A DNA stretch of 64,000 nucleotides from contig NZ_JADPZX010000002.1 in the NCBI RefSeq assembly GCF_015712165.1, positions 248,001 to 312,000 of the forward strand. Direction: 5' to 3'. Position 1 is the first letter of the stretch; each line of letters opens with the position of its first letter. Below the pieces are notes generated by a model, which saw nothing but the letters and a program-made list of their open reading frames with translations, was not told the origin of the DNA and searched no databases. The position numbers were made by a program, and so were the translations under genes. Positions 1 through 64,000 of the stretch are shown one piece after another. This DNA comes from Streptomyces spinoverrucosus (GTDB lineage: Bacteria; Actinomycetota; Actinomycetes; Streptomycetales; Streptomycetaceae).

Positions 1-992
1 GCGGTCACCGCCACCACGCCCGCCTCGACGAGGGTCGACGCGGTGACCTGGCGGCGGGAGGCACCGAGGGCCCGCAACAGGGCGTTCTCGCGGGTGCGTT
101 GGGCCACGACGATCGCGAAGGTGTTGTGGATGGAGAACGTGGCGACCAGCAGGGCGACGCCGGAGAACACGAGGAGGAAGGTGGTGAAGATGCTCAGGAA
201 CTGGCTGGAGATCATGTCGGTGTTCTCCTGCGCCGACTCCTGACCGGTGATGGCCTCGACCCCCTTGGGCAGTACGGGAGTCAGCCGCTCGACCAGCTCC
301 CGCTCCCCCACCCCGGGACCGGCCCGCACCAGAATGCTCGCCGCCTCGCCCGGCCGTGCGGTGAGGTACTTCTCGGCGTCCGCCCGGGTCATGCCAGTGA
401 ACGTCACCTGGGCCATGCCGTCCGCGCCGCCGAAGGTCGCGAGGCCGACGATCCTCACCTCGACCGGATCGGGTGTGCGCAGAGTCGTCGTGTCGCCGAT
501 CCTCAGACCGCCGAGCTCGGCGGTGCCCCGGTTGACGACGACCTCGCCGGTCTTCTCCGGGGCGCGGCCTTCGGCGAGTTCGTACGGGTTGAGCTCCGGG
601 TCACTGATCCAGTTGCCGGCGAGAGTGGGCGGGCCCTGGCCGCCGATGGGGTCGCCGTTCGCGCCGAGGAGCTGGCCGGCGCCCTCGATGCCGGGCTCGG
701 CGGCCGCTACGCCGGGCACCCGCTCGACGGTCTCGGCCAGATCGGCGTCGACCGGCCGGCGCACCCCCTGGCTCTCGCCGGGTGTGGTGATGGCGTCGGC
801 GCTGCGGACGACGGCGTCCGTGCCGCCGGCCGCGCTGCCGAACATGGAGGCGAAGCTCGCGCGCAGCGTGTCGCCCATCACCAGCGTCCCGGCGAGGAAG
901 GCGACGCCGAGGAACACGGCGAGGAACGTACCTGCGAAGCGGCGCCTGTGCGCGCGCAGCGAGGACACGCTCAGGCGCATGGAGGCGTTCAT
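1..992 (-). CDS. ABC transporter permease, FtsX/MacB type (partial, 3' end outside window)
   Basis: Membrane subunit of an ABC transporter; only about the first 330 residues are inside the window. The ATG at 992 overlaps the TGA of the upstream ATPase gene (ATGA), so the two are translationally coupled. The N-terminus has a short basic stretch, then a membrane segment at about residues 18-40 (FLAVFLGVAFLAG). A long extracytoplasmic MacB-like domain follows. A second membrane segment begins near residue 280 (FLLVFSGVALLVATF) and leads into the FtsX core (the conserved RTRENALLRALGASRRQV stretch). These proteins usually export or extract lipids, lipoproteins, peptides or drugs; the substrate cannot be told here. 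The missing C-terminus is due to the window edge, not truncation. Confidence 0.9.
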   Translation of the reverse strand, partial: MNASMRLSVSSLRAHRRRFAGTFLAVFLGVAFLAGTLVMGDTLRASFASMFGSAAGGTDAVVRSADAITTPGESQGVRRPVDADLAETVERVPGVAAAEPGIEGAGQLLGANGDPIGGQGPPTLAGNWISDPELNPYELAEGRAPEKTGEVVVNRGTAELGGLRIGDTTTLRTPDPVEVRIVGLATFGGADGMAQVTFTGMTRADAEKYLTARPGEAASILVRAGPGVGERELVERLTPVLPKGVEAITGQESAQENTDMISSQFLSIFTTFLLVFSGVALLVATFSIHNTFAIVVAQRTRENALLRALGASRRQVTASTLVEAGVVAVT

Positions 993-1741
993 GACGGCAC
1001 CTCGAAGGCCTTGAGACGGTCCAGGACCTTGTCGGCGGTCGGGGATTCCATACGGTCCACCAGCCGCCCGTCGGCCAGGAACACCACCTCGTCGGCGTGG
1101 GCGGCGGCGACCGGGTCGTGGGTGACCATGACGACCGTGCGATCCATCTGGCGCACGGCCCGGCCGAGCAGCCCCAGCACCTCCTCGCCGGAGCGGGAGT
1201 CGAGGTTGCCGGTCGGCTCGTCGGCGAACACCACGTCGGGGCGGCCGGCGAAGGCGCGGGCGACGGCGACACGTTGCTGCTGACCGCCGGAGAGTTCGGC
1301 GGGCCGGTGGTGGAGCCGGTCGCGCAGGCCGACGACGTCGACGAGGCCGTCGATCCACTCCGCGTCGCCCCGGCCGCCGGCGAGGTCGAGGGGCAGCGTG
1401 ATGTTCTCGGCGACGGTCAGCGTCGGCACCAGGTTGAACGCCTGGAACACAAAGCCGATCCGGTCCCGGCGCAGCAGGGTCAGGCGGCGGTCGTCGAGGG
1501 TGCCCAGGTCGGTGTCGCCGACATAGGCGGCCCCGGAGGTGAGCGTGTCCAGGCCGGCCGCGCAGTGCATCAGCGTGGACTTGCCGGAGCCCGAGGGCCC
1601 CATGATCGCGGTGAAGCGACCGGCCGGAAAGCCGACGCTCACCCCGTCCAGGGCCCTCACGGCCGTGTCCCCGGAGCCGTACACCTTGACGGCGTCCTCC
1701 ACGCGCGCGGCGGTACGGCTCGCGGTGGTCACGACGGTCAC
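989..1741 (-). CDS. ABC transporter ATP-binding protein (LolD/MacB-type)
   Basis: Energises the FtsX-type permease encoded next to it. About 250 residues, normal for the family. Visible motifs: Walker A GPSGSGKST, Q-loop region FVFQAFNLVPTLT, signature LSGGQQQRVAVARA, Walker B VVFADEPTGNLD and H-loop VTHD. The GTG start at 1741 overlaps the stop of the upstream SHOCT gene, and its own stop overlaps the permease start, so the order SHOCT, ATPase, permease is one operon. A reading frame continues upstream to 2041 but has no family similarity there, which supports the GTG start. FtsX-linked ATPases with the NLD signature typically serve lipoprotein release or efflux; the substrate is unknown. 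Confidence 0.93.
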   Translation of the reverse strand: MTVVTTASRTAARVEDAVKVYGSGDTAVRALDGVSVGFPAGRFTAIMGPSGSGKSTLMHCAAGLDTLTSGAAYVGDTDLGTLDDRRLTLLRRDRIGFVFQAFNLVPTLTVAENITLPLDLAGGRGDAEWIDGLVDVVGLRDRLHHRPAELSGGQQQRVAVARAFAGRPDVVFADEPTGNLDSRSGEEVLGLLGRAVRQMDRTVVMVTHDPVAAAHADEVVFLADGRLVDRMESPTADKVLDRLKAFEVPS

Positions 1742-2031
1742 ACCGCACCGCCCTTGCCCGTGCGGCCGAACTGCTCGTCGAGGACGGACAGTCGGCGCCA
1801 GTACTCGTCCTCGTCGATCTCGCCGGAGGCGAAGCGGCGGCCGATGATGGCGATGGGCGAGTCGCCGGACGGGCGGCTGTCGTCCATGGCGCGCCACGGC
1901 GCCCGGCGGCCGCGCCAGACAGTGCGGCGCAGGACGGTGACGGCGCCGAAGATCACGGCCGCCCAGATCAGCGGGAAGAGCAGGATCCACGGGCCGGGGC
2001 CACCGCCGTCCCAGTGTGCGAGGGTCTGCAT
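1738..2031 (-). CDS. Small membrane protein with C-terminal SHOCT motif
   Basis: A 97-residue protein with one membrane segment near residues 14-34 (WILLFPLIWAAVIFGAV). A basic linker follows, and the C-terminus carries a SHOCT-type motif (ASGEIDEDEYWRRLSVLDE). SHOCT motifs are short helical pairs that probably mediate oligomerisation or membrane-protein contacts; no catalytic role is known. The gene is first in the operon and overlaps the ATPase gene by four bases, so it may be an accessory part of the transporter. A GGAG sequence lies about 12 bases before the ATG. It is divergent from the TetR gene at 2227 across a 195-bp gap holding that gene's operator. Confidence 0.8.
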   Translation of the reverse strand: MQTLAHWDGGGPGPWILLFPLIWAAVIFGAVTVLRRTVWRGRRAPWRAMDDSRPSGDSPIAIIGRRFASGEIDEDEYWRRLSVLDEQFGRTGKGGAV

Positions 2032-2190
2032 CGCGAGTCATCTCCAGTCGTCTCAGTGGTCGTTCGTCGATGTCTCGAGACTCGCGCCGCAGCGGGGTCC
2101 GGGTCGTCGTGCGGCCGGCGGCAGTGTGGGTACCTCGCGGGGAGTACGCGGGCCGGTAGCGGCTGCTCCCGCCTGTATCGAGAGAGGACC

Positions 2191-2226
2191 TGGCAGACTG
2201 TAACTACTAGTATGTACAGTTGACTC
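2191..2226 (+). promoter_or_regulatory. Leaderless promoter with 24-bp palindromic TetR operator
   Basis: Bases 2197-2220 form a near-perfect palindrome: ACTGTA, two bases, TACTAGTA, two bases, TACAGT. A possible -35 (TGGCAG, 2191-2196) and -10 (TACAGT, 2215-2220) are 18 bases apart, and the ATG at 2227 starts 7 bases after the -10. The transcript is therefore probably leaderless, and a repressor on the palindrome would block polymerase directly. Autoregulation by the adjacent TetR is the obvious inference. Confidence 0.7.
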
Positions 2227-2799
2227 ATGAGTACCTCGGAGCGACTGATCGAGTCCACCCGTGAGCTGCTGTGGGAGCGCGGTTATGTGGGCACGAGCCC
2301 CAAGGCGATCCTGGAGCGTGCGGGCGCCGGACAGGGCAGCATGTACCACCACTTCAAGGGCAAGCCCGATCTCGCCCTGGCCGCGATCCGGCGGACCGCC
2401 GAGGAGATGCGGGCTACCGCCGAGGGAGTACTCGGCGGGCCGGGCACGCCCTACGAGCGGATCGCGGCGTATCTGCGGCGCGAGCGCGATGTGCTGCGCG
2501 GCTGCCCGGTCGGCCGGCTGACCATGGACCCGGACGTGATCGCGAGCGACGAGCTGCGCGCACCCGTCGACGAGACGTTCGACTGGCTCCGCGAACGGCT
2601 CGCCGGCCTGGTCGAGGAGGGCCAGGAACAGGGCCAGTTCGCGCCCCACCTGGACGGCGAGGAGATCGCCGCGGCGATCGTCGCGACCGTGCAGGGCGGT
2701 TACGTCCTGGCCCGCGCGTCCGGGTCCCCGGCCGCCTTCGACACGGGGGTACGGGGGCTGCTGGCCCTGCTGGCCCCGGCCGCCACCCGAGGGGACTGA
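2227..2799 (+). CDS. TetR/AcrR family transcriptional regulator
   Basis: Likely ligand-responsive repressor of its own operon. 190 residues; the N-terminal helix-turn-helix is clear (ERGYVGTSPKAILERAG, then GSMYHHFKGKPDLAL at residues 39-53). The C-terminal ligand domain resembles the TetR_C group in which a conserved cysteine region (RGCPVGRLTMDP) follows the first long helices. It heads an operon: the DUF4865 gene starts 4 bases after its stop. The start codon has no Shine-Dalgarno sequence and lies just after the operator, which fits a leaderless message. The inducer is unknown; the downstream hydrolase suggests an ester, lactone or similar small molecule. Confidence 0.92.
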   Translation: MSTSERLIESTRELLWERGYVGTSPKAILERAGAGQGSMYHHFKGKPDLALAAIRRTAEEMRATAEGVLGGPGTPYERIAAYLRRERDVLRGCPVGRLTMDPDVIASDELRAPVDETFDWLRERLAGLVEEGQEQGQFAPHLDGEEIAAAIVATVQGGYVLARASGSPAAFDTGVRGLLALLAPAATRGD

Positions 2800-2803
2800 T
2801 CCG

Positions 2804-3388
2804 ATGCACGCCATGCAGTACGAGCGGACGCTGCCCGCCGACTACGACATGGACGTCGTCCGCGCGCGCGTGGCCCGCCTCGGGCACCTGCTGGACGACT
2901 GGGCGGGCCTGGGTCTCAAGGCGTATCTGATACGTGAGCGCGGGGTGCACGGATCGCCCGTCAACCAGTACGCGCCGTTCTACCTGTGGCGCACCATGGA
3001 GGGCATGAACTCCTTCCTCTGGGGAGGCGGATTCCAGGGCCTGAGCGACGACTTCGGGCGGCCCGTGGTGCGGCAGTGGACGGGGCTGGCGTACGAGGAG
3101 GGCGGCGCCGTCGCTGGGCACGCGCGCGTGGCCGTGCGGAGGAGCACGACCGTGCCGGAGGGCGTGGTGCTGTCCGACGTCGTCGGGGACGCGGTGCGCG
3201 AGGCGGGGCGGCTGGCCGCCGAGGACGGTGCGGTGTGCGCGGCGGCGGCCGTGGACACCGCGCGCTGGGAGCTGGTCCACTTCTCGCTCCGGGTGGACCA
3301 CCCGCCCAAGGCGGAGGGTGAGGTGTTCGAGGTGCTGCATCTGTCCGCGCCGGAGCGGGAGTTGCTGCCGCGGGGGCGCCAGTGGTGA
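2804..3388 (+). CDS. DUF4865 family protein
   Basis: A 194-residue soluble protein recognised by its opening: an MQYE...LPADYDMDVVRARV stretch, then LDDWAGLGLKAYLIRERG and SPVNQYAPFYLW, which are hallmarks of DUF4865. No biochemical role has been established for the family. It resembles monooxygenase-like or small-molecule-handling proteins that sit beside TetR regulators. It lies between the TetR gene (4-bp gap) and the phosphotriesterase-like gene (GTGA overlap), so it probably acts on, or protects from, the same compound. The start at 2804 has a GAGGGGA sequence nine bases upstream; a second ATG at 2813 is also possible. Confidence 0.85.
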   Translation: MHAMQYERTLPADYDMDVVRARVARLGHLLDDWAGLGLKAYLIRERGVHGSPVNQYAPFYLWRTMEGMNSFLWGGGFQGLSDDFGRPVVRQWTGLAYEEGGAVAGHARVAVRRSTTVPEGVVLSDVVGDAVREAGRLAAEDGAVCAAAAVDTARWELVHFSLRVDHPPKAEGEVFEVLHLSAPERELLPRGRQW

Positions 3389-4293
3389 GCACGGTCCGTA
3401 CGGTGCTGGGGGATGTCGTCCCCGAGCACCTCGGCGTGTGCGACGCGCACGATCACCTGTTCCTCTCCACTCCCCTGCTCCCTGGTCAGGAACTCCGGGA
3501 CGCGGCGGCGGCGCGGGCCGAGCTGGCCGTGTTCCGTGCACAGGGCGGGGGCGGCGTGGTGCAGTGGACGCCGTACGGGATGGGGCGGCGGGCCGCCGAT
3601 CTGCCCGCGCTCGCCCGGGAGAGCGGGGTGCATGTGGTGGCCGCGACGGGGCTGCACCAGGCCGGTCACTACGGCGAGGGGACGCTGGAGCGGCTGCGCG
3701 GGCGGCTCGCGGACGTGTTCGTGACCGAACTGACGCAGGGCATCGGCACGTCGGGCGTCCGCGCGGGGTTCGTCAAGGTCGCGGGCGGGTTCCACGCGCT
3801 CGACGCGCATGCCCGCTGGACCATGGCCGCCGCGGCCGAGGCCCACCACGCGACCGGCGCGTCCGTCGCCGTCCATCTGGAGCTGGGCACAGGCGCGCTG
3901 GACGTACTCGACCTGCTGTGCGAGGAGTTGGGCGTGCCGCCGCACCGGGTCGTCCTCGGGCACCTCAACCGCTCCCCCGACTTCGTCGCGCACCGTCAGG
4001 CCGCCGAGGCGGGCGCCTATCTCGCCTTCGACGGCCCGTCCCGCGCCCATCACGCCACGGACTGGCGCATGCCGAACGCGATACGGGCGCTGGCCGAGGC
4101 CGGGTTCGCAAACCGCCTCCTCCTCGGCGGCGACACCACCACCGCCGGGGCGCGTTCGGTGAGCGGCGGGCCCGGGATGCCGTATCTGCTGCGACGGGTG
4201 CGGCCGAGGCTCGAACTGGTGGTGGGGGTGGAGGTGGTGGAGCGCATGCTCACCGAGAATCCGGCGCGGGCCTTCGCCGTGGAATGGCGCTGA
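3385..4293 (+). CDS. Phosphotriesterase-family metal-dependent hydrolase
   Basis: Binuclear-metal TIM-barrel hydrolase of the amidohydrolase superfamily; members open lactones or cleave phosphotriesters. Metal-site residues can be seen: the HxH pair in DAHDHLFL near residue 23, a carbamylation-type lysine in GFVKVAGGF, histidines in VAVHLELG and LGHLNRSPD, and the aspartate in LLLGGDTTT. About 302 residues, slightly short of classical PTE (330) but complete. The GTG at 3385 overlaps the DUF4865 stop; another GTG at 3382 is equally possible. As last gene of a TetR-controlled operon it is the likely catabolic enzyme. The substrate cannot be assigned; lactonase activity is the usual default. Confidence 0.85.
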   Translation: MSTVRTVLGDVVPEHLGVCDAHDHLFLSTPLLPGQELRDAAAARAELAVFRAQGGGGVVQWTPYGMGRRAADLPALARESGVHVVAATGLHQAGHYGEGTLERLRGRLADVFVTELTQGIGTSGVRAGFVKVAGGFHALDAHARWTMAAAAEAHHATGASVAVHLELGTGALDVLDLLCEELGVPPHRVVLGHLNRSPDFVAHRQAAEAGAYLAFDGPSRAHHATDWRMPNAIRALAEAGFANRLLLGGDTTTAGARSVSGGPGMPYLLRRVRPRLELVVGVEVVERMLTENPARAFAVEWR

Positions 4294-4331
4294 ACCGGCG
4301 GGTCTGAGGCGTGAGTGATCAGGGTTCCATA

Positions 4332-4361
4332 TTGACCGATCGTTCTTGTATCGACTAGGGT
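4332..4361 (+). promoter_or_regulatory. Promoter/operator of tetR at 4369 (leaderless)
   Basis: -35 TTGACC (4332-4337) and -10 TAGGGT (4356-4361) are spaced by 18 bases; the ATG is eight bases past the -10 end, with no ribosome-binding site. The -35 is part of GACCGATCGTTC (4334-4345), an imperfect palindrome. A perfect version, GACCGATCGGTC, lies in front of the MFS gene at 5033-5044. The shared site suggests that one TetR controls both transcripts. Confidence 0.7.
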
Positions 4362-4368
4362 CGGGGTC

Positions 4369-4953
4369 ATGGCCAGGACCAAGGAATTCGATCCGGACGC
4401 CGCGCTCCAGTCGGCCCTCGAACTGTTCTGGGAGCGGGGCTACGAGGCGACCTCGATGGCGGATCTCGTCGAGCGCCTCGGCATCGGACGCGCCAGCATC
4501 TACGCCACCTATGGCAACAAGCGGGACCTGTACATGAAGGCCCTGGACCGCTACGGCGAGGCACAGAATCCGCTGCTCACGCGGGAGCTGTCACAGCCCG
4601 GCCCGGCGCTGCCGGCGGTGCGCGCGGTGGTGCGCAGGTTCGCCGAGGAGGCCGCCGACGAGGGCCGGCGCACGATCGGCTGCCTGGTCACCAACACGGC
4701 GGCCGAGCTGGCCCCGCACGACACCACGGCCGCCCGCCGGGTGGAGCTGAGCTGGGAGCACGCCGAGACGCTGCTGCACTCGGCGCTGGTCCGCGCCCAG
4801 GCGCAGGGCGAGCTGCCCGAGGACAGGAATCCGCGGGCGCTGGCCCGGATGCTGCTGGTGTTGATGCAGGGGCTGCGGGTGACCGGGAAGGCGTCGTCGG
4901 ACCCGGCGCGGGTGCGGCAGGCGGCGGAGCAGGCGTTGACGCTGCTGGAGTGA
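4369..4953 (+). CDS. TetR/AcrR family transcriptional regulator
   Basis: 194-residue repressor. N-terminal HTH: DPDAALQSALELFWERGYEA, then LVERLGIGRASIYATYGNKR. The C-terminal domain matches the TetR_C group with the conserved GCLVTNTAAELAP stretch, which is common in regulators of MFS pumps and SDRs. It is followed 107 bp later by an MFS transporter and an SDR oxidoreductase on the same strand. Its promoter shares a GACCGATCG operator with theirs, so it probably represses itself and that two-gene unit, with the pump substrate or a related compound as inducer. Confidence 0.92.
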   Translation: MARTKEFDPDAALQSALELFWERGYEATSMADLVERLGIGRASIYATYGNKRDLYMKALDRYGEAQNPLLTRELSQPGPALPAVRAVVRRFAEEAADEGRRTIGCLVTNTAAELAPHDTTAARRVELSWEHAETLLHSALVRAQAQGELPEDRNPRALARMLLVLMQGLRVTGKASSDPARVRQAAEQALTLLE

Positions 4954-5030
4954 TCGCCCGGCGGGCACGCCCCGCCCGGCGGCGCCGACACCTCAACGAG
5001 GTACGCCCACCCCGACGCGCGCCCGAATAA

Positions 5031-5044
5031 TTGACCGATCGGTC
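5031..5044 (+). promoter_or_regulatory. TetR operator before the MFS gene
   Basis: Contains the perfect 12-bp palindrome GACCGATCGGTC at 5033-5044, matching the site at 4334-4345. An open frame could start at the TTG at 5031, but that codon is inside the operator. The ATG at 5061 has its own GAAAGAAGG ribosome-binding site, so 5031-5060 is better read as untranslated leader. Confidence 0.7.
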
Positions 5045-5060
5045 GAGAAAGAAGGGTCTC

Positions 5061-6461
5061 ATGACCGCGCTCGACGACCCCCCGGCGGCAGTCCGGCCAC
5101 GGCGCCCCGCCCGACGTTCCTTCGCCCTGCTCGGCTCGCTCCAGGTCACGCTGATCTTCACCCTGGCCGCGATAGCCGTGCCGCTACCGGAGATCGGCGA
5201 TCGGTTCGGCCTGGGCCGGGACGAGCTGGTGCTGCTCAGCGCCGCGTACGGGCTGACCTTCGCCGGGCTGCTGCTGTTCGGCGGACGGCTCGCCGACCGG
5301 TACGGCGGGCGGCGGACCCTGATCGCCGGGCTGCTGCTCTTCGCCGTCGCCTCCGTCGCCGCGCCGCTCGCCCCCGGCTACGGCACGCTGCTCGCGGCGA
5401 GGTTCGCGCAGGGCGCCGGCGCGGCCGTGATCGCGCCGGCCGCCATGGCCGTACTGCGCACGCTCTTCCCGGAGCCGTCCGCGTACCGGCGTGTGATGGC
5501 GACCTGGGGCGGCCTGTCGGTGCTGGGGGCCACGGCGGGGAATGTGCTCTCCGGTGTCGTCTCCGCGCTGTCGTCGTGGCGCTGGGCCCTGGCCGTGCCG
5601 ACGGTCGTCGCCGTGGTGGCGTTGTGGCTGGCGCCGCGGTGGCTGCCCGGCGACCGCGGGCGGAGGCGGAGCGGCCCGCTCGATGTCCCGGGAGCCGTGC
5701 TGGCCACGGCCGGTCTGGTTGCGGCCAGTTACGGGCTCGTCCGCACCGACGCATGGTCATGGGGTTCGGCCCGGGTGCTGGGCCCGCTGGCCGCCGGTGC
5801 GGTGCTGCTGGCCGTCTTCGCCGTCGTCGAACGCCGGGCGCGCGACCCGCTGCTGCCGCCGGGCTTCCTGCGGGACGGGCGGCGGGTGTTCGGGCTCGCG
5901 GCCACCGCGCTCACCGCCGCTGGAACCAGCACCGTGTTCGTGCTGTTCTCGCTGCATCTGCAGGACGAGCGCGGCTGGTCGGCGCTGCGGACGTCGGCCG
6001 CGTTCCTGCCGTTCGCCGCCGCGCTCCTGGTCTCCGGCCGGGCGGCGGGGCGACTCGTGGGGCGGTACGGGCCGGGTGCCGTCACCTGCGGCGGGCTGGC
6101 GCTCGGCGCGGCCGGGCTCGGACTGCTCGCGCTGACCGGGTTCGACGCCGGTGTTCCGTACGGCTCCGGAGTCCTGCCCGGTTTCGTGCTGCTGCCGGCC
6201 GGGGCCGCCGTCTCCTTCGCGGGGGCGGCCGTACTGGCCACCGACCGGGTGCCCGCCGGGCGTACCGGACTGGCCGGCGGTGTCCACAACACGGCGATGG
6301 AGGTCGGGCCGACCGTCGTCTTCGCCGTGTTGCTCGCCGTCGGCGGCGACCGGGCGAGCCTGGCGGCCGCGGCGGTCCTGTTCGCGGTGGTCGCGATCGC
6401 GGCTCGGGCCGCCCGGCCGACGCTGACCCCACTGTCGTACACCCATCCATCCAAGCCCTGA
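5061..6461 (+). CDS. MFS transporter (DHA2-like drug efflux family)
   Basis: Proton-driven export pump of the cytoplasmic membrane. About 466 residues with a basic N-terminus and roughly 14 hydrophobic segments; the motif-A-like loop GGRLADRYGGRR lies after the second segment. The ATG at 5061 was chosen over an in-frame TTG at 5031, because GAAAGAAGG sits 7-14 bases before it and the TetR operator occupies the upstream stretch. Lying downstream of a TetR gene and a shared operator, it is probably induced by its substrate. The SDR gene follows after 31 bp and likely shares the transcript. Confidence 0.9.
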   Translation: MTALDDPPAAVRPRRPARRSFALLGSLQVTLIFTLAAIAVPLPEIGDRFGLGRDELVLLSAAYGLTFAGLLLFGGRLADRYGGRRTLIAGLLLFAVASVAAPLAPGYGTLLAARFAQGAGAAVIAPAAMAVLRTLFPEPSAYRRVMATWGGLSVLGATAGNVLSGVVSALSSWRWALAVPTVVAVVALWLAPRWLPGDRGRRRSGPLDVPGAVLATAGLVAASYGLVRTDAWSWGSARVLGPLAAGAVLLAVFAVVERRARDPLLPPGFLRDGRRVFGLAATALTAAGTSTVFVLFSLHLQDERGWSALRTSAAFLPFAAALLVSGRAAGRLVGRYGPGAVTCGGLALGAAGLGLLALTGFDAGVPYGSGVLPGFVLLPAGAAVSFAGAAVLATDRVPAGRTGLAGGVHNTAMEVGPTVVFAVLLAVGGDRASLAAAAVLFAVVAIAARAARPTLTPLSYTHPSKP

Positions 6462-6492
6462 CAATTCCCTTCCCCTGAAAGGAAACCCCCTC

Positions 6493-7257
6493 ATGTCCAG
6501 CAACCACTTCTCCGAGCGTTCCGTCCTCGTCACCGGTGGCGGGTCAGGAATCGGCCGGGCCGTCGCCCTCGCGTTCGCCGCCGAGGGTGCCCGGGTCGTC
6601 GTGGCCGGGCGCGGGCGCGCGGCGCTCGACGAGACCGTGGCGCTCGTGCGCGAGGCCGGTGGGACCGCGGTCGCCGAGGTCGCCGATGTGACGCGGGCCG
6701 ATGCGGTGGAGGCACTCGTCGACGCGGTCGTGGAGCGGTTCGGGTCGCTCGATGTCGCGGTGAACAACGCCGGGGTCTTCCGGGGCGGGCCGCTGGCCGA
6801 ACTGTCCGAGGAGGACTGGCGGACGGTGCTCGACGTCAATGTCACCGGCGTGTTCCTGGCCATGTCGGCCGAGATCCGGCGGATGCGTACGCAGCCCGGC
6901 GGCGGTGCGATCGTGAACGTCTCGTCGAACCTGGGTCGGCACATGCAGGTGCCGGGCACGACCGCCTACTCGGCGACCAAGGCGGCGGTCACCTCGCTGA
7001 CCCGTGGGGCGGCGCTGGAGTACATCGCGGACGGCGTGCGGATCAACGCGGTCAGCCCGGGGGCCTCCGACACGAGCATGTCGCTGCGGGCCGGGGAGAC
7101 CGAGGCCGAGCGGGCGGCAAGGATGAAGGAGGAGTCGCCGCTCGGCCGTATCTCCTCGACTCGGGAGGTGGCGGCGGCCGTGCTGTATCTGGCGTCGGAC
7201 GCGGCCGCGTCGGTCGTGGGGGCCGATCTGGTGATCGACGGCGGCGCGGCGCTCTAG
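6493..7257 (+). CDS. SDR family oxidoreductase
   Basis: NAD(P)-dependent dehydrogenase/reductase of 254 residues. Visible elements: cofactor loop TGGGSGIG (residues 14-21), the NNAG motif, a serine in NVSSNLG, and the catalytic YxxxK in YSATKAA. C-terminal stretches PLGRIS and YLASDAAASVVGADLVIDGG are typical of classical SDRs that reduce small ketones or aldehydes. A GAAAGGAAA ribosome-binding site precedes the ATG. It follows the MFS gene by 31 bp and is probably part of the TetR-controlled response. The substrate is unknown. Confidence 0.92.
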   Translation: MSSNHFSERSVLVTGGGSGIGRAVALAFAAEGARVVVAGRGRAALDETVALVREAGGTAVAEVADVTRADAVEALVDAVVERFGSLDVAVNNAGVFRGGPLAELSEEDWRTVLDVNVTGVFLAMSAEIRRMRTQPGGGAIVNVSSNLGRHMQVPGTTAYSATKAAVTSLTRGAALEYIADGVRINAVSPGASDTSMSLRAGETEAERAARMKEESPLGRISSTREVAAAVLYLASDAAASVVGADLVIDGGAAL

Positions 7258-7263
7258 GTGTAC

Positions 7264-7293
7264 TGATCACGGGCGTTGTTGACGCGGTGATCA
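7264..7293. terminator. Possible bidirectional terminator between convergent genes
   Basis: TGATCAC (7264-7270) pairs with GTGATCA (7287-7293), with a short inner GCG/CGC pairing. It lies between the convergent SDR (+) and ROK (-) genes. The T-run is weak, as is usual in high-GC actinobacteria. Confidence 0.5.
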
Positions 7294-7308
7294 ATACGCC
7301 GGGGGGGC

Positions 7309-8552
7309 TCAGGCCGCCGTCAGCGCCCCCAGCGGATCGTCCAGCACCGGCTGCCATGCCAACTCGGCCGCGCCGACCAGGCTGTTGTGGTCCAGGGAGC
7401 AGGCGAGGATCGGTACGCCGCCGCTCTGGCCCCACAGGCTGCGGTCGGCGACGACCGCGCGGAGGCGTTCGGGGTCGGCGTCGAGGAGGGTGCGGTGGAG
7501 GCCGCCGAGGATGATGCGGTCCGGGTTGAGGATGTTCACGAGGCCGGCGAGTCCGAGGCCCAGGCGGTCGATCAGCGCTTCGGCCGCCGTGCGGACGCCA
7601 GGGTCGTGGTACTCCTGCCGGATCAGGTCGTTGGCCTGCTGGAGCAGGGACACCTCGGGGCCGGGGTCGCGGCCCGCCGTGGTGAGGAAGGCCAGTGGGT
7701 CGGCCTCGACGTCCAGGCAGCCGCGGCTGCCGCAGTGGCAGGGGCGGCCCTCGGGGTTGACGGTGAGGTGGCCGACCTCCAGCGCCAGGCCCGAACTGCC
7801 CGTGTGCAGGCGGCCGTCCAGCACCAGCGCGCCGCCCACGCCCCGGTGCCCGGTGGCCACGCACAGCAGGTCGCGGGCGCCGCGCCCGGCGCCGTGCCGG
7901 TGCTCGGCGAGCGCGGCGAGGTTGACGTCGTTGGCCGCGAACGCGGGGCCGGTGATCCCGGCCGCGCGGACGCACTCGGTGAAGATCTCCCGCACGGGCG
8001 CGCCCGCCGGCCACGCCAGGTGCAGCGGGTTCAGCGCCAGCCCCGCCGGTTCGGCGACCGCCGACGGCACGGCGAGCCCGGCGCCCACGCAGCGCCGCCC
8101 GGTCTCGCGCAGCAGCTCCGCGCCCGCTTCCACCACCGACCCGAGGACCTTCGCCGGGTCGGCGTCGACGGTCTCGCAGCCGGGTGCGGTGGCGACGATC
8201 CGCCCGCCGAGGCCGACCAGCGCGGCCCGGAAGCCGTCGGCGTGCACCTGCGCGGCGAGTGCCACGGGCCGTCCTCGGCGAGTTTCAGCCGGTGCGAGGG
8301 GCGGCCCTGGGACCCGGCGGCGGCACCCGGCCGGGCGTCGACCCGGATCAGACCCAGCGCCTCCAGCTCGGCGGCGACCGCGCCGGCCGTGGCCCGGGTG
8401 ACGCCGAGTTCGGCGGTGAGGACGGCGCGGGTCGGGGCGCGTCCGGTGTGCACGAGCTCCAACGCGGGCCCGAGCGCTCCGCGCCCTCGGTCCAACCGCG
8501 TTCTCGAGGTGGTCCCTTCCCCCGCCGCCCGGGGGTCCGCCTTGCCGCTCAT
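7309..8552 (-). pseudogene. ROK family transcriptional regulator, interrupted by a one-base frameshift
   Basis: NagC/XylR-type sugar regulator split into two frames. The N-terminal part (ATG at 8552, GGAG about 10 bases upstream) holds the winged helix (TRAVLTAELGVTRATAGAVA). It runs in frame to GRPSHRLKLAEDGP near 8266. The ROK domain continues in another frame from the GTG at 8265 (ALAAQVHADGFRAALVGLGG) to the stop at 7309. The ROK part has the CHCGSRGCLDVEADP zinc motif and the glycine-rich ILGG. Adding one G at the GGG run 8266-8268 fuses both parts into a normal protein of about 414 residues. Either a pseudogene or a base-calling error; translation restart at the overlapping GTG is a third option. 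Confidence 0.85.
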
Positions 8553-8691
8553 GAGGGCGAGTCTCCCATGATCCGCTCGTCCGGCGGAGGCCGCCGAAGC
8601 GCTCCGCGGGAAGTGCCGAGCCGTCCGGCCGATCGGCCGCGGCGCCGTCGTGGCCGATCGCGCCACGCGGCGGAGCCGCACATTTCCCTGC

Positions 8692-9342
8692 TCACAAGCC
8701 GCTCACCCGCAGGGTGACGTTCAGCCGCCCGGTCAGCCCCAGCCGGTCCGGGGCCGTCCCCGGGCGCACGCGCGGCACTCCGTGGTAGGCGAGCCGCGAC
8801 GGCCCCCCGAACACGAACAGGTCGCCGCTGCGCAGTTCGACGTCCGTGTACCGGCGCGACCGGGTCTCGGTGTTGCCGAAGCGGAAGACGCAGGTGTCAC
8901 CGAGGCTCAGGGACACCACCGGCGCGTCCGACTTCTCGTCGCTGTCGCGGTGCATGCCCATGCGGGCGTCGCCGTCGTAGAAATTGATCAGTGCGATGTC
9001 GTACGAGGCCCCGGCCGCCGCCTCGGCACCGAGCGCGTCGGTCACCGCACGCCGGCCCAGTTCGCCGAGCCAGTCCGGGAAGGGCTTGACCGGGGTGCCG
9101 TCGCCGTCGACGACCGTGCGGGCGTAGGCGTACGGGTACCAGTGCCGGCCCAGGCAGACCTGCCGGGCTGTCATGGTGCCGCCGCCGGGTGTGTGGACCG
9201 TGCGCAGACCGGCGGGCGGCCGCGCCCACTGGCGGCAGGCGTGCAGCAGCTCTCGCTGACCGGCCTCGTCCAGCCAGTCCGGCATGTGCACCGCGCCGGG
9301 CGCGATCTCCGTACGCTCCCTGGGGAAGAGCTCGCCGTGCAT
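8692..9342 (-). CDS. alkB: AlkB-like 2OG-Fe(II) oxygenase
   Basis: Oxidative demethylase of the AlkB family, which uses 2-oxoglutarate, O2 and Fe(II) to repair N-alkylated bases. 216 residues, close to E. coli AlkB. Iron ligands are visible: H131 and D133 in MGMHRDSDE and H187 in LAYHGVPR. The 2OG-binding arginines lie in the C-terminal RLNVTLR. The ATG at 9342 was chosen because GGGAGG lies nine bases upstream; an ATG at 9351 would overlap that site. The open frame extends far upstream to 9933 but that part is the shadow of the methyltransferase gene. Divergent from the gene at 9398. Confidence 0.88.
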   Translation of the reverse strand: MHGELFPRERTEIAPGAVHMPDWLDEAGQRELLHACRQWARPPAGLRTVHTPGGGTMTARQVCLGRHWYPYAYARTVVDGDGTPVKPFPDWLGELGRRAVTDALGAEAAAGASYDIALINFYDGDARMGMHRDSDEKSDAPVVSLSLGDTCVFRFGNTETRSRRYTDVELRSGDLFVFGGPSRLAYHGVPRVRPGTAPDRLGLTGRLNVTLRVSGL

Positions 9343-9397
9343 GACCTCCATCCTCCCGCACCGGCCGTGAGCTGCGGCTCGGCTAGCCTGGACGGCG

Positions 9398-10543
9398 ATG
9401 AACGACCGTATGACGACGCCGTGGGGCGAGCTCGCGCTGGCCCGTTTTCCCGAGGACCCGCGTGATCGCCTGCGCGCGTGGGACGCCTCCGACGAGTATC
9501 TGCTCAGGCATCTCGCGGAGCAGGAGGTCCCGCTGTCCGGCACGGTCGTGGTGCTCGGGGACCGCTGGGGCGCACTGGTCACGGCGCTCGCGCGGCACAC
9601 GCCGGTGCAGATCACCGACTCGTACCTCGCCCAGGAAGCGACCCGGGCCAACCTCGCCCGGGGCGGCGTCGAGCCCGGCACCGTGTCGCTGCTCACCACG
9701 CGGGACGCACCGCCCGAGCGGATCGATGTACTCCTGGTGCGTGTCCCGAAGAGCCTGGCGCTGCTGGAGGACCAGCTGCTGCGGCTGGCGCCCGCCGTGC
9801 ACGAGGGCACGGTCGTCGTCGGCACCGGCATGGTGAAGGAGATCCACACCTCGACGCTGGACCTGTTCGAGCGGATCCTCGGCCCGACCCGCACCTCGCT
9901 CGCGGTGAGGAAGGCCCGGCTGATCTTCTGCACGCCGGATCCGGCGCTGGAGCGGCCCGCGAACCCGTGGCCGTACAGCTACACGCTGCCCGAGGGCATC
10001 GGGCAGGTGTCCGGACGTCCGGTCGTCAACCACGCGGGCGTCTTCTGCGCCGACCGGCTCGACATCGGCACGCGCTTCTTCCTCGCCCATCTGCCGCGGA
10101 CCGGCGGGGGGCGCCGGGTGGCGGACCTGGGGTGCGGCAACGGTGTCGTCGGTACGGCGGTGGCGCTGGCCGATCCGGCCGCCGAGGTGCTGTTCGTGGA
10201 CGAGTCGTTCCAGGCCGTGGCCTCGGCGGAAGCGACGTACAAGGCGAACGGGGTGCCCGGGCACGCCGAGTTCCGGGTCGGGGACGGGCTGGCCGGGGTG
10301 CCGTCCGGCAGTGTCGACCTGGTCCTGAACAACCCGCCGTTCCACTCGCACCAGGCGACGACCGACGCGACCGCGTGGCGGATGTTCTCGGGGGCGCGGC
10401 GGGCGTTGCGGCCGGGCGGCGAGCTGTGGGTGATCGGCAACCGGCATCTCGGGTACCACGTGAAGCTGAAGCGGCTTTTCGGCAACAGCGAGCTCGTGGC
10501 GAGCGACCCGAAGTTCGTGGTGCTGAAGGCCGTCAAGCGGTAG
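9398..10543 (+). CDS. rlmG: RlmG/RsmC-type rRNA (guanine-N2) methyltransferase
   Basis: Class I SAM-dependent methyltransferase of 381 residues. It has two tandem Rossmann-like halves: a degenerate N-terminal half (VVVLGDRWGALVTAL) and a catalytic C-terminal half. The SAM motif is VADLGCGNGVVG and the N6/N2-methylation signature is LVLNNPPFH. This layout is that of RsmC (16S m2G1207) and RlmG (23S m2G1835). Length and the N-terminal half favour RlmG, but assignment between the two is not certain. Divergent from the AlkB-like gene; its 3' end overlaps the convergent aldolase gene by 11 bp. Confidence 0.85.
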   Translation: MNDRMTTPWGELALARFPEDPRDRLRAWDASDEYLLRHLAEQEVPLSGTVVVLGDRWGALVTALARHTPVQITDSYLAQEATRANLARGGVEPGTVSLLTTRDAPPERIDVLLVRVPKSLALLEDQLLRLAPAVHEGTVVVGTGMVKEIHTSTLDLFERILGPTRTSLAVRKARLIFCTPDPALERPANPWPYSYTLPEGIGQVSGRPVVNHAGVFCADRLDIGTRFFLAHLPRTGGGRRVADLGCGNGVVGTAVALADPAAEVLFVDESFQAVASAEATYKANGVPGHAEFRVGDGLAGVPSGSVDLVLNNPPFHSHQATTDATAWRMFSGARRALRPGGELWVIGNRHLGYHVKLKRLFGNSELVASDPKFVVLKAVKR

Positions 10544-11396
10544 CCGGCGCTGTGAGCGTCCGCAGGATCCCAGCCACCGTCCGCACCATCGCCTCGCGGC
10601 CCACGCTGAGGTACTTGCGGGAGTCGACGGCCTCCGGGTGGGCGGCGAGGAACTCCCTGATCGCGCCGGTCATGGCGATGTTGAGGGCGGTGCCGACGTT
10701 GACCTTGGTGATGCCGGCCGCGACCGCCGTCGTGAGTTCGTCGTCGGGGACTCCGGAGGAGCCGTGCAGGACGAGGGGGACGTCCAGGGTGCCGGAGAGG
10801 CGTTTGAGGAGGGCGTGGTCGAGGGTGGCCGTGCGGGTGGTCATGGCGTGGCTGCTGCCGATGGCGACGGCCAGCGCGTCCACCGCCGTGTCCGCGACGA
10901 AGGCCCGGGCCTGGGCGGGGTCGGTACGGGCGCCGGGTGCGTGGGCGTCCAGCGGCGGCTGTCCGTCCTTGCCGCCGACCTGACCCAACTCGGCCTCGAT
11001 CCACAGCCCTTGGGCGTGCGCCCAGTCGGCGGCGGCACGGGTCGCGGCGCGGTTCTCGGCGTAGGGCAGGCGTGCGGCGTCGTACATGACGGAGCTGAAT
11101 CCGGCGTCCGGCGCCTGCCGGAGCAGGCTGTCGCTCCGGATGTGGTCGAGGTGCAACGCGACGGGTACGGCGGCGCGTTCGGCGGCGGCGACGGCGGCGC
11201 GGGCGAGCGGGAGCAGTCGGCCGTAGCGGAACTTGACGGCGTTCTCGCTGACCTGGAGGACGACGGGGCTCCGCACGGACTCGGCGCCGGCGATGACGGC
11301 CTCGACGTGTTCCAGCGTGATGATGTTGAACGCGGCGACGGCGGAACGGGCCTCGGCGGCACGCGTGACGAGCTCACCGGTGGTCACTAGGGGCAC
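10533..11396 (-). CDS. Class II (zinc) ketose-bisphosphate aldolase, GatY/KbaY-like
   Basis: Cleaves a ketose 1,6-bisphosphate (tagatose- or fructose-type) to DHAP and an aldehyde phosphate. 287 residues. Zinc and catalytic residues: D84-H85 in ALHLDH, H183 in IGSSHAM and H211 in LVLHGSSGVPDDE; the phosphate loop is in ITKVNVGTALN. The start is the GTG at 11396, preceded by AAAGGAG. The open frame continues to 11609 only because it reads through the tandem repeat described below. Downstream of the SIS isomerase in the same direction, it fits an Aga/Gat-type amino-sugar or galactitol pathway under the DeoR regulator at 12663. Confidence 0.88.
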   Translation of the reverse strand: MPLVTTGELVTRAAEARSAVAAFNIITLEHVEAVIAGAESVRSPVVLQVSENAVKFRYGRLLPLARAAVAAAERAAVPVALHLDHIRSDSLLRQAPDAGFSSVMYDAARLPYAENRAATRAAADWAHAQGLWIEAELGQVGGKDGQPPLDAHAPGARTDPAQARAFVADTAVDALAVAIGSSHAMTTRTATLDHALLKRLSGTLDVPLVLHGSSGVPDDELTTAVAAGITKVNVGTALNIAMTGAIREFLAAHPEAVDSRKYLSVGREAMVRTVAGILRTLTAPATA

Positions 11397-11400
11397 GGCT

Positions 11401-11660
11401 TCTCCTTTCGGGGGTGCGGAGAGGGTCACGCAGACAGGGGGCGACTTCCCCCTTGCGAGAGACACACAGCGGGCCACGCGCGGCGAGGACGGCCTCTCCT
11501 TGCGGAAGACGCACAGCGCGCCACGCAGACAGGGGGCGACTTCCCCCTTGCGAGAGACACACAGCGGGCCACGCGGGCCGAGGACGGCCTCTCCTTGCGG
11601 AAGACGCACAGCGCGCCACGCGGGGCGAGGACGCGCCTCTCGTTACGGAAGACGCCGTTC
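11401..11660 (-). repeat. Tandem array of about 47-49-bp units between SIS isomerase and aldolase genes
   Basis: Unit boundaries fall at about 11401, 11446, 11495, 11541, 11590 and 11638, i.e. four full units plus degenerate ends. Two unit types alternate, giving a 95-bp higher-order repeat. Each unit on the minus strand carries a purine-rich core (AAGGAGAGG or AAGGGGGAAG) resembling the aldolase ribosome-binding site, which itself lies in the last unit. GGGGG-cgactt-CCCCC hairpins form at two junctions (about 11437-11452 and 11532-11547). The array fills the whole intergenic gap. Confidence 0.85.
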
Positions 11661-12534
11661 AGAGGATCACCGAGCGGGTGAGGTGGCGGGGCCTGTCGGG
11701 GTCCAGGTCGTGGGCGGTTGCCACGGCGACCGCCAGGCGCTGGGCGCGGATCAGGTCGGCGAGCGGGTCGAGTGGGCCCGCCACCCACTGTGCGCCGGTG
11801 GCCCGGACCTGCTCGGCGAGCCCGTCCGGTGCGGTGCCGAGCATCCAGGTCGCGGTGCCCCGGGTGGTGATGCTGACGGGGCCGTGCCGGTACTCCATCG
11901 CCGGGTAGGACTCGGTCCAGGCCTGGGCCGCCTCCCGCATCTTCAGGGCGGCCTCGTGGGCGAGCCCCACCGTCCAGCCGGTGCCGAGGAAGGTGAACTG
12001 GCCGCAGTCCACGAGCCCTTCGGGCAGCGCGGCGTCCAGCGCGGTGCGGGCGTCCGTGACGACGGCGTCGGCGTGCAGGCCGAGATGGGCGCGGAGCAGG
12101 GTGAGCGCGGTGGTGGCGAAGCGGGTCTGGACGACCGACCGCTCGTCGGCGAAGTCGAGGACGACCACGTCGTCGGCGGCGTCCATGACGGGCGTGTGCG
12201 GGTCGGCGGTGATCGCGGAGGTGCGGGTGCGTCCGTTCACCTTCCGGAGCAGGTCGAGCACCTCGGTGGTGGTACCGGAGCGGCTCAGGGCGAGGACGCG
12301 GTCGTAGGTCCGGCCGTACGGGAACTCGGAGGCGGCGAAGGCGTCCGTCTCGCCCTGCCCGGCACCCTCGCGCAGGGCCGCGGCGGACTGCGCCATGAAG
12401 TACGAGGTGCCGCATCCGACGATCGCCACCCGCTCCCCCGGCGCCGGCAGCGCCCCACGGTGCTCCGGCGCGAGTGCCGCGGCCCGGGTCCAGCACTCCG
12501 GCTGGCTGCGCAGCTCGTCCTCGACATGCGTCAT
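11659..12534 (-). CDS. SIS-domain sugar-phosphate isomerase/deaminase (AgaS/GlmS-C like)
   Basis: 291-residue protein with two SIS domains. Phosphosugar-binding loops: GCGTSYFMAQS (about residue 47) and ALSRSGTTTEVLDLL in the first domain, FLGTGWTVGLAHEAALKMRE in the second. The family includes glucosamine-6-phosphate isomerase/deaminase enzymes and AgaS. With an aldolase downstream and a DeoR regulator divergent, it most likely converts an amino-sugar 6-phosphate to a ketose phosphate. The ATG at 12534 has GGGAGGGG upstream. The stop is followed directly by the tandem repeat array. Confidence 0.88.
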   Translation of the reverse strand: MTHVEDELRSQPECWTRAAALAPEHRGALPAPGERVAIVGCGTSYFMAQSAAALREGAGQGETDAFAASEFPYGRTYDRVLALSRSGTTTEVLDLLRKVNGRTRTSAITADPHTPVMDAADDVVVLDFADERSVVQTRFATTALTLLRAHLGLHADAVVTDARTALDAALPEGLVDCGQFTFLGTGWTVGLAHEAALKMREAAQAWTESYPAMEYRHGPVSITTRGTATWMLGTAPDGLAEQVRATGAQWVAGPLDPLADLIRAQRLAVAVATAHDLDPDRPRHLTRSVIL

Positions 12535-12554
12535 GCCGTGCCCCTCCCTGCGTT

Positions 12555-12600
12555 TGCTTGTTCCTGCAAGATACAGGCCGATTTCAAGCACAATCAAGCA
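12555..12600. promoter_or_regulatory. CAAGCA repeats, probable DeoR operator
   Basis: Two direct CAAGCA copies ten bases apart (12585-12590, 12595-12600) and one inverted copy TGCTTG (12555-12560). They lie in the 128-bp gap between the divergent SIS and DeoR genes. The region is unusually AT-rich for the window. DeoR proteins often bind such direct repeats; autoregulation and repression of the catabolic genes is inferred. Confidence 0.55.
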
Positions 12601-12662
12601 TTTCAGCCACAGAGGCCTGCGCTAAGGTCACCGGTGTTCGAGGAACGCGGATGGAGGTGCGG

Positions 12663-13442
12663 ATGTCGCGGGACGCCCGCTGGAAGGCGCTGCTGGAACT
12701 GCTCGTCGAGCGCGGCAGGCTGGACGTCGAGGAGGCCGCCGCCGAGCTGGACGTGTCGGCGGCGACGATCCGCCGCGACTTCGACCGGCTCGCAGAGCAG
12801 CAGATGCTCGTCCGCACACGTGGCGGCGCGGTCGTGCACGGGGTGTCGTACGAGCTGCCCCTGCGCTACAAGACGGCCCGCCGCGCCTCGGAGAAACAGC
12901 GCATCGCCCAGGCGGTCGCCGGCCTCATCACGCCCGGCGAGGCGGTCGGGCTGACCGGCGGCACGACCACCACCGAGGTGGCGCGGGCCCTGGCCGTGCG
13001 CGGCGACCTCGCCTCCGGCTCGCCCGCGCTGACCGTCGTCACCAACGCGCTGAACATCGCCAACGAGCTGGCCGTGCGCCCCCAGTTCAAGATCGTCGTC
13101 ACGGGCGGTGTCGCGCGGGCACAGTCGTACGAACTGATCGGGCCGCTCGCGGACGGTGTGCTGAGCCAGATCACACTGGACGTGGCGGTGCTCGGGGTCG
13201 TCGCCCTCGACGTCGTGGACGGGGCGACGGCGCACGACGAGGCGGAGGCCGCGATCAACCGGCTGCTGTGCGAGCGCGCCGAGCGGGTGGTCGTCGCGGC
13301 CGACTCCAGCAAGCTGGGCCGGCGTGCCTTCGCCCGGATCTGCGGCACCGAGCTGGTGGACACGCTGGTCACGGACACGGCGGTGGAGGAGGAGACGGTG
13401 CGGCGGTTCGAGGAGGCGGGGGTAGCCGTCCTCACCGTATGA
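12663..13442 (+). CDS. DeoR/GlpR family transcriptional regulator
   Basis: Repressor of sugar catabolism, about 259 residues. N-terminal winged helix: ALLELLVERGRLDVEEAA, then LDVSAATIRRDFDRLAEQQ, ending in the family hallmark TRGGAV. The C-terminal DeoRC sugar-phosphate sensor has LTGGTTTTEVARAL, the VVTNALNIANEL stretch and VVAADSSKLGRRAF. The start at 12663 has GGAGG five bases before it; the in-frame ATG at 12651 is an alternative. Divergent from the SIS/aldolase genes, which it probably controls, with a sugar phosphate as inducer. Confidence 0.9.
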   Translation: MSRDARWKALLELLVERGRLDVEEAAAELDVSAATIRRDFDRLAEQQMLVRTRGGAVVHGVSYELPLRYKTARRASEKQRIAQAVAGLITPGEAVGLTGGTTTTEVARALAVRGDLASGSPALTVVTNALNIANELAVRPQFKIVVTGGVARAQSYELIGPLADGVLSQITLDVAVLGVVALDVVDGATAHDEAEAAINRLLCERAERVVVAADSSKLGRRAFARICGTELVDTLVTDTAVEEETVRRFEEAGVAVLTV

Positions 13443-13560
13443 ATCGGCGCCGCCCGCGCCGCGCCGCGCACGATGCACCCGGACTCCCCCGTTCACCCCG
13501 CCCACCCGTTCGATCCCGCCTAAGCTGGAACCGCGCTGTAGGCCGGTCTGGGAGGCGGCG

Positions 13561-15390
<1,830 letters not shown>

Positions 15391-15393
<3 letters not shown>

Positions 15394-15422
15394 CCGGCCG
15401 GGCGCAACGGCCCGGCCGGTCA
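15391..15422. terminator. Strong bidirectional terminator
   Basis: Perfect 13-bp stem: TGACCGGCCGGGC (15391-15403) pairs with GCCCGGCCGGTCA (15410-15422), loop GCAACG. The GH15 stop codon is the first three bases of the stem. The convergent gene ends at 15441, so the hairpin serves both sides. Confidence 0.85.
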
Positions 15423-15440
15423 ACGAGGTGAGGGACCGGA

Positions 15441-16697
15441 TCAGTCGCGGTAGACGAGCACGTCGCCGACGGGCCGCTCGGTCGTGCCGCTCGGCCGGTT
15501 CACCAGCTCGCCCCGGACGGACATGGTGGTGGAGCCGCCACCGTCGAGGTTGACCGCGTCGTGCAGGCCCAGCGCGTGGGCGACGGCGGCGGTCTCGTCC
15601 ATGGTGGTGCCGACGCTGCTCGTCATCCGGCCGTCGATGGTCGCGAGGACGATCCGGCCGTCCTTCGTCGTGCCGGCGACGGTGCGGGGGTTGCGGGCGA
15701 AGAAGCTGCCCGAACCGTCCGGTACCACGATCTGGCCGTCGGCGGTCAGACGGTAGCGGCCGTTGACGCCGGCGAGGCTGTTGCGCAGCGGGAGCCGGTC
15801 GCCCTTCTCGTCGACGAGGACGGAGGTCGTCCGCAGGCAGTCCTTCCCCGCCACCTGCCGCAGGGTGGCCGCCTCACGGCCGGTCGCCTGGAGGGACGTC
15901 TGGCCGGCGGTCAGCTGGGTGCCCCGGGTCGTCGAGGTGCGGACCACGCAGCCGCGCCGGTCGAGGACCACCTCGACCCCGGCGCCGGACGGGGTGGACG
16001 CGGCGAACTCGGGTGTGAAACGGACGACGTCACCGGGCTCGGTGCACTGGGTCTGGTCGGGGAGCGTGGCGCAGCCGGCCGGGACGACCGGCGGGTGGTT
16101 GAGGAACTCCAGCGGCAGCTTCGCCCCGGTCTTGCGGTTCTGCACGCTGCCGGACCAGCTCAGCTTGCCCATGAGGACCCGGTCGCTGCGGGAGTCGACG
16201 ACGAAGTTGACCTCGGCGGGGTCACTGGTCGGCTCGCTGAGCAGCTTGCCGCCGTACAGGCCGAGCCCGACCGGGTCGCCCGGGTACTGAGGGCTGGCCG
16301 TGAAGGTGAAGAAGGAGCCGTTGACGCCCGCGAGTGCGCCGGAGGCGCGGACGAGGTCGGTGGTCTTCTCGGTGCGCGCGAGGTCGGGGCCGTAGTTGGC
16401 CTCCAGGTGTCCGCGGGCCTTGCGCGGGTCGATGGTCAGGACGTTGACCACCCAGGGGCCGCGGGGCGTGGTGTTGATCTGGTCGGCCGGGGCGGGCTCG
16501 GTGCCCCGGACGATACGGGTGAGCGTGACGCCGTCGGCCAGGGTCTGGCTGGTGCGGGTCTCCACCAGGTCGGCGTCGCCCAGGGGCAGGCCCGGGTCGG
16601 CGGCGGCCTGAGCGGATGGGGCGGCCAGCAGGGCCAGGGCGGCGGTGGTGACCGCGGCGGCACGCGACAGTCCGGCTCTGTACGAGGTCGTTGTCAT
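15441..16697 (-). CDS. Secreted phosphodiester glycosidase (NAGPA domain)
   Basis: 418-residue exported protein. The ATG at 16697 starts a signal peptide (basic SYRAGLSR, hydrophobic core AAAVTTAALALLAAP, AQA cleavage region near residue 31). The frame stays open to 16889 but that extension lacks family features. The NAGPA (DUF2233) domain shows GVNGSFFTF, AGVNGRYRL, IVLATIDGR and the C-terminal NLDGGGSTTM signature. Family members remove alpha-linked sugars from phosphodiesters, for example on polysaccharide or teichoic-acid-like polymers. It probably acts in the envelope or outside the cell. Convergent with the GH15 gene; no operon partner. Confidence 0.88.
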   Translation of the reverse strand: MTTTSYRAGLSRAAAVTTAALALLAAPSAQAAADPGLPLGDADLVETRTSQTLADGVTLTRIVRGTEPAPADQINTTPRGPWVVNVLTIDPRKARGHLEANYGPDLARTEKTTDLVRASGALAGVNGSFFTFTASPQYPGDPVGLGLYGGKLLSEPTSDPAEVNFVVDSRSDRVLMGKLSWSGSVQNRKTGAKLPLEFLNHPPVVPAGCATLPDQTQCTEPGDVVRFTPEFAASTPSGAGVEVVLDRRGCVVRTSTTRGTQLTAGQTSLQATGREAATLRQVAGKDCLRTTSVLVDEKGDRLPLRNSLAGVNGRYRLTADGQIVVPDGSGSFFARNPRTVAGTTKDGRIVLATIDGRMTSSVGTTMDETAAVAHALGLHDAVNLDGGGSTTMSVRGELVNRPSGTTERPVGDVLVYRD

Positions 16698-16885
16698 GCT
16701 CGCGAGGTTCCGAGCCGTAGGCAACGGCCACCATTGCGCGAGTTGACCCTCCAGCGCCGACCTGCTGAACAACAGCCCACGAAGCCCGGCAAGTTGCCCT
16801 TGAGGTAACAGGCATGGGGTACGGCGTGTTGCCTGCCGGTAAATGTCCGCCTCAGCCCGGGTGCCCGGCTGACGGCGACGCCCCG

Positions 16886-18433
16886 TCAAGTCTCCACCGT
16901 CAGACGCTTCGTCGTCTCCATGAGGGACACGGTAAAGGGATGGCGGGGCGCGTCCAGCACCTTGTCGGCCAAGCCCTGCTCGACCAGTTCGCCCGCGTCC
17001 AGGACGGCGACTCGATCGGCCAGGCGGGCGGTGTCCAGGTCGTGGGTGATCAGGACGAGGGAGAGGTCGTCGCGATCGCCTTCGCGCAGCAGGCCCGCGA
17101 GGACGTCGAGGATGCCGCGGCGGGTGACCGTGTCGAGGCCCGAGGTGATCTCGTCGCAGATCAGGACCCGGGGGCGGGCGAGCAGGGCGCGGGCGAGGGC
17201 GGCACGCTGGAGTTCACCGCCGGAGAGCCGGGCAGGGTGACGGCCCGCCAGTTCCTCCGGGAGGCCGAGACGAGCGAGCGTGGCCAGGGCCTCCGCCCGG
17301 GCTGCCTGCTCGTCGGCACCGCGCAGGCGTACGGCCGTACGGGCGACCTGGGCGAGGACCGGCCGGTACTCGTCGAAGGCGGCGCGGGCGTCCTGGAAGA
17401 CGTACTGCACCGCCGCCAGCTGCGCACGGTCCCGCTGCCGCAGACTGCGCGGCAGGGGGCGGCCGTCGAGCAGGACCTCTCCGCTGTGGTCGCGGTGGAG
17501 CCCGGCCAGACAGCGGGCGAGGGTGGTCTTGCCGCTGCCGGAGCGGCCCACGACGGCCAGGCATTCGCCCGCGTGGAGGGTGAGCTCCGGGACGCGGACC
17601 GTCGTACGGCGGTGACCGTCGCGGTGGTGGGCCGTCAAGCCCCGTACGCACAAGGATCCGGCTCCTGGTGACCGGTTCTCGGCCACCGGCGTCCGCGCGT
17701 CCAGCAGTCGCCGGGTCCACTCGTGACGCGGCGCCGTCCACAGCCGCTCGGGCGGGCCCGACTCGACGACCTGCCCCGCGCGCATGACCAGGACGTCGTC
17801 GGCGAGCGCGCGCACGACATCGAGGTCGTGACTGAGCAGGACCACCGCGATGCCCTTGGCCGCGACCGCCGCGAGTTCGTCGACGATCCGGCTCGTGGTC
17901 AGCGCGTCCTGGCCGGTGGTGGGTTCGTCGGCGACGATGACCCGGGCGCCGAGCAGGAGCGCCTGGGCGAGGACGACGCGCTGCTGCTGGCCACCGGACA
18001 GCTGGTGCGGGTAGCGGCTCAACAGCGCTTCCCCGTCGGGAAGTTGCGCGTCGGCCAAGGCCCGCAGGACGCGTGCGCGAGCCGCAGCCTTGCGCTCACG
18101 TCGGGGCAGGTCCCGTACCCGCTCGCGGGCGATGTCGTACAGGAGCGCCGAGACCCGCCGGGCCGGGTTGAGCACGGCCGCCGGGTGCTGGGGCACATAG
18201 CCGACGCCCGCCGGTGCCCGTACGGCACCGGTGACCCGGGCGCCCGGCGGGTACTCCCCGAGCAGCGCGAGGCCGGTGGTGGTCTTGCCGCTGCCCGAGG
18301 CCCCGACCAGCGCGGTCACCTTGCCGGGCAGGACCCGGAGGTGGACGCCGTCGACGATGGCCCTGCCGTCGATCTCGACGCGCAGGTCGGTGATCTCCGC
18401 GACGGGTTCCGGTTGCTTCAGCACATCGCTCAC
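16886..18433 (-). CDS. Dipeptide/nickel-type ABC transporter, double ATP-binding protein (DppD-DppF fusion)
   Basis: 515-residue protein with two complete nucleotide-binding domains. First: Walker A GASGSGKTT, signature LSGGQQQRVVLAQA, Walker B VIVADEPTTGQD, LLSHD. Second: Walker A GRSGSGKTT, signature LSGGELQRAALARA, Walker B VLICDEITSGLD, LITHD. Such fusions replace separate D and F subunits in oligopeptide, nickel and metallophore importers. The GTG start at 18433 overlaps the stop of the permease gene. It is the last gene of the ten-gene operon 16886-28102 and powers uptake through the two permeases upstream. Confidence 0.93.
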   Translation of the reverse strand: MSDVLKQPEPVAEITDLRVEIDGRAIVDGVHLRVLPGKVTALVGASGSGKTTTGLALLGEYPPGARVTGAVRAPAGVGYVPQHPAAVLNPARRVSALLYDIARERVRDLPRRERKAAARARVLRALADAQLPDGEALLSRYPHQLSGGQQQRVVLAQALLLGARVIVADEPTTGQDALTTSRIVDELAAVAAKGIAVVLLSHDLDVVRALADDVLVMRAGQVVESGPPERLWTAPRHEWTRRLLDARTPVAENRSPGAGSLCVRGLTAHHRDGHRRTTVRVPELTLHAGECLAVVGRSGSGKTTLARCLAGLHRDHSGEVLLDGRPLPRSLRQRDRAQLAAVQYVFQDARAAFDEYRPVLAQVARTAVRLRGADEQAARAEALATLARLGLPEELAGRHPARLSGGELQRAALARALLARPRVLICDEITSGLDTVTRRGILDVLAGLLREGDRDDLSLVLITHDLDTARLADRVAVLDAGELVEQGLADKVLDAPRHPFTVSLMETTKRLTVET

Positions 18434-19230
18434 GGGCGTCGTTCCTTGTCTGTACTGCGTTTGTCCAGTGCGGCGTCGAAGAGCAGGTTGCTGCCCGTCG
18501 TCAGGGCGACGATCAGCAGGGCGGGGACGACGACGGCCCAGGGCTGCACGGCGAGGCCGGTGCGGTTGCGGTCGACCATGACCGCCCAGTCGGCGGCGTC
18601 CGGCGCGACTCCGACGCCGAGGAAGGCGGCCGTCGCCACCAGGTAGAGCACGCCCGTGAGTCGCACCCCCGCGTCGGCGGCGAGGGTGCGCAGCGTGGCG
18701 CGGCCGACGTAGCCGACGGCCATCCGCCACCAGGTCTCGCCCTGCATCCGCAGCGCCTCGACGGCGGGCCGGGCGGCGGCCTGAGCGGCGGCGGCGCGGA
18801 CGATCCTGGCGGCGTCCGGGATGTTGACCAGGGCCACGAGCAGCGCGAGTCCGACCGGGCCGGGTTCGAACACCGCCGCCACCAGCAGGATCAGCAGCAG
18901 CGACGGCACGGCCAGCAGCACGTCCAGGGGCCGCATCAGGAGTTCCTCCAGCGAGCGCCGGTGGGTGAGCGCGCTGAGCAGGCCGAGGGGTATCGCGACG
19001 GCGTACGCCAGGGCCGTCGCCGCGAGCGCGGTCAGCACCACCGGGCGACCGCCGTGCAGCACCTGCTGCCACACGTCCCGTCCGACGAAGTCGGTGCCGA
19101 GCCAGTGCCCGTCCCCGAGCGTGAAGGACATCGCGCGCGGTCCGGGTTCGCCCGCGAACAGCGGCCCCAGCAGGGCGAGTACGAGGGGTACGCCGATGAT
19201 GACCCCACCGAGCAGGAATCGGGACCTCAC
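18430..19230 (-). CDS. ABC transporter permease, DppC/NikC type
   Basis: 266-residue inner-membrane subunit with five or six hydrophobic segments and an extracytoplasmic loop after the first (GDGHWLGTDFVGRDVWQQVL, the typical DppC 'GTDxxGRD' motif). The cytoplasmic EAA-type loop is around AAARPAVEALRMQGETWWR. It forms the pore with the DppB partner, whose stop overlaps its ATG; it overlaps the ATPase gene in turn. Imports what the lipoprotein at 20282 binds, by context possibly a metal chelate. Confidence 0.92.
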   Translation of the reverse strand: MRSRFLLGGVIIGVPLVLALLGPLFAGEPGPRAMSFTLGDGHWLGTDFVGRDVWQQVLHGGRPVVLTALAATALAYAVAIPLGLLSALTHRRSLEELLMRPLDVLLAVPSLLLILLVAAVFEPGPVGLALLVALVNIPDAARIVRAAAAQAAARPAVEALRMQGETWWRMAVGYVGRATLRTLAADAGVRLTGVLYLVATAAFLGVGVAPDAADWAVMVDRNRTGLAVQPWAVVVPALLIVALTTGSNLLFDAALDKRSTDKERRP

Positions 19231-20285
19231 GCGGCCACCCCCGCACGCGGTGCGAACCTGTGGGCGACCAGATCAGCGCCCAGATTGAGGACGACGGTCA
19301 GCACACCGAACACCACCGCGAGCCCCTGCACGACCGGCACGTCCCGCTCGGCCACGGCGTTGAGCAGGACCGTGCCCAGTCCGGGGATCACGAAGAGGGC
19401 CTCCACGACGATCACGCCGCACAGCAGCCAGTCGACGGTACGGGCGAGTTGCTGAGCGGCCGGAGCGAGGGCGTTGGGCAGGGCGTGCGCGTAGCGGACG
19501 CGGGCGCCCGGGACGCCGTAGCGGCGTGCGTGGACCGCGTACGGCGCCGCGAGGGCGTCGATCATGCCGGCCCGCACCAGGCGGGCCAGCGAGCAGACCG
19601 GCCGGGAGAGCAGCACGAGCACCGGCAGGACCAGCGCGGCCGGATGGGCGAGCAGGTCGGTGCCGTAGCCGACGGCGGTCGGCGGCAGCCAGCCCAGCCG
19701 GAGTGCCACCACGCCGACCAGCAGCACGCCCAGCGCGAACTCCGGGACCGCGTACACGGCGAGCGTCGCCGAGCTGACCAGCCGGTCGATCAGCCGCCCC
19801 TCGTGCCGCGCGGCCAGCACGCCGAGGCCGAAACCGAGCGGCAGCAGCAGGACGACGGTGAGCGCGGCCAGCAGCAGGGTGGGGCCGAAACCGTCGCTGA
19901 TGTACTGGCTGACCGGGCGCCCGGAGGCCAGCGAGGTGCCGAAGTCGCCGTGCGGCAGGCCGGCCGCCCAGTCGGCCAGCCGCTCGTACGCCGGTCGGTC
20001 CAGGTGCATGGCCTCCCGGATCGCCGCGATGCGCGCCGGGTCGGGCTGGTCGCCGGCCAGGGCGACGGCGGCGTCGCCCGGCAGCGCCTCGGTGAGCGCG
20101 AAGACCAGCAGCACCACGGCCACGGTTTGAACTCCCCCGAGAATCAGGCGCCGGGCGACGAAGGATGTGCCACGGTATGCCGACTGTCGGCCGCGGCGCC
20201 CTCGTGGCTTGTCGCGCGGTTCCCCGCGCCCCTTGTCGGCGCTGTCGAACCGCACGTGACTTCGCCGGGCCTGCTTGGGCTTCAC
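19227..20285 (-). CDS. ABC transporter permease, DppB/NikB type (start uncertain)
   Basis: Second channel subunit. The recognisable protein begins at FVARRLILGGVQTVAVVLL and runs through six membrane segments, including LPGDAAVALAGDQPDP and GLPHGDFGTSL in the first external loop, and RRYGVPGARVRYAHALPNA at the EAA loop. The GTG at 20285 overlaps the lipoprotein stop, giving 352 residues, about 45 more than usual at the N-terminus. No closer in-frame ATG/GTG exists before the first membrane segment except GTG at 20255. The extra stretch spans a repeat-like element (20211-20232), so the N-terminus may be an insertion by-product. Confidence 0.85.
   Translation of the reverse strand: MKPKQARRSHVRFDSADKGRGEPRDKPRGRRGRQSAYRGTSFVARRLILGGVQTVAVVLLVFALTEALPGDAAVALAGDQPDPARIAAIREAMHLDRPAYERLADWAAGLPHGDFGTSLASGRPVSQYISDGFGPTLLLAALTVVLLLPLGFGLGVLAARHEGRLIDRLVSSATLAVYAVPEFALGVLLVGVVALRLGWLPPTAVGYGTDLLAHPAALVLPVLVLLSRPVCSLARLVRAGMIDALAAPYAVHARRYGVPGARVRYAHALPNALAPAAQQLARTVDWLLCGVIVVEALFVIPGLGTVLLNAVAERDVPVVQGLAVVFGVLTVVLNLGADLVAHRFAPRAGVAA
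20211..20232. repeat. Streptomyces-type intergenic repeat (REP-like hairpin)
   Basis: The core GCGCGG-TTCC-CCGCGC with CCC after it forms a small hairpin. It resembles a GC-rich sequence that, from memory, is scattered between genes in many Streptomyces genomes. Here it lies inside the reading frame of the DppB permease, before the first membrane segment. Confidence 0.5.
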
Positions 20286-21844
20286 CCGAGCCACACCTTG
20301 TCGAACCGCGCCCAGTCGAGGGTGTTGGCGGGCGCGTCGCGCTCGACGCCCTTCACGTTGCGGGCCGTTCCGAGGATCCAGTCGGCGAAGCCCCACACCA
20401 GGAACCCGCCCTCGGTGTACAGGCGGCGCTGCATACGTTCGTACACCGCGGCCCGTTCGGTCTTGTCGCGCGTGGACTGGGCCTGCTGGTAGAGCGCGTC
20501 GAAGTCCTTGTGCTGCCACTTGGTCGCGTTGGTGGTGGAGTCGGTGAGCAGCCGCTGGGAGATGTGCGCCTCGATGGGCATGGCGCCGGAGCGGTAGCAG
20601 GCGAGGGTGCCGGAGTCGAGGACGTCGCTCCAGTAAGAGTCCTTGCTGCCCATCTTCACCTCGATGGTGACGCCCGCCTTCCTGGCCTGGTCGCGGAAGA
20701 TGCTCGCGGCCTCGGTGAACCCGGCGGCGACGGCCGACGTGTCGAGGGTGACCTTCAGGTTGTCGGCGCCGGCCTGCTTCAGCAGCGCGCGGGCCCTGTC
20801 GAGGTCCTGTTCGCGCTGGGGGAGAGCGTCGGCGTAGTACTCGTAGCCCTTGCCGAACAGGTCGTTGCCGATCTCGCCCGCGCCGGACAGTGCGCCGTCG
20901 ACGAGTTCCCTGCGGTCGGCGATGAGGAAGAACGCCTGCCGGACCCGCCTGTCGTCGAAGGGCGGCCGGTCGGTCTTCATGACGAAGGCCTGCATGGCGC
21001 TGTTGCGCAGGCGGACGATCTCGATCTGCCCCTGGTTCTCGTGGGCGCGGGCGGTGGTGGGGTTGAGTTCGTGGGCGTACTCGACCTGGCCGCCGAGCAG
21101 GGCGTTGACGCGGGCGGACTCCTCGTTGGCGACGACGAACTCCAGCTCGTCGAGGTACGGGGCGCCGTCCCAGTAGTCGTCGTAGCGGCGGACCACGGCC
21201 GAGCGGCCCGGGGTGAAGGAGGCGAACCGGAACGGGCCGGAGCCGATCGGCTTCTTGTCGAAGTCGGTGGCGCCCTCGGGCACGATGTACGCGCCGAACG
21301 CGGCCAGGACGTTGGGGAATTCGGCGGTCGGCCGCTTCAGCACGAACTCGATGCTCCGCTCGCCGGTGGCGCGGCTGGCGGCGAGGTCGATGGGCTCCAG
21401 GGACGCCTTGGCGCGGAACGCCTGCTTGGGGTCGGCGATCCGGCGGTAGCTGTGGAGGACGTCGGCGGCGGTGACCGGCCGGCCGTCGTGGAAGGTGGCC
21501 TCGCGCAGGGTGACCTGCCAGCGGTCGAGGGTCTTGTTCGCCTCCCACTTGGTGGCGAGGCGGGGTTCGGCGGCCAGGTCGGGGCCGTAGTCGGCGAGCT
21601 TGTCGAACAGCGCCTTGGCGCGGGCCACGTCCACGAAGAGGTTGGCCAGGTGCGGGTCGAGGGTTTCGCTGGCGCCGCCGCCGGCGAAGGCGGCACGCAG
21701 CCGTCCGCCGCGCCGGGGCTTGCCGTCGCCCTCGCTCGTGGCGGGGCCGTCGGAGGAGCCGCAGCCGGTGAGGGCGAGCGCGCCGAGGGAGGCGGCGCCG
21801 GTGGCGGCGAGGAAGCCGCGCCGGTGCAGACCGGGGAGGTTCAT
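20282..21844 (-). CDS. Extracellular solute-binding lipoprotein, family 5 (Dpp/Opp/Nik type)
   Basis: 520-residue surface receptor of the importer. The N-terminus has a twin-arginine-like HRRGFLAATGA, then a hydrophobic core and lipobox LTGC with the lipidated cysteine at residue 28. Family-5 features: ASETLDPHLANLFVD, REATFHDGRPVTAADVLHSY, PIGSGPFRFASFTPG and RRYDDYWDGAPYLDEL. Family members bind peptides, nickel-histidine, opines or other metal chelates. It is encoded between the methyltransferase and the permeases, 28 bp after the former. The neighbourhood (metal-box promoter, chelation-domain protein) suggests a metallophore ligand rather than a nutrient peptide. Confidence 0.92.
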   Translation of the reverse strand: MNLPGLHRRGFLAATGAASLGALALTGCGSSDGPATSEGDGKPRRGGRLRAAFAGGGASETLDPHLANLFVDVARAKALFDKLADYGPDLAAEPRLATKWEANKTLDRWQVTLREATFHDGRPVTAADVLHSYRRIADPKQAFRAKASLEPIDLAASRATGERSIEFVLKRPTAEFPNVLAAFGAYIVPEGATDFDKKPIGSGPFRFASFTPGRSAVVRRYDDYWDGAPYLDELEFVVANEESARVNALLGGQVEYAHELNPTTARAHENQGQIEIVRLRNSAMQAFVMKTDRPPFDDRRVRQAFFLIADRRELVDGALSGAGEIGNDLFGKGYEYYADALPQREQDLDRARALLKQAGADNLKVTLDTSAVAAGFTEAASIFRDQARKAGVTIEVKMGSKDSYWSDVLDSGTLACYRSGAMPIEAHISQRLLTDSTTNATKWQHKDFDALYQQAQSTRDKTERAAVYERMQRRLYTEGGFLVWGFADWILGTARNVKGVERDAPANTLDWARFDKVWLG

Positions 21845-21872
21845 GAGGGTTCCTTGAGCAGAGAGGGACAGG

Positions 21873-22664
21873 TCAGTGGGGGGTGGTGAGGCGTGCGACG
21901 ACGTGCAGCCGGTCGGCGTCGGTGGTCGCGCCGGGCAACCGGCCCTCGTGCCAGGGCGGTTCGGTGCGCGGTCCCGGGCCGTCGTGCAGCGCGAGCACCT
22001 GGAAGCCGTGCGCGGCCAGCAGGTGTCGCAGCTCCTGCGGGAAGAGCAGCCGCCAGGCGGAGCGCTGCTCCACGGGCGCCGATCCCTCGTCCGCGGTCCA
22101 TGTGCGGACCCGGCGCAGGAGCTGGGCGGTGCGGTCCACGGTGAGGGTGGTGGTGGAGCGGTACTCCGTGCCCTGCCAGGTGAAGGAGTTCACCTTCGGC
22201 GTGTCGAGCAGGTCCGTGCGGCCGAGGAAATAGGCGCCGTTGCGCATCTCCGCGACGAGCAGGCCGCCCGGGGCGAGGGCGTGACGGCAGGAGGTCAGGA
22301 AGCCGTCGAGCTGGTCGTTGGTGTGGCAGTACAGCAGCGCGCTGTCCAGGCACACCACCGCGTCGAACGCTCCCCGGCCCAGATCGAATCCGTGCAGGTC
22401 GGCACGGACGTACGCGGGCCCCGGGTGGTGCGTGCGGGCGTACCCGAGCATCGCCTCGGAGAGGTCCGCGCCGGTCACCCGGCGCCCCGCGTGGTGCAGA
22501 TGGGCGGCGTCGCGTCCGGTGCCGCAGCCCATGTCCAGGACGCGGGGTCCGGCGTCGTACCGCCGCAGGCAGTCCTCGGTCCAGCGGCCGGCCAGCCGCT
22601 CGGGGTCGGGGAAGCGGGCCTCGTACAGCTCGGGGTTGTCGGTGAGGAGGTTGGTGGTTGTCAC
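21873..22664 (-). CDS. Class I SAM-dependent methyltransferase
   Basis: 263-residue small-molecule-type methyltransferase. SAM-binding motif I VLDMGCGTGRDAAHLHHAG at about residues 41-59, motif II ADLSEAMLGYAR, motif III FDAVVCLDSALLY and LAPGGLLVAEMR. No target-recognition domain for nucleic acid or protein is seen, so a metabolite is the likely substrate. It starts 10 bp after the MFS gene and precedes the binding protein, so it is part of the operon. The inferred role is tailoring (N- or O-methylation) of the operon's product. Confidence 0.88.
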   Translation of the reverse strand: MTTTNLLTDNPELYEARFPDPERLAGRWTEDCLRRYDAGPRVLDMGCGTGRDAAHLHHAGRRVTGADLSEAMLGYARTHHPGPAYVRADLHGFDLGRGAFDAVVCLDSALLYCHTNDQLDGFLTSCRHALAPGGLLVAEMRNGAYFLGRTDLLDTPKVNSFTWQGTEYRSTTTLTVDRTAQLLRRVRTWTADEGSAPVEQRSAWRLLFPQELRHLLAAHGFQVLALHDGPGPRTEPPWHEGRLPGATTDADRLHVVARLTTPH

Positions 22665-22674
22665 AGGGGGCTCC

Positions 22675-23916
22675 TCAGGCCGCGGCCGGTACGGCGGTCC
22701 GCGGCGGGGTCGGCAGCGACTTCCGGCGGTGCAGCAGGGCCACGCCGAGCGCGGAGGCCAGTCCGAACAGGGCGCAGCACGCCCAGGGCAGCCAGGGGGC
22801 GTCGCCCTCCCCGGTGTCCATGGCCCAGCCGACGACGGTGTTGCCGAGGGCGGCGGCGATGCCGGAGACGACGTAGAAGATCCCGTAGTAGGTGCCGGTC
22901 AGCTCGGGGCGGCCGAAGCCGGGGATCAGCTCCATGACGAACGGCGAGGCGATCATGAGGCCGACGTAGAGCATCAGGGTGCCGAGCAGGATCGGTACGG
23001 CGTCCAGCAGCCCGGCGGAGGTGGTGCCCGCCACGGTGGCCGGCGGCACGAAGGCCAGGCCTGTCAGCAGCAGGCCGAGGCCGATCCAACGGGCCCTGCT
23101 GCCGCGCCGCTTGAGGGCGCGGGTGAGGCGCAGTTGCAGGGTGAGGTTGGCGAGGGTGCCGACGAGGAACACCAGGCCGGCGGCGCCGTCCCAGCCGGTG
23201 GCCCGGCGGGCGCCGGCCGGCAGCAGCAGGTAGAGCTGGTTCTCCAGGGTGAACAGGCCGACCATGGCCAGCGCGAACGCCAGGAACGCCCGATTACCTA
23301 CGACCTCCCGCCAGTCGGCGAGGACGCCGCCCTTGCTCGGCTCGACCTCCCGCGCGGGCAGGACCAGGGCCTGCGCGACGGTGAGGACCGCGAAGATCGC
23401 GGCGGCGGTCAGGGCGGACGTGCGGAAGTCGACGAGCAGGAGCAGGCTGCCGAGCAGCGGGCCGATCAGCGCGCCGGTCGTGGCGAACACGTTGAACAGC
23501 GCGAACGCCTCCGCCTTGCGCTCCCCCGCCTCCTGCGCGAGGTAGGCCCGTACGGCGGGGTTGAACAGCGCCCCGGCAAGCCCGCTCAGTACGGACGCGG
23601 CGAGCAGCACGGGCAGCCCGTCGCCGAGCGCGAACAGCCCGAACCCGACGGCCCGCAGCCCGCACCCGGCGATGATCACGCCCCGCGCGCCGAGCCGGTC
23701 GGAGGCGGAGCCGCCGATGATGAACAGGCCCTGCTGGCTGAGGTTGCGCACGCCGAGGACGATGCCGACGACGGCCGCCGACATGCCGAGGTTCTCGGTG
23801 AGGTGGGTGGCGAGGTAGGGGATGAGGAGGTAGAAGCCGGTGTTGACGCCGAGCTGGTTGACCAGCAGGAGGCGTACGGCGAGCGGGAACCGGCGTATCT
23901 CGTGCCATGTCCTCAT
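22675..23916 (-). CDS. MFS transporter, probable exporter of the operon product
   Basis: 413-residue protein with about 12 membrane segments; after the second, the loop GGSASDRLGARGVI matches motif A of drug/metabolite exporters. The ATG at 23916 overlaps the epimerase stop (ATGA). An MFS exporter between biosynthetic genes and an importer is the arrangement known from staphylopine/pseudopaline and EDDS-like systems, where it secretes the metal-free chelator. That role is inferred from context; the sequence itself only shows an MFS permease. Confidence 0.9.
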   Translation of the reverse strand: MRTWHEIRRFPLAVRLLLVNQLGVNTGFYLLIPYLATHLTENLGMSAAVVGIVLGVRNLSQQGLFIIGGSASDRLGARGVIIAGCGLRAVGFGLFALGDGLPVLLAASVLSGLAGALFNPAVRAYLAQEAGERKAEAFALFNVFATTGALIGPLLGSLLLLVDFRTSALTAAAIFAVLTVAQALVLPAREVEPSKGGVLADWREVVGNRAFLAFALAMVGLFTLENQLYLLLPAGARRATGWDGAAGLVFLVGTLANLTLQLRLTRALKRRGSRARWIGLGLLLTGLAFVPPATVAGTTSAGLLDAVPILLGTLMLYVGLMIASPFVMELIPGFGRPELTGTYYGIFYVVSGIAAALGNTVVGWAMDTGEGDAPWLPWACCALFGLASALGVALLHRRKSLPTPPRTAVPAAA

Positions 23917-24947
23917 GCCGCCACCTCCTCGACGCCGAGCCCCGGCAGGTCGCTCGCGCGGACGAAGCCGTCGGTGCCGCCGATCCCGGTCCACGGGTCG
24001 TGCGCGAGCAGCAGGTGTCCGTCGAGGTCGGCCCAGCGGGCGCGGTCGGCGAGGTGGACGGCGGGGGCGAGGCCGAGGGTGCTGGCGGTGAGGCAGCCGA
24101 GCATCAGCGCGGTGCCGCTGCCCTCGACGGCCTCGGCGATACGCAGCGCCGCGTGGACGCCGCCGCACTTGGCGAGCTTGACGTTGACGCCGTGCACGCG
24201 TCCGGCGAGGCGGCGGACGTCGTCGAGGCTCACGGCGTCCTCGTCGGCGATGACCGGCAGCGGGGAGCGCTCGGCAAGGGCGCCCAGCGTCTCCGGATCA
24301 CCGGGGGCGAGGGGCTGTTCGACGGCTTCGACACCGAGGTCGGCGAACCGGGCCAGCAAGTCGGAGGCCTGCGCCGACGTCCAGGCCCCGTTGGGGTCCA
24401 GGAGCAGCCGGGCGCCGGGCGCGGCGTCGCGGATGACGCGGACGCGCTCGATGTCGTCCTCGGGGTCGGGGGTGCCCGCCTTGACCTTGAGGACCTCGAA
24501 ACCGGCGGCGGCCAGGCGCCGGGCCTCGGCGGCCGCGTGCAGGGGCGCGCAGATGCCGATGGTGCGGGCGGTGGCGGTCACGGGCGCGGAGGGCGCGCCG
24601 AGGAGGCGGTGGACGGGGCTGCCCGCGCGCTTGCCGACCAGGTCGAGGAGCGCGGATTCGACGGCGGCGGTGACGGCGGGCGGCGAGTCACCGGCCAGCT
24701 CCCCGGCCCGCAGCGCCTCCAGGGCGCTCTCCGGATCGGCGAGGCGGTGCAGGTCGACGGCCGCGACGAGGCGTTCGAGGGTGGCCGTGTCGAGGCCGTA
24801 GTAGACGCTGGTGACGGCCTCTCCATGGCCGTACAGCCCTTCGTGTTCGACGGTCAGCCACACGGCGTCACGGGTGGACATGGTGGAGCGGGAGATGCGC
24901 AGCGGCTCGGTGAGATCGAGGCGTACGGTGCGCTGGGTGGCCTTCAC
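23913..24947 (-). CDS. Enolase-superfamily dipeptide epimerase-like protein
   Basis: 344-residue member of the muconate-lactonising/L-Ala-D/L-Glu epimerase subgroup. The KxK acid-base motif is in EVLKVKAG, metal ligands are in LLLDPNGAW, AVEQPLAPGD and PVIADEDAV, and the second catalytic lysine is in VNVKLAKCGG. These enzymes deprotonate the alpha-carbon next to a carboxylate and can epimerise dipeptides or N-acyl amino acids. The GTG start at 24947 overlaps the stop of the PLP gene. With an ATP-grasp ligase in the operon, epimerisation of a ligase-made dipeptide-like product is a reasonable idea. Confidence 0.88.
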   Translation of the reverse strand: MKATQRTVRLDLTEPLRISRSTMSTRDAVWLTVEHEGLYGHGEAVTSVYYGLDTATLERLVAAVDLHRLADPESALEALRAGELAGDSPPAVTAAVESALLDLVGKRAGSPVHRLLGAPSAPVTATARTIGICAPLHAAAEARRLAAAGFEVLKVKAGTPDPEDDIERVRVIRDAAPGARLLLDPNGAWTSAQASDLLARFADLGVEAVEQPLAPGDPETLGALAERSPLPVIADEDAVSLDDVRRLAGRVHGVNVKLAKCGGVHAALRIAEAVEGSGTALMLGCLTASTLGLAPAVHLADRARWADLDGHLLLAHDPWTGIGGTDGFVRASDLPGLGVEEVAA

Positions 24948-26025
24948 TGGTGTACTTCCGGGGAGTCGAGCGGGTCGGTGACACGGGTGCAGCGCACCCA
25001 TCCGGTGGCCTCGGCGGCGCGTGGGTGCGGGATCTCGACGGGGCGCCGGGCCGCGTCGGCGGGGTCGATGCCGTGCGCGGTGGTGAAGTCGTCGTCGAAG
25101 ACCGTGCCGAGATAGCGGTGCGGGCCGTCGGGGAAGACGGTGGCGACCACCGCGCCCGGGTGGACGCGGGCCGCCCAGGCGGAGACGAGCGCGACCGCGC
25201 CGGTGCTCCAGCCGCCGGTGACGAAGCTGCCCCGGGCGAGCCGGCGGCAGCTGTCCACCGCCTCGGCGGGGCCGACCCAGTGCACCTCGTCGAAGGCGTC
25301 GTAGGCGACGTTGCGGGGGTGGATGCTGCTGCCGAGGCCGCGCATCAGCCGGGGGCGGGCGGGCTGGCCGAAGATCGTCGACCCGGTCGCGTCGACGCCG
25401 ATCAGCCGCAGGGCGGGCCAGTGCCGGCGCAGCGGGCCGACGATGCCGGCGCTGTGCCCGCCGGTGCCGACGCTGCACACCAGGACGTCCAGATGGTCGA
25501 GCTGGACGGCGAGTTCGGCGGCGAGGGAGGCGTAGCCGGTGGTGTTGTCCGGGTTGTTGTACTGGTCGGGCCAGTAGGCGTCGGTCAGGTCGGTGAGCAG
25601 CTCCCGCAGCCGGGCGAGGCGGGCCGCCTGCCAGCCGCCCTGGGGGCGGGCCGGTCGACGATCTCCAGGCGTACGCCGTGGGCGCGCAGCAACTGGCGCA
25701 TGGACGGCTCCAGTTCGCTGTCGCCGACGAGCACCACGGGGTGGCCGAGTGCCTGTCCGGCGAAGGCGAGCCCGAGGCCCAGCGTCCCGGACGTCGACTC
25801 CACGACCGGCGCGCCCGGCCGCAGCTCGCCGCGCTCGCGGGCGCCGAGCAGCATCGACACGGCGGCCCGCGCCTTCATCCCGCCCGCCGCGAGCCCTTCG
25901 AGCTTGGCCCAGAAACCGGGGTGCGGGCCGGGCAGTTCGGTGCCGATCCGGACGAGCGGCGTTCGGCCGAGGAGGTCGAGCAGCTCGGGGCGCGCCGGGG
26001 CGCGCACGGCGGCGGTGGTGGTCAT
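24944..26025 (-). pseudogene. PLP-dependent cysteine synthase-like enzyme, one-base frameshift
   Basis: Fold-type II PLP enzyme (CysK/SbnA-like). The N-terminal part starts at ATG 26025 (ELLDLLGRTPLVRIG; Schiff-base lysine in GGMKARAA; ESTSGTLGLGLA substrate loop). It loses its frame after LEIVDRPAP near 25644. The rest reads in the next frame: GGWQAARLARLRELL, then YWPDQYNNPDNTTGYAS, the phosphate loop SVGTGGHSAG, and so on to 24944. Restoring one base in the five-G run 25642-25646 gives a normal product of about 360 residues. SbnA-type homologues make 2,3-diaminopropionate precursors in metallophore pathways. Either a real lesion or a sequencing error; gene overlaps on both sides are intact. 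Confidence 0.88.
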
Positions 26026-26849
26026 CGATCGCCCTCGCGGTAGCGGTGGATGATGCCGGGTCCGCCGTCCAGCCAGAAGAAGGGGTACGGCTCCGCGCAC
26101 ACCGCGCTCACGCCCTGCCCCAGGAAGCGGGGCAGGACGGCGCTGCCGGTCTGGGCGAACATCACCAGCTGCTTGCCGTGCCGCAGCGCGTGCCGGCGCA
26201 GTGGGTCGAAGGTGCCGTTGCCGAGCGTCATACCGGAGACGAGCAGCGCGTCGCAGCGGTCGGCGGCTGCGAGGGCGTCGGTGACGACCGGCTCGCCCCA
26301 CTCGGTGACCCCGCCCTTGAGGTCGCAGGGTATGTAGCCGATCCCGCGTGAACGCAGGGCTTCCAGCAGTGAGTTGACGACACCGACGACCAGGACGGTT
26401 GCCCCGGCCGGCAGATCGAGCAACTCGACGACGGCACGCGCGCGGGTCCGTGACTTCTCCAGCGAGGACCCGGCGGGCAGGCGCACCGCGTCCGCCCCGT
26501 GGTCGGGTGTGTGCGGGGTGACGTGCATCAGGTAGGCGTCGAGTGCCGCGACGCGCACCGGCGGCAGCGGGTGGTCGAGGAGCCGGGCCACGTCCGCGCC
26601 CACACAGTCGTCGAGCGCGCTCTCGGGCAGCGCCCCGGGTTCGACGGCACAGGAGCCGACGGCCCCGGCCAGGCGCAGGCTGAGGACCTCGTTGCGGTAG
26701 CCGGTGCCGCGGCCGGTGTGCCGTACGGCCTGCCGGGTGGTGAAGGCGACGGCGATGCGCTGGGTGGCGGGGGCGGGGCCGAGTGCTCCGGCCCGGACGC
26801 GGTCCACGAGATCGGCGAGTGTCCGGTACGTCGCCATGTCGACGGTCAT
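26022..26849 (-). CDS. DUF4213/DUF364 'putative heavy-metal chelation' protein
   Basis: 275-residue protein with the two-domain architecture known as DUF4213 (N-terminal, about residues 15-110) plus DUF364 (Rossmann-like, about 130-270; VLVVGVVNSLLEALRSRG, VTDALAAADRCDALLVSGMTLGNGT). Pfam describes this pair as putative heavy-metal chelation domains on structural grounds; no reaction has been proven as far as I know. It overlaps the ATP-grasp gene upstream and the PLP gene downstream by four bases each. Its place in an operon with a Fur-type box, exporter and Nik/Dpp importer supports a link to metal handling or to building a chelator. Confidence 0.85.
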   Translation of the reverse strand: MTVDMATYRTLADLVDRVRAGALGPAPATQRIAVAFTTRQAVRHTGRGTGYRNEVLSLRLAGAVGSCAVEPGALPESALDDCVGADVARLLDHPLPPVRVAALDAYLMHVTPHTPDHGADAVRLPAGSSLEKSRTRARAVVELLDLPAGATVLVVGVVNSLLEALRSRGIGYIPCDLKGGVTEWGEPVVTDALAAADRCDALLVSGMTLGNGTFDPLRRHALRHGKQLVMFAQTGSAVLPRFLGQGVSAVCAEPYPFFWLDGGPGIIHRYREGDR

Positions 26850-28102
26850 CGGATCACCAGCCCGGCGCGCAGCCCGGCCAGCAGGGCCTCGACGCGGTCG
26901 CGGGCACCGGGCCCGTCCGCGTCGCCCGCCATGACGTGTCCGAGGTACTCGTTGTTGCTGCCGGCCGCCTTCACCGCCCTGCCGGGCTCGGCGAGCTGTA
27001 CCTCCAACACGCCGGGCGTGTCGTGGAGTCCGGTGCCGTCCAGGGTTTCGAGGGTGCCGACGGTGTGCGGGACGAGGAAGCCGATGGCCGCGCTGCGCAG
27101 CCCGGTGTCGGTGCGGCGCAGGTCTGGGGTGCGGCCGAGGGCGACGTCGACGAAGGCGGCGGCGAGGTCGATGCCGGTGACGTGGCGGACCAGCTCAGTG
27201 ATGCGGTTGCCGGCGGGGCGGGGGTTGACCTCGACGACACGCGGTCCGGCGGAGGTCAGCTTGACCTCGGTGTGCGCGACCACGCCGTCGGTCAGCCCGA
27301 GCGCCTTCAGGGCACCCAGCGCGGTCTGCTCGGCGGCCTCGGTGTCGGCGGCGCTCAGGGCGGCCGGGAACATGTGACCGGTCTCGATGAAGGCGGGCGC
27401 CCCGCCGATGCTCTTGTCGGTCACACCGACGACGTGCACCGCGCCCCCGTGCGAGACGGTCTCGACGCTCACCTCGGGGCCGTCCAGCAGCTCCTCGAGG
27501 AGTACGGCGGGCGCCCGGCGCTGTCCACGCGCGTTGACCGGGAAGTCGGCCAACGCCCGGTAGGCGGCGGCGAGTTCGGCCTCGTCGTCCACGCGTCGTA
27601 CGTACATGCCCGCGCACAGGTCGACGGGCTTGACGACCAGTGGGTAGCCGATCTCCCGTGCCGCCCGGGCGAGGTCCGTCCACTCCTCGTGGACGGCGAA
27701 GCGCGGCTGGGGCAGTTGGGCGTCGGCGAGGATGCGGCGGGTGGCGTCCTTGCGGCAGGCGTTCTCGACCGCTTCGGGGCCCGGCCCGGGCAGGCCGAGG
27801 CGGCCGGCGATCCGGGCCGCCGTCGGCAGGTAGTAGTCGCAGGACGTGAGCACTCCGTCGAAGCCCAGCACCGCGTGCAGCCGTTCGACCTCGGGCAGCA
27901 GGGCGTCGGGGTCGTTGGTGTCGGCGGTGACGATGTTGCGGGCGCCCAGCAGCGGATGCGCCGTTCCCTCCGGCGCCGACCGCAGATAGTGGTGCAGGTC
28001 ACGAGTGAGGAACGTGAACTCGTGACCGCCCTCCCGAATCGCACGTGGCAGCAGCCTGCTCATCGAGCCGACCCAGCTCTCGACCACCAGCAGATGACCC
28101 AC
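26846..28102 (-). CDS. ATP-grasp ligase
   Basis: 418-residue carboxylate-amine ligase-like enzyme: N-terminal Rossmann-like domain (LLVVESWVG, FLTRDLHHYL), then the ATP-grasp fold (LVVKPVDLCAGMYVRRV; VLLEELLDGPEVSVETV; VVEVNPRPAGNRITELV with the metal-binding Glu and Asn). Family members form amide bonds between amino acids or attach amino acids to small acids. It is the first gene of the ten-gene operon. The GTG start at 28102 has GGGGAG just upstream, about 95 bp from the Fur-type box. It is the best candidate for joining the building blocks of the putative metallophore; the substrates are unknown. Confidence 0.88.
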   Translation of the reverse strand: MGHLLVVESWVGSMSRLLPRAIREGGHEFTFLTRDLHHYLRSAPEGTAHPLLGARNIVTADTNDPDALLPEVERLHAVLGFDGVLTSCDYYLPTAARIAGRLGLPGPGPEAVENACRKDATRRILADAQLPQPRFAVHEEWTDLARAAREIGYPLVVKPVDLCAGMYVRRVDDEAELAAAYRALADFPVNARGQRRAPAVLLEELLDGPEVSVETVSHGGAVHVVGVTDKSIGGAPAFIETGHMFPAALSAADTEAAEQTALGALKALGLTDGVVAHTEVKLTSAGPRVVEVNPRPAGNRITELVRHVTGIDLAAAFVDVALGRTPDLRRTDTGLRSAAIGFLVPHTVGTLETLDGTGLHDTPGVLEVQLAEPGRAVKAAGSNNEYLGHVMAGDADGPGARDRVEALLAGLRAGLVIR

Positions 28103-28196
28103 AACTCCCCTTTTTAGGCATGTAGTTCAGACGTCAGGGCAGCACGACGGGGCCCCGCTCGGGCAGGGCGCCGGGTTGTGCGCACGACACGTTAGC

Positions 28197-28215
28197 GATA
28201 ATGATTCCCATTGTC
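28197..28215. promoter_or_regulatory. Fur-family (Fur/Zur) box at a divergent promoter
   Basis: The 19-mer starting GATAATGATT and ending CCATTGTC matches 15 of 19 positions of the classical Fur box. It has 7-bp arms GATAATG/CATTGTC around 5 bases. On the minus strand, ATGACA (28213-28218) and TAACGT (28190-28195) can serve as -35 and -10 with 17 bases between, so the box covers the promoter of the ATP-grasp operon. On the plus strand, GATAAT could be a -10 for the hydrolase gene at 28250. Whether iron, zinc or another metal is sensed cannot be told. Confidence 0.75.
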
Positions 28216-28249
28216 ATCTGACCATCCGTCCATTGTCCGGAGCACCCCC

Positions 28250-29755
28250 GTGCCTCTCCCCCCACGCCGCACCGCGCTGCTGTGCGTCCTCGCGGCCGCC
28301 GCCGCGACCCTGATCCCCACGAGCCCGACACAGGCCGCCGCCCCGCCCATCCGCTTCGGCGCCTGCCCCGCCTCCGTACCGGCCCCGCCCGCGCCGGACC
28401 GTGTCGAGTGCGGCAGCATCGCCGTGCCGCTCGACTGGGAACGCCCACAGGGGCGGCGTATCGAGATAGCCGTCTCCCGCGTCCGCGCCTCGGGCACACC
28501 CGCCGAACGCCGTGGCGTCCTCCTGGTCAATCCCGGCGGACCGGGCGGCTCCGGACTGCCGTACGCGGTGACGAAGCGGGCCAAACTGCCCGAGAGCGTG
28601 CGGCGTTCTTACGACGTCATAGGCTTCGACCCACGCGGCGTCGGCCACAGCGCCCCCGTCGACTGCGGTCCGATGGGCGGCCTCTTCGACAGCCCGGGCC
28701 CGGACCCGGTGCCGGTGGACCCGACGGCGGAGCGCGCCCACCTCGCCTCGCTCCGGGACATGGCCGAGGACTGCGCTGTGGGCGCGCGCGAGGTACTGCC
28801 GTATCTGTCCACCGCGCAGACCGCCCACGACATGGACGCGATCCGGGCCGCGCTCGGCGAGCCGTCGACGAGCTTCCTGGGTGTGTCGTACGGCAGTTAC
28901 CTCGGCGCCGCGTACGCGGCCCTGTTCCCGCACCGGGTGGGCCGTATGGTCCTCGACAGCGTGGTGGGCCCGTGGAGTTGGTACGACTTCGATGTCGTCC
29001 AGAGCCGGGCGCTGCTGCGGCAGCGGGACCTCTTCCATGCCTGGACGGCCGCACACCCGGACCGCTTCGGGCTGGGCGGTCGTGCGGCGGACGTCCGCGA
29101 GGCCTATCTGCGGGTGCGGCGCGGGCTGGCGGAGCGGCCGGTGGAGGGTTTCGGTGCGGCGGAGTTCGACCGGGGCGTGTACCGCGCGCTGGGCCGCACC
29201 GAACGCTGGGCGGGGCTCGCCGACGGTCTGCGCGCCTACCTGCGGGAGGGGACGGTGACGGGCCTGCGCCCGGCCTCACCCTTCGACAGCGCGTCCTCGC
29301 GCAACTACGAGGCGGCGAACCGCATCGTCAAGTGCGCCGACGGGCCCGCGCCCACGCCGGACCGCATCCTGACGGACATCCGCCGCACCCGCCGTATCGA
29401 CCCCCAGCCGGTGCTGACCGGCATGGAGGCGTCGACCTGCGCGTACTGGCGGCACCGCGCCACCCACCGCACCCCGCTCGGCGGCCCGGACGCGCCGCCG
29501 CTGCTGCTGGTGGCCTCGGCGCACGACCCGGTCACGCCCGTCGCGGGCGCGCGGGAGCTGCGGCGGCTGTTGCCGGGCTCACGGCTGGTGACGCTGGAGA
29601 ACGACTACTCGCACGGCGTGTTCGCGAGCCGGGGGAACGCGTGCGTGGACGACACAGTGGCGGCGTATCTGGTCGACGGGGTGGTTCCGGTGAGGGATGT
29701 GCGGTGTGCGGGGCCGGGGTTGCCGGAGCCGTCAGGACGCCCGGACCACGGGTGA
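28250..29755 (+). CDS. Secreted alpha/beta hydrolase, tripeptidyl-aminopeptidase-like
   Basis: 501-residue exported serine hydrolase. The GTG at 28250 starts a signal peptide (PPRRTALLCVLAAAAATLI, AQA-type region TQAAAPP). The TTG at 28211 is unlikely because it lies inside the metal box. Features: oxyanion region LLVNPGGPGGSG, GFDPRGVGHS, nucleophile serine in GVSYGSYLG, acid Asp in SAHDPVTPV and His in DYSHGVF within the TAP-like C-terminal domain. Relatives (SlpD/Tap of Streptomyces) remove peptides from the N-terminus of secreted proteins. It is divergent from the metallophore-like operon and may share the metal-responsive promoter region; a direct role there is unproven. Confidence 0.9.
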   Translation: MPLPPRRTALLCVLAAAAATLIPTSPTQAAAPPIRFGACPASVPAPPAPDRVECGSIAVPLDWERPQGRRIEIAVSRVRASGTPAERRGVLLVNPGGPGGSGLPYAVTKRAKLPESVRRSYDVIGFDPRGVGHSAPVDCGPMGGLFDSPGPDPVPVDPTAERAHLASLRDMAEDCAVGAREVLPYLSTAQTAHDMDAIRAALGEPSTSFLGVSYGSYLGAAYAALFPHRVGRMVLDSVVGPWSWYDFDVVQSRALLRQRDLFHAWTAAHPDRFGLGGRAADVREAYLRVRRGLAERPVEGFGAAEFDRGVYRALGRTERWAGLADGLRAYLREGTVTGLRPASPFDSASSRNYEAANRIVKCADGPAPTPDRILTDIRRTRRIDPQPVLTGMEASTCAYWRHRATHRTPLGGPDAPPLLLVASAHDPVTPVAGARELRRLLPGSRLVTLENDYSHGVFASRGNACVDDTVAAYLVDGVVPVRDVRCAGPGLPEPSGRPDHG

Positions 29756-29761
29756 GCGCGG

Positions 29762-29786
29762 TCCGGGCATCGCGACGGTGCCCGGA
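29762..29786. terminator. Terminator between convergent hydrolase and GAPDH genes
   Basis: TCCGGGCA (29762-29769) pairs with TGCCCGGA (29779-29786) around a 9-base loop. It sits in the 31-bp gap between two convergent stop codons. Confidence 0.65.
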
Positions 29787-31241
29787 TCAGGCCACCGGCG
29801 CCGGATAGGTCGGGTACTCGACCCCCGAGACGTACTGGACGACGCGGACGACCTGGCAGGAGTAGCCGAACTCGTTGTCGTACCAGAGGTAGAGGATCGC
29901 GTTGTCGCCCTCGACCTTGGTGGCGCCGGCGTCGACGATCGAGGCGTGGCGCGAGCCGATGAAGTCGCTGGAGACCGCGTCGGGCGCCGTGATGAAGTCG
30001 ATCTGGCGCTTGAGCGGCGAGGTCAGCGACACCTCGCGGAGGTGGTCGAGGACCTCCTCGCGGGTGGTCTCGCGGGCGAGTTGGAGGTTGAGGATCGCGA
30101 TGGAGACGTCCGGCACCGGGACGCGGATCGAGCTGCCGGTGATCTTCGCCTTGAGGTCGGGCAGCGCCTTGGCGACGGCGGAGGCCGCGCCGGTCTCGGT
30201 GATGACCATGTTCAGCGGCGCGGAGCGGCCCCGTCGCTCGGCCTTGTGGTAGTTGTCCAGCAGGTTCTGGTCGTTGGTGAACGAGTGGACGGTCTCCACG
30301 TGGCCGCGCAGCACGCCGAACTCGTCCTCCATCGCCTTCAGCGGCGGGACGATCGCGTTGGTGGTGCAGGACGCGCAGGACAGGATGTCCTCGTCCGGCT
30401 TGAGGGTGTCGTGGTTGACGCCGTGCACGATGTTGGGGACGTCGCCCTTGCCGGGGGCGGTCAGCACGACCTTGGCGATACCCGGCTGCAGGTGCTTGGA
30501 CAGGCCCTCGCGGTCGCGCCACTTGCCGGTGTTGTCGATGAGGATGGCGTCCTTGATGCCGTACGCCGTGTAGTCCACCGACGTCGGGTCGTCGGAGTAG
30601 ATCACCTTGATCTCGTTGCCGTTGGCGACGATCGTGCTGTTCGCCTCGTCGACGGTGATCGTGCCCTGGAACTGGCCGTGGATGGAGTCGCGGCGCAGCA
30701 GCGAGGCGCGCTTGACGAGGTCCTCGCCGGACCGCCCGCCGCCGCCCCGGACGACGATGGCGCGCAGCCGCAGGCCGTTGCCGGAGCCCGCCTTCTCGAT
30801 CAGCAGACGGGCGACGAGGCGGCCGATGCGGCCGAAGCCGTAGAGGACGACGTCGCGCGGCTCACGGCACTCGATCTTGCTGTCGCCGGTGGCACCGGCG
30901 ACGGCCTCGGCGGTGAACTCCTCGACGCTCAGGCCGCGGTCGTCGGCCATGTACGTGGCGGCGAGCATGCCGATGTCGATCTGCGAGGGGCCGAGGTCGA
31001 GCGTGGTGAGCGCCCGCAGGAACGGCATCGTCTCGGTGACCGAGAGCTCGGCGCCGGCGATCTGGCGGGCGAACCGGTGGGCTTTGAGGATGCTGATGAC
31101 CGACTTGTTCACCAAGGAGCGGCTGTGCAGCAGGACGGTGACGTCCCGCTCGCGGTGCAGCTTCCCGATGATCGGAATCATCGACTCCGCGATCTCCTCG
31201 CGGTTCTTCCAGTTGGTGAACGAGTCGTCGTTGACAGTCAC
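29787..31241 (-). CDS. gap: Glyceraldehyde-3-phosphate dehydrogenase, long form
   Basis: 484 residues, against about 335 for standard GAPDH. The NAD(P)-binding start VVLYGFGRIGRLVARLL begins only at about residue 131. The preceding 130 residues (DDSFTNWKNREEIAESMIPI, then VNKSVISILKAHRFARQ) are an alpha-helical extension. Catalytic cysteine C292 lies in ILSCASCTTNAIVPPL; the C-terminus WYDNEFGYSCQVVRVVQY is typical. Similar long enzymes occur in other actinobacteria (C. glutamicum GapB, about 480 residues, NADP-preferring and gluconeogenic). By analogy this may be a gluconeogenic or anabolic isozyme. GTG start with AAAGATAGG upstream. Monocistronic. Confidence 0.93.
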   Translation of the reverse strand: MTVNDDSFTNWKNREEIAESMIPIIGKLHRERDVTVLLHSRSLVNKSVISILKAHRFARQIAGAELSVTETMPFLRALTTLDLGPSQIDIGMLAATYMADDRGLSVEEFTAEAVAGATGDSKIECREPRDVVLYGFGRIGRLVARLLIEKAGSGNGLRLRAIVVRGGGGRSGEDLVKRASLLRRDSIHGQFQGTITVDEANSTIVANGNEIKVIYSDDPTSVDYTAYGIKDAILIDNTGKWRDREGLSKHLQPGIAKVVLTAPGKGDVPNIVHGVNHDTLKPDEDILSCASCTTNAIVPPLKAMEDEFGVLRGHVETVHSFTNDQNLLDNYHKAERRGRSAPLNMVITETGAASAVAKALPDLKAKITGSSIRVPVPDVSIAILNLQLARETTREEVLDHLREVSLTSPLKRQIDFITAPDAVSSDFIGSRHASIVDAGATKVEGDNAILYLWYDNEFGYSCQVVRVVQYVSGVEYPTYPAPVA

Positions 31242-31433
31242 GGGCCTATCTTTCGAGCTAGGTGGCGCTCATATGCTAACCGCACCCCCGATTCGATCAT
31301 TCACCCGGTGGTCGGCCGACGTTCGCGAGGACCTGGCCGACCCACCCTCGGCCACCCGCTCGCGCCGGTCCGCCGTCGCCCCTGGTCAAAAACACCTGGC
31401 AGGCCTCGATGACGAGGGCTACGCTCTCCGGCG

Positions 31434-31490
31434 ATGACGACTCACTCCGTTGGCAGATTGGGGGTCCCGTCCGCGCAAGGTGAGTGCTGA
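31434..31490 (+). CDS. Possible 18-residue upstream ORF, leaderless
   Basis: ATG at 31434 opens an 18-codon frame ending in a cysteine codon and a TGA whose last base is the A of the next gene's ATG (TGATG). A -10-like TACGCT (31420-31425) lies eight bases before it, with a weak -35 TGGCAG 17 bases further up. It may serve translational coupling only. The peptide resembles nothing I recognise. Confidence 0.35.
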   Translation: MTTHSVGRLGVPSAQGEC

Positions 31491-32134
31491 TGCTCACCGC
31501 GACCGCGAACCGGGATGCCCGCCTTTCCCGCTGGCTGCGCGTGCGCGAGTTCGCCGTGCCGCCCTCCATGATCGAGACCGCGACCGCCCGCCGCCGTGCC
31601 GGGGACTGGGCGGGGGCGTGCGCCGCCGCAGGCGTCGACGTCGACCTCGACCTACGTGCCACGACACGTACCTACGGCCGGGAACTCGCGGCCCGGCTCC
31701 GCGCCGATCTGCGCCATCTGGCCCCTGACCTGTTGCGCTGGCACATGCCGAGGATCGCTCCGGACGGGCTGCTGCGCCCGGGTCTGACCATCGCCCTGGC
31801 ACGGTACGACACCGGGCGCGAGGGTGCGGGCCCGGTGCACCTCGTGGCCCGTACGCCGCCGGTCTGGGCGGACGGCGGGCAGCGGATCGGACTCGCACTG
31901 TGGGACGCTGCCCGCTCCGAGGCCGGTGCCCGCCGTCACCCGCATCCCCATCCCAGCCGGCGGTTCCGCCTCGACCTGCACCGCCACCTGTGGGACGCGC
32001 GCAGGACGGACGAGCTGCGGACGCGGTCCGGGGCCGATCGGCCGCCCGGGGACGGTGCGGTGGCGGAAGCGGAACTGCTGGGGCTCGGCTGTGCACGGAC
32101 CGTCCCCCTTGCCGCACTCCCGCCGTCAACCTAA
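31490..32134 (+). CDS. Conserved actinobacterial protein of unknown function, possibly C-terminally truncated
   Basis: 214 residues, no signal peptide or membrane segment. Begins LTATANRDARLSRWLRVREF; an arginine/alanine-rich helical part follows (ETATARRRAGDWAGACAAAG, HLAPDLLRWHMPRIAPDGL). A histidine-rich HPHPHPSRRFRLDLHRHLWD stretch comes near residue 165. I recall similar Streptomyces proteins that continue well beyond this point, so the abrupt end after LPPST may be a truncation; this is from memory and uncertain. The ATG at 31490 has AAGG nine bases upstream; the in-frame GTG at 31484 is possible. Just upstream is a small ORF that overlaps its start. Confidence 0.65.
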   Translation: MLTATANRDARLSRWLRVREFAVPPSMIETATARRRAGDWAGACAAAGVDVDLDLRATTRTYGRELAARLRADLRHLAPDLLRWHMPRIAPDGLLRPGLTIALARYDTGREGAGPVHLVARTPPVWADGGQRIGLALWDAARSEAGARRHPHPHPSRRFRLDLHRHLWDARRTDELRTRSGADRPPGDGAVAEAELLGLGCARTVPLAALPPST

Positions 32135-32137
32135 CCT
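32109..32137 (+). promoter_or_regulatory. Leaderless promoter of MFS gene at 32144
   Basis: -35 TTGCCG (32109-32114), 17-bp spacer, -10 TAACCT (32132-32137), then six bases to the GTG at 32144. No purine-rich ribosome-binding site lies between. It overlaps the last codons of the upstream unknown gene. Confidence 0.6.
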
Positions 32138-32143
32138 CAATTT

Positions 32144-33349
32144 GTGCCGCAAATAAACAAAACCCGTTCGCACACCGCCGTGCCGGGCAACGGCAACCAC
32201 CTCACCCGTCTCCGTATCGCCCTGACCACCTTCTTCGCCCTCGACGGCTTCATCTTCGCGGGCTGGGTCGTCCGCATCCCCGCGATCAAGGACCAGACCG
32301 ACGCCTCCGCGAGCACCCTCGGGCTCGCGCTGCTCTGTGTCTCCGCCGGCGGGGTGGTCACGATGACGCTCACCGGACGCCTGTGCCGCCGCTTCGGCAG
32401 CCATCCGGTGACCGTGGTCTGCGCGGTCCTGCTCTCCCTCAGCGTCGCCCTGCCCCCGCTCACCCACTCCGCAGCGGCCCTCGGTGCCGTCCTGCTGCTC
32501 TTCGGCGCGGCCTACGGCGGGATCAACGTCGCCTTCAACAGCGCCGCCGTCGACCTCGTCACCGCCCTGCGGCGCCCGGTGATGCCCAGCTTCCACGCCG
32601 CCTTCAGCCTCGGCGGCATGGTCGGGGCCGGACTCGGCGCGCTGGTCGCGGGGTCCCTGTCCCCCACCCGGCACCTGCTCGGGCTCGCGGTCGTCGGACT
32701 GCTCGTGACCGCCGTCGCGGGACCGACGCTGCTGCGCCACGAACCGCCGACACCTGCGGAGCGGATTCCCTACGACGCCAAGGCCCCACGCCGGATGGAC
32801 CGGCGGACCCGGGGTCTCGTGTTCGTCTTCGGCCTGATCGCCCTGTGCACGGCCTACGGCGAAGGCGCCCTGGCCGACTGGGGTGCCCTGCACCTGGAGC
32901 AGGACCTGCGTGCCTCGCCGGGAGTGGCGGCGGTGGGCTACTCCTGCTTCGCCCTCGCCATGACGGTGGGCCGCCTGAGCGGGACCGCGCTGCTCGAACG
33001 CCTCGGCCGTACCCGCACAGTGGTCGTCGGCGGTGCGACCGCGGCGGCCGGGATGCTGGTCGGCTCGCTGGCGAACTCCCTGTGGGCCGCGCTCCTGGGC
33101 TTCGCGGTCGCCGGGCTCGGTCTCGCCAACCTCTTCCCCGTGGCCGTCGAACGCGCGGGCGCGCTCGCCGGCCCGAGCGGCGTCGCCACGGCCTCGACGC
33201 TCGGGTACGGCGGGATGCTGCTCGGGCCGCCCGCCATCGGCTTCATGGCCGACTGGTTCTCGCTGCCGACCGCGCTCACGAGCGTGGCGGTACTGGCGGG
33301 CCTCGCCGCGGTGGTCGGGTTCGCGACGCGCAGGGTGGCCGGGGGTTGA
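32144..33349 (+). CDS. MFS transporter (FucP/YbjJ-like)
   Basis: 401 residues with about 12 membrane segments, starting RLRIALTTFFALDGFIFAGW. Elements such as VRIPAIKDQTDAS, LTGRLCRRFGSHPV (motif A) and MPSFHAAFSLGGMVGAGLGA, and the second-half LIALCTAYGEGALADWGALH, are typical of the YbjJ/inner-membrane sugar-transporter-like MFS group. The substrate is unknown. The GTG start lacks a ribosome-binding site but is placed correctly for a leaderless transcript. The next gene follows after 82 bp in the same direction. Confidence 0.88.
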   Translation: MPQINKTRSHTAVPGNGNHLTRLRIALTTFFALDGFIFAGWVVRIPAIKDQTDASASTLGLALLCVSAGGVVTMTLTGRLCRRFGSHPVTVVCAVLLSLSVALPPLTHSAAALGAVLLLFGAAYGGINVAFNSAAVDLVTALRRPVMPSFHAAFSLGGMVGAGLGALVAGSLSPTRHLLGLAVVGLLVTAVAGPTLLRHEPPTPAERIPYDAKAPRRMDRRTRGLVFVFGLIALCTAYGEGALADWGALHLEQDLRASPGVAAVGYSCFALAMTVGRLSGTALLERLGRTRTVVVGGATAAAGMLVGSLANSLWAALLGFAVAGLGLANLFPVAVERAGALAGPSGVATASTLGYGGMLLGPPAIGFMADWFSLPTALTSVAVLAGLAAVVGFATRRVAGG

Positions 33350-33431
33350 CGAGAGGCGCCCGGAGCCCTTGGAAGGCAGGCCGGGAAAACCGCTCTCGCT
33401 CGAGCGCACTCCATGGGGCAGACTCAGCCAC

Positions 33432-34172
33432 GTGGAGATCGCCGAGTTCATCAACACCCTCGACATCGAGGGCCGGTTGCTTGCCGCGGCCGCCGCCGAG
33501 GCCGGGACCGGGGCCGAGGTGCCGACCTGCCCGGGCTGGCAGGTCAGGGACCTGCTGCGGCACACGGGCATGGTGCATCGCTGGGCGACCGGCCTCGTCG
33601 CCGAGGCGCGGACCTCGTACCGGCCCGGAGGGGAACTGCCCGACCTGGACGGCGAGGACCTGCTGACCTGGTACCGGGAGGGGCACCGCCGGCTCGTCGA
33701 CACCCTCACCGCCGCCCCGCCCGACGTGCAGTGCTGGCAGGTCCTGCCCGCCCCGTCCGCGCTGGCCTGCTGGGCGCGGCGGCAGGCGCACGAGACGACC
33801 GTGCACCGCGTCGACGCGGAGGCGGCACGCGGCGGTACGCGCGCGGAGATCGCCCGCGACTTCGCGCTGGACGGCATAGACGAACTGCTGCGCGGCTTCC
33901 ACGCCCGCCGCAAGAGCGCCGTGCGTACCGAGGAGCCCCGGGTGCTGCGGGTGCGGGCGACCGACGCGGACGACGCGGTGTGGACCGTACGGCTGTCAGC
34001 GGAACCGCCCGTGACGGAGCGGGGCGACGCCGGTGCCGCCGACTGCGAGATCGGCGGACCGGCCGCGGCGCTGTATCTCTCGCTCTGGAACCGGCTGCCG
34101 TTCCCCGAGGTCAGCGGGGACAGCGCGCCCGCCGACCTGTGGCGGGAGAAATCGGGGATCGTCTGGGGCTGA
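33432..34172 (+). CDS. Maleylpyruvate isomerase family mycothiol-dependent enzyme
   Basis: 246-residue DinB-fold protein. The N-terminal MDMPI domain shows VPTCPGWQVRDLLRHTGMVHRW, and the metal site probably uses the histidine there with those in QAHETTVHRVDAE. The C-terminal MDMPI_C domain is around residues 150-240 (GIDELLRGF; LYLSLWNRLPF). Family members use mycothiol as a cofactor for isomerisation or detoxification. GTG start at 33432; the frame remains open upstream inside the MFS gene. The exact substrate is unknown. It may be co-transcribed with the MFS gene. Confidence 0.85.
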   Translation: MEIAEFINTLDIEGRLLAAAAAEAGTGAEVPTCPGWQVRDLLRHTGMVHRWATGLVAEARTSYRPGGELPDLDGEDLLTWYREGHRRLVDTLTAAPPDVQCWQVLPAPSALACWARRQAHETTVHRVDAEAARGGTRAEIARDFALDGIDELLRGFHARRKSAVRTEEPRVLRVRATDADDAVWTVRLSAEPPVTERGDAGAADCEIGGPAAALYLSLWNRLPFPEVSGDSAPADLWREKSGIVWG

Positions 34173-34193
34173 TGCCCGGGCCCGTGGCGTGGG

Positions 34194-34589
34194 TCAGTCC
34201 GTCAGCATCCGGGTCAGCACGGCCCGCTGCACGGGCAGCACCTCGCCGTGCAGGGCGCGCCCCTTGTCGGTGAGGACCACGCGGACGCCGCGCCGGTCCT
34301 CGGAGCACATGGCGCGTTCCAGCAGCCCGTCCTTCTCCAGCCGGGCGACCAGCCGGGACAGCGCGCTCTGGCTGAGATGGACCCGCTCGGAGATCTCCTG
34401 GACGCGCAGGGAGCAGGCGCCGGAGTCGGAGGTGGAGCCGGAGGCGAGGACGTCGAGCACCTCGAAGTCGCTGGCGCACAGGCCGTGTTGGTGCAGTGCG
34501 CGGTCTATCTCGCACTGCGTGCGCGCGTGCAGGGCCAGGATGTCCCGCCACTGCTCGACAAGCGCCTGCTCGGCCTTCTTCGCCGCCAT
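34194..34589 (-). CDS. MarR family transcriptional regulator
   Basis: 131-residue winged-helix dimer. Features: AEQALVEQWRDILALHARTQ dimer helix, LCASDFEVLDVLAS, the recognition region EISERVHLSQSALSRLVARL, and the wing DGLLERAMCSEDRRGVRVVLT. Divergent from the DHA2 MFS gene with an 85-bp AT-rich gap that holds an inverted repeat. The classical arrangement is a MarR repressor controlling an efflux pump and itself, relieved by the pump substrate. ATG at 34589 chosen; the upstream in-frame extension is in the intergenic operator region. Confidence 0.9.
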   Translation of the reverse strand: MAAKKAEQALVEQWRDILALHARTQCEIDRALHQHGLCASDFEVLDVLASGSTSDSGACSLRVQEISERVHLSQSALSRLVARLEKDGLLERAMCSEDRRGVRVVLTDKGRALHGEVLPVQRAVLTRMLTD

Positions 34590-34633
34590 GACGGCACCGT
34601 AGCAGAGAAATGAATTTATTGCGCCGGAATTAA

Positions 34634-34667
34634 ATGCGCTTGCATTGAATGTATGCGCATGTAGTGT
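34634..34667 (+). promoter_or_regulatory. MFS promoter with MarR-type inverted repeat
   Basis: ATGCGC (34634-34639) and GCGCAT (34655-34660) form an interrupted palindrome. An inner GCAT/ATGC pair shares it. A -35 TTGCAT (34640-34645) and -10 TAGTGT (34662-34667) are embedded, 16 bases apart. The ATG at 34675 starts eight bases after the -10, so this transcript also looks leaderless. Confidence 0.65.
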
Positions 34668-34674
34668 CCGGGTC

Positions 34675-36156
34675 ATGACCTCTCCGCTCACCACCTCGGC
34701 GTCCGAGGGACGCTGGACCCCGCGGCTGTGGGGCACCCTGCTGGTGCTCTGCGCCGCGATGTTCCTCGACGCGCTGGACGTGTCGATGGTCGGCGTCGCC
34801 CTGCCGTCCATCGGCGCCGACCTCGGCCTGTCCACCTCGGCCCTGCAGTGGGTCGTCAGCGGCTACATCCTGGGCTACGGCGGCCTGCTCCTCCTCGGCG
34901 GACGCACCGCCGACCTGCTCGGCCGGCGCCAGGTCTTCCTGGTGGCCCTGGGTGTCTTCGCTCTCGCCTCACTGCTCGGCGGCCTCGTCGACTCCGGCCC
35001 GCTGCTGATCGCCAGCCGCTTCATCAAGGGCCTGAGCGCGGCCTTCACGGCCCCCGCCGGCCTGTCGATCATCACGACGACGTTCCCCGAGGGTCCGCTG
35101 CGCAACCGCGCCCTGTCCATCTACACCACCTGCGCCGCCACCGGCTTCTCGATGGGCCTGGTGCTGTCCGGCCTGCTCACCGAGGCCAGCTGGCGCCTGA
35201 CCATGCTGCTGCCGGCGCCGATCGCCCTCATAGCCCTGATCGCGGGCCTGAAGCTGCTGCCGCGCAGCGCCCGCGAACGCGACCACGACGGCTACGACAT
35301 CCCCGGCGCCGTCCTCGGCACCGCCTCGATGCTGCTGCTGGTCTTCACCGTGGTGCAGGCACCGGAGGTCGGCTGGGCCTCCGCCCGCACACTGTTGTCC
35401 TTCCTCGCGGTCGCGGTCCTTCTGACGGTGTTCGTCGTCGTAGAGCGGCGCTCGCCCGGACCGCTGATCCGGCTCGGGGTGCTGCGCTCGGGCACCCAGA
35501 TCCGCGCCCAGCTCGGCGCGATGACCTTCTTCGGCTCCTACGTCGGCTTCCAGTTCCTGGTCACGCTGTACATGCAGTCCCTGCTCGACTGGTCGGCGCT
35601 GCACACGGCGCTGGCGTTCCTGCCGGCGGGCGCGCTGGTGGCGCTGTCGTCGACGAGCGTGGGCTCGATCGTCGACCGGTTCGGCACCCAGCGGCTCCTC
35701 GCGGTGGGCTTCGCGCTGATGGTCGTGGGCTACGCGCTGTTCCTCGGTGTCGACCTCGACCCGGTCTACGCGGCCGCCATCCTGCCGAGCATGCTGCTGA
35801 TCGGCGCGGCCTGCGCACTGGTCTTCCCGTCGCTCAACATCCAGGCCACCAACGGCGTCGACGACCACGAACAGGGCATGGTCTCCGGCCTGCTCAACAC
35901 GTCCGTGCAGGTCGGCGGAGCGATCTTCCTCGCCGTGGTGACGGCGGTGGTGACCGCGGGCGCCCCGGCCGACCCCACCCCACAGGCCGTCCTCGACAGC
36001 TACCGGCCGGGACTGATCGTGGTGACGGGCATCGCCGTCGCCGGCCTCCTCATCGCCCTGTCCGGCCTGCGGACGAAGCGTGCGCAGCAGACGGTCGTGG
36101 TCGCCCAGTCCCTGGTGAAGGAGACGGAAGCGGAGCGCGAACCGGTCCGCGACTAG
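34675..36156 (+). CDS. MFS transporter, DHA2 family (14 membrane segments)
   Basis: 493-residue efflux pump of the EmrB/QacA type. The first helix carries the motif LDALDVSMVGVALPSI (family form LDxTVVNVALP), followed by LQWVVSGYILGYG and motif A GGRTADLLGRRQ. Fourteen hydrophobic stretches can be counted. The ATG at 34675 is supported by the promoter spacing; the frame's TTG at 34645 lies in the -35 region. Regulated most likely by the divergent MarR. The C-terminal tail is acidic (KETEAEREP). Confidence 0.92.
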   Translation: MTSPLTTSASEGRWTPRLWGTLLVLCAAMFLDALDVSMVGVALPSIGADLGLSTSALQWVVSGYILGYGGLLLLGGRTADLLGRRQVFLVALGVFALASLLGGLVDSGPLLIASRFIKGLSAAFTAPAGLSIITTTFPEGPLRNRALSIYTTCAATGFSMGLVLSGLLTEASWRLTMLLPAPIALIALIAGLKLLPRSARERDHDGYDIPGAVLGTASMLLLVFTVVQAPEVGWASARTLLSFLAVAVLLTVFVVVERRSPGPLIRLGVLRSGTQIRAQLGAMTFFGSYVGFQFLVTLYMQSLLDWSALHTALAFLPAGALVALSSTSVGSIVDRFGTQRLLAVGFALMVVGYALFLGVDLDPVYAAAILPSMLLIGAACALVFPSLNIQATNGVDDHEQGMVSGLLNTSVQVGGAIFLAVVTAVVTAGAPADPTPQAVLDSYRPGLIVVTGIAVAGLLIALSGLRTKRAQQTVVVAQSLVKETEAEREPVRD

Positions 36157-36171
36157 GGGGACGTCTCCCAG

Positions 36172-36209
36172 GTGCGCCCGGCGGGGCCTGCTTGCTCCGC
36201 CGGGCGCAC
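36172..36209. terminator. Strong terminator after the MFS gene
   Basis: Perfect 13-bp stem GTGCGCCCGGCGG (36172-36184) with CCGCCGGGCGCAC (36197-36209), 12-base loop, followed by a CTGTTTG tract. It separates the MFS transcript from the small membrane-protein gene. Confidence 0.85.
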
Positions 36210-36218
36210 ACCTGTTTG

Positions 36219-36512
36219 ATGCAGGTCATGGAGACTTACGGGGGACGGCGTACTCAGGCCGAGCGGGACGCGATCACCGTCGAGATCGGGTACGCGCTGT
36301 GCAGCGCGGCGTTCGCGGCGGCGGTGGTCTTCGGGGCGGTCGCCGGTCCGGCGTGGCTCTTCGAACTGCCCCGCGTGGTGGAGACGTCGCTGATCCGGGC
36401 GGGGCTGGTTCTCGGGCCGGTGCTGTTCGTCGTACGGGTGATCGCCGTGCTCGTCCGTTTCCGGCGCGCGGCTCAGCCCAGCCAGCCCGGCCGCACCAGC
36501 CCCGACTCGTAG
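36219..36512 (+). CDS. Small two-helix membrane protein, DUF6332-like
   Basis: 97 residues (94 from the ATG at 36228). The N-terminal RRTQAERDAITVEIGYAL leads into a first membrane segment (about 23-47), and a second covers about 60-85 (GLVLGPVLFVVRVIAVL). This layout matches the small DUF6332 family I recall from Streptomyces; its function is unknown. Its last 40 bases overlap, on the opposite strand, the 3' end of the response-regulator gene. It starts just after the MFS terminator; no clear promoter seen. Confidence 0.7.
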   Translation: MQVMETYGGRRTQAERDAITVEIGYALCSAAFAAAVVFGAVAGPAWLFELPRVVETSLIRAGLVLGPVLFVVRVIAVLVRFRRAAQPSQPGRTSPDS

Positions 36513-37138
36513 GCCAGCACCACCAGTTGAGCCCGGTCGCGCGCGCCCAGCTTCACCATCGTGCGGCTGACGTGCGTCTTCGCGGTGAGCGGGCTGACGA
36601 CCAGGCGGCGGGCGATCTCCTCGTTGGACAGGCCGATGCCGACCAGGGCCATCACCTCCCGCTCCCGCTCGGTGAGTCCGGCGAGGGCGTCGGCGGCCGC
36701 GGGCTCCTTGGAGCGGGCGGCGAACTCCGCGATCAGCCGCCGCGTCACGCCCGGCGAGAGCAGCGCGTCGCCCGCGACCACCGCCCGTACCGCGCGCAGG
36801 AGTTCCTCCGGCTCGGTGTCCTTGACCAGGAAGCCGGAGGCACCGGAGCGGATCGCCTCGAAGACGTACTCGTCCAACTCGAAGGTGGTCAGCATGACCA
36901 CCTTCACGTCCTTCAGGGCCGCGTCCTCGGTGATCCGGCGGGTCGCGGCCAGACCGTCGAGGACGGGCATACGGATGTCCATCAGGACGATGTCGGGCCG
37001 CAGTTCGCGCACCGCGCGCAGCGCCTCCTCGCCGTCGGAGGCCTCCCCGGCCACCTCGATGTCCGGCTGCGCGTCCAGCAGCGCCTTGAAGCCGGCCCGG
37101 ACCAGGGACTGGTCGTCGGCGAGCAGTACGCGGATCAC
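36473..37138 (-). CDS. NarL/LuxR-family response regulator
   Basis: 221-residue DNA-binding regulator. Receiver domain residues 1-120 with acidic pocket D8-D9, phosphoacceptor D54 in IVLMDIRMP, the conserved Thr in VMLTTFELDEYV and Lys in GFLVKDTEPEELL. The C-terminal GerE/LuxR helix-turn-helix is LTEREREVMALVGIGLSNEEI and SPLTAKTHVSRTMVKL. Its ATG overlaps the stop of the kinase gene, so the pair is co-expressed. The signal is unknown; no target sites could be identified in the window. Confidence 0.95.
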   Translation of the reverse strand: MIRVLLADDQSLVRAGFKALLDAQPDIEVAGEASDGEEALRAVRELRPDIVLMDIRMPVLDGLAATRRITEDAALKDVKVVMLTTFELDEYVFEAIRSGASGFLVKDTEPEELLRAVRAVVAGDALLSPGVTRRLIAEFAARSKEPAAADALAGLTEREREVMALVGIGLSNEEIARRLVVSPLTAKTHVSRTMVKLGARDRAQLVVLAYESGLVRPGWLG

Positions 37139-38352
37139 CGGTCGTCGTCCTTTCTCGTCAGCGGCAGGGTGGCGAGCACCCGGAAGCCGCCGTCGGGTCG
37201 CGGGCCCGCCTCGATGGTGCCACCGAGCGCGGCCGCCCGTTCCCGCATTCCGGCCAGTCCGTTGCCGCTGCCGCCCGCGTCGGCGCCGGTCGCCGGCCCG
37301 TCGTCGTCGACGCGCAGCCGTAGCGCGCCGCCCGACTGATCGAGGTGCACGCGCGCGTCCCGCGACCCGGAGTGCCGTACGACATTGGTGAGGGCCTCCT
37401 GGACGATCCGGAACGCGGCGAGGTCCGCCCCGGGCGGCAGGCGGGGTGCCTCGCCCTCGACCGTCACCGTCAGTCCGGCGCTCGCCGCCTGCTCGACCAG
37501 CTCGGGCAGCCGGTCCAGACCGGGCGCCGGGGCGCGCGGCGCGTCGCCCGGCGTGCGCAGGGTGTCGAGCACCTGGCGGACCTCGCCGAGCGCCTCCTTG
37601 CTGGCGTCCTTGATGGTGGTGAGCGCCGTGCGCGCCTGCTCCGGGTCGCTGTCGAGGAGGGCGAGACCGACGCCCGCCTGTACGTTGATCACGGAGATGC
37701 TGTGCGCGAGCACGTCGTGCAGTTCACGCGCGATCCGCAACCGTTCCTCGTCGGCCCGCCGCCGCGCCGCCAGCGCCCGCTCGGCGCGCTCCCGCGCCCA
37801 CTGCTCCCGCCGGATCCGGGCCAACTCCGACAGCGCCACGATCGCCACCACCCAGGTGGCGATCACGATCTCCTGCGTCCAGGAGGCGGGGTCGTCCCCG
37901 GACGGGGGCAGCCACCGGTAGAGCCAGTGCGCCACCAGCACATGCGCCGCCCACAACATCCCCAGCGCCGCCCAGGCGGCCCTGCGATGCCCGGCGACGA
38001 TCGCACTGAAACAAGCGACGGCGACGGTGAGCAGCACGGGCCCGTACGGATATCCGGCGCCCAGATACAGCGCGACAGCCGCCGCGTTCCCGAACACCAC
38101 GGCCACCGGGAACCGCTGCCGCCACAGCAGCGTCCCCGCCGCCACCACCAGCAGCACGCGCGCGAAGGGGTCGAGCGCCGCCCGCTCACCCTGCTGCGCG
38201 TGCGCGGCGAAGCCGGAGCCCATCAGCACGAAGGCGGTGAGCAGCACGGTGGAACGCCACGGCCACCGGCCCTGCCGCTCCTCGTCCCAGCGGCCCGGCC
38301 ACGGCGGCCCGTGCCGCCACCACCCGCCGCGACGTGCCCACTGCTCCTCCAT
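37135..38352 (-). CDS. Two-component sensor histidine kinase (HPK7/NarX-like)
   Basis: 405-residue membrane kinase. Four or five membrane segments lie between residues 33 and 175, with almost no external sensor loop (an intramembrane-sensing type). A coiled-coil follows (ARIRREQWARERAERALAAR), then the HisKA_3 motif with H212 in ARELHDVLAHSISVINVQ. The HATPase_c domain shows VQEALTNVVRHS (N box) and VDDDGPATG...GNGLAGMRER. The start could also be the GTG at 38361, which has GGGGGCGG six bases upstream. Partner is the overlapping response regulator. Confidence 0.93.
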   Translation of the reverse strand: MEEQWARRGGWWRHGPPWPGRWDEERQGRWPWRSTVLLTAFVLMGSGFAAHAQQGERAALDPFARVLLVVAAGTLLWRQRFPVAVVFGNAAAVALYLGAGYPYGPVLLTVAVACFSAIVAGHRRAAWAALGMLWAAHVLVAHWLYRWLPPSGDDPASWTQEIVIATWVVAIVALSELARIRREQWARERAERALAARRRADEERLRIARELHDVLAHSISVINVQAGVGLALLDSDPEQARTALTTIKDASKEALGEVRQVLDTLRTPGDAPRAPAPGLDRLPELVEQAASAGLTVTVEGEAPRLPPGADLAAFRIVQEALTNVVRHSGSRDARVHLDQSGGALRLRVDDDGPATGADAGGSGNGLAGMRERAAALGGTIEAGPRPDGGFRVLATLPLTRKDDDR

Positions 38353-38485
38353 GCCCGCCACGCTAGACCGCCCCCACGCCGCAGGGCGTCAGCCGGGCGA
38401 GGTGATCACGCGTACTCCCGCGGAAGTACGTCCCCCTGCCCGCCCCTCTCCCGGATCCGTACCCGAGTCCCTCGCAGGTCCTTCG

Positions 38486-39286
38486 TCAGGACGCGGACCT
38501 GCTGCCCTTGCCGCCGGTGCGGTTGCCGGTGTCGGCGCCGGTGCCGGTGCCGGTGCCCTGACGGGCGGGCGCGGCTCGGCCCTCCTGCGGGAAGACGAGG
38601 CCGACGGTGTGGGCAAGTTGGCCGACGGCGTGCCGGAAGAACGGCTCACGGTCCTCGACGATCCTCGTGAACTGCCCGAACACCTCGAACCCCACCAGCC
38701 CGTACAGCTGCGACCAGGCCGCCACCAAGGTCACCACCACCTCGGGCGGCAGGTCGGGCGCGAGATCGGCGGCCATCCGCACCGCCTCCGGGCGTAGCTC
38801 CTCCGCCACCCGCGGCTTGGCCACACCGAGCCCCCGGTGCGCGTCCCGCACGATGGCGATGAGCAGATGCCCGACGCGGGCGGCGGGCGGGACGGTGGTC
38901 TGGGGGGCGGTGTACCCGGGAACGGGGGAGCCGTAGATCAACGCGTACTCGTGCGGATGCGCCAACGCCCAGCCGCGCACGGCCTCGCAGACCTTCATCC
39001 AACGCTGCACGGGGCCGGCGTGCGCGACTTCGCCGTGCGCGGCTTCGGCGGCGGCGCCGAGGGAGTCGTAGGCGTCGATGATGAGCGCGGTGAGCAGGTC
39101 GTCGCGGCTGGGGAAGTAACGGTAGACGGCGGAGGAGACCATGCCGAGCTCGCGGGCGACGGCGCGCAGGGAAAGCTTGGCGGCACCTTCGGCCGCGAGC
39201 TGTTTGCGGGCCTCGTCCTTGATGGCCGCGGTGACTTCGATCCGGGCTCGGGCGCGGGCGCCGTGGGGGGTGCTGTGGCTGGTCAT
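38486..39286 (-). CDS. TetR family regulator with WHG-type C-terminal domain
   Basis: 266 residues. HTH: AIKDEARKQLAAEGAAKLSL, then ARELGMVSSAVYRYFPSRD. The C-terminal ligand domain is of the WHG type (EAVRGWALAHPHEYALIYGSPVPGY written in parts: VRGWALAHPHEYALIYG and SPVPGYTAP). The last 20 or so residues are a low-complexity Gly/Thr tail (TGTGTGADTG). The ATG at 39286 lies about 40 bp from an array of six palindromes that also fronts the divergent deazaflavin-reductase gene, so it very probably represses both. The inducer is unknown. Confidence 0.9.
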   Translation of the reverse strand: MTSHSTPHGARARARIEVTAAIKDEARKQLAAEGAAKLSLRAVARELGMVSSAVYRYFPSRDDLLTALIIDAYDSLGAAAEAAHGEVAHAGPVQRWMKVCEAVRGWALAHPHEYALIYGSPVPGYTAPQTTVPPAARVGHLLIAIVRDAHRGLGVAKPRVAEELRPEAVRMAADLAPDLPPEVVVTLVAAWSQLYGLVGFEVFGQFTRIVEDREPFFRHAVGQLAHTVGLVFPQEGRAAPARQGTGTGTGADTGNRTGGKGSRSAS

Positions 39287-39325
39287 GGGGGGAGCTTTCC
39301 ATGTTTTGGAGCGGTGCACACGATT

Positions 39326-39465
39326 GAGAGCGGTGCTCTCAGAGCATCGCTCTTCGAGTGGAGCGCAGCCCTTACTTCAGAGCGCTGCTCTTACTTCAGA
39401 GCACCGCTCTTGCTTCAGAGCACCGCTCTCTCTCAAACTGAACCCCAAGCGAGAGCACCGCTCTC
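39326..39465. promoter_or_regulatory. Array of six AGAGC-N3-GCTCT palindromes (TetR operators)
   Basis: Palindromes at 39326-39340, 39341-39353, 39379-39391, 39398-39410, 39417-39429 and 39451-39465. All have AGAGC arms with a three-base centre; the outer two extend to GAGAGC/GCTCTC. Numbers three to five sit in a 19-bp tandem repeat beginning TTACTTCAGAGC, and a degenerate unit precedes them. The array occupies most of the 203-bp gap between the TetR gene and the gene at 39490. Confidence 0.85.
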
Positions 39466-39489
39466 ACTGCCAACCCAGGAGCACTCCAC

Positions 39490-40005
39490 ATGTCCACGCA
39501 CGTCCAGAAGCCCGGCTGGTTCACCGTCAACGTCTTCAATCGCACGGTCGCCTGGCTGACCCGCCGCGGCATCAGCATCTGGGGCTCCCGCGTCCTGGCC
39601 GTGCGCGGTCGCAAGAGCGGCAGCTGGCGCACCACCCCGGTGAATCTGCTGACCGTCGACGGCCGCCAGTACCTCGTCGCACCCCGCGGGCACGTCCAGT
39701 GGACGCACAACATGCGCGCCGCCGGCGGCGGGGAGTTGCGGCTCGGCAGGAACGTGGACACGTTCACCGCGACCGAGGTCGCCGATGACGACAAGCCCCC
39801 GCTCCTGCGCGCCTACCTCAAGCGCTGGAAGGCCGAAGTGGGCGCCTTCTTCAAGGGCGTCGGCCCCGACTCCTCCGACGAGGAGCTGCGCCGCATCGCC
39901 CCCGATCACCCCGTCTTCGAGATCACCTACACCGACACGACAAGCGCCGACGCCTCCAAGGACAGCAGCGCCAAGGACCCCGGCGCCACGCACCTCAAGA
40001 ACTGA
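39490..40005 (+). CDS. Nitroreductase-family F420/deazaflavin-dependent oxidoreductase (DDN-like)
   Basis: 171-residue split-barrel protein of the Ddn/FDOR-B group. Conserved parts: GISIWGSRVLAVRGRKSGSW, RTTPVNLLTVDGRQYLV, RGHVQWTHNMRAAG. Family members use F420H2 to reduce nitroimidazoles, quinones and unsaturated lactones. The C-terminal 20 residues are a Ser/Asp/Lys-rich tail. Its promoter lies in the six-palindrome array, so strong control by the TetR at 38486 is likely. Its last 11 bases overlap the convergent FAD reductase gene. Confidence 0.88.
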   Translation: MSTHVQKPGWFTVNVFNRTVAWLTRRGISIWGSRVLAVRGRKSGSWRTTPVNLLTVDGRQYLVAPRGHVQWTHNMRAAGGGELRLGRNVDTFTATEVADDDKPPLLRAYLKRWKAEVGAFFKGVGPDSSDEELRRIAPDHPVFEITYTDTTSADASKDSSAKDPGATHLKN

Positions 40006-41245
40006 TCTCGCCGGTCTCAGCCGTCGCACCACCCGCAGACCGGCGGTCCAGCGCGGTCAGAGCGCGCTGGGCCATCGGATGCGTACGGACGATCTCGCCC
40101 AGGGACGTGGCACCCCGCGTAATGTCCTTGAACGCCTTCCAGGCCGGCCGGAACCCGGTCAGCACCGCGTGGAAGAGCCCGGGCCGCCGCTCGAACACGG
40201 TCAGCAGCCGCTTGCCGACCGCCATCTCCACACCCAGCCCGGCCTTGATCGCGAACGCGTAGTTGAGGGCCTGTCGGCGCGTGTCCACCGCGTCGTGCGC
40301 CTCCGAGATCCGGACCGCCCACTCCCCCGCGAGCCGCCCCGACCGCAGCGCGAACGAGATGCCCTCGCGCGTCCACGGCTCCAGCAGCCCCGCCGCGTCC
40401 CCGCACACCAGCACGCGCCCCCGCGACAGCGGTGAGTCGTCGGCGCGGCAGCGGGTCAGGTGGCCGGAGGAGATGCTCGGCTCGAATCCGGCGAGCCCCA
40501 GCCGCCCGACGAAGTCCTCCAAGTACCGCTTGGTCGCGGCGCCTTCACCGCGCGCGGAGATCACACCCACCGTCAGCGTGTCGCCCTTGGGGAAGACCCA
40601 TCCGTAACTGCCCGGGATCGGGCCCCAGTCGATGAGGACCCGCCCCTGCCAGTCCTCCGCGACCGTGTCCGGCACCGGAATCTCCAGCTCCAGGCCAAGA
40701 TCCACCTGGTCGAGCTTGACCCCGACGTGCGCGCCTATCCGGCTGGCGCTGCCGTCCGCTCCGACCACGGCCCGCGCCAGCAGCGTCTCACCGCCCTGCA
40801 GCACGACGGCGACCGTGCGCCGGTCCGGCACCGCCGACCCGTGCTGCTCGACCCGCGAGACCGTGACGCCCGTACGCAGCTCGGCGCCCGCCTTCTGCGC
40901 GTGCTCGACGAGCTGCTGGTCGAACTCGGGCCGGTTGATCAGCCCGAAGAGCATCTGCTTGGAGCGCCGGGTGCGGCCGAAGCGGCCGTTGTTGGAGAAC
41001 GTGACCGCGTGCACCCGGTCCCGCAGGGGCAGTTCGAACCCGGGCGGCAGCGCGTCGCGCGAGGGGCCGATGATGCCGCCGCCGCACGTCTTGTAGCGGG
41101 GCAGCTCGGCCTTCTCCAGCAGCAGCACACGCCGCCCCGCGACCGCCGCCGCGTAGGCCGCCGAGGCCCCCGCGGGTCCCGCGCCCACCACGACGACGTC
41201 CCACACCTGCTGCCCGCCGTCCGCCGAAGAGTTCTCGCTGCTCAC
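39995..41245 (-). CDS. FAD-dependent geranylgeranyl reductase-family oxidoreductase
   Basis: 416 residues. N-terminal FAD-binding DVVVVGAGPAGASAAYAAA (GxGxxG), LPRYKTCGGG (the family's PR-x-K-x-CGGG motif), AVVGADGSASRIG and the second FAD motif VLVCGDAAGLLEPWTREGI. These enzymes reduce isoprenoid double bonds (menaquinone side chains, geranylgeranyl groups) or act on polyketides. No signal peptide. Divergent from the M20 dipeptidase gene and convergent with the DDN-like gene. Menaquinone modification is one possibility, not shown by context. Confidence 0.9.
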   Translation of the reverse strand: MSSENSSADGGQQVWDVVVVGAGPAGASAAYAAAVAGRRVLLLEKAELPRYKTCGGGIIGPSRDALPPGFELPLRDRVHAVTFSNNGRFGRTRRSKQMLFGLINRPEFDQQLVEHAQKAGAELRTGVTVSRVEQHGSAVPDRRTVAVVLQGGETLLARAVVGADGSASRIGAHVGVKLDQVDLGLELEIPVPDTVAEDWQGRVLIDWGPIPGSYGWVFPKGDTLTVGVISARGEGAATKRYLEDFVGRLGLAGFEPSISSGHLTRCRADDSPLSRGRVLVCGDAAGLLEPWTREGISFALRSGRLAGEWAVRISEAHDAVDTRRQALNYAFAIKAGLGVEMAVGKRLLTVFERRPGLFHAVLTGFRPAWKAFKDITRGATSLGEIVRTHPMAQRALTALDRRSAGGATAETGEISS

Positions 41246-41421
41246 GATGGTCTACTGCTCCCGATCCGCCGCCTGCCGATCTGTCCCCCGCATCCTACGG
41301 CGGTGATCGCCGCAGGCCGCTGTGGGAGGATCGGCACCGTATGCGCCCCGCACACCAGGGCGCGCCTACACTCGCGCGGTCAGAGGTGCCCAAGCGCACC
41401 CGGGCATCTGCCGACCGCGCA

Positions 41422-41452
41422 GACCCGTACGGACCCCGTACGGACCCCGTAC
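41422..41452. repeat. Three short direct repeats of GACC(C)CGTACG
   Basis: Copies at 41422-41431, 41432-41442 and 41443-41452, each overlapping a CCGTACGG palindrome. They lie 38-68 bp before the ATG of the M20 dipeptidase gene. Possibly operator half-sites or simple slippage; no protein can be assigned. Confidence 0.5.
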
Positions 41453-41489
41453 AGAGAAGTACAACGTCGCACCTACGAGGAGCGTGCCC

Positions 41490-42845
41490 ATGTCGTCGAA
41501 TCCGGTCGCCGAGACCGTCGCCTCGCTGATGCCCAGGGCGAAGGCGGAGCTCACCGAGCTGGTGGCCTTCAAGTCGGTGGCGGACTTCGACCAGTTCCCG
41601 CGCAGTGAGAGCGAGGGCGCCGCCCGCTGGGTCGCGGACGCGCTGCGCGCCGAGGGCTTCGAGGACGTGGCGCTGCTCGACACCCCGGACGGTACGCAGT
41701 CGGTGTACGGCTACCTGCCCGGGCCGGCGGGCGCGAGGACCGTGCTGCTCTACGCCCACTACGACGTGCAGCCGCCGCTGGACGAGGCCGGCTGGACCAC
41801 CCCGCCCTTCGAGCTGACCGAGCGTGACGGCCGCTGGTACGGCCGCGGCACCGCCGACTGCAAGGGCGGTCTGATCATGCACCTGCTGGCGCTGCGCGCC
41901 CTGAAGGCCAACGGCGGCGTGCCCGTGCACGTCAAGGTGATCGCCGAGGGCTCGGAGGAGATGGGAACGGGCGGCCTGGAGCGGTACGCCGAGGAGCACC
42001 CGGAGTTGCTGGAGGCCGACACGATCGTGATCGGCGACGCGGGCAACTTCCGCGTCGGTCTGCCGACGGTCACCTCGACCCTGCGCGGCATGACCATGAT
42101 CCGGGTGCAGATCGACACGCTCGAAGGCAACCTGCACTCCGGCCAGTTCGGCGGTGCCGCGCCGGACGCGCTCGGCGCGCTGATCCGCGTCCTGGACTCG
42201 CTGCGCGCGGAGGACGGGTCGACCACGGTGGACGGGCTGACCGGCGAGTCGTCGTGGCAGGGGCTGCAGTACGACGAGGAGCAGTTCCGTGCGGACGCCA
42301 ACGTGCTGGACGGGGTCGGCCTGATCGGCTCCGGTACGGTCGCCGACCGGATCTGGGCGCGTCCGGCCGTGACCGTGCTCGGCATCGACTGCCCGCCGGT
42401 CGTCGGCGCCACCCCGTCCGTGCAGGCGAGCGCCCGCGCGCTGATCAGCCTGCGGGTGCCGCCGGGCGTGGACGCGGCGGAGGCGACCAAGTTGCTCCAG
42501 GCGCACATCGAGGCGCACACGCCGTGGGGCGCGCGGGTGAGCTCCGAGCAGATCGGCCAGGGCCAGGCGTTCCGCGCGGACACGTCGAGCCCGGCGTACC
42601 AGGCGATGGCCGACGCGATGGCGGTGGCGTATCCGGGCCAGGAGATGCAGTACGCCGGCCAGGGCGGCTCCATCCCGCTGTGCAACACCCTCGCCGCTCT
42701 CTACCCGCGCGCGGAGATCCTGCTCATCGGCCTGAGCGAGCCGGAGGCCCGGATCCATGCCGTGAACGAGAGCGTGTCCCCGGAGGAACTGGAGCGGCTC
42801 TCCGTGGCGGAGGCGCTCTTCCTGCGCAACTACGCGGCGAGCTGA
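41490..42845 (+). CDS. M20 family dipeptidase/metallopeptidase
   Basis: 451-residue di-zinc peptidase. Metal-site motifs: LLYAHYDVQPP (His and catalytic Asp), GRGTADCKGGLIMHLLAL (bridging Asp), AEGSEEMGTGGL (catalytic Glu-Glu) and the C-terminal histidine in RIHAVNESV. The dimerisation domain is around residues 190-330. It probably cleaves cytosolic dipeptides or acyl-amino acids. GAGGAG lies eight bases before the ATG. The frame is open from 41322 but without a start or similarity. Divergent from the FAD reductase gene. Confidence 0.93.
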   Translation: MSSNPVAETVASLMPRAKAELTELVAFKSVADFDQFPRSESEGAARWVADALRAEGFEDVALLDTPDGTQSVYGYLPGPAGARTVLLYAHYDVQPPLDEAGWTTPPFELTERDGRWYGRGTADCKGGLIMHLLALRALKANGGVPVHVKVIAEGSEEMGTGGLERYAEEHPELLEADTIVIGDAGNFRVGLPTVTSTLRGMTMIRVQIDTLEGNLHSGQFGGAAPDALGALIRVLDSLRAEDGSTTVDGLTGESSWQGLQYDEEQFRADANVLDGVGLIGSGTVADRIWARPAVTVLGIDCPPVVGATPSVQASARALISLRVPPGVDAAEATKLLQAHIEAHTPWGARVSSEQIGQGQAFRADTSSPAYQAMADAMAVAYPGQEMQYAGQGGSIPLCNTLAALYPRAEILLIGLSEPEARIHAVNESVSPEELERLSVAEALFLRNYAAS

Positions 42846-42973
42846 GCGCCGTCACCGCCTGACCCTGCGGAGGGCTCCCGACCGGCTCAGGCCGACACGT
42901 CGGCAGTCCCCGCAGGCCTCCCCTCGACCAGGGCGAGCGCCGGATCGAGGACGAGGGACGACATGGGCGCGGC

Positions 42974-43062
42974 GGCCGGGGTGAATTGCATCCCCGCACG
43001 ACATCCCGACGCACCGGCCGGCGTGATTACATCCCCGCACGACAGCCCGACGCACCGGCCGG
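42974..43062. repeat. Tandem repeat of about 41 bp
   Basis: Units start at the GGCCGG at 42974, 43016 and 43057 (the third is only a start). Each full unit contains CATCCCCGCACGACA and CCCGACGCACC. The repeat fills the intergenic space between the convergent M20 and kinase-NUDIX genes; the 42846-42973 part holds nothing else I can name. Confidence 0.75.
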
Positions 43063-43082
43063 AGTACGGCCGACGCCCGCCC

Positions 43083-44123
43083 TCAGCCGACCGGTATCCC
43101 CGCCTCCAGATAGAGCGCCGCCCCGCGTTCCCGGGCGCGCAGTGCCCAGCGCAGCCGCTCGTAGCGGACCGGCGGCAGCAGACCGGCCGCCTCCTCCTCG
43201 GTGACGAACCGCCAGCCGCGCAGTTCGGGACCAGGCAGCAGTACCTGCCGTGCCGCGGCGGCGTCCAGGCTGCCGCCGTCGAAGAGGAGCCGCAGACCGC
43301 CGTACCCGGGAGGCGCGGGCGGCTCCCAGTCGACGACGAGCAGGCGCGGTACGTCGTCCAGGTGGATGCCGGTCTCCTCGGCGACTTCGCGGATGCCGGC
43401 GCGGGCGGGCGCCTCGCCGGGTTCGACGACGCCGCCGGGAAACTCCCAACCCGCTTTGTAGGTGGGGTCGACGAGCAGCACGCGGTCCTGTTCGTCGAAG
43501 AGGAGGACGCCGGCGGCGAGTGTCTCGGCGGTGGGTTCGGGGGTCTGCACGATGTCGCAGACGGGCACGGCACCGGAGTTGACGGCCTCGAAGATCCGGG
43601 CGGCGGTCTCGTACGGGGTGAGGGCGCCGTTGTCGACGGGGTGGGCGTCGGCGGTGAGCCAGGAGGCGAGGGCGGCCTTGTAGGTCTCGATGTGGTCGTA
43701 CGACCACTGCCGGATCCGTATCTCGCCGTCGGGCAGGTCCGGCGGTATCTCACGGTGGGCTATCCGCTCGCGCAGTATCGTTTCGGCCGGGGCGAGCAGC
43801 ACATGCCGGACGGTGATGCGGCGGGCGGCGAGGCCGCCGAAGATCTCGTCGCGGTACTCCTGGCGCAGCAGGGTCATGGGCACGACGAGCGTGCCGCCGA
43901 GTTCGGCGAGCATCGCGGCCGCCGTGTCGATGACGAGGCGTCGCCAGATCGGCAGATCCTGGAAGTCGCCGACCTCGGCGAGGCGTTTGGCCGGCAGCAG
44001 GTGCGTGAGTGCGCCTCCGATGACCTCGGGGTCGAAGAGCGTGCTGTTCGGGATCAGGTCGATCAGTTCCCGTGCGGTGGTGGTCTTCCCCGCACCGAAC
44101 GTGCCGTTGATCCAGACGATCAC
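43083..44123 (-). CDS. Fusion of P-loop kinase-like ATPase and NUDIX hydrolase
   Basis: 346 residues in two domains. N-terminal half: Walker A in INGTFGAGKTTTARELI (about residues 5-21), a gluconate-kinase/tunicamycin-resistance-like fold, with LLAPAETILRERIAHRE as lid region. C-terminal half (about 205-346): NUDIX box WEFPGGVVEPGEAPARAGI, then REVAEETGIH. The combination suggests phosphorylation plus clean-up of a nucleotide-like substrate, but the reaction is unknown. GTG at 44123 with GAGGGGG five bases upstream. Monocistronic. Confidence 0.87.
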   Translation of the reverse strand: MIVWINGTFGAGKTTTARELIDLIPNSTLFDPEVIGGALTHLLPAKRLAEVGDFQDLPIWRRLVIDTAAAMLAELGGTLVVPMTLLRQEYRDEIFGGLAARRITVRHVLLAPAETILRERIAHREIPPDLPDGEIRIRQWSYDHIETYKAALASWLTADAHPVDNGALTPYETAARIFEAVNSGAVPVCDIVQTPEPTAETLAAGVLLFDEQDRVLLVDPTYKAGWEFPGGVVEPGEAPARAGIREVAEETGIHLDDVPRLLVVDWEPPAPPGYGGLRLLFDGGSLDAAAARQVLLPGPELRGWRFVTEEEAAGLLPPVRYERLRWALRARERGAALYLEAGIPVG

Positions 44124-44207
44124 GATTCCCCCTCTTCTATTGGCCCCCTGTGCCTTGCCCGCTCCACCCTGCCACGGAAACCAGCCCCAGTTGAGGGTGC
44201 ACAAGCG

Positions 44208-44243
44208 GAAGCGCCGGCACCCGTTTCCCGGGGCCGGCGCTTC
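44208..44243. terminator. Terminator hairpin after the small secreted-protein gene
   Basis: GAAGCGCCGGC (44208-44218) pairs perfectly with GCCGGCGCTTC (44233-44243), 14-base loop. Lies 44 bp beyond the stop of the minus-strand gene at 44287. Confidence 0.75.
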
Positions 44244-44250
44244 GCCGTGT

Positions 44251-44293
44251 CGCTGTTGGCCGCCTCAGCGGACGCTGTCGGCCGCCTCAGCGG
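44251..44293. repeat. 22-bp direct duplication covering a stop codon
   Basis: Near-identical 21-mers at 44251-44271 and 44273-44293 (one mismatch), each with GGCCGCCTCAGCGG. The second contains the TGA of the small secreted-protein gene, so the stop-codon region has been duplicated into the 3' untranslated part. Confidence 0.75.
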
Positions 44294-44517
44294 CCCTTGT
44301 GGCTCCGCTTGCCGCTGTCCTCGTCGCTCTGGGTGCCGCCGAGCGCGCCCTCGTTCAGCTGCAGGCTTTCGTTGGCGATGGTCTTGTCGAGCTTCTTGAG
44401 CGTGTCCCCGACGTTGAGGCCGCTCATCCCGTCACCCAGGGCGTGGGAGGGGGTGACCGCCGCGACGACGAACCCGGTGGCGAGGGAGGCGATGGCGAGC
44501 ATGCTGCGCTTCTTCAT
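44287..44517 (-). CDS. Small secreted protein of unknown function
   Basis: 76 residues: signal peptide with KKR start and hydrophobic core (MLAIASLATGFVVAAVTP), cleavage likely after SHA near residue 26. A mature part of about 50 residues follows, with LNVGDTLKKLDKTIANESLQ and a charged, lysine/arginine-rich end (SGKRSHKGR). No cysteines, so not a chaplin. Similar short exported proteins exist in Streptomyces; none has a role I know. It would be missed by length filters and by the larger frame that runs through it. Confidence 0.7.
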   Translation of the reverse strand: MKKRSMLAIASLATGFVVAAVTPSHALGDGMSGLNVGDTLKKLDKTIANESLQLNEGALGGTQSDEDSGKRSHKGR

Positions 44518-44603
44518 GCCCCGATCAACTGACGTACCCCGTCCGGGGTCACGCATCAATAACGTTCCATCGGCCCGGGTGAACGTTCCTGCCCACGCGC
44601 CCC

Positions 44604-45557
44604 TCACACGCCTGCCGCCGCGGCGTCCGCCCTCCTGCCCAGCACCGCCGCGGCGGCCCCCACCAGCCCGGCGTCGGTGCCCATCTGGGCGGGCACGACG
44701 GTCAGGTGCTGGACGAACGACAGGGTCGCGTAGTCGGCGAGGGCCTTGCGCAGCGGCGCGAACAGCACGTCGCCCGCCTTGCCCACTCCCCCGCCGATCA
44801 CGGCGATGTCGATCTCGACCAGGGTCGCGGTGGCCGCGATGCCCGCGGCCAGGGCCTGGGCGGCGCGCTCGAAGGAGGCCACGGCGACCGGGTCGCCCGA
44901 GCGCGCGGCGGTGGCCACCGCGGCGGCGGAGGTGTCGCCGTCGGGGCCCGGCAGCCAGCCGGCCTCCAGGGCGCGGCGGGCGATGTTGGGACCGCTGGCG
45001 ATGCGCTCCACGCAGCCGCGCGAACCGCACGGGCAGGGATCGCCGTCGAGGTCCACGCTGATGTGGCCGATGTGGCCGGCATTGCCGGTGGGGCCGGCGT
45101 GCAGGCGGCCGTCGAGGACCAGGCCACCGCCGACGCCGGTGGAGACGACCATGCACAGCGCGTTGTCGTGGCCGCGTGCCGCGCCCTGCCAGTGCTCGGC
45201 GGCGGTGATGGCCACGCCGTCGCCGAGCAGCTCGACGGGCAGCCCGCCGGTCGCCGCCCTGACCCGGGCCACCAGCGGATAGTCGCGCCAGCCCGGCACG
45301 TTCACCGGGCTGACCGTGCCCGCGGAGGCGTCCACCGGGCCCGCGCTGCCGATGCCGACCGCGTCGGCGCGGCTCCACAGCGGCGATGCGGTGAGCTCGC
45401 CGATCACCTCCTCCACGGCCCGCATCACGGTCTCGCCGTCCTGCCGGGCGGGCGTGGGGCGCTGGGCGCGCACCACGATCCGGCCGCCGCCGTCCACCAG
45501 CGCGCCTGCGATCTTGGTGCCGCCGATGTCGAGCGCGGCCACGAGGTCGGTGTGCAT
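44604..45557 (-). CDS. ROK family sugar kinase (glucokinase-like)
   Basis: 317 residues without a DNA-binding domain. ATP-binding ALDIGGTKIAGALVD, sugar-binding ELLGDGVAITAAEHWQG, VVSTGVGGGLVLDGRLH, and the ROK zinc motif in CPCGSRGCVERIASG. C-terminal DIAVIGGGVGKAGD. Phosphorylates glucose or another hexose. The frame extends to 45605 but the ATG at 45557 matches the family start. Divergent from a LacI regulator whose operator lies between; the kinase may be one of its targets. Confidence 0.9.
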   Translation of the reverse strand: MHTDLVAALDIGGTKIAGALVDGGGRIVVRAQRPTPARQDGETVMRAVEEVIGELTASPLWSRADAVGIGSAGPVDASAGTVSPVNVPGWRDYPLVARVRAATGGLPVELLGDGVAITAAEHWQGAARGHDNALCMVVSTGVGGGLVLDGRLHAGPTGNAGHIGHISVDLDGDPCPCGSRGCVERIASGPNIARRALEAGWLPGPDGDTSAAAVATAARSGDPVAVASFERAAQALAAGIAATATLVEIDIAVIGGGVGKAGDVLFAPLRKALADYATLSFVQHLTVVPAQMGTDAGLVGAAAAVLGRRADAAAAGV

Positions 45558-45653
45558 CAGTGTCGAATCCCCGTTCAACCTTGGGAAATGGGCTGGCCGG
45601 CCCATCGGTGGGGCGCGGGCCGGGGAGTGCGCTGGACAGTCTCTCCCGCTTCT

Positions 45654-45665
45654 GACAACGTTGTC
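45654..45665. promoter_or_regulatory. LacI-type operator
   Basis: Perfect 12-bp palindrome GACAACGTTGTC. It lies eight bases before a -10-like TATGCT (45673-45678) for the LacI gene and 97 bp upstream of the divergent kinase start. The central CG and ACGT core are typical for LacI/GalR proteins. Confidence 0.75.
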
Positions 45666-45720
45666 CAGGCTCTATGCTCGACGCCACATCCTCATACAAA
45701 CCATGGACCGACGCATCCCC

Positions 45721-46785
45721 ATGGACCACAGGACAGGACACCGCACCGTGCCCGAGACCCACCGCCTCGCCGGAAGCCGCTACGGAAACCGGCCCACCAT
45801 GAAGGACGTAGCGGCCCGCGCCGGAGTCGGACTGAAGACGGTTTCCCGGGTCGTGAATGGGGAACCGGGGGTGACCCCGGAGACCGAGCGGCGCGTCCAG
45901 GAGGCCATCGAGGCGCTGGGTTTCCGCCGCAACGACAGCGCACGGGTGCTGCGCAAGGGCCGTACGGCGAGCGTCGGTCTCGTCCTGGAGGACCTCGCCG
46001 ACCCCTTCTACGGCCCCCTGAGCCGCGCCGTGGAGGAGGTGGCCCGCGCGCACGGCGCCCTGCTGATCAACGGCTCCAGCGCCGAGGACCCGGACCGTGA
46101 GCAGGAGCTGGTGCTGGCGTTGTGCGCGCGGCGGGTGGACGGGCTCGTGATCATTCCGGCCGGGGACGACCACCGCTATCTGGAGCCCGAGTTGAAGGCG
46201 GGTGTCGCCACGGTGTTCGTGGACCGTCCGGCCGGGAAGATCGACGCCGATGTCGTCCTGTCGGACAGCTACGGCGGCGCCCGGGACGGCGTCGCGCACC
46301 TGATCGCGCACGGGCACCGGCGGATCGGGTTCATCGGCGACATGCCGCGTATCCACACCGCCGCCGAGCGGCTGCGCGGCTATCGGGCGGCCATGGAGGA
46401 CGCCGGTATACCGGTCGAGGACGCCTGGATGTCCCTGGGGGCCACGGATCCGCTGCGGGTGCGGCGGGCGGCCGAGGAGATGCTGTCCGGCTCCTCCCCC
46501 GTGACGGCTATCTTCGCGGGCAACAACCGGGTGACGGTCACCGTGATCCGGGTCCTGGCCGAGCAGCCGCGCCCCGTGGCGTTCGTCGGGTTCGACGACA
46601 TCGAGCTGGCGGATCTGCTCCAGCCGGGCGTCACGGTCGTCGCGCAGGACGCGGCGGCACTGGGCCGTACCGCCGCCGAACGGCTCTTCCGCCAGCTGGA
46701 CGGCTCGCTGATCGTCCCGGAGAAGATCGAACTGCCGACCCGGCTGATCACCCGCGGCTCGGGTGAGCTGCCGCCGACGGACTGA
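45721..46785 (+). CDS. LacI family transcriptional regulator
   Basis: 354 residues. The HTH is MKDVAARAGVGLKTVSRVVN, after a non-conserved stretch of about 27 residues. The periplasmic-binding-protein-like domain shows VGLVLEDLADPFYGPL, DGLVIIPAGDD, VVLSDSYGGARDGV, RIGFIGDMP and VAFVGFDDIELADLL. The true start is uncertain: ATG at 45703 or 45721, or a GTG at 45748-45757; none has a good ribosome-binding site. Probably autoregulated through 45654-45665 and controls sugar genes, possibly including the ROK kinase. Confidence 0.92.
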   Translation: MDHRTGHRTVPETHRLAGSRYGNRPTMKDVAARAGVGLKTVSRVVNGEPGVTPETERRVQEAIEALGFRRNDSARVLRKGRTASVGLVLEDLADPFYGPLSRAVEEVARAHGALLINGSSAEDPDREQELVLALCARRVDGLVIIPAGDDHRYLEPELKAGVATVFVDRPAGKIDADVVLSDSYGGARDGVAHLIAHGHRRIGFIGDMPRIHTAAERLRGYRAAMEDAGIPVEDAWMSLGATDPLRVRRAAEEMLSGSSPVTAIFAGNNRVTVTVIRVLAEQPRPVAFVGFDDIELADLLQPGVTVVAQDAAALGRTAAERLFRQLDGSLIVPEKIELPTRLITRGSGELPPTD

Positions 46786-46792
46786 GCGGCCC

Positions 46793-47608
46793 GTGGACGA
46801 CCGGGCGCAGCCTGTTGATCACCGCACCCTGGAGGCACTCGGCCTCGCCGAGGTGCCCCGCGAGCGGCCGCTGAGCTATCCGGGCGCCCGGCCCCGGGAG
46901 TCGGGGCTTCTGGACGGGGACCGGATGCTGCCGCTGGAGCGGCTGGTGCACGAGGACCGGACGCCGGTGCTCGCCGTCGGCTCCAACGCCTGTCCGGGTC
47001 AACTGCGCCACAAGATGCGCGAGTTCGGGATCGGCTCCCCCATCCCGATGGTGAAGGCCCGGGTCACCGGCATCGACGTGGGTGTCTCCGCGCACGTGAG
47101 CCGCATGGGGTATGTCTCCGCGTCGCCGGTCAGCTCCCCCGGTTCCTTGAGGGAGTTGTTCGTCATCTGGCTGGACGCCGAGCAGCTGGCGGTGGTGGAC
47201 GCGAGCGAGGGCGTGCCCCTGCCCCACGGCAACTACGAACGGGCCTGGCTGCCCGCGCCCGACGTACGGATCGAGGTGGCGGACGGTACGACGCTGCCGG
47301 GCGCGTACGTGTACGTCAACCGGCACGGCGTCCTCCGTGACGGCACCGAGGCGCCGCGCACGCACCCCGGCCAGCGGGCGCTGCTGACGGAGCTCCTCGT
47401 CGCGCTGCCCCGGTTGCGGGAGATGTTCGGGGCCACGCCCGAGCAGTTCTGTGCGCGGGCGCGGGCCGACCGGTGGTTGTGCGCGCGGGGCACACGGCTG
47501 TTCGCCGAGGAGAAGCTGGTGACGGCGTCCGGGCTGGAGCGGTACGTGCGGGCTCAGCAGACCGGGAGGCCGGGCACCGGGGCGTCGTTGTCGCCGCCCT
47601 GGATGTAG
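46793..47608 (+). CDS. Unknown protein with a possible gamma-glutamylcyclotransferase-like fold
   Basis: 271 residues, no signal peptide. The stretch TPVLAVGSNACPGQLRHKM followed by MVKARVTGIDVGVSAHVS, and ELFVIWLDAEQLAVVDASEG, resembles the substrate loop and barrel of GGCT-like proteins (family form YGSNL...R). The resemblance is weak and no activity is assigned. The GTG at 46793 lies seven bases after the LacI stop, so the two may be co-transcribed. The last 55 bases overlap the 3' end of the convergent kinase gene. Confidence 0.7.
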   Translation: MDDRAQPVDHRTLEALGLAEVPRERPLSYPGARPRESGLLDGDRMLPLERLVHEDRTPVLAVGSNACPGQLRHKMREFGIGSPIPMVKARVTGIDVGVSAHVSRMGYVSASPVSSPGSLRELFVIWLDAEQLAVVDASEGVPLPHGNYERAWLPAPDVRIEVADGTTLPGAYVYVNRHGVLRDGTEAPRTHPGQRALLTELLVALPRLREMFGATPEQFCARARADRWLCARGTRLFAEEKLVTASGLERYVRAQQTGRPGTGASLSPPWM

Positions 47609-49611
47609 ACGGCGCTGACGTAGACGTCGGCGTTGCCGCTGTCGTCGTCGGTGCGGCCCCACCAGACGTTGGTCCACTCGCCATGGGTCTCGCGGCGGCC
47701 CAGGTTCTGCTGGCAGTAGAAGTAGTTGGTGCCCGCGTTGAGGACGCCGACCTCCGTGCCGGAGGCGGTGTAGGACTTGGCGGTGCGCCAGACCGTGCAG
47801 TTGTACTTGCCGCCGCCTATGGAGTGGCAGGCCGGTGCGGGAGTGGTCTCGGTGCCGCCGCCGCCCGTCGTACCGCCGTCGCCGGAGCCGCCGCCGGTCG
47901 TCGGCGACGGGGAGGGTTTGGGCGGTGGCGTGTCCTTGGGAGCGGGTGCGTCCTCGTCGCCGCTCGACTGATCCGCGCTGGGCGTCCTGTCGTCGGCGGC
48001 GCCCTGCTCGGAGGGTTTGGCGTCGGCCGAGCGGTCGGCTTCTTCGGAGCCGGTCGCCGAGGGGGCGGCCGTGGCGCGGGCGGTGGATTCGGTGGGCCGC
48101 GCACCTGCCGTCGCCTCGCCCGGGCCGTTGTCGAGCATGACGACCGTGACACCCGCCGCCGCGAGCACAACGACGACCGCGGCAGCGGCGAGCAGCGTAC
48201 GGCCCTTGCGGCGGCGGGGCGAGGCAGCGGTCATGGGGCCGGTGGGGGCGGAAGTGCTGGACGAGGTTCGGCCGGAGGGACCGCCGGCGCCGAAGGCTTG
48301 CGGGGCGAAGCCGGGTTGCGCGGGCGCACCAAAGCCGTGGGGGCCGGGGCCGGTGTGCGCGGACGCAGCAATACCGTGGCGACCGGAATCCGCCTGCACC
48401 GACGCACCACAGCCATGGCCGCCGAGATCGGCCTGCGCGGGCGCACCGAAGCCCTGGTGGCCGGAATCGGCCTGCCCGGGCTCGCCAACGCCCCGCGCCC
48501 CCGGCCCCATCTGCGCAGCTGCGCCAGACGCCGCCGAGGCCGACCCCGTCTGCGCAGACGTACCCGTCGGCTCGCCGAGCCCCTGCCCGCCGCTCCCGCC
48601 CTGCGCCACCCCACCGGACGCCCCCCGCACCGGCCCGAACCCGGGCGGCACCGCTGGAACGCTCAGTTCCGTCTCTGCTCGGGCCGTCGGCTCCTCCCGC
48701 GAGGTCGCCTGCGCCGCCCCGCCCCGCAGCATCGCCGTCGGCTGGTCTGCGGCAGGTGAGTCCGCGACCCCCTGCAACAGCTCCCGGGCCTCCTCCGCCT
48801 CCGGCCGGGACTCCGGGCGCTTGTCCATGAGGCGGCCCAGGACCGGGCCCAGGGGACCGGCGCGCCGCGGTTCCGGCAAGGGCTCGGCGACGATCGCGGT
48901 GAGGGTCGAGTACGTCGACGTACGGCGGAACGGGGCGGCGCCTTCGACAGCCGCGTACAGCGTGGCGCCGAGGGCCCAGACGTCGGAGGCGGGGCCGGGA
49001 TCGGCGCCCTGGGCTCGTTCGGGGGCCAAGTAGTCGAGGGAACCGACGAGTTCGCCGCTGCGCGTGAGATGGGTCGCCGAGCCATCGCCGGGGTCCTCCA
49101 TCGTCGCTATGCCGAAGTCCGTCAGCAGCACCCGCCCTGAGCGGTCCAGAAGGATGTTGCCGGGCTTGACGTCACGGTGCAGCACACCGGCGCGGTGGGC
49201 GGCGGCCAGCGCGTCCATGACCTTCGCGCCGATCCCGGCGGCCTCGCGCGGGTCGAGGGTGCCCCGGTCGCGCAGCACGTCGTCCAGGGAGGGGCCGTCG
49301 ACCAGCTCCATCACGATCAGCGGGCGGCCGTCGACCTCGGCGATGTCGTGCACGGCGACGACCCCGGGGTGCCGCACCCGGGCGGCGGCGCGGGCCTCGC
49401 GCTGCATCCGCAGCCGCAGGTCGGCCAGTTCGGGCCCGGCGGCGTCGGTGTAGGTGCGCAGTTCCTTGACGGCGACCTCACGGCCGAGCACCTCGTCGAC
49501 CGCTCTCCAGACCACCCCCATGCCACCCCGGCCGAGTTGCGCCACCACGCGATAGCGTCCGGCCAGCAGCCGTCCGGCCCCGTCCGCCTGTCCGTACTCC
49601 CCCGAAGACAC
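47554..49611 (-). CDS. Receptor-type Ser/Thr protein kinase with extracellular C-terminal domain
   Basis: 685 residues. PknB-like kinase domain (about 20-280): P-loop LGRGGMGVVW, lysine K49 in VAVKELR, catalytic D147 in HRDVKPGN, DFG at 165-167, APERAQG. A disordered linker then includes five 13-residue repeats (376-440). One membrane segment lies at about 472-493 (LLAAAAVVVVLAAAGVTVV). Outside is a Ser/Thr/Gly-rich spacer and a roughly 100-residue sensor with paired cysteines (ACHSIGGGKYNCTVW; YFYCQQNLG; final Cys). The outer domain resembles SH3-like modules; its ligand is unknown. Monocistronic. Confidence 0.92.
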   Translation of the reverse strand: MSSGEYGQADGAGRLLAGRYRVVAQLGRGGMGVVWRAVDEVLGREVAVKELRTYTDAAGPELADLRLRMQREARAAARVRHPGVVAVHDIAEVDGRPLIVMELVDGPSLDDVLRDRGTLDPREAAGIGAKVMDALAAAHRAGVLHRDVKPGNILLDRSGRVLLTDFGIATMEDPGDGSATHLTRSGELVGSLDYLAPERAQGADPGPASDVWALGATLYAAVEGAAPFRRTSTYSTLTAIVAEPLPEPRRAGPLGPVLGRLMDKRPESRPEAEEARELLQGVADSPAADQPTAMLRGGAAQATSREEPTARAETELSVPAVPPGFGPVRGASGGVAQGGSGGQGLGEPTGTSAQTGSASAASGAAAQMGPGARGVGEPGQADSGHQGFGAPAQADLGGHGCGASVQADSGRHGIAASAHTGPGPHGFGAPAQPGFAPQAFGAGGPSGRTSSSTSAPTGPMTAASPRRRKGRTLLAAAAVVVVLAAAGVTVVMLDNGPGEATAGARPTESTARATAAPSATGSEEADRSADAKPSEQGAADDRTPSADQSSGDEDAPAPKDTPPPKPSPSPTTGGGSGDGGTTGGGGTETTPAPACHSIGGGKYNCTVWRTAKSYTASGTEVGVLNAGTNYFYCQQNLGRRETHGEWTNVWWGRTDDDSGNADVYVSAVYIQGGDNDAPVPGLPVC
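48292..48486 (-). repeat. 39-bp (13-residue) repeats inside the kinase linker
   Basis: Five consecutive copies at kinase residues 376-440, consensus like GAPAQADSGxHGF, with the last two degenerate. The DNA is also repetitive, so copy number may vary between strains. Confidence 0.7.
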
Positions 49612-49719
49612 CGCTGCCCCGTTCCTATGTCCTGTGCGACACGTTCATGAGTGCCGTACAGACTACGGGGCAGCGCCGACAACAACGGGCCCAGGTGGCG
49701 TCTGTGACAGGCCCGCTGC

Positions 49720-51015
49720 CTACTGCGCGGACGCCGTCAGGTCGCCCCGTCGGGGCGCGGCGAAGCCTTCCAGGTCGGCCCGGGTGAGTCCGGTCAGCCG
49801 CGCGACCTCGGCGATGTCGAGGGCACCGCAGTCCAGGCCGCGCAGCAGGTAGCCGCTGAGGGCCTTGGCGGTGGCGGGCTCGTCCATGACGTCGCCGCCG
49901 GCCCGGTTGGCGTACCGGGCGAGGCGGCCGGCGGCCTGCTCGAAGCCCTCGCGGTAGAAGGCGAAGACGGCCGCGTACCGGGTGGGGATGTGGCCGGGGT
50001 GCATGTCCCAGCCCTGGTAGTAGGCGCGGGCCAGGGCGCGGCGGGTGAGGCCGTAGTGCAGTCGCCAGGCGTCGTGGACCTTCTCGGTCGGGCCGACCGG
50101 CAGGACGTTGGTGGAGCCGTCCGAGACGCGGACGCCGGTGCCCGCGGCGGCGACCTGCATGATCGCCTTGGCGTGGTCGGCGGCGGGGTGGTCGCTGGCC
50201 TGGTAGGCGGCCGAGACGCCGAGGCAGGCGCTGTAGTCGAAGGTGCCGTAGTGCAGCCCGGTGGCGCGGCCCTCGGCGGCCTGGATCATCCGGGCGACGG
50301 TGGCGGTGCCGTCGGCGGCGAGGATGGACTGGCTGGTCTCGATCTGGATCTCGAAGCCGAGCCGGCCGGGCTCCAGCGCGTGCGCCTTCTCGAACGCCTC
50401 CAGCAGCCGGACCATGGCGGTGACCTGCTCCGGATAGGTCACCTTCGGCAGGGTGAGGACCAGCCCGTCGGGCAGCCCGCCGGCCCGCACGAGGCCGGTG
50501 AGGAAGATGTCGAGGGTGCGGATGCCCCGGTCCCGTACCGGCGCCTCCATGCACTTCATGCGGATGCCCATGTAGGGGGCCGCGGTGCCGTTGGCGTACG
50601 CCTCGGCGATCAGGCGGGCGGCGCGGGCGGCGTCCCGGTCCTCGTCACCGCCCTGGTAGCCGTCCTCGAAGTCCACGCGCAGGTCTTCGATCGGCTCCCG
50701 CTCCAGCTTGGCGCGCACGCGCGCGTACACGGGCCCGGCGAGGTCGTCGGCGAGTCCCAGGGCGGCGGCGAAGGACGCGGCGTCCGGGGCGTGTTCGTCG
50801 AGGGCGGCGAGTGCCTGGTCGCCCCAGGAGCGGATGGTGTCGGCGGCGAAGGCGTCACCGGGGACGTAGACGGTGTGGACGGGCTGGCGGGTGCCGGGGT
50901 CTCCGGGGTAGCGGCGCTCCAGTTCGGCGTCGACCGGCGCGAGCGAGGCGCTGATCTCCTCGCTGACCGTGCCCGCGAGGCTCGTCGCGACCTGCTCCTG
51001 CTGGCCCTGACCCAT
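49720..51015 (-). CDS. HpcH/HpaI aldolase/citrate-lyase-like protein (DUF6986)
   Basis: 431-residue TIM-barrel protein. Conserved parts: VHTVYVPGDAF, LRVDFEDGYQGGDEDRDAA (acidic metal site), RMKCMEA, LTLPKVTYPEQV, FEIQIETSQSIL, GLHYGTFDYSAC and GWDMHPGHIPTRYA. It is related to malyl-CoA lyase/malate synthase-type enzymes. In Streptomyces such genes can belong to ureide/glyoxylate metabolism. A TTCCGC-N3-GCGGAA palindrome just before its ribosome-binding site would fit control by an IclR-type regulator such as AllR; this link is from memory. ATG at 51015 with GGAGGG upstream. Confidence 0.85.
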   Translation of the reverse strand: MGQGQQEQVATSLAGTVSEEISASLAPVDAELERRYPGDPGTRQPVHTVYVPGDAFAADTIRSWGDQALAALDEHAPDAASFAAALGLADDLAGPVYARVRAKLEREPIEDLRVDFEDGYQGGDEDRDAARAARLIAEAYANGTAAPYMGIRMKCMEAPVRDRGIRTLDIFLTGLVRAGGLPDGLVLTLPKVTYPEQVTAMVRLLEAFEKAHALEPGRLGFEIQIETSQSILAADGTATVARMIQAAEGRATGLHYGTFDYSACLGVSAAYQASDHPAADHAKAIMQVAAAGTGVRVSDGSTNVLPVGPTEKVHDAWRLHYGLTRRALARAYYQGWDMHPGHIPTRYAAVFAFYREGFEQAAGRLARYANRAGGDVMDEPATAKALSGYLLRGLDCGALDIAEVARLTGLTRADLEGFAAPRRGDLTASAQ

Positions 51016-51031
51016 CCCACACCCTCCTATT

Positions 51032-51046
51032 TTCCGCTCTGCGGAA
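51032..51046. promoter_or_regulatory. TTCCGC-N3-GCGGAA operator
   Basis: Perfect 6-3-6 palindrome, four bases upstream of the GGAGGG of the DUF6986 gene and so in its 5' leader or promoter. The form suits an IclR-family dimer site. Confidence 0.6.
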
Positions 51047-51207
51047 TCAACAATCCGTAGAATGAAGTTATCCGGGGACCTTCCCCCTGGTCAACACCGC
51101 TTCCTCACCGGGCCACCCCGACCTTTCGGCATGTTCACGCTCATCTCATGAGGCGGTAGAACACTTCGGTACACCGACTCTCCTGGCCGCCCCATCGAAG
51201 GAGCCCC

Positions 51208-52137
51208 GTGCCGAACCAGAGCCGAGTCACGCGCCGCCTGGGCCTGAAGACCGCGTTAGCCGCGGCGGCCGCCCTGCCCCTCTCCAGTACAGCACTGTCG
51301 TCGTCGGCCACCTCGGCGGAGGAGCCCGACCTCGTGCCGGCGGTGAAGCGCACCAGCCTCCGACTGGAGACCATGTCCTTCAACCTCCGCTTCGCCGGCA
51401 CCACCGAACCCAACAGCTGGGCCGCCCGCAGACCCGTGATGCGCGAGCTGCTGCGCCGTGAGCGTCCGCACCTCGTCGGCACCCAGGAGGGCCTCTACCA
51501 GCAGCTGCTGGACATCGAGTCCGACCTCGGCCCGCACCACGACTGGATCGGCACCGGCCGAGCGGGCGGCAGCCGCGACGAGTTCATGGCGGTCTACTAC
51601 GACACCCGCCGCCTCGCCCCGCTCGAGTACGACCACTTCTGGCTCTCCGACACGCCCGACCTCATCGGCTCGAACACCTGGGGCGGCGGCTCCATCCGCA
51701 TGGTCACCTGGGTCCGCTTCCGCGATCTGCGGGACGGCGGCCGGGAGTTCTACTTCCTCAACACCCACCTGGACAACCGCAGCCAGGACGCACGCGCGCG
51801 TGCCGCCGCGCTGATCGCGCAGCGGATCGCCGGGCTGGACCGCTCGCTGCCGCTGCTGGTGACCGGCGACTTCAACGTCGCCGCGCACAAGAACCCGGTC
51901 TACGACACGATGCTGGGCGCCAGGCTCACCGACACCTGGGAGTCCGCCGCGCAGCGCAGCGCCCTGTACGCGACCTTCCACGGCTACCGGCCGCTGACCC
52001 CGGACGGCGACCGCATCGACTGGATCCTGGCCACGCCGGGTGTCACCGTGCACCGGGCGGAGATCAACACCTTCTCCATGAACGGGCAGTTCCCCAGTGA
52101 CCACCTGCCCGTGCAGGCCTCACTGACCCTGGGATGA
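51208..52137 (+). CDS. Secreted endonuclease/exonuclease/phosphatase-family protein with an early TTA codon
   Basis: 309 residues. Signal peptide: RVTRRLGLKT then AAAAALPLSS, cleavage near residue 35; the double arginine could suit the Tat route. The EEP fold shows ETMSFNLRFAG, VGTQEGLYQQLLDI (metal Glu), LNTHLDNRSQDAR, LLVTGDFNV (metal Asp/Asn), DRIDWILATPG and the final PSDHLPVQA (Asp-His). It is likely a metal-dependent phosphodiesterase or sphingomyelinase-like enzyme acting outside the cell. Codon 17 (51256-51258) is TTA, so translation should depend on the bldA tRNA and thus on development. Confidence 0.9.
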   Translation: MPNQSRVTRRLGLKTALAAAAALPLSSTALSSSATSAEEPDLVPAVKRTSLRLETMSFNLRFAGTTEPNSWAARRPVMRELLRRERPHLVGTQEGLYQQLLDIESDLGPHHDWIGTGRAGGSRDEFMAVYYDTRRLAPLEYDHFWLSDTPDLIGSNTWGGGSIRMVTWVRFRDLRDGGREFYFLNTHLDNRSQDARARAAALIAQRIAGLDRSLPLLVTGDFNVAAHKNPVYDTMLGARLTDTWESAAQRSALYATFHGYRPLTPDGDRIDWILATPGVTVHRAEINTFSMNGQFPSDHLPVQASLTLG

Positions 52138-52140
52138 GCC

Positions 52141-52176
52141 GAGGCCCCCGCGACCGTCGCCGGTCGCGGGGGCCTC
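52141..52176. terminator. Very strong bidirectional terminator
   Basis: Perfect 15-bp stem: GAGGCCCCCGCGACC (52141-52155) with GGTCGCGGGGGCCTC (52162-52176), loop GTCGCC. Separates the convergent EEP and etfA genes. Confidence 0.9.
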
Positions 52177-52193
52177 GTACGCGCTGCGGACGA

Positions 52194-53156
52194 TCAGCCC
52201 TTGCGGGACTTGATCTCCTCGGTCAGCTGCGGGACGACGTCGAACAGGTCGCCGACGACGCCGTAGTCGACCAGCTCGAAGATCGGGGCCTCGGCGTCCT
52301 TGTTGACGGCCACGATGGTCTTCGAAGTCTGCATACCGGCACGGTGCTGGATCGCGCCGGAGATGCCGGAGGCGATGTACAGCTGCGGCGAGACGGACTT
52401 GCCGGTCTGGCCGACCTGGTTGGTGTGCGGGTACCAGCCGGCGTCCACCGCGGCACGCGAGGCACCCACGGCCGCGCCCAGGGAGTCGGCCAGCGCCTCG
52501 ATGAGCGCGAAGTTCTCCGCGCCGCCCACGCCGCGGCCGCCGGAGACCACGATCGCGGCCTCGGTCAGCTCCGGACGCCCGGTCGACTCACGCGGCGTGC
52601 GCGCGGTGACCTTGGTGCCGGTGGCCTTGTCGGAGAAGGTCACGGCGAGGGCCTCGACCGCGCCCGCGGCCGGGGCGGCCTCCACGGCGGCCGAGTTCGG
52701 CTTGACCGTGATGACCGGGGTGCCCTTGGTGATACGGGACTTGGTGGTGAAGGACGCGGCGAACACGGACTGCGTGGCCACCGGGCCCTCGTCGCCGGCC
52801 TCCAGGTCGATGGCGTCGGTGATGATGCCGGAGCCGATGCGCAGCGCCAGACGCGCGGCGATCTCCTTGCCCTCGGCGGAGGACGGCACCAGCACGGCGG
52901 CCGGGGAGACGGCCTCGTAGGCGGCCTGCAGGGCGTCCACCTTCGGGACGACCAGGTAGTCGGCGTACTCGGCGGCCTCGTGGGTGAGGACCTTCACGGC
53001 GCCGTGCTCGGCGAGCGTGGCGGCGGTGTCGGCGGCGCCGCCTCCGAGGGCGACGGCGACGGGCTCGCCGATGCGGCGGGCCAGCGTCAGCAGCTCCAGG
53101 GTGGGCTTGCGGACGGCACCGTCCACGTGGTCGACGTAGACGAGAACTTCAGCCAT
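52194..53156 (-). CDS. etfA: Electron transfer flavoprotein alpha subunit
   Basis: 320 residues. N-terminal domain [21 protein letters not shown]-terminal FAD-binding domain with [56 protein letters not shown] and [20 protein letters not shown]. Together with EtfB it accepts electrons from acyl-CoA dehydrogenases and passes them to the quinone pool. It lies 61 bp downstream of etfB in the same direction and shares its promoter. Confidence 0.96.
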
Positions 53157-53217
53157 GGGACTTCTTCTCTCCTGCTTGCGAAGTGTGCGGGGCGGTCGGC
53201 GAAGTCGAGCTCAGGGC

Positions 53218-54003
53218 TCAGATGAACTTCTGGCTCGCGAGGAACTCAGCGAGCTGCTTGCCGCCCTCGCCCTCGTCCTTGACGATCGTGCCGGCCGTGC
53301 GGGCCGGGCGCTCGGCGGCGGCGTCGACCGTGGTGTAGGCGCCGTCCAGGCCGACCTCCTCGGCCTCGATGTCGAGGTCGGACAGGTCCCAGGACTCCAC
53401 CGGCTTCTTCTTGGCCGCCATGATGCCCTTGAAGGACGGGTAACGCGCCTCGCCCGACTGGTCGGTGACGGACACGACCGCCGGCAGGGAAGCCTCCAGC
53501 TGCTCCGAGGCGGCGTCGCCGTCACGGCGGCCCGTGACCGTGCCGTCCTCGACGGAGACCTCGGACAGCAGGGTGACCTGCGGGACACCCAGACGCTCGG
53601 CGAGCAGCGCCGGTACGACACCCATGGTGCCGTCGGTGGAGGCCATGCCGGAGATGACCAGGTCGTAGCCGGCCTTCTCGATCGCCTTGGCCAGCACCAG
53701 GGAGGTGCCGATGGCGTCGGTGCCGTGGATGTCGTCGTCCTCGACGTGGATCGCCTTGTCGGCGCCCATCGAAAGGGCCTTGCGCAGCGCGTCCTTGGCG
53801 TCCTCCGGGCCCACCGTCAGGACGGTGACCTCGGCGTCGTCGGCGTCCTCGGCGATCTGCAGCGCCTGCTCGACCGCGTACTCGTCGAGCTCGGAGAGCA
53901 GACCGTCCACGTCGTCCCGGTCGACGGTCAGGTCATCGGCGAAGTGCCGGTCGCCAGTGGCGTCGGGCACGTACTTCACAGTGACAACGATCCTCAAGCT
54001 CAC
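53218..54003 (-). CDS. etfB: Electron transfer flavoprotein beta subunit
   Basis: 261 residues. SLRIVVTVKYVPDATG at the N-terminus, DEYAVEQALQIAED, the AMP-binding region MGADKAIHVEDDDIHGTD, YDLVISGMASTDGTMG and VVSVTDQSGEARYPSFKGIMAAKKK (recognised in parts, e.g. YPSFKGIMAAKKKP, the family signature). First gene of the etfBA operon. Its 208-bp upstream region contains a leader hairpin and a palindromic site, so expression may respond to fatty-acid breakdown. Confidence 0.96.
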   Translation of the reverse strand: MSLRIVVTVKYVPDATGDRHFADDLTVDRDDVDGLLSELDEYAVEQALQIAEDADDAEVTVLTVGPEDAKDALRKALSMGADKAIHVEDDDIHGTDAIGTSLVLAKAIEKAGYDLVISGMASTDGTMGVVPALLAERLGVPQVTLLSEVSVEDGTVTGRRDGDAASEQLEASLPAVVSVTDQSGEARYPSFKGIMAAKKKPVESWDLSDLDIEAEEVGLDGAYTTVDAAAERPARTAGTIVKDEGEGGKQLAEFLASQKFI

Positions 54004-54034
54004 GCCGGCTCTCCTACTGCATCGTCATTTTCTG

Positions 54035-54054
54035 GCTGCCTTCTTGCAGGCAGC
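54035..54054. promoter_or_regulatory. Hairpin in the etfB leader
   Basis: GCTGCCT and AGGCAGC form a 7-bp stem around TTCTTGC-type loop bases, 32 bp before the etfB start. It could affect mRNA stability or act as a weak attenuator. Confidence 0.4.
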
Positions 54055-54102
54055 ATAGGCGCCTCTAGCGGCCGATCCCGGTCGGGGCGACCCGCGCTCC
54101 GA

Positions 54103-54123
54103 ACGAGATATTACTCGTCAGTA
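54103..54123. promoter_or_regulatory. Palindromic operator-like site upstream of etfB
   Basis: Two overlapping palindromes: ACGAG-N6-CTCGT (54103-54118) and TACT-N4-AGTA (54112-54123). They lie about 100 bp before etfB in an AT-rich patch suitable for a promoter. TetR-family regulators of acyl-CoA metabolism use similar sites; the regulator is not in this window. Confidence 0.5.
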
Positions 54124-54211
54124 CATCCAGTTCATGCCCGCTAAGCAAGCGCTTTGAACTGTGACCTTCGCAACGCAGCGTAACCGGAACTGGACGATTC
54201 CGCAGGCCCGG

Positions 54212-54730
54212 TCAGTCGCGCAACGCGGTGAAACGCCCCTGGTGGTACAGCAGCGGCCGCCCCGAGCCGGCCGGGTCGCCACCGACGACCTCCGCGAGCA
54301 CGAGACGGTGATCACCCGCGGGCACGCGCGCGTGCACCTTGCACACCAGCCAGGCCAGTACGCCGTCGAGCACGGGAACGCCTTCGGGGCCCTCGCGCCA
54401 GACGGTGGGCGCGCCGAACCGGTCGGCGCCACTGCGCGCGAAGGTGGTTGCCAGCTCCTGTTGGTGCTCACCGAGTATGTGGACGCCGACGTGGTCGGCG
54501 TGGGAGATCGCCGTCCAGCTGGACGACCCCGTGCCTATCCCGAAGGAGAGCAGGGGCGGTTCGGCGGAGACCGAGGTGAGGGAGGTGGCGGTGAAGCCGA
54601 CCGGGTCGGTGCCACCCCGCGCGGTGATCACCGCGACGCCGGCCGCGTGCCGCCGGAAGACGGCACGGAACAGGTCGGGTGCGGGGGTTGACGGGGAGGT
54701 GGGTGCGGCGAGGTCGGGGGTGGCCGTCAT
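54212..54730 (-). CDS. Flavin reductase-like (HpaC/SsuE-type) protein
   Basis: 172-residue split-barrel FMN-binding protein. Features: FRRHAAGVAVITARGG, PVGFTATSLTSVSAEPPLL, SSSWTAISHADHVGVHIL, and the C-terminal LLYHQGRFTAL. Such proteins supply reduced flavin to two-component monooxygenases, including those for sulfonate use. A cysteine-ended leader peptide is encoded 45 bp upstream, which hints at control by sulfur or cysteine supply. No monooxygenase gene lies next to it, so the partner is elsewhere or it works alone. Confidence 0.9.
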   Translation of the reverse strand: MTATPDLAAPTSPSTPAPDLFRAVFRRHAAGVAVITARGGTDPVGFTATSLTSVSAEPPLLSFGIGTGSSSWTAISHADHVGVHILGEHQQELATTFARSGADRFGAPTVWREGPEGVPVLDGVLAWLVCKVHARVPAGDHRLVLAEVVGGDPAGSGRPLLYHQGRFTALRD

Positions 54731-54774
54731 GGAGTTGACCTTCTGCGGGAGACGACGAGCGGATCCGGGGCTGT

Positions 54775-54855
54775 TCAGCAGCCCGGACAGCGCGCGCTCG
54801 CGGTGCGGACGAGGTCGACGTGGACCCGGCCGAAGAGAAGGACTTCCGAAGGCAT
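54775..54855 (-). CDS. 26-residue leader peptide (HVDL...TASA...C type)
   Basis: A short, leaderless ORF: ATG at 54855, stop at 54775. The peptide contains RVHVDLVRTASARC and ends PGC just before the stop. This matches the actinobacterial 'putative leader peptide' class (RRHVDL...RVASAxC) found before sulfur-metabolism genes. In mycobacteria, related leaderless cysteine-bearing ORFs act as cysteine-responsive attenuators. The flavin reductase gene starts 45 bp later on the same strand. Too short for ordinary ORF calls; the conserved HVDL and TASA blocks make chance unlikely. Confidence 0.75.
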   Translation of the reverse strand: MPSEVLLFGRVHVDLVRTASARCPGC

Positions 54856-54861
54856 ACGGTC

Positions 54862-54891
54862 AAGCTGACGATAGATGCCGCGCACAGTCAA
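54862..54891 (-). promoter_or_regulatory. Leaderless promoter of the leader peptide
   Basis: On the minus strand: -35 TTGACT (54891-54886), 18-bp spacer, -10 CAGCTT (54867-54862), six bases, then the ATG at 54855. This spacing puts the transcription start on or next to the start codon. Confidence 0.6.
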
Positions 54892-54926
54892 GTTCGTCCC
54901 GGCATCCGGGACCTGGAATCCGGCAC

Positions 54927-55274
54927 TCACGCCCCGGAGCTCTCGGCGCGGACCGCCTGCCCCAGCGCGGCGATCACATCGGCCTTGCGCGGCTGCCCCA
55001 CCGCCCGCCGCACGACCCGGCCGTCGGTGTCCAGCACCAGCACGGTCGGGGTCTTGGCGATGTCGAGTGCGCGTACGAGGGACAGGTGGGCCTCGGCGTC
55101 GATCTCGACGTGGGTGACGCCGGGGACCAGGCCGGCCACCTCGCCGAGGATGCGCCGGGTCGCCCGGCAGGGCGCGCAGAAAGCGCTGGAGAACTGCACC
55201 AGCGTGGCGCGCTCACCCAGTTCGCCACCCAGCTCGGCCGCACCGAGCCGCCTGTCTCCGTCACGCACGCGCAC
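54927..55274 (-). CDS. Thioredoxin-like protein
   Basis: 115 residues with the redox motif CAPC in FSSAFCAPCRATRRIL (about residues 29-44), the cis-proline in DIAKTPTVLVLD and a regular thioredoxin fold length. No signal peptide. Divergent from a DUF4395 membrane protein gene; this Trx/DUF4395 pair is common in actinobacteria and probably forms a membrane-linked thiol-disulfide system. The start codon (GTG 55274, or an in-frame GTG two codons later) lacks a clear ribosome-binding site. Confidence 0.88.
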   Translation of the reverse strand: MRVRDGDRRLGAAELGGELGERATLVQFSSAFCAPCRATRRILGEVAGLVPGVTHVEIDAEAHLSLVRALDIAKTPTVLVLDTDGRVVRRAVGQPRKADVIAALGQAVRAESSGA

Positions 55275-55380
55275 ACACCACCCGGCCTGTCACAACTCCC
55301 GTCATCCCCAGCAGAAGCGTTCACGAGACCGCAAAGATTCCCGCCTCCCGGGAGCCTTTTCGCTGCGGAATCCTGGGCTC

Positions 55381-55797
55381 ATGGACATCGACGTGAGGGG
55401 ACCGCGCTTCGGGGCGGCCGTGACGACCGTCGTCCTGGCGGTCGTGCTGATCACCGGGAACGCATGGCTGCTGGCGTGGCAGACCCTGGTGTTCGCGCTC
55501 GGCGCGGCGGGCGGTGTGGGCCATTCGCCGTACGGCTGGGCGTTCCAGAGGTTCGTACGTCCCCGGATCGGGCCGGCGCCGGAGTTCGATGCGCCCGAAC
55601 CGTCGCGGTTCGCGCAGGCGGTGGGGCTGGTGTTCGCGGGTGTCGGCCTGGTCGGCTACACGCTGGGGCCGGTCTGGCTGGGTGTGGTGGCGGCCGGGGC
55701 AGCGCTCGTCGCCGCCCTCCTCAACGCGGCGTTGGGGTTCTGCGTGGCGTGCGAGATGTACCTGCTCGCCCAGCAGGTCACCGTACGCACCGAGTAA
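55381..55797 (+). CDS. DUF4395 membrane protein
   Basis: 138 residues. Four hydrophobic stretches, the family motif GVGHSPYGWAFQRFVRPRIG between the first two and the last two, and a C-terminal FCVACEMYLLAQQ with a CxxC-like cysteine pair facing the membrane edge. The cysteines and the divergent thioredoxin gene point to electron transfer or disulfide exchange across the membrane. ATG at 55381; the frame upstream (to 54820) is shadow sequence. Confidence 0.88.
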   Translation: MDIDVRGPRFGAAVTTVVLAVVLITGNAWLLAWQTLVFALGAAGGVGHSPYGWAFQRFVRPRIGPAPEFDAPEPSRFAQAVGLVFAGVGLVGYTLGPVWLGVVAAGAALVAALLNAALGFCVACEMYLLAQQVTVRTE

Positions 55798-55918
55798 AGG
55801 GGCCGTAAAAGGACGAGGTGGACCTGTACGCCGAAGTGACGAGGATCTCGCCTTGGCCGGGCACCAGGACTGGCTCCCCGCCCGTTCTTGGGGCACGATC
55901 TGCGAGATGCCGTAAACC

Positions 55919-55930
55919 TACGGCTACGTA
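55919..55930. promoter_or_regulatory. TACG-GCTA-CGTA inverted repeat upstream of the acyltransferase
   Basis: Short palindrome in a locally AT-rich stretch (GTAAACC before it, AACTTG after it), 55-66 bp before the ATG at 55985. Probable promoter or operator region of the PlsC-type gene; the regulator is unknown. Confidence 0.4.
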
Positions 55931-55984
55931 ACTTGTCCGCCGGGAGTCCCTTCCCAGGCAGAGCAGGAAGGGTCCACCCCGCCC

Positions 55985-56713
55985 ATGGCAGAACTCGTCT
56001 ACCGTCCCGTCGTCGGTCTCGCGCAGACCTTGTTCAAGGTGTGGGACCTGAAGATCGACTGCAAGGGGTCGGAGAACATCCCGCGCTCGGGCGGCGCAGT
56101 GCTGGTGAGCAATCACATCAGCTATCTGGACTTCGTCTTCAACGGCCTGGCCGCTCTGCCCCAGAAGCGTCTGGTGCGCTTCATGGCGAAGGAGTCCGTC
56201 TTCCGGCACCGGATCTCCGGTCCGCTGATGCGGGGCATGCGGCACATCCCGGTGGACCGCAAGCAGGGCGAGGCGGCCTATCAGCACGCCCTGGACTCGC
56301 TGCGCTCGGGCGAGATCGTCGGCGTGTTCCCGGAGGCCACGATCTCGCAGTCGTTCACCCTGAAGAGCTTCAAGTCGGGTGCGGCGCGCCTGGCCCAGGA
56401 GGCGGGCGTTCCGCTGATCCCGATGGCCGTGTGGGGCACGCAGCGGTTGTGGACCAAGGGCCACCCGCGCAACTTCAAGCGCAGCCACATCCCGGTCACG
56501 ATCCGGGTCGGCGAGGCGGTCGACGCCCCCCGCGACCAGTACGCGGGCGCCATCACCCGCCGCCTGCGCGAGCGCGTCCAGGAGCTGCTGGACGCGGCCC
56601 AGCGCGCCTACCCAGGCCGCCCCCGCGGCACGGACGACGCCTGGTGGCTCCCCGCCCACCTCGGCGGCACGGCCCCCACCCCGGAACAGGTCCGCGAGGC
56701 CGAGGCCCGCTGA
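55985..56713 (+). CDS. plsC: 1-acyl-sn-glycerol-3-phosphate acyltransferase family (PlsC)
   Basis: 242 residues. Acyltransferase blocks: block I SNHISYLDF (an NHx4D-type motif at about residues 38-46), block III VGVFPEATIS and block IV VPLIPMAVWGTQR. Adds the second acyl chain to lysophosphatidate in membrane lipid synthesis, or acts on a related acceptor. Peripheral membrane enzyme; no clear membrane helix apart from the hydrophobic N-terminal region. A GGAAGGG sequence lies 13 bases before the ATG. Several PlsC paralogues are usual in Streptomyces. Confidence 0.92.
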   Translation: MAELVYRPVVGLAQTLFKVWDLKIDCKGSENIPRSGGAVLVSNHISYLDFVFNGLAALPQKRLVRFMAKESVFRHRISGPLMRGMRHIPVDRKQGEAAYQHALDSLRSGEIVGVFPEATISQSFTLKSFKSGAARLAQEAGVPLIPMAVWGTQRLWTKGHPRNFKRSHIPVTIRVGEAVDAPRDQYAGAITRRLRERVQELLDAAQRAYPGRPRGTDDAWWLPAHLGGTAPTPEQVREAEAR

Positions 56714-56838
56714 CACCCCGCCAACCGTCTGCCGCACGGCGGTCGATAAGGTCCGGGCGACAAACCGGAGAGCCGGAGTCCGCGACCGTACGCGGTGCCT
56801 GTGGACCCGGCTGCTGACTTCGCTACGGGGGCGGATCG

Positions 56839-57867
56839 ATGCGGCGCTGGATCAAGGTTTCGGTGTGGAGTGCGGTCGTGCTCGGGATCGGCGGCTGGAT
56901 CGCCGCGCCCTGGGTCGAGGACTGGCAGCTGGTGCGCAGCGCCTGCTCCGGAGCACTGCCCGGCGACGCCGTACGGCAGCTTGCGGCCAAGGGCTCGCAC
57001 TTCAAGGACGCCGAGTCGGCAACGTACGAGGAGCTCGGCGAGTACCGGTGCTCGCTCACCTTCGAGGGCAACGAGATCAACAGCGATCTGCTGCTGCGGA
57101 TGAGCGCCTCGACCGGGCGGGATCAGCAGGACCGGGAGTTCATGTCGACCTTCAGGGAGGAGGGTTTCAGCTGGCAGGCGCCGCTGCCGAAGGGGCTGCC
57201 CGGTTTCATCGACCACTTCGGCTGGGTGCAGTTCCTGGTGCCGTGCCCGGAGCTGGGCACGGACGACGACGGGCGGCAGCGCAAGCTGCTGGTGCGGGCG
57301 CAGTTCGGCCAGGACGCCCTGTTCGGCCATCCGGCCGTCCACGAGACCGCGGTGGCCCTCGTCAACTCCGCCTCCGACGAGCTGGGGTGCGGCGCCGAGC
57401 CGCTGAAGGCGCCGAAGACCGACACCGGGCTCGTGCAACCCGAGGACGACCCGAGGACGGTGGCGCTCGACGAGGCCGGCGACACGGGCTGCGGGTGGGC
57501 GACGCGGGCCGGGCTGCCGCGTCCGGGCACGTGGCGGGTGGCGGACGGGATGAACGACGCTGCTCCGACGGGCCGTTGCCGGCTGTCCGCGCGGGACACG
57601 TGGACCGGGGACGGCGAGGGCGAGCACTCCCTGACGTTCGTCGCATGGTACGGCGACTGGAGCAACCGCCTCACGACCGACGACGACGGCCGCCCCCGGC
57701 CGATGACGGCGACCGCCCGCTGCGCCGGCGAGGCCGCCAACTTCGCCGTCGGCGGATCCGACGAGATCCCCGGTGTGCGCCGGGCCGAGCAGCGGGAGCT
57801 GCTGGAGACCTTCGCCCGGGACCAGATGCGGCGGCGGGACTGCTCCGGCCTGCGCGTGAACGGCTGA
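56839..57867 (+). CDS. Membrane-anchored extracytoplasmic protein of unknown function
   Basis: 342 residues. One N-terminal membrane anchor (IKVSVWSAVVLGIGGWIA, residues 5-22); the rest is outside. At least eight cysteines are spread through it (RSACSG, YRCSL, LVPCPE, LGCGAE, TGCGW, GRCRL, ARCAG, RDCSG), suggesting several disulfide bonds. The two halves look like repeats of one module, each with a Cys-containing opening (SACSGALPGD; TGCGWATRAGL) and an RCxL/RCRL strand. No known domain recognised. Convergent with another anchored unknown (57895), 28 bp away. Confidence 0.75.
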   Translation: MRRWIKVSVWSAVVLGIGGWIAAPWVEDWQLVRSACSGALPGDAVRQLAAKGSHFKDAESATYEELGEYRCSLTFEGNEINSDLLLRMSASTGRDQQDREFMSTFREEGFSWQAPLPKGLPGFIDHFGWVQFLVPCPELGTDDDGRQRKLLVRAQFGQDALFGHPAVHETAVALVNSASDELGCGAEPLKAPKTDTGLVQPEDDPRTVALDEAGDTGCGWATRAGLPRPGTWRVADGMNDAAPTGRCRLSARDTWTGDGEGEHSLTFVAWYGDWSNRLTTDDDGRPRPMTATARCAGEAANFAVGGSDEIPGVRRAEQRELLETFARDQMRRRDCSGLRVNG

Positions 57868-57894
57868 CCGGGGGCAGGCAGCTCAGCTCGTGAG

Positions 57895-59094
57895 TCAGAC
57901 CCCCCGTACGTACGCGTTGTCGATGATCTGACGCATGGTCTTCGCCCGCTTCTCGGGCACCCGCCGTGCCGTCGCCCAGGCGTCCAGCGCGGTGAACAGC
58001 TGGTGCCGGCCGTCCATCAGGTCCCCGCGCACGGGCCCGGACACCGCTCGGTCGGCGATGTCACCCATCGGCGGGCGGGTGGTCAGCTGCCGTGCGGCGG
58101 GTCGGTAGGAGCCGCGGGTGTGCCGCCGTACGGCCTCGTCGAAGGCGTCGAGGTCGGCGATGTCGCCCTCCCTCGTGTGCTCGGCGCGGTGCTGCATGAG
58201 GGCGCCGATCCGCTTGGCGATGTCTTTCAGGTCGTTGTCGGGCCAGGTGGTGGCGGTCGACGAGTACCACTCCTCGGGCCGTTCGTCGGGCTGCCAGTCG
58301 GGGTCGCCGCCCTGCTGGGTGAGCCGCTCCAAGTAGTGCGCGAAGTAGGCGCGCTCGGCGTCGTAGAGGATCGCGAATGCCTCGGGATCCTTGACCAGTT
58401 CACCGACGAGGTGTTCCGTTTTGGCCGTCGCCCCCGCGAGTTGGTCGGCGTACTCGAAGTCGGCGTGTGCCTCACCGGGCGCGAGGAAGCGGCCGTACTC
58501 GGTGAAGCCGCGCCGGTCCGGTGCCGACTGCTCGGCAGTGACGGCCGGGGCGGCGGCCTCACGATCGGTGGACAGGTAGCGGGCCTCGTCCACGACGTAG
58601 TCGGCCAGCATACGGGCCACGCCGGGCGCCATCGCCCTGGGTACGTCGGCCCACTCCATCGCCGCGACGACCGCGTACGCGCCGCGGGCCTGGGCGATGG
58701 TGTGGGGAGTGCCGCGGCGGGCAGCCACAGTCGCGGCCACCACCACGTCGCCGAGCACCTCGGCACCGTCGCCGCACGGATTCTCGTGCCGGATGAGCCT
58801 GCGCACGGCCGGGTAGCGGGACATGTCGTCGCCGGGGTCGAGCGCGCGGGTGGCGGCGGCCGGGTCCGTGGCGAGGGCGCGGGTCGAGGCCGGGATCTCC
58901 TGGCAGGGCGCGTCCTCACCGGAGCCGGAGCCGGCGAGGACCAGCGGCACCGCCGTCGCCGTGGCGAGCAGCGCCAGTGCCACGGCCGAGGTGAGCAGCC
59001 AGTGCTTTCTCAGCGGGCCGAACCGTCCCCCGCTCCGCTCGACCCGGTCCTCACCCACGACCCCGCCGTCCTGTACGGCTCCCCCATCACGCAT
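57895..59094 (-). CDS. Membrane-anchored protein of unknown function
   Basis: 399 residues. A cytosolic N-terminus of about 30 residues, one membrane segment (LLTSAVALALLATATAVPLVLAG in the range 32-54, seen in part as SAVALALLATATAVPL), then a mostly helical outside domain with two cysteines (APCQEIP; ENPCGDG). Phrases such as RGAYAVVAAMEWADVPRAMAP, EYGRFLAPGEAHADFEYA and YFAHYLERLTQQGGD are conserved-looking, but I recognise no domain. The similar overall design and the convergent position suggest a link with the protein at 56839, unproven. Confidence 0.75.
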   Translation of the reverse strand: MRDGGAVQDGGVVGEDRVERSGGRFGPLRKHWLLTSAVALALLATATAVPLVLAGSGSGEDAPCQEIPASTRALATDPAAATRALDPGDDMSRYPAVRRLIRHENPCGDGAEVLGDVVVAATVAARRGTPHTIAQARGAYAVVAAMEWADVPRAMAPGVARMLADYVVDEARYLSTDREAAAPAVTAEQSAPDRRGFTEYGRFLAPGEAHADFEYADQLAGATAKTEHLVGELVKDPEAFAILYDAERAYFAHYLERLTQQGGDPDWQPDERPEEWYSSTATTWPDNDLKDIAKRIGALMQHRAEHTREGDIADLDAFDEAVRRHTRGSYRPAARQLTTRPPMGDIADRAVSGPVRGDLMDGRHQLFTALDAWATARRVPEKRAKTMRQIIDNAYVRGV

Positions 59095-59121
59095 GCCGGG
59101 CAGATTAGCGACTGCGGCGGA

Positions 59122-59832
59122 TCAACCCCGTGGCGGGGTCGGCACCGGATCGTGCACCGTGATCCTGGCGCCGGGGCTGAACTTCTCCAGCAAGGCGGCG
59201 AGTTCGGCCGCCGCCTCCTCGGCCTCGGCGACCGGCATCGGGGCCATGGTCTCCAGCAGGAAGATGCCGGAGACGGTCTCCTCGGTGAGCCGGGTGCGCG
59301 GGCCCTGGCGCCAGTTCCAGCGGCGGCAGGTCACCCCTGCCTCGTCGCGCCACACCACCTCGCCGGTGTCGGGGTGCTCGACGACCTCCTCGCCGCCGGC
59401 GACGGTGACGAAGGCCTCGTCGCCGGTGGCCCGCACCAGCCGCATCCCGCCCTCGATGCGGTCGATGTCCTCGCCGCCGACCGGGATCAGATGGGCGACA
59501 CTGACGGCGTTGTAGACGTCGACGAGGACGTTGATCCGGGGCAGACCGGCGTCCGTGAGGGCTCGTCTGGCCAGCGCCTCCGCCGAGTTGCGGGTGCGCG
59601 ACGGCTTCGAACCGAACGCCGTGTACACCTCGCGCCAGGCGGCCATGTGCGGATCCTCGTGCGGACCGCGCCCGTCCAGGCGTACGGCGAGACGGCGGGC
59701 CGAGTCGTCGAGGAGGGCCGAACTGTCCGCCGTGCTGGGCCCGTTGACGAGTCCGTGTGCTTCGACGGCGATGTGCGTGAAGCCGGGTGCGAGTGCGCGC
59801 ACCTCGTCGGACACGGTCAGCGTGAGAGTCAT
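59122..59832 (-). CDS. B3/B4 (phenylalanyl-tRNA synthetase editing-like) domain protein
   Basis: 236 residues consisting of a stand-alone B3/4 domain: HMAAWREVYTAFGSKPSRTR, then RRALTDAGLPRINVLVDVYNAVSV, IPVGGEDIDRIEGGMRL and VVWRDEAGVTCRRWNWRQG. The domain hydrolyses mis-charged Tyr-tRNA(Phe) when part of PheT; free-standing versions may deacylate tRNA or D-aminoacyl-tRNA in trans. It starts 14 bp after the transglutaminase-like gene in the same direction, so they are probably one operon. Confidence 0.87.
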   Translation of the reverse strand: MTLTLTVSDEVRALAPGFTHIAVEAHGLVNGPSTADSSALLDDSARRLAVRLDGRGPHEDPHMAAWREVYTAFGSKPSRTRNSAEALARRALTDAGLPRINVLVDVYNAVSVAHLIPVGGEDIDRIEGGMRLVRATGDEAFVTVAGGEEVVEHPDTGEVVWRDEAGVTCRRWNWRQGPRTRLTEETVSGIFLLETMAPMPVAEAEEAAAELAALLEKFSPGARITVHDPVPTPPRG

Positions 59833-59845
59833 GGTCCGCCTTGCC

Positions 59846-60418
59846 TCAGAGTGCGGTGGGTAGGTGCTGCCAGAGGTGCGGCCGGTCGGGGGCGGCCTTG
59901 AGGGCCTTCAGTACCACTGGATGAGGTACAGCATACAGGACCGGATAGTCCAGCTCATTGGACTTCGGGTCGGGCGTGAAGGCCAGGCGTTCGCCGTCCA
60001 GGGAGAACTGCGCGTCCACCCCCGGCTTGTTACCGCGCGGGTCCTGTCGGTGCCAGGCGCCGTTGAAGCGCACGGCGACCAGTCCGTGCACCACGTCGAA
60101 CCTCTGATAGCACAGGGCGGTCGGGATGTCCTCGGCCCGCAGCAGCGCGGCCAGCGCGTGCGCCTTGGCGTAGCAGATCCCCGTACGCAGCTCCAGGACA
60201 TCGGACGCGCGCCAGGTGACGCGGAGGTCGCCGGAGTCCTGGGAGTGCGGAATGGCATCCCGCACGAACTCGAACGCCCTACGCGCATAGTCATACGAGT
60301 CGGCAGCCGACGCCGCGAGCCGGTCAGCCGTCTCCCGCACACGTGGATGGCCATGGTCGATGACCTCGTCGGCGGCCAAATAGGCGGACAGGTCAGAGGT
60401 TTCCTGGATCAGCTCCAT
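59846..60418 (-). CDS. Transglutaminase-like cysteine protease fold protein
   Basis: 190 residues. Catalytic triad region: cysteine in ELRTGICYAKAHALAALL, histidine in VVHGLVAVRFNGAWHR and aspartate in RQDPRGNKPG. The N-terminal AFEFVRDAIPHSQDSG is usual for the TGc superfamily. Cytosolic (no signal peptide). Might act as a peptidase or amidase; no substrate known. The ATG at 60418 fits the family start better than the ATG at 60445. Upstream of the B3/B4 gene. Confidence 0.87.
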   Translation of the reverse strand: MELIQETSDLSAYLAADEVIDHGHPRVRETADRLAASAADSYDYARRAFEFVRDAIPHSQDSGDLRVTWRASDVLELRTGICYAKAHALAALLRAEDIPTALCYQRFDVVHGLVAVRFNGAWHRQDPRGNKPGVDAQFSLDGERLAFTPDPKSNELDYPVLYAVPHPVVLKALKAAPDRPHLWQHLPTAL

Positions 60419-60500
60419 GCCCGCAGAGCATAGAAACGCGATCACCCGAGAGTCAATGACTTTTCAGGTGACCGCATATCTATGCACTAGCGGGCCCGGC

Positions 60501-61571
60501 TTACCGCGCCATCTCCTCCTTGAGCGCCGCGACGAACGCGTCCACGTCCTCCTCCGTCGTGTCGAAGGAGCACATCCAGCGCACATCACCCGCGGCCTCG
60601 TCCCAGAAGTAGAAACGGAACCGCTTCTGCAGGCGCTCGCTCACGTCGTGCGGCAGCCGCGCGAAGACCGCGTTGGCCTGCACCGGATAGAGGATCTCCA
60701 CGCCGTGCACGGCGCGGACGCCCTCGGCGAGGCGCTGGGCCATCTCGTTGGAGTGGCGGGCGTTGCGCAGCCACAGGTCCCTGGCGAGCAGGGCCTCCAG
60801 TTGCACCGACACGAAGCGCATCTTGGAGGCGAGCTGCATGGACAGCTTGCGCAGATGCTTCATGTGGCTGACGGCGTCCTGGTTGACGACGACGACCGCC
60901 TCACCGAACAGGGCGCCGTTCTTGGTGCCGCCCAGGGAGAGGATGTCGACGCCGACCGCGTTGGTGAAGGTCCGCAGGGGGACGTCCAGGGAGGCGGCCG
61001 CATTCGCGATGCGGGAGCCGTCCAGGTGGACCTTCATCCCGTGCGCGTGGGCGTGCTCGCAGATCGCGCGGATCTCGTCCGCTGTGTAGACCGTGCCCAG
61101 CTCGGTGGCCTGGGCTATGGAGACGACCTGCGGCATCGCGCGGTGCTCGTCGTCCCAGCCCCAGGCCTGCCGGTCGATCAGCTCGGGGGTGAGCTTGCCG
61201 TCCGGTGTGGGTACGGTGAGCAGCTTCAGGCCACCCATCCGCTCGGGGGCGCCGCCCTCGTCGACGTTGATGTGCGCGCTCTCGGCGCAGATCACCGCGC
61301 CCCAGCGGTCGGTGACCGCTTGCAGGGCGATGACGTTGGCGCCGGTGCCGTTGAACACCGGGAACGCCTCCGCCGTGGCGCCGAAGTGGCTGCGGACGAT
61401 CCGCTGGAGGTTCTCGGTGTACGCGTCCTCGCCGTACGCGACCTGGTGCCCGCCGTTGGCCAGGGCCAGGGCGGCGAGCACCTCGGGGTGGGCCCCCGCG
61501 TAGTTGTCACTGGCGAAACCGCGGACCTCGGGGTCGTGATGGCGACGCGCGTCGGTCTTCGGGGGGTTCAC
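60501..61571 (-). CDS. ltaE: Low-specificity threonine aldolase family PLP enzyme
   Basis: 356 residues, fold-type I. FASDNYAGAHPEVLAAL at the start, AYGEDAYTENLQ, FNGTGANVIALQ, HINVDEGGAPE, then HLDGSRIANA and the PLP lysine in SLGGTKNGALFGE. Cleaves threonine/allo-threonine-type beta-hydroxy amino acids to glycine and an aldehyde. The GTG at 61571 overlaps the stop of the SDR gene, which overlaps the DUF6421 gene in turn, so it is the third gene of a coupled operon. Stop codon TAA, rare in this window. Confidence 0.92.
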   Translation of the reverse strand: MNPPKTDARRHHDPEVRGFASDNYAGAHPEVLAALALANGGHQVAYGEDAYTENLQRIVRSHFGATAEAFPVFNGTGANVIALQAVTDRWGAVICAESAHINVDEGGAPERMGGLKLLTVPTPDGKLTPELIDRQAWGWDDEHRAMPQVVSIAQATELGTVYTADEIRAICEHAHAHGMKVHLDGSRIANAAASLDVPLRTFTNAVGVDILSLGGTKNGALFGEAVVVVNQDAVSHMKHLRKLSMQLASKMRFVSVQLEALLARDLWLRNARHSNEMAQRLAEGVRAVHGVEILYPVQANAVFARLPHDVSERLQKRFRFYFWDEAAGDVRWMCSFDTTEEDVDAFVAALKEEMAR

Positions 61572-62359
61572 GGCTTCTCGGTCAGCCACAGACGTTGTCC
61601 GTTCACTTCGGCGGCGGGCTTGTCCCAGACACCGGCGATGGCCTCCGCCAGGTCCTTGACGTCGGTGAAGCCCGCGAACTTCGCGTTGGGTCGCTCGGCC
61701 CGCATGGCGTCGTGCACCAGTGCCTTCACGACCAGGATCGCAGCCGCCGCGCTCGGCCCCTGCTCGCCCCCGGCCTTGGTGAAGTAGTCGGCCAGGGCCA
61801 GCGTCCACGCCTCGGCGGCGGCCTTCGCGGCGGCGTACGCGGCGTTGCCGGCGGTGGGCTTGCTGGCGCCGGCGGCGCTGATCAGGACGTAGCGGCCGCG
61901 GTCGCTGCGCTGGAGCGCCTCGTGGAAGGCGAGGGAGGTGTGCTGCACGGTCTTCACCAGCAGCAGTTCCAGCAGGTCCCAGTCGTCGAGCCGGGTCTTG
62001 GTGAAGGTCTCGCTGCCGCGCCAGCCGCCGACCAGGTGGACCAGGCCGTCGACGCGTCCGAACTCCTTCTCGACGCGGTTCGCCCAGTCCTGGGCGGCCT
62101 GCCGGTCGAGCAGGTCGACGGTGTCACCGACGACGGTGGCGCCACCGTGTGCGTAGCTGGCCGCGTCCACGGCCTCCGCCAGTCGCTCCGGGTCGTTGTC
62201 GGAGCCGACGACGATCGCGCCCGCCTCGGCCAGCCGCAGCAGCGTCGCCCGGCCGGCGGGTCCGCCCGCGCCGGCCACCGCGATCACCGCACCACTGAGA
62301 GCCCCGTTGCCCGCCATGTTCCTCGCCTCCTGAGCGACGTTGTCGGTGCGGTCGCTCAC
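61568..62359 (-). CDS. SDR family NAD(P)-dependent oxidoreductase
   Basis: 263 residues. Variant cofactor loop AVAGAGGPAGRATLLRLAEAG (GxGGxxG rather than TGxxxGxG), HLVGGWRG in place of NNAG, and the catalytic AAYAAAKAAAEAW (YxxxK) with ISAAGAS serine. C-terminal ILVVKALVHDAMRAERPN. The unusual NNAG replacement suggests a specialised subgroup. Middle gene of DUF6421-SDR-threonine aldolase, with four-base overlaps on both sides. The reaction is unknown; a beta-hydroxy amino acid or related aldehyde would make sense next to the aldolase. Confidence 0.9.
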   Translation of the reverse strand: MSDRTDNVAQEARNMAGNGALSGAVIAVAGAGGPAGRATLLRLAEAGAIVVGSDNDPERLAEAVDAASYAHGGATVVGDTVDLLDRQAAQDWANRVEKEFGRVDGLVHLVGGWRGSETFTKTRLDDWDLLELLLVKTVQHTSLAFHEALQRSDRGRYVLISAAGASKPTAGNAAYAAAKAAAEAWTLALADYFTKAGGEQGPSAAAAILVVKALVHDAMRAERPNAKFAGFTDVKDLAEAIAGVWDKPAAEVNGQRLWLTEKP

Positions 62360-63753
62360 GCGGCGACCCGCTGTGCGTTGTCCGCCGTGATGCCCTTGGT
62401 CGAGGCGATCACGTTCTTGAGTTTCTTGGACAGCGCTTCATAGAACATGCTCAGCGGAAACTCGTCCGGAAGCACGTCATCGACGAGCTTGCGCGGCGGC
62501 AGGGTCAGGTCCAGGGCGTCGGGGCCCTTGGCCCACCTGGAGCCCGGGTGCGGGGCGAGGTAGGTGGAGACCAGCTCGTACCCGGCGAACCAGTGCACGA
62601 GCTTGGGGCGGTCGATGCCGTCCCGGTAGAGCTTCTCGATCTCGGCGCACAACTGGTTGGTGATCTGCGGCGCGCGCTCCCAGTCGATGGACAGCTTGTT
62701 GTCGGTCCACCGGACGACGTCGTGCTTGTGCAGGTAGGCGAAGAGCAGCTGGCCGCCCAGGCCGTCGTAGTTGCGGACCCGCTCGCCGGTGACCGGGAAG
62801 CGGAACATGCGGTCGAACAGCACCGCGTACTGCACGTCACGGGCCTGCGGAACGCCCTCGCCGGCCAGCTTCACGGCCTCCTTGAAGGCGGTGAGGTCGC
62901 AGCGCAGCTCCTCCAGGCCGTACATCCAGAACGGCTGGCGCTGCTTGATCATGAACGGGTCGAACGGCAGGTCGCCGTGGCTGTGAGTGCGGTCGTGGAC
63001 CATGTCCCACAGCACGAAGGCCTCTTCGCAGCGCTTCTGGTCGTGGACCATGGCGGCGATGTCCTCGGGCAGGTCGAGGCCCAGCAGGTCGACGGCGGCC
63101 TCGGTGACCCGGCGGAAGCGGGCGGCCTCGCGGTCGCAGAAGATGCCGCCCCAGGAGAAGCGCTCGGGGGCCTGGCGCACGGCGATGGTCTCGGGGAAGA
63201 GCACCGCGGAGTTGGTGTCGTAGCCGGCCGTGAAGTCCTCGAAGGTGATGCCGCAGAACAGCGGGTTGTCGTAGCGGGTGCGCTCCAGCTCGGCCAGCCA
63301 GTCGGGCCAGACCATGCGCAGCACGACCGCTTCGAGGTTGCGGTCCGGGTTGCCGTTCTGCGTGTACATCGGGAAGACGACCAGGTGCTGCAGGCCGTCC
63401 CGCCGGTTGGCGGCGGGCTGGAAGGCGAGCAGCGAGTCCAGGAAGTCGGGCACCTTGAAGCCGTCGTCGGCCCAGCGGCGCAGGTCCCGCACGAGGGCCG
63501 TGTGGTAGGCGGCGTCGTGGGGCAGGAGCGGGGACAGTTCCCGCACGGCGTCGACGACACGCCCTACGGCGAGCTCGGCCTGCGCCGGGGCGGGGGCGCC
63601 CTCGGCCTCGAAGTCGATCGATCCGTCGTTGGACTGCCATGGCCGGATCTGCTCCACGGCATCCTTGAGCACGGGCCACGCCGGGTGCTCGACCACCCTG
63701 CTCACCGAAGGAACCTTCCCCTCCGCGCCCACCTGCACAAGAATTTCCGTCAT
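62356..63753 (-). CDS. DUF6421 family protein
   Basis: 465-residue soluble protein. Conserved-looking blocks: RLVVFPMYTQNGNPDRN-like VVFPMYTQNGNPDRNLEAV, VWPDWLAELERTRYDNPLF, CGITFEDFTAGYDTNSAVLF, VLWDMVHDRTHSHGDLPFDP, and VHWFAGYELVSTYLAPHPG. The HDRTHSHGD stretch with several His/Asp looks like a metal site, as an observation only. I know of no assigned function. GGAGG lies seven bases before the ATG at 63753. A promoter-like TTGCTG-N16-TATACG is at about 63793-63820. First gene of the three-gene operon. Confidence 0.85.
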   Translation of the reverse strand: MTEILVQVGAEGKVPSVSRVVEHPAWPVLKDAVEQIRPWQSNDGSIDFEAEGAPAPAQAELAVGRVVDAVRELSPLLPHDAAYHTALVRDLRRWADDGFKVPDFLDSLLAFQPAANRRDGLQHLVVFPMYTQNGNPDRNLEAVVLRMVWPDWLAELERTRYDNPLFCGITFEDFTAGYDTNSAVLFPETIAVRQAPERFSWGGIFCDREAARFRRVTEAAVDLLGLDLPEDIAAMVHDQKRCEEAFVLWDMVHDRTHSHGDLPFDPFMIKQRQPFWMYGLEELRCDLTAFKEAVKLAGEGVPQARDVQYAVLFDRMFRFPVTGERVRNYDGLGGQLLFAYLHKHDVVRWTDNKLSIDWERAPQITNQLCAEIEKLYRDGIDRPKLVHWFAGYELVSTYLAPHPGSRWAKGPDALDLTLPPRKLVDDVLPDEFPLSMFYEALSKKLKNVIASTKGITADNAQRVAA

Positions 63754-64000
63754 GTCCCATCCTCCACGGGAGAACCTCGCGTAAGGAGACCGTATACACA
63801 CCAGGTTTCACCCAGCAAGAGGACCCTCGGGAAATTATTCTGCGCCACCCCTACCTTCACCGCACTTTTTCCTGTCGGACACGGCGAGCACGAAGCCACA
63901 TCGCTCCGTCGTCACCCTCTGCCCGGCACGGCCCCACGCGATACGGTCCACAAGGGGCCGCGGCCCCACCACCGCCGACGTCGACGGAAGCGAGTCGAAC
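63754..64000. other. Right-edge intergenic region
   Basis: Holds the probable promoter of the DUF6421 gene near its left end and a perfect 14-bp GGGGCCGCGGCCCC palindrome at about 63955-63968. No coding region could be supported here; the last bases may belong to a gene that continues beyond the window. Confidence 0.5.

Follow-up and report, generated by a model that had tools for sequence, protein, structure and literature searches.

A candidate Zur-controlled, NRPS-independent metallophore operon with a DUF364 protein in Streptomyces spinoverrucosus

Among the closest described systems are the opine zincophore (cnt) clusters, which according to a passage of PMC7438024 combine an Opp or FecCD importer with an MFS or EamA exporter; staphylopine and pseudopaline are described as Zur-controlled in an excerpt of PMC8000910. 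In Amycolatopsis japonicum, [S,S]-EDDS (aes) is Zur-controlled and made by neither an NRPS nor an NIS route, as stated in portions of PMC4993170 and PMC6103462, and coelibactin is the product of a Zur-controlled Streptomyces zincophore pathway (a passage of PMC5472717). The operon studied here lies in a window of 64,000 nucleotides, the whole stretch of Streptomyces spinoverrucosus DNA that was analysed. It resembles the staphylopine, pseudopaline and bacillopaline (cnt) systems in its Opp-type importer, its MFS exporter, its Zur-type control and the small amino-acid chelator that it would produce. Unlike them, it has no gene for a nicotianamine-synthase-like enzyme, an opine dehydrogenase or a DapF-type racemase: none of the three gave a match among the ten proteins in Pfam and NCBIfam, in agreement with what the initial annotation had said of the first two.

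SbnA-type chemistry is also part of the [S,S]-EDDS pathway, and the operon shares with it an actinobacterial host, a Zur-type box, an SbnA-type enzyme and the use of neither NRPS nor NIS enzymes. When compared with the description of aes, however, it lacks the SbnB/ornithine-cyclodeaminase partner (no match among the ten proteins in Pfam and NCBIfam) and has ATP-grasp, DUF364 and epimerase genes. The SbnA-like PLP enzyme, identified in PDB and NCBIfam through the orthologue of locus L044, is a likeness to staphyloferrin B (sbn), from which the operon differs by having no SbnB or IucA/IucC match and a box of the zinc type, not the iron type. Neither NRPS domains nor an IucA/IucC synthetase were matched among the ten proteins, whereas coelibactin is NRPS-based; a Zur-type control links the operon to the coelibactin pathway. 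Finally, an ATP-grasp ligase together with an MFS exporter resembles the bacilysin-type L-amino-acid ligase sets (bac), but the operon adds to these a Zur box, a chelate-type importer and the SbnA-like and DUF364 enzymes.

The ten genes form one minus-strand operon (16886-28102; Table 1). All of those named in the initial annotation were found where it had placed them and in a single direction, and the 4-bp overlaps that it reported for almost all junctions were counted at seven of nine, the other two being gaps of 10 bp (MFS/methyltransferase) and 28 bp (methyltransferase/SBP). The sequence bears out the proposed layout for making, exporting and re-importing a product, with biosynthetic genes, an MFS exporter and an Opp/Nik-type importer.

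Table 1. Features of the operon and its promoter region, in window coordinates.
Feature	Position	Strand	Remarks
ATP-grasp ligase, L-amino-acid-ligase type	26846..28102	-	GTG start, 418 aa; ATP-grasp_4, ATPgrasp_N, LAL_C2
DUF364 (PF04016) protein	26022..26849	-	275 aa
SbnA-like PLP beta-substitution enzyme	24944..26025	-	frameshift near 25640; pieces 25585-26025 and 24944 frame
Enolase-superfamily epimerase, dipeptide-epimerase type	23913..24947	-	KxK, D/E/D, K, DxD
MFS exporter	22675..23916	-	best NCBIfam model MdtH, 169.5 bits (cut-off 469)
Class I SAM-dependent methyltransferase	21873..22664	-	
Family-5 substrate-binding lipoprotein (SBP)	20282..21844	-	best NCBIfam Opp5A/NikA, 165 bits (cut-off 600)
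DppB/NikB-type permease	19227..20285	-	
DppC/NikC-type permease	18430..19230	-	
Fused double ATPase	16886..18433	-	best NCBIfam NikD, CntF, CntD, all below cut-off
TAP-like alpha/beta-hydrolase peptidase, divergent across the box	28250..29755	+	optional neighbour, 36/80 related loci (best 80 of 548)
Zur box (predicted) TGACAATGGGAATCATTATCG	28196..28216	-	two overlapping 15-mers, each 9/11 to TGANNATSATNNTCA

The box lies approximately 94-114 bp upstream of the ATP-grasp start and was compared with the Streptomyces Zur motif TGANNATSATNNTCA, taken from a passage of PMC5472717. Relatives were represented by the best 80 of 548 related loci, a sample therefore biased to clade A, and 77 of these had room for the box test. 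Of these 77 promoters, 75 matched at least 9 of 11 motif positions, as did 24 of 1476 control windows; 10 of 11 were matched by 49 of the promoters and by none of the controls. A search of the 8.85-Mb genome of the strain with the box-derived 21-mer gave five distinct sites and one control match. Of the other four sites, two adjoin a second SbnA cluster, one alternative ribosomal proteins and one a coelibactin-like NRPS, and a 15-mer search added znuA-like loci; the names znuA-like, znuB-like and coelibactin-like, and those of the ribosomal neighbours, are our own reading of the translations, without a family scan. Judging from the motif fit and from box copies standing mainly beside zinc-type loci, Zur is probably the regulator and zinc the metal. 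Metal-box control is supported by the sequence, and the "Fur-like box" of the initial annotation is indeed of the Fur family, but fits zinc and Zur better than iron and Fur. The idea that the box serves only the divergent peptidase was rejected, since that gene occurs in just 36 of the 80 loci, 20 of which are short. It is suggested by these results that a regulator box could find metallophore pathways which enzyme rules may miss.

It is unlikely, in our judgement, that the chelator serves a metal other than zinc (nickel, cobalt, iron or several) and is de-repressed by Zur or by a different Fur-family protein. The importer subunits score best against nickel or nickel/cobalt models in NCBIfam, and staphylopine-type chelators bind several metals, according to part of PMC8000910; however, all of the nickel labels fall below cut-off, the box fits the Zur motif and its further copies in the genome stand for the most part in zinc-type loci. 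For the double ATPase, staphylopine CntF and CntD rank next, also below cut-off, and the SBP has its best PDB matches in Lmo0135 and AgaA rather than in CntA or NikA.

All ten genes were present in the same order in 74 of the 80 relatives, and in 60 of 60 loci of at least 19 kb within this best 80 of 548. Two genomes from other families, L175 and L181, also carry the full operon, although the box of L175 reaches just 8/11. In the clade A relative L056 the box is unrecognisable (7/11) and the operon is absent beyond the MFS gene. Relatives were also looked for in viral contigs, and none was found there. By hand count from the listing, clade A occurs in 69 of 295 sampled Streptomyces species, including the present genome, and cousins belonging to clade B in 55 of the 295. 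Both were found together in only 2 of 295 genomes against 12.9 expected (Fisher p 3e-5, uncorrected for phylogeny); the two clades are rarely co-resident, as if they filled the same role.

Clade B was sampled as 22 hand-picked loci; of the 15 genomes from beyond the genus that matched, 14 were covered. Genes for the SbnA-like PLP enzyme, DUF364 and the MFS exporter were present in all 22. An Opp or Fec importer was found in 18, none being detected in the other four, and Fec-type (siderophore-type) importer genes occur in 16 (Pfam on two). Zur-type boxes accompany 20 of the loci, with no 9/11 box within 400 bp in the other two; boxes of at least 10/11 were found in 18 of 30 promoter windows versus 3 of 703 controls, the window starts having been placed by hand from tblastn and a simple gene caller, and eight of the 22 loci having two windows each. 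The boxes of L189 and L053 stand just beyond the 400-bp scan. The initial annotation had staked its reading on conserved neighbourhoods keeping exporter, importer and metal box, and the neighbourhoods favour it in clade A and, mostly, in the cousins. We lean slightly towards the view that Zur-controlled, NRPS-independent zincophore pathways across actinomycetes make up a so far unrecognised class, with DUF364, the SbnA-like PLP enzyme and the MFS exporter as its core, in which lineages would swap importers (Opp/Fec), methyltransferases and tailoring enzymes (ligase and epimerase; PhyH; GHMP kinase). If so, DUF364 would be a chelator-building enzyme with testable chemistry.

The enzyme initially annotated as cysteine-synthase-like is present, but is frameshifted in this assembly and is described here as SbnA-like. 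The frame that ends at 25585 encodes residues up to about 128, and the one that ends at 24944 takes over from about residue 124; the change falls within a C-run. The N-terminal piece matches CysM best (74.8) and SbnA next (69.5), and the C-terminal piece matches SbnA best. The intact orthologue L044:9930-11006 has SbnA as its best match in both PDB and NCBIfam, still its best family although the score against the SbnA equivalog TIGR03945 (243.7 bits) is below the cut-off of 349.95. An operon decaying in this strain, in which the frameshift at about residue 124-128 ended production and only uptake of chelator made by others remains, is a rather unlikely reading; in 79 of the 80 relatives (best 80 of 548) the PLP gene is in one frame, C-runs are a common site of assembly errors and the remaining nine genes are open. 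An SbnB-like protein sits in the second cluster, L069. This second cluster of the genome (C1:1518-1527k) is a closer EDDS look-alike than the operon.

In SbnA, K47 is the PLP lysine and R132, Y152 and S185 select O-phosphoserine, according to a passage of PMC12414870. Positions K47, S75, R132, Q151 and Y152 are kept in 80 of 80 relatives, which suggests an SbnA-type enzyme. As S185 is replaced by G and N77 by T in all 80, its donor or acceptor may be different from that of SbnA.

The predicted ligase carries ATP-grasp and LAL C-terminal domains in Pfam. In PDB it is near the L-amino-acid ligases BL00235 and BacD, BL00235 being the closest solved structure (3vot, 114 bits), and in NCBIfam it scores highest against the ATP-grasp portion of PRK02186 (213 bits, cut-off 625). 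The epimerase, aligned to 3iji, 4gfi, 3jva, 1jpd and 3rit, has the KxK motif, the D/E/D metal ligands, the second K and the DxD ammonium motif, which we take to be the dipeptide-epimerase signature; these positions are kept in 75-77 of 77 orthologues. This suggests that the enzyme is a dipeptide epimerase, and with an L-amino-acid ligase at its side it probably epimerises a dipeptide. Such a ligase, with an MFS exporter as in the bac set, would also suit a bacilysin-like dipeptide that acts as an antibiotic or inhibits metalloenzymes. The ligase, the epimerase and the PLP enzyme would then build it and the MFS protein export it, with the Zur box only timing it to zinc stress; the importer would be for peptides, which Opp-type systems also carry. 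We consider this quite improbable, as the importer is within the operon in 74 of the 80 loci (best 80 of 548), its best models are of the nickel type and 16 of the 22 core-bearing cousin loci use Fec-type importer genes instead.

Taken as a whole, the sequence evidence makes it likely that this is a Zur-repressed operon for an NRPS-independent metallophore, a zincophore, with DUF364 at its core, that makes a chelator, exports it and re-imports it; the chelator and its zinc ligand are both deduced. The metallophore reading of the initial annotation thereby stands in large part, with its metal box, its layout and the missing opine enzymes, and is narrowed to zinc and Zur, to a probable dipeptide and to a DUF364-PLP-MFS core. 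When zinc is plentiful, Zur would occupy the box and the operon would be off; when it is scarce, the operon would be on. The order of the steps, the substrates and the DUF364 reaction are what we infer. The PLP enzyme would link an amino acid with O-phospho-L-serine, or with another serine activated in a similar way, to yield a 2,3-diaminopropionate-type unit that bears additional carboxylates, and the ATP-grasp ligase would couple an amino acid to this unit or a close relative. The enolase-type enzyme could then epimerise the dipeptide, the methyltransferase add one methyl group and DUF364 perform, in a nucleotide-type pocket, one further committed step. The MFS protein would carry the chelator out and the Opp/Nik-type ABC importer would bring the metal complex back in.

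If this is correct, roughly one in four Streptomyces species of the sample (69/295) would have a zincophore pathway of a seemingly undescribed type and roughly one in five (55/295) a cousin of it. This would explain zinc foraging by many soil actinomycetes without NRPS or opine enzymes, give DUF364 a testable function and direct attention to new chelators that are small and biodegradable. No description of this operon was found among the matches listed from the open-licence literature, which is weak evidence of novelty because only that literature, with its matches partly listed, was covered.

We know of no reaction assigned to the DUF364 family. The label "DUF4213/DUF364" was right in its second half: the protein matches PF04016 at 26.0 bits (cut-off 23), and DUF4213 had no Pfam match at E <= 0.001. 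Its sequence gave nothing significant against PDB (best E 0.55), and identity to the DUF364 structures of Dhaf4260 (3l5o) and PH1506 (3npg) is 12-14%; unlike these PF04016 members, the DUF364 of the operon is tied to an SbnA-like enzyme, an exporter, an importer and a Zur box. The structure search places the protein in the DUF364 fold: among the matches listed, DUF364 entries rank first, and enolase-superfamily and PLP-enzyme folds come after them. No nicotianamine-synthase-like enzyme in disguise appeared among those listed matches, which excludes nothing. The PLP/MFS core was looked for around distant DUF364 genes and not found in L061 or L063, L062 giving no match. The DUF364 genes of L061 (29% identity) and L063 (27%) lie behind a radical-SAM gene, and in L063 NRPS domains adjoin the DUF364 gene.

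On sequence grounds, the best reading of the operon is a Zur-controlled, NRPS-independent zincophore system, whose chelator would be made, exported and re-imported. The sequence gives good support to its regulation and layout; the chelator, the metal bound and the succession of steps are inferred. Seven of the nine junctions are 4-bp overlaps, the other two being gaps of 10 and 28 bp. The window has a G+C content of 72.3%, and its nearest named relatives are Streptomyces. The PLP gene switches frame at about residue 124-128, and is in a single frame in 79 of the 80 best loci among 548 related ones. The frameshift in this assembly may be an assembly error or a real loss.

Features of the operon and of related loci
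Feature	Sequence	Position	Strand	Content or basis
Ten-gene operon	window	28102-16886	(-)	ATP-grasp ligase, DUF364 protein, SbnA-like PLP enzyme, enolase-superfamily epimerase, MFS exporter, SAM methyltransferase, family-5 binding lipoprotein, two permeases, fused double ATPase
Box TGACAATGGGAATCATTATCG	window	28196-28216	(-)	ahead of ATP-grasp gene
PLP frame switch	window	near 25640		C-run
TAP-like peptidase	window	28250-29755	divergent	shares intergenic box with operon
Second Zur-box cluster	own genome, C1 (L069)	1518-1527k (10169-19156)		FecBCD importer, SbnA-like PLP enzyme, class I/II aminotransferase, MATE exporter, SbnB-like protein, PLP decarboxylase
15-mer site	own genome, C1	1949623		within amino-acid-type ABC gene
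Zur-like box	own genome, C4 (L200)	39553		about 60 bp before binding-protein gene
GHMP-kinase-like gene	L054	10363-11397		between DUF364 and PLP
Distant DUF364 gene	L061	8065-10459		after radical-SAM gene
Distant DUF364 gene	L063	7563-12414		after radical-SAM gene; NRPS domains adjoin

For S. coelicolor, PMC5472717 gives the Zur motif as tGaNNatSatNNtCa. Scored in the 250 bp ahead of the ATP-grasp gene, at the 77 related loci with room, the box reached 10/11 in 49, 9/11 in 26 and 8/11 in 2, while 24 of 1476 random windows from the same loci reached 9/11 and none 10/11. A 21-mer built from the family's boxes (up to 3 mismatches, 8.85 Mb) found five distinct sites in the own genome, against one control match: the window operon, an alternative ribosomal protein block, a coelibactin-like NRPS and, with two sites, a second SbnA-type cluster, which we take to resemble EDDS-type aminopolycarboxylate pathways. 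A 15-mer with one mismatch gave ten distinct sites and two control matches. Among these sites, znuA-like loci lie on contigs C1 and C3; a znuB-like locus and two importer neighbours are also included. The neighbours of the 21-mer and 15-mer sites were named by reading their translations. The match at C1:1949623 looks like chance. The S. coelicolor Zur targets listed in PMC6103462 include genes of the kinds found beside these sites. The gene behind the C4 box reads like family 5 and may belong to another importer of the zinc type.

Of the 295 Streptomyces genomes sampled, 123 have a DUF364 relative. By our own tally from the genome listing, clade A (at least 70% identity) is found in 69, own genome included, cousin loci (clade B, 39-44%) in 55 and distant copies (28-29%) in 3, one of which has nothing else. 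Both clades meet in 2 genomes against 12.9 expected (Fisher p 3e-5, uncorrected for phylogeny). The 548 related loci come from a search across named genomes; among the best 80, all ten genes stand in the same order in 74, and in 60/60 with at least 19 kb. The clade A locus L056 ends early after the MFS gene and has no recognisable box. The TAP-like peptidase gene sits on the other strand in 36 of the 80 loci, and so may share the operon's regulation in some of them. In a class-wide sample, 30 of 394 genomes match, 15 outside Streptomyces; 14 of these 15 were examined, two (L175, L181) with the full set at roughly 44-72% identity and twelve of the cousin type.

All 22 clade B loci sampled carry the PLP and DUF364 genes and a nearby MFS gene, often divergent across the box. 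Importer genes are FecBCD-type in 16 and Opp-type in two (L058, which additionally has PhyH, and L059), and were not found in L177, L178, L182 and L189. A methyltransferase-like protein of another family occurs in 15 (best model, putative methyltransferase, 43.9 bits, under the cut-off of 162). The box scores at least 10/11 in 18/30 promoter windows versus 3/703 control windows, and at least 9/11 in 28/30 versus 37/703; by locus, 15/22 and 20/22.

Among the ten operon proteins, neither a nicotianamine-synthase-like enzyme nor an opine dehydrogenase was matched. The operon would work like opine-type zincophore systems, yet is not one of them, as these two enzymes define the type. It has the SbnA-type step in common with staphyloferrin B pathways, but lacks SbnB and the synthetases. 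No paper describing it was among those listed in searches of an open-licence library, which is weak evidence of novelty.

The GHMP-kinase-like protein of L054, a Fec-type cousin locus, might supply a phosphorylated amino acid to the PLP enzyme; L173 has a frame similar in look. In L009/L015, from one Actinomycetota genome, two genes that read as ATP-grasp ligases flank a DUF364 gene that is only distantly related (21% aligned identity). In L061 and L063, where the distant gene comes immediately behind a radical-SAM gene, the DUF364 fold is put to another use.
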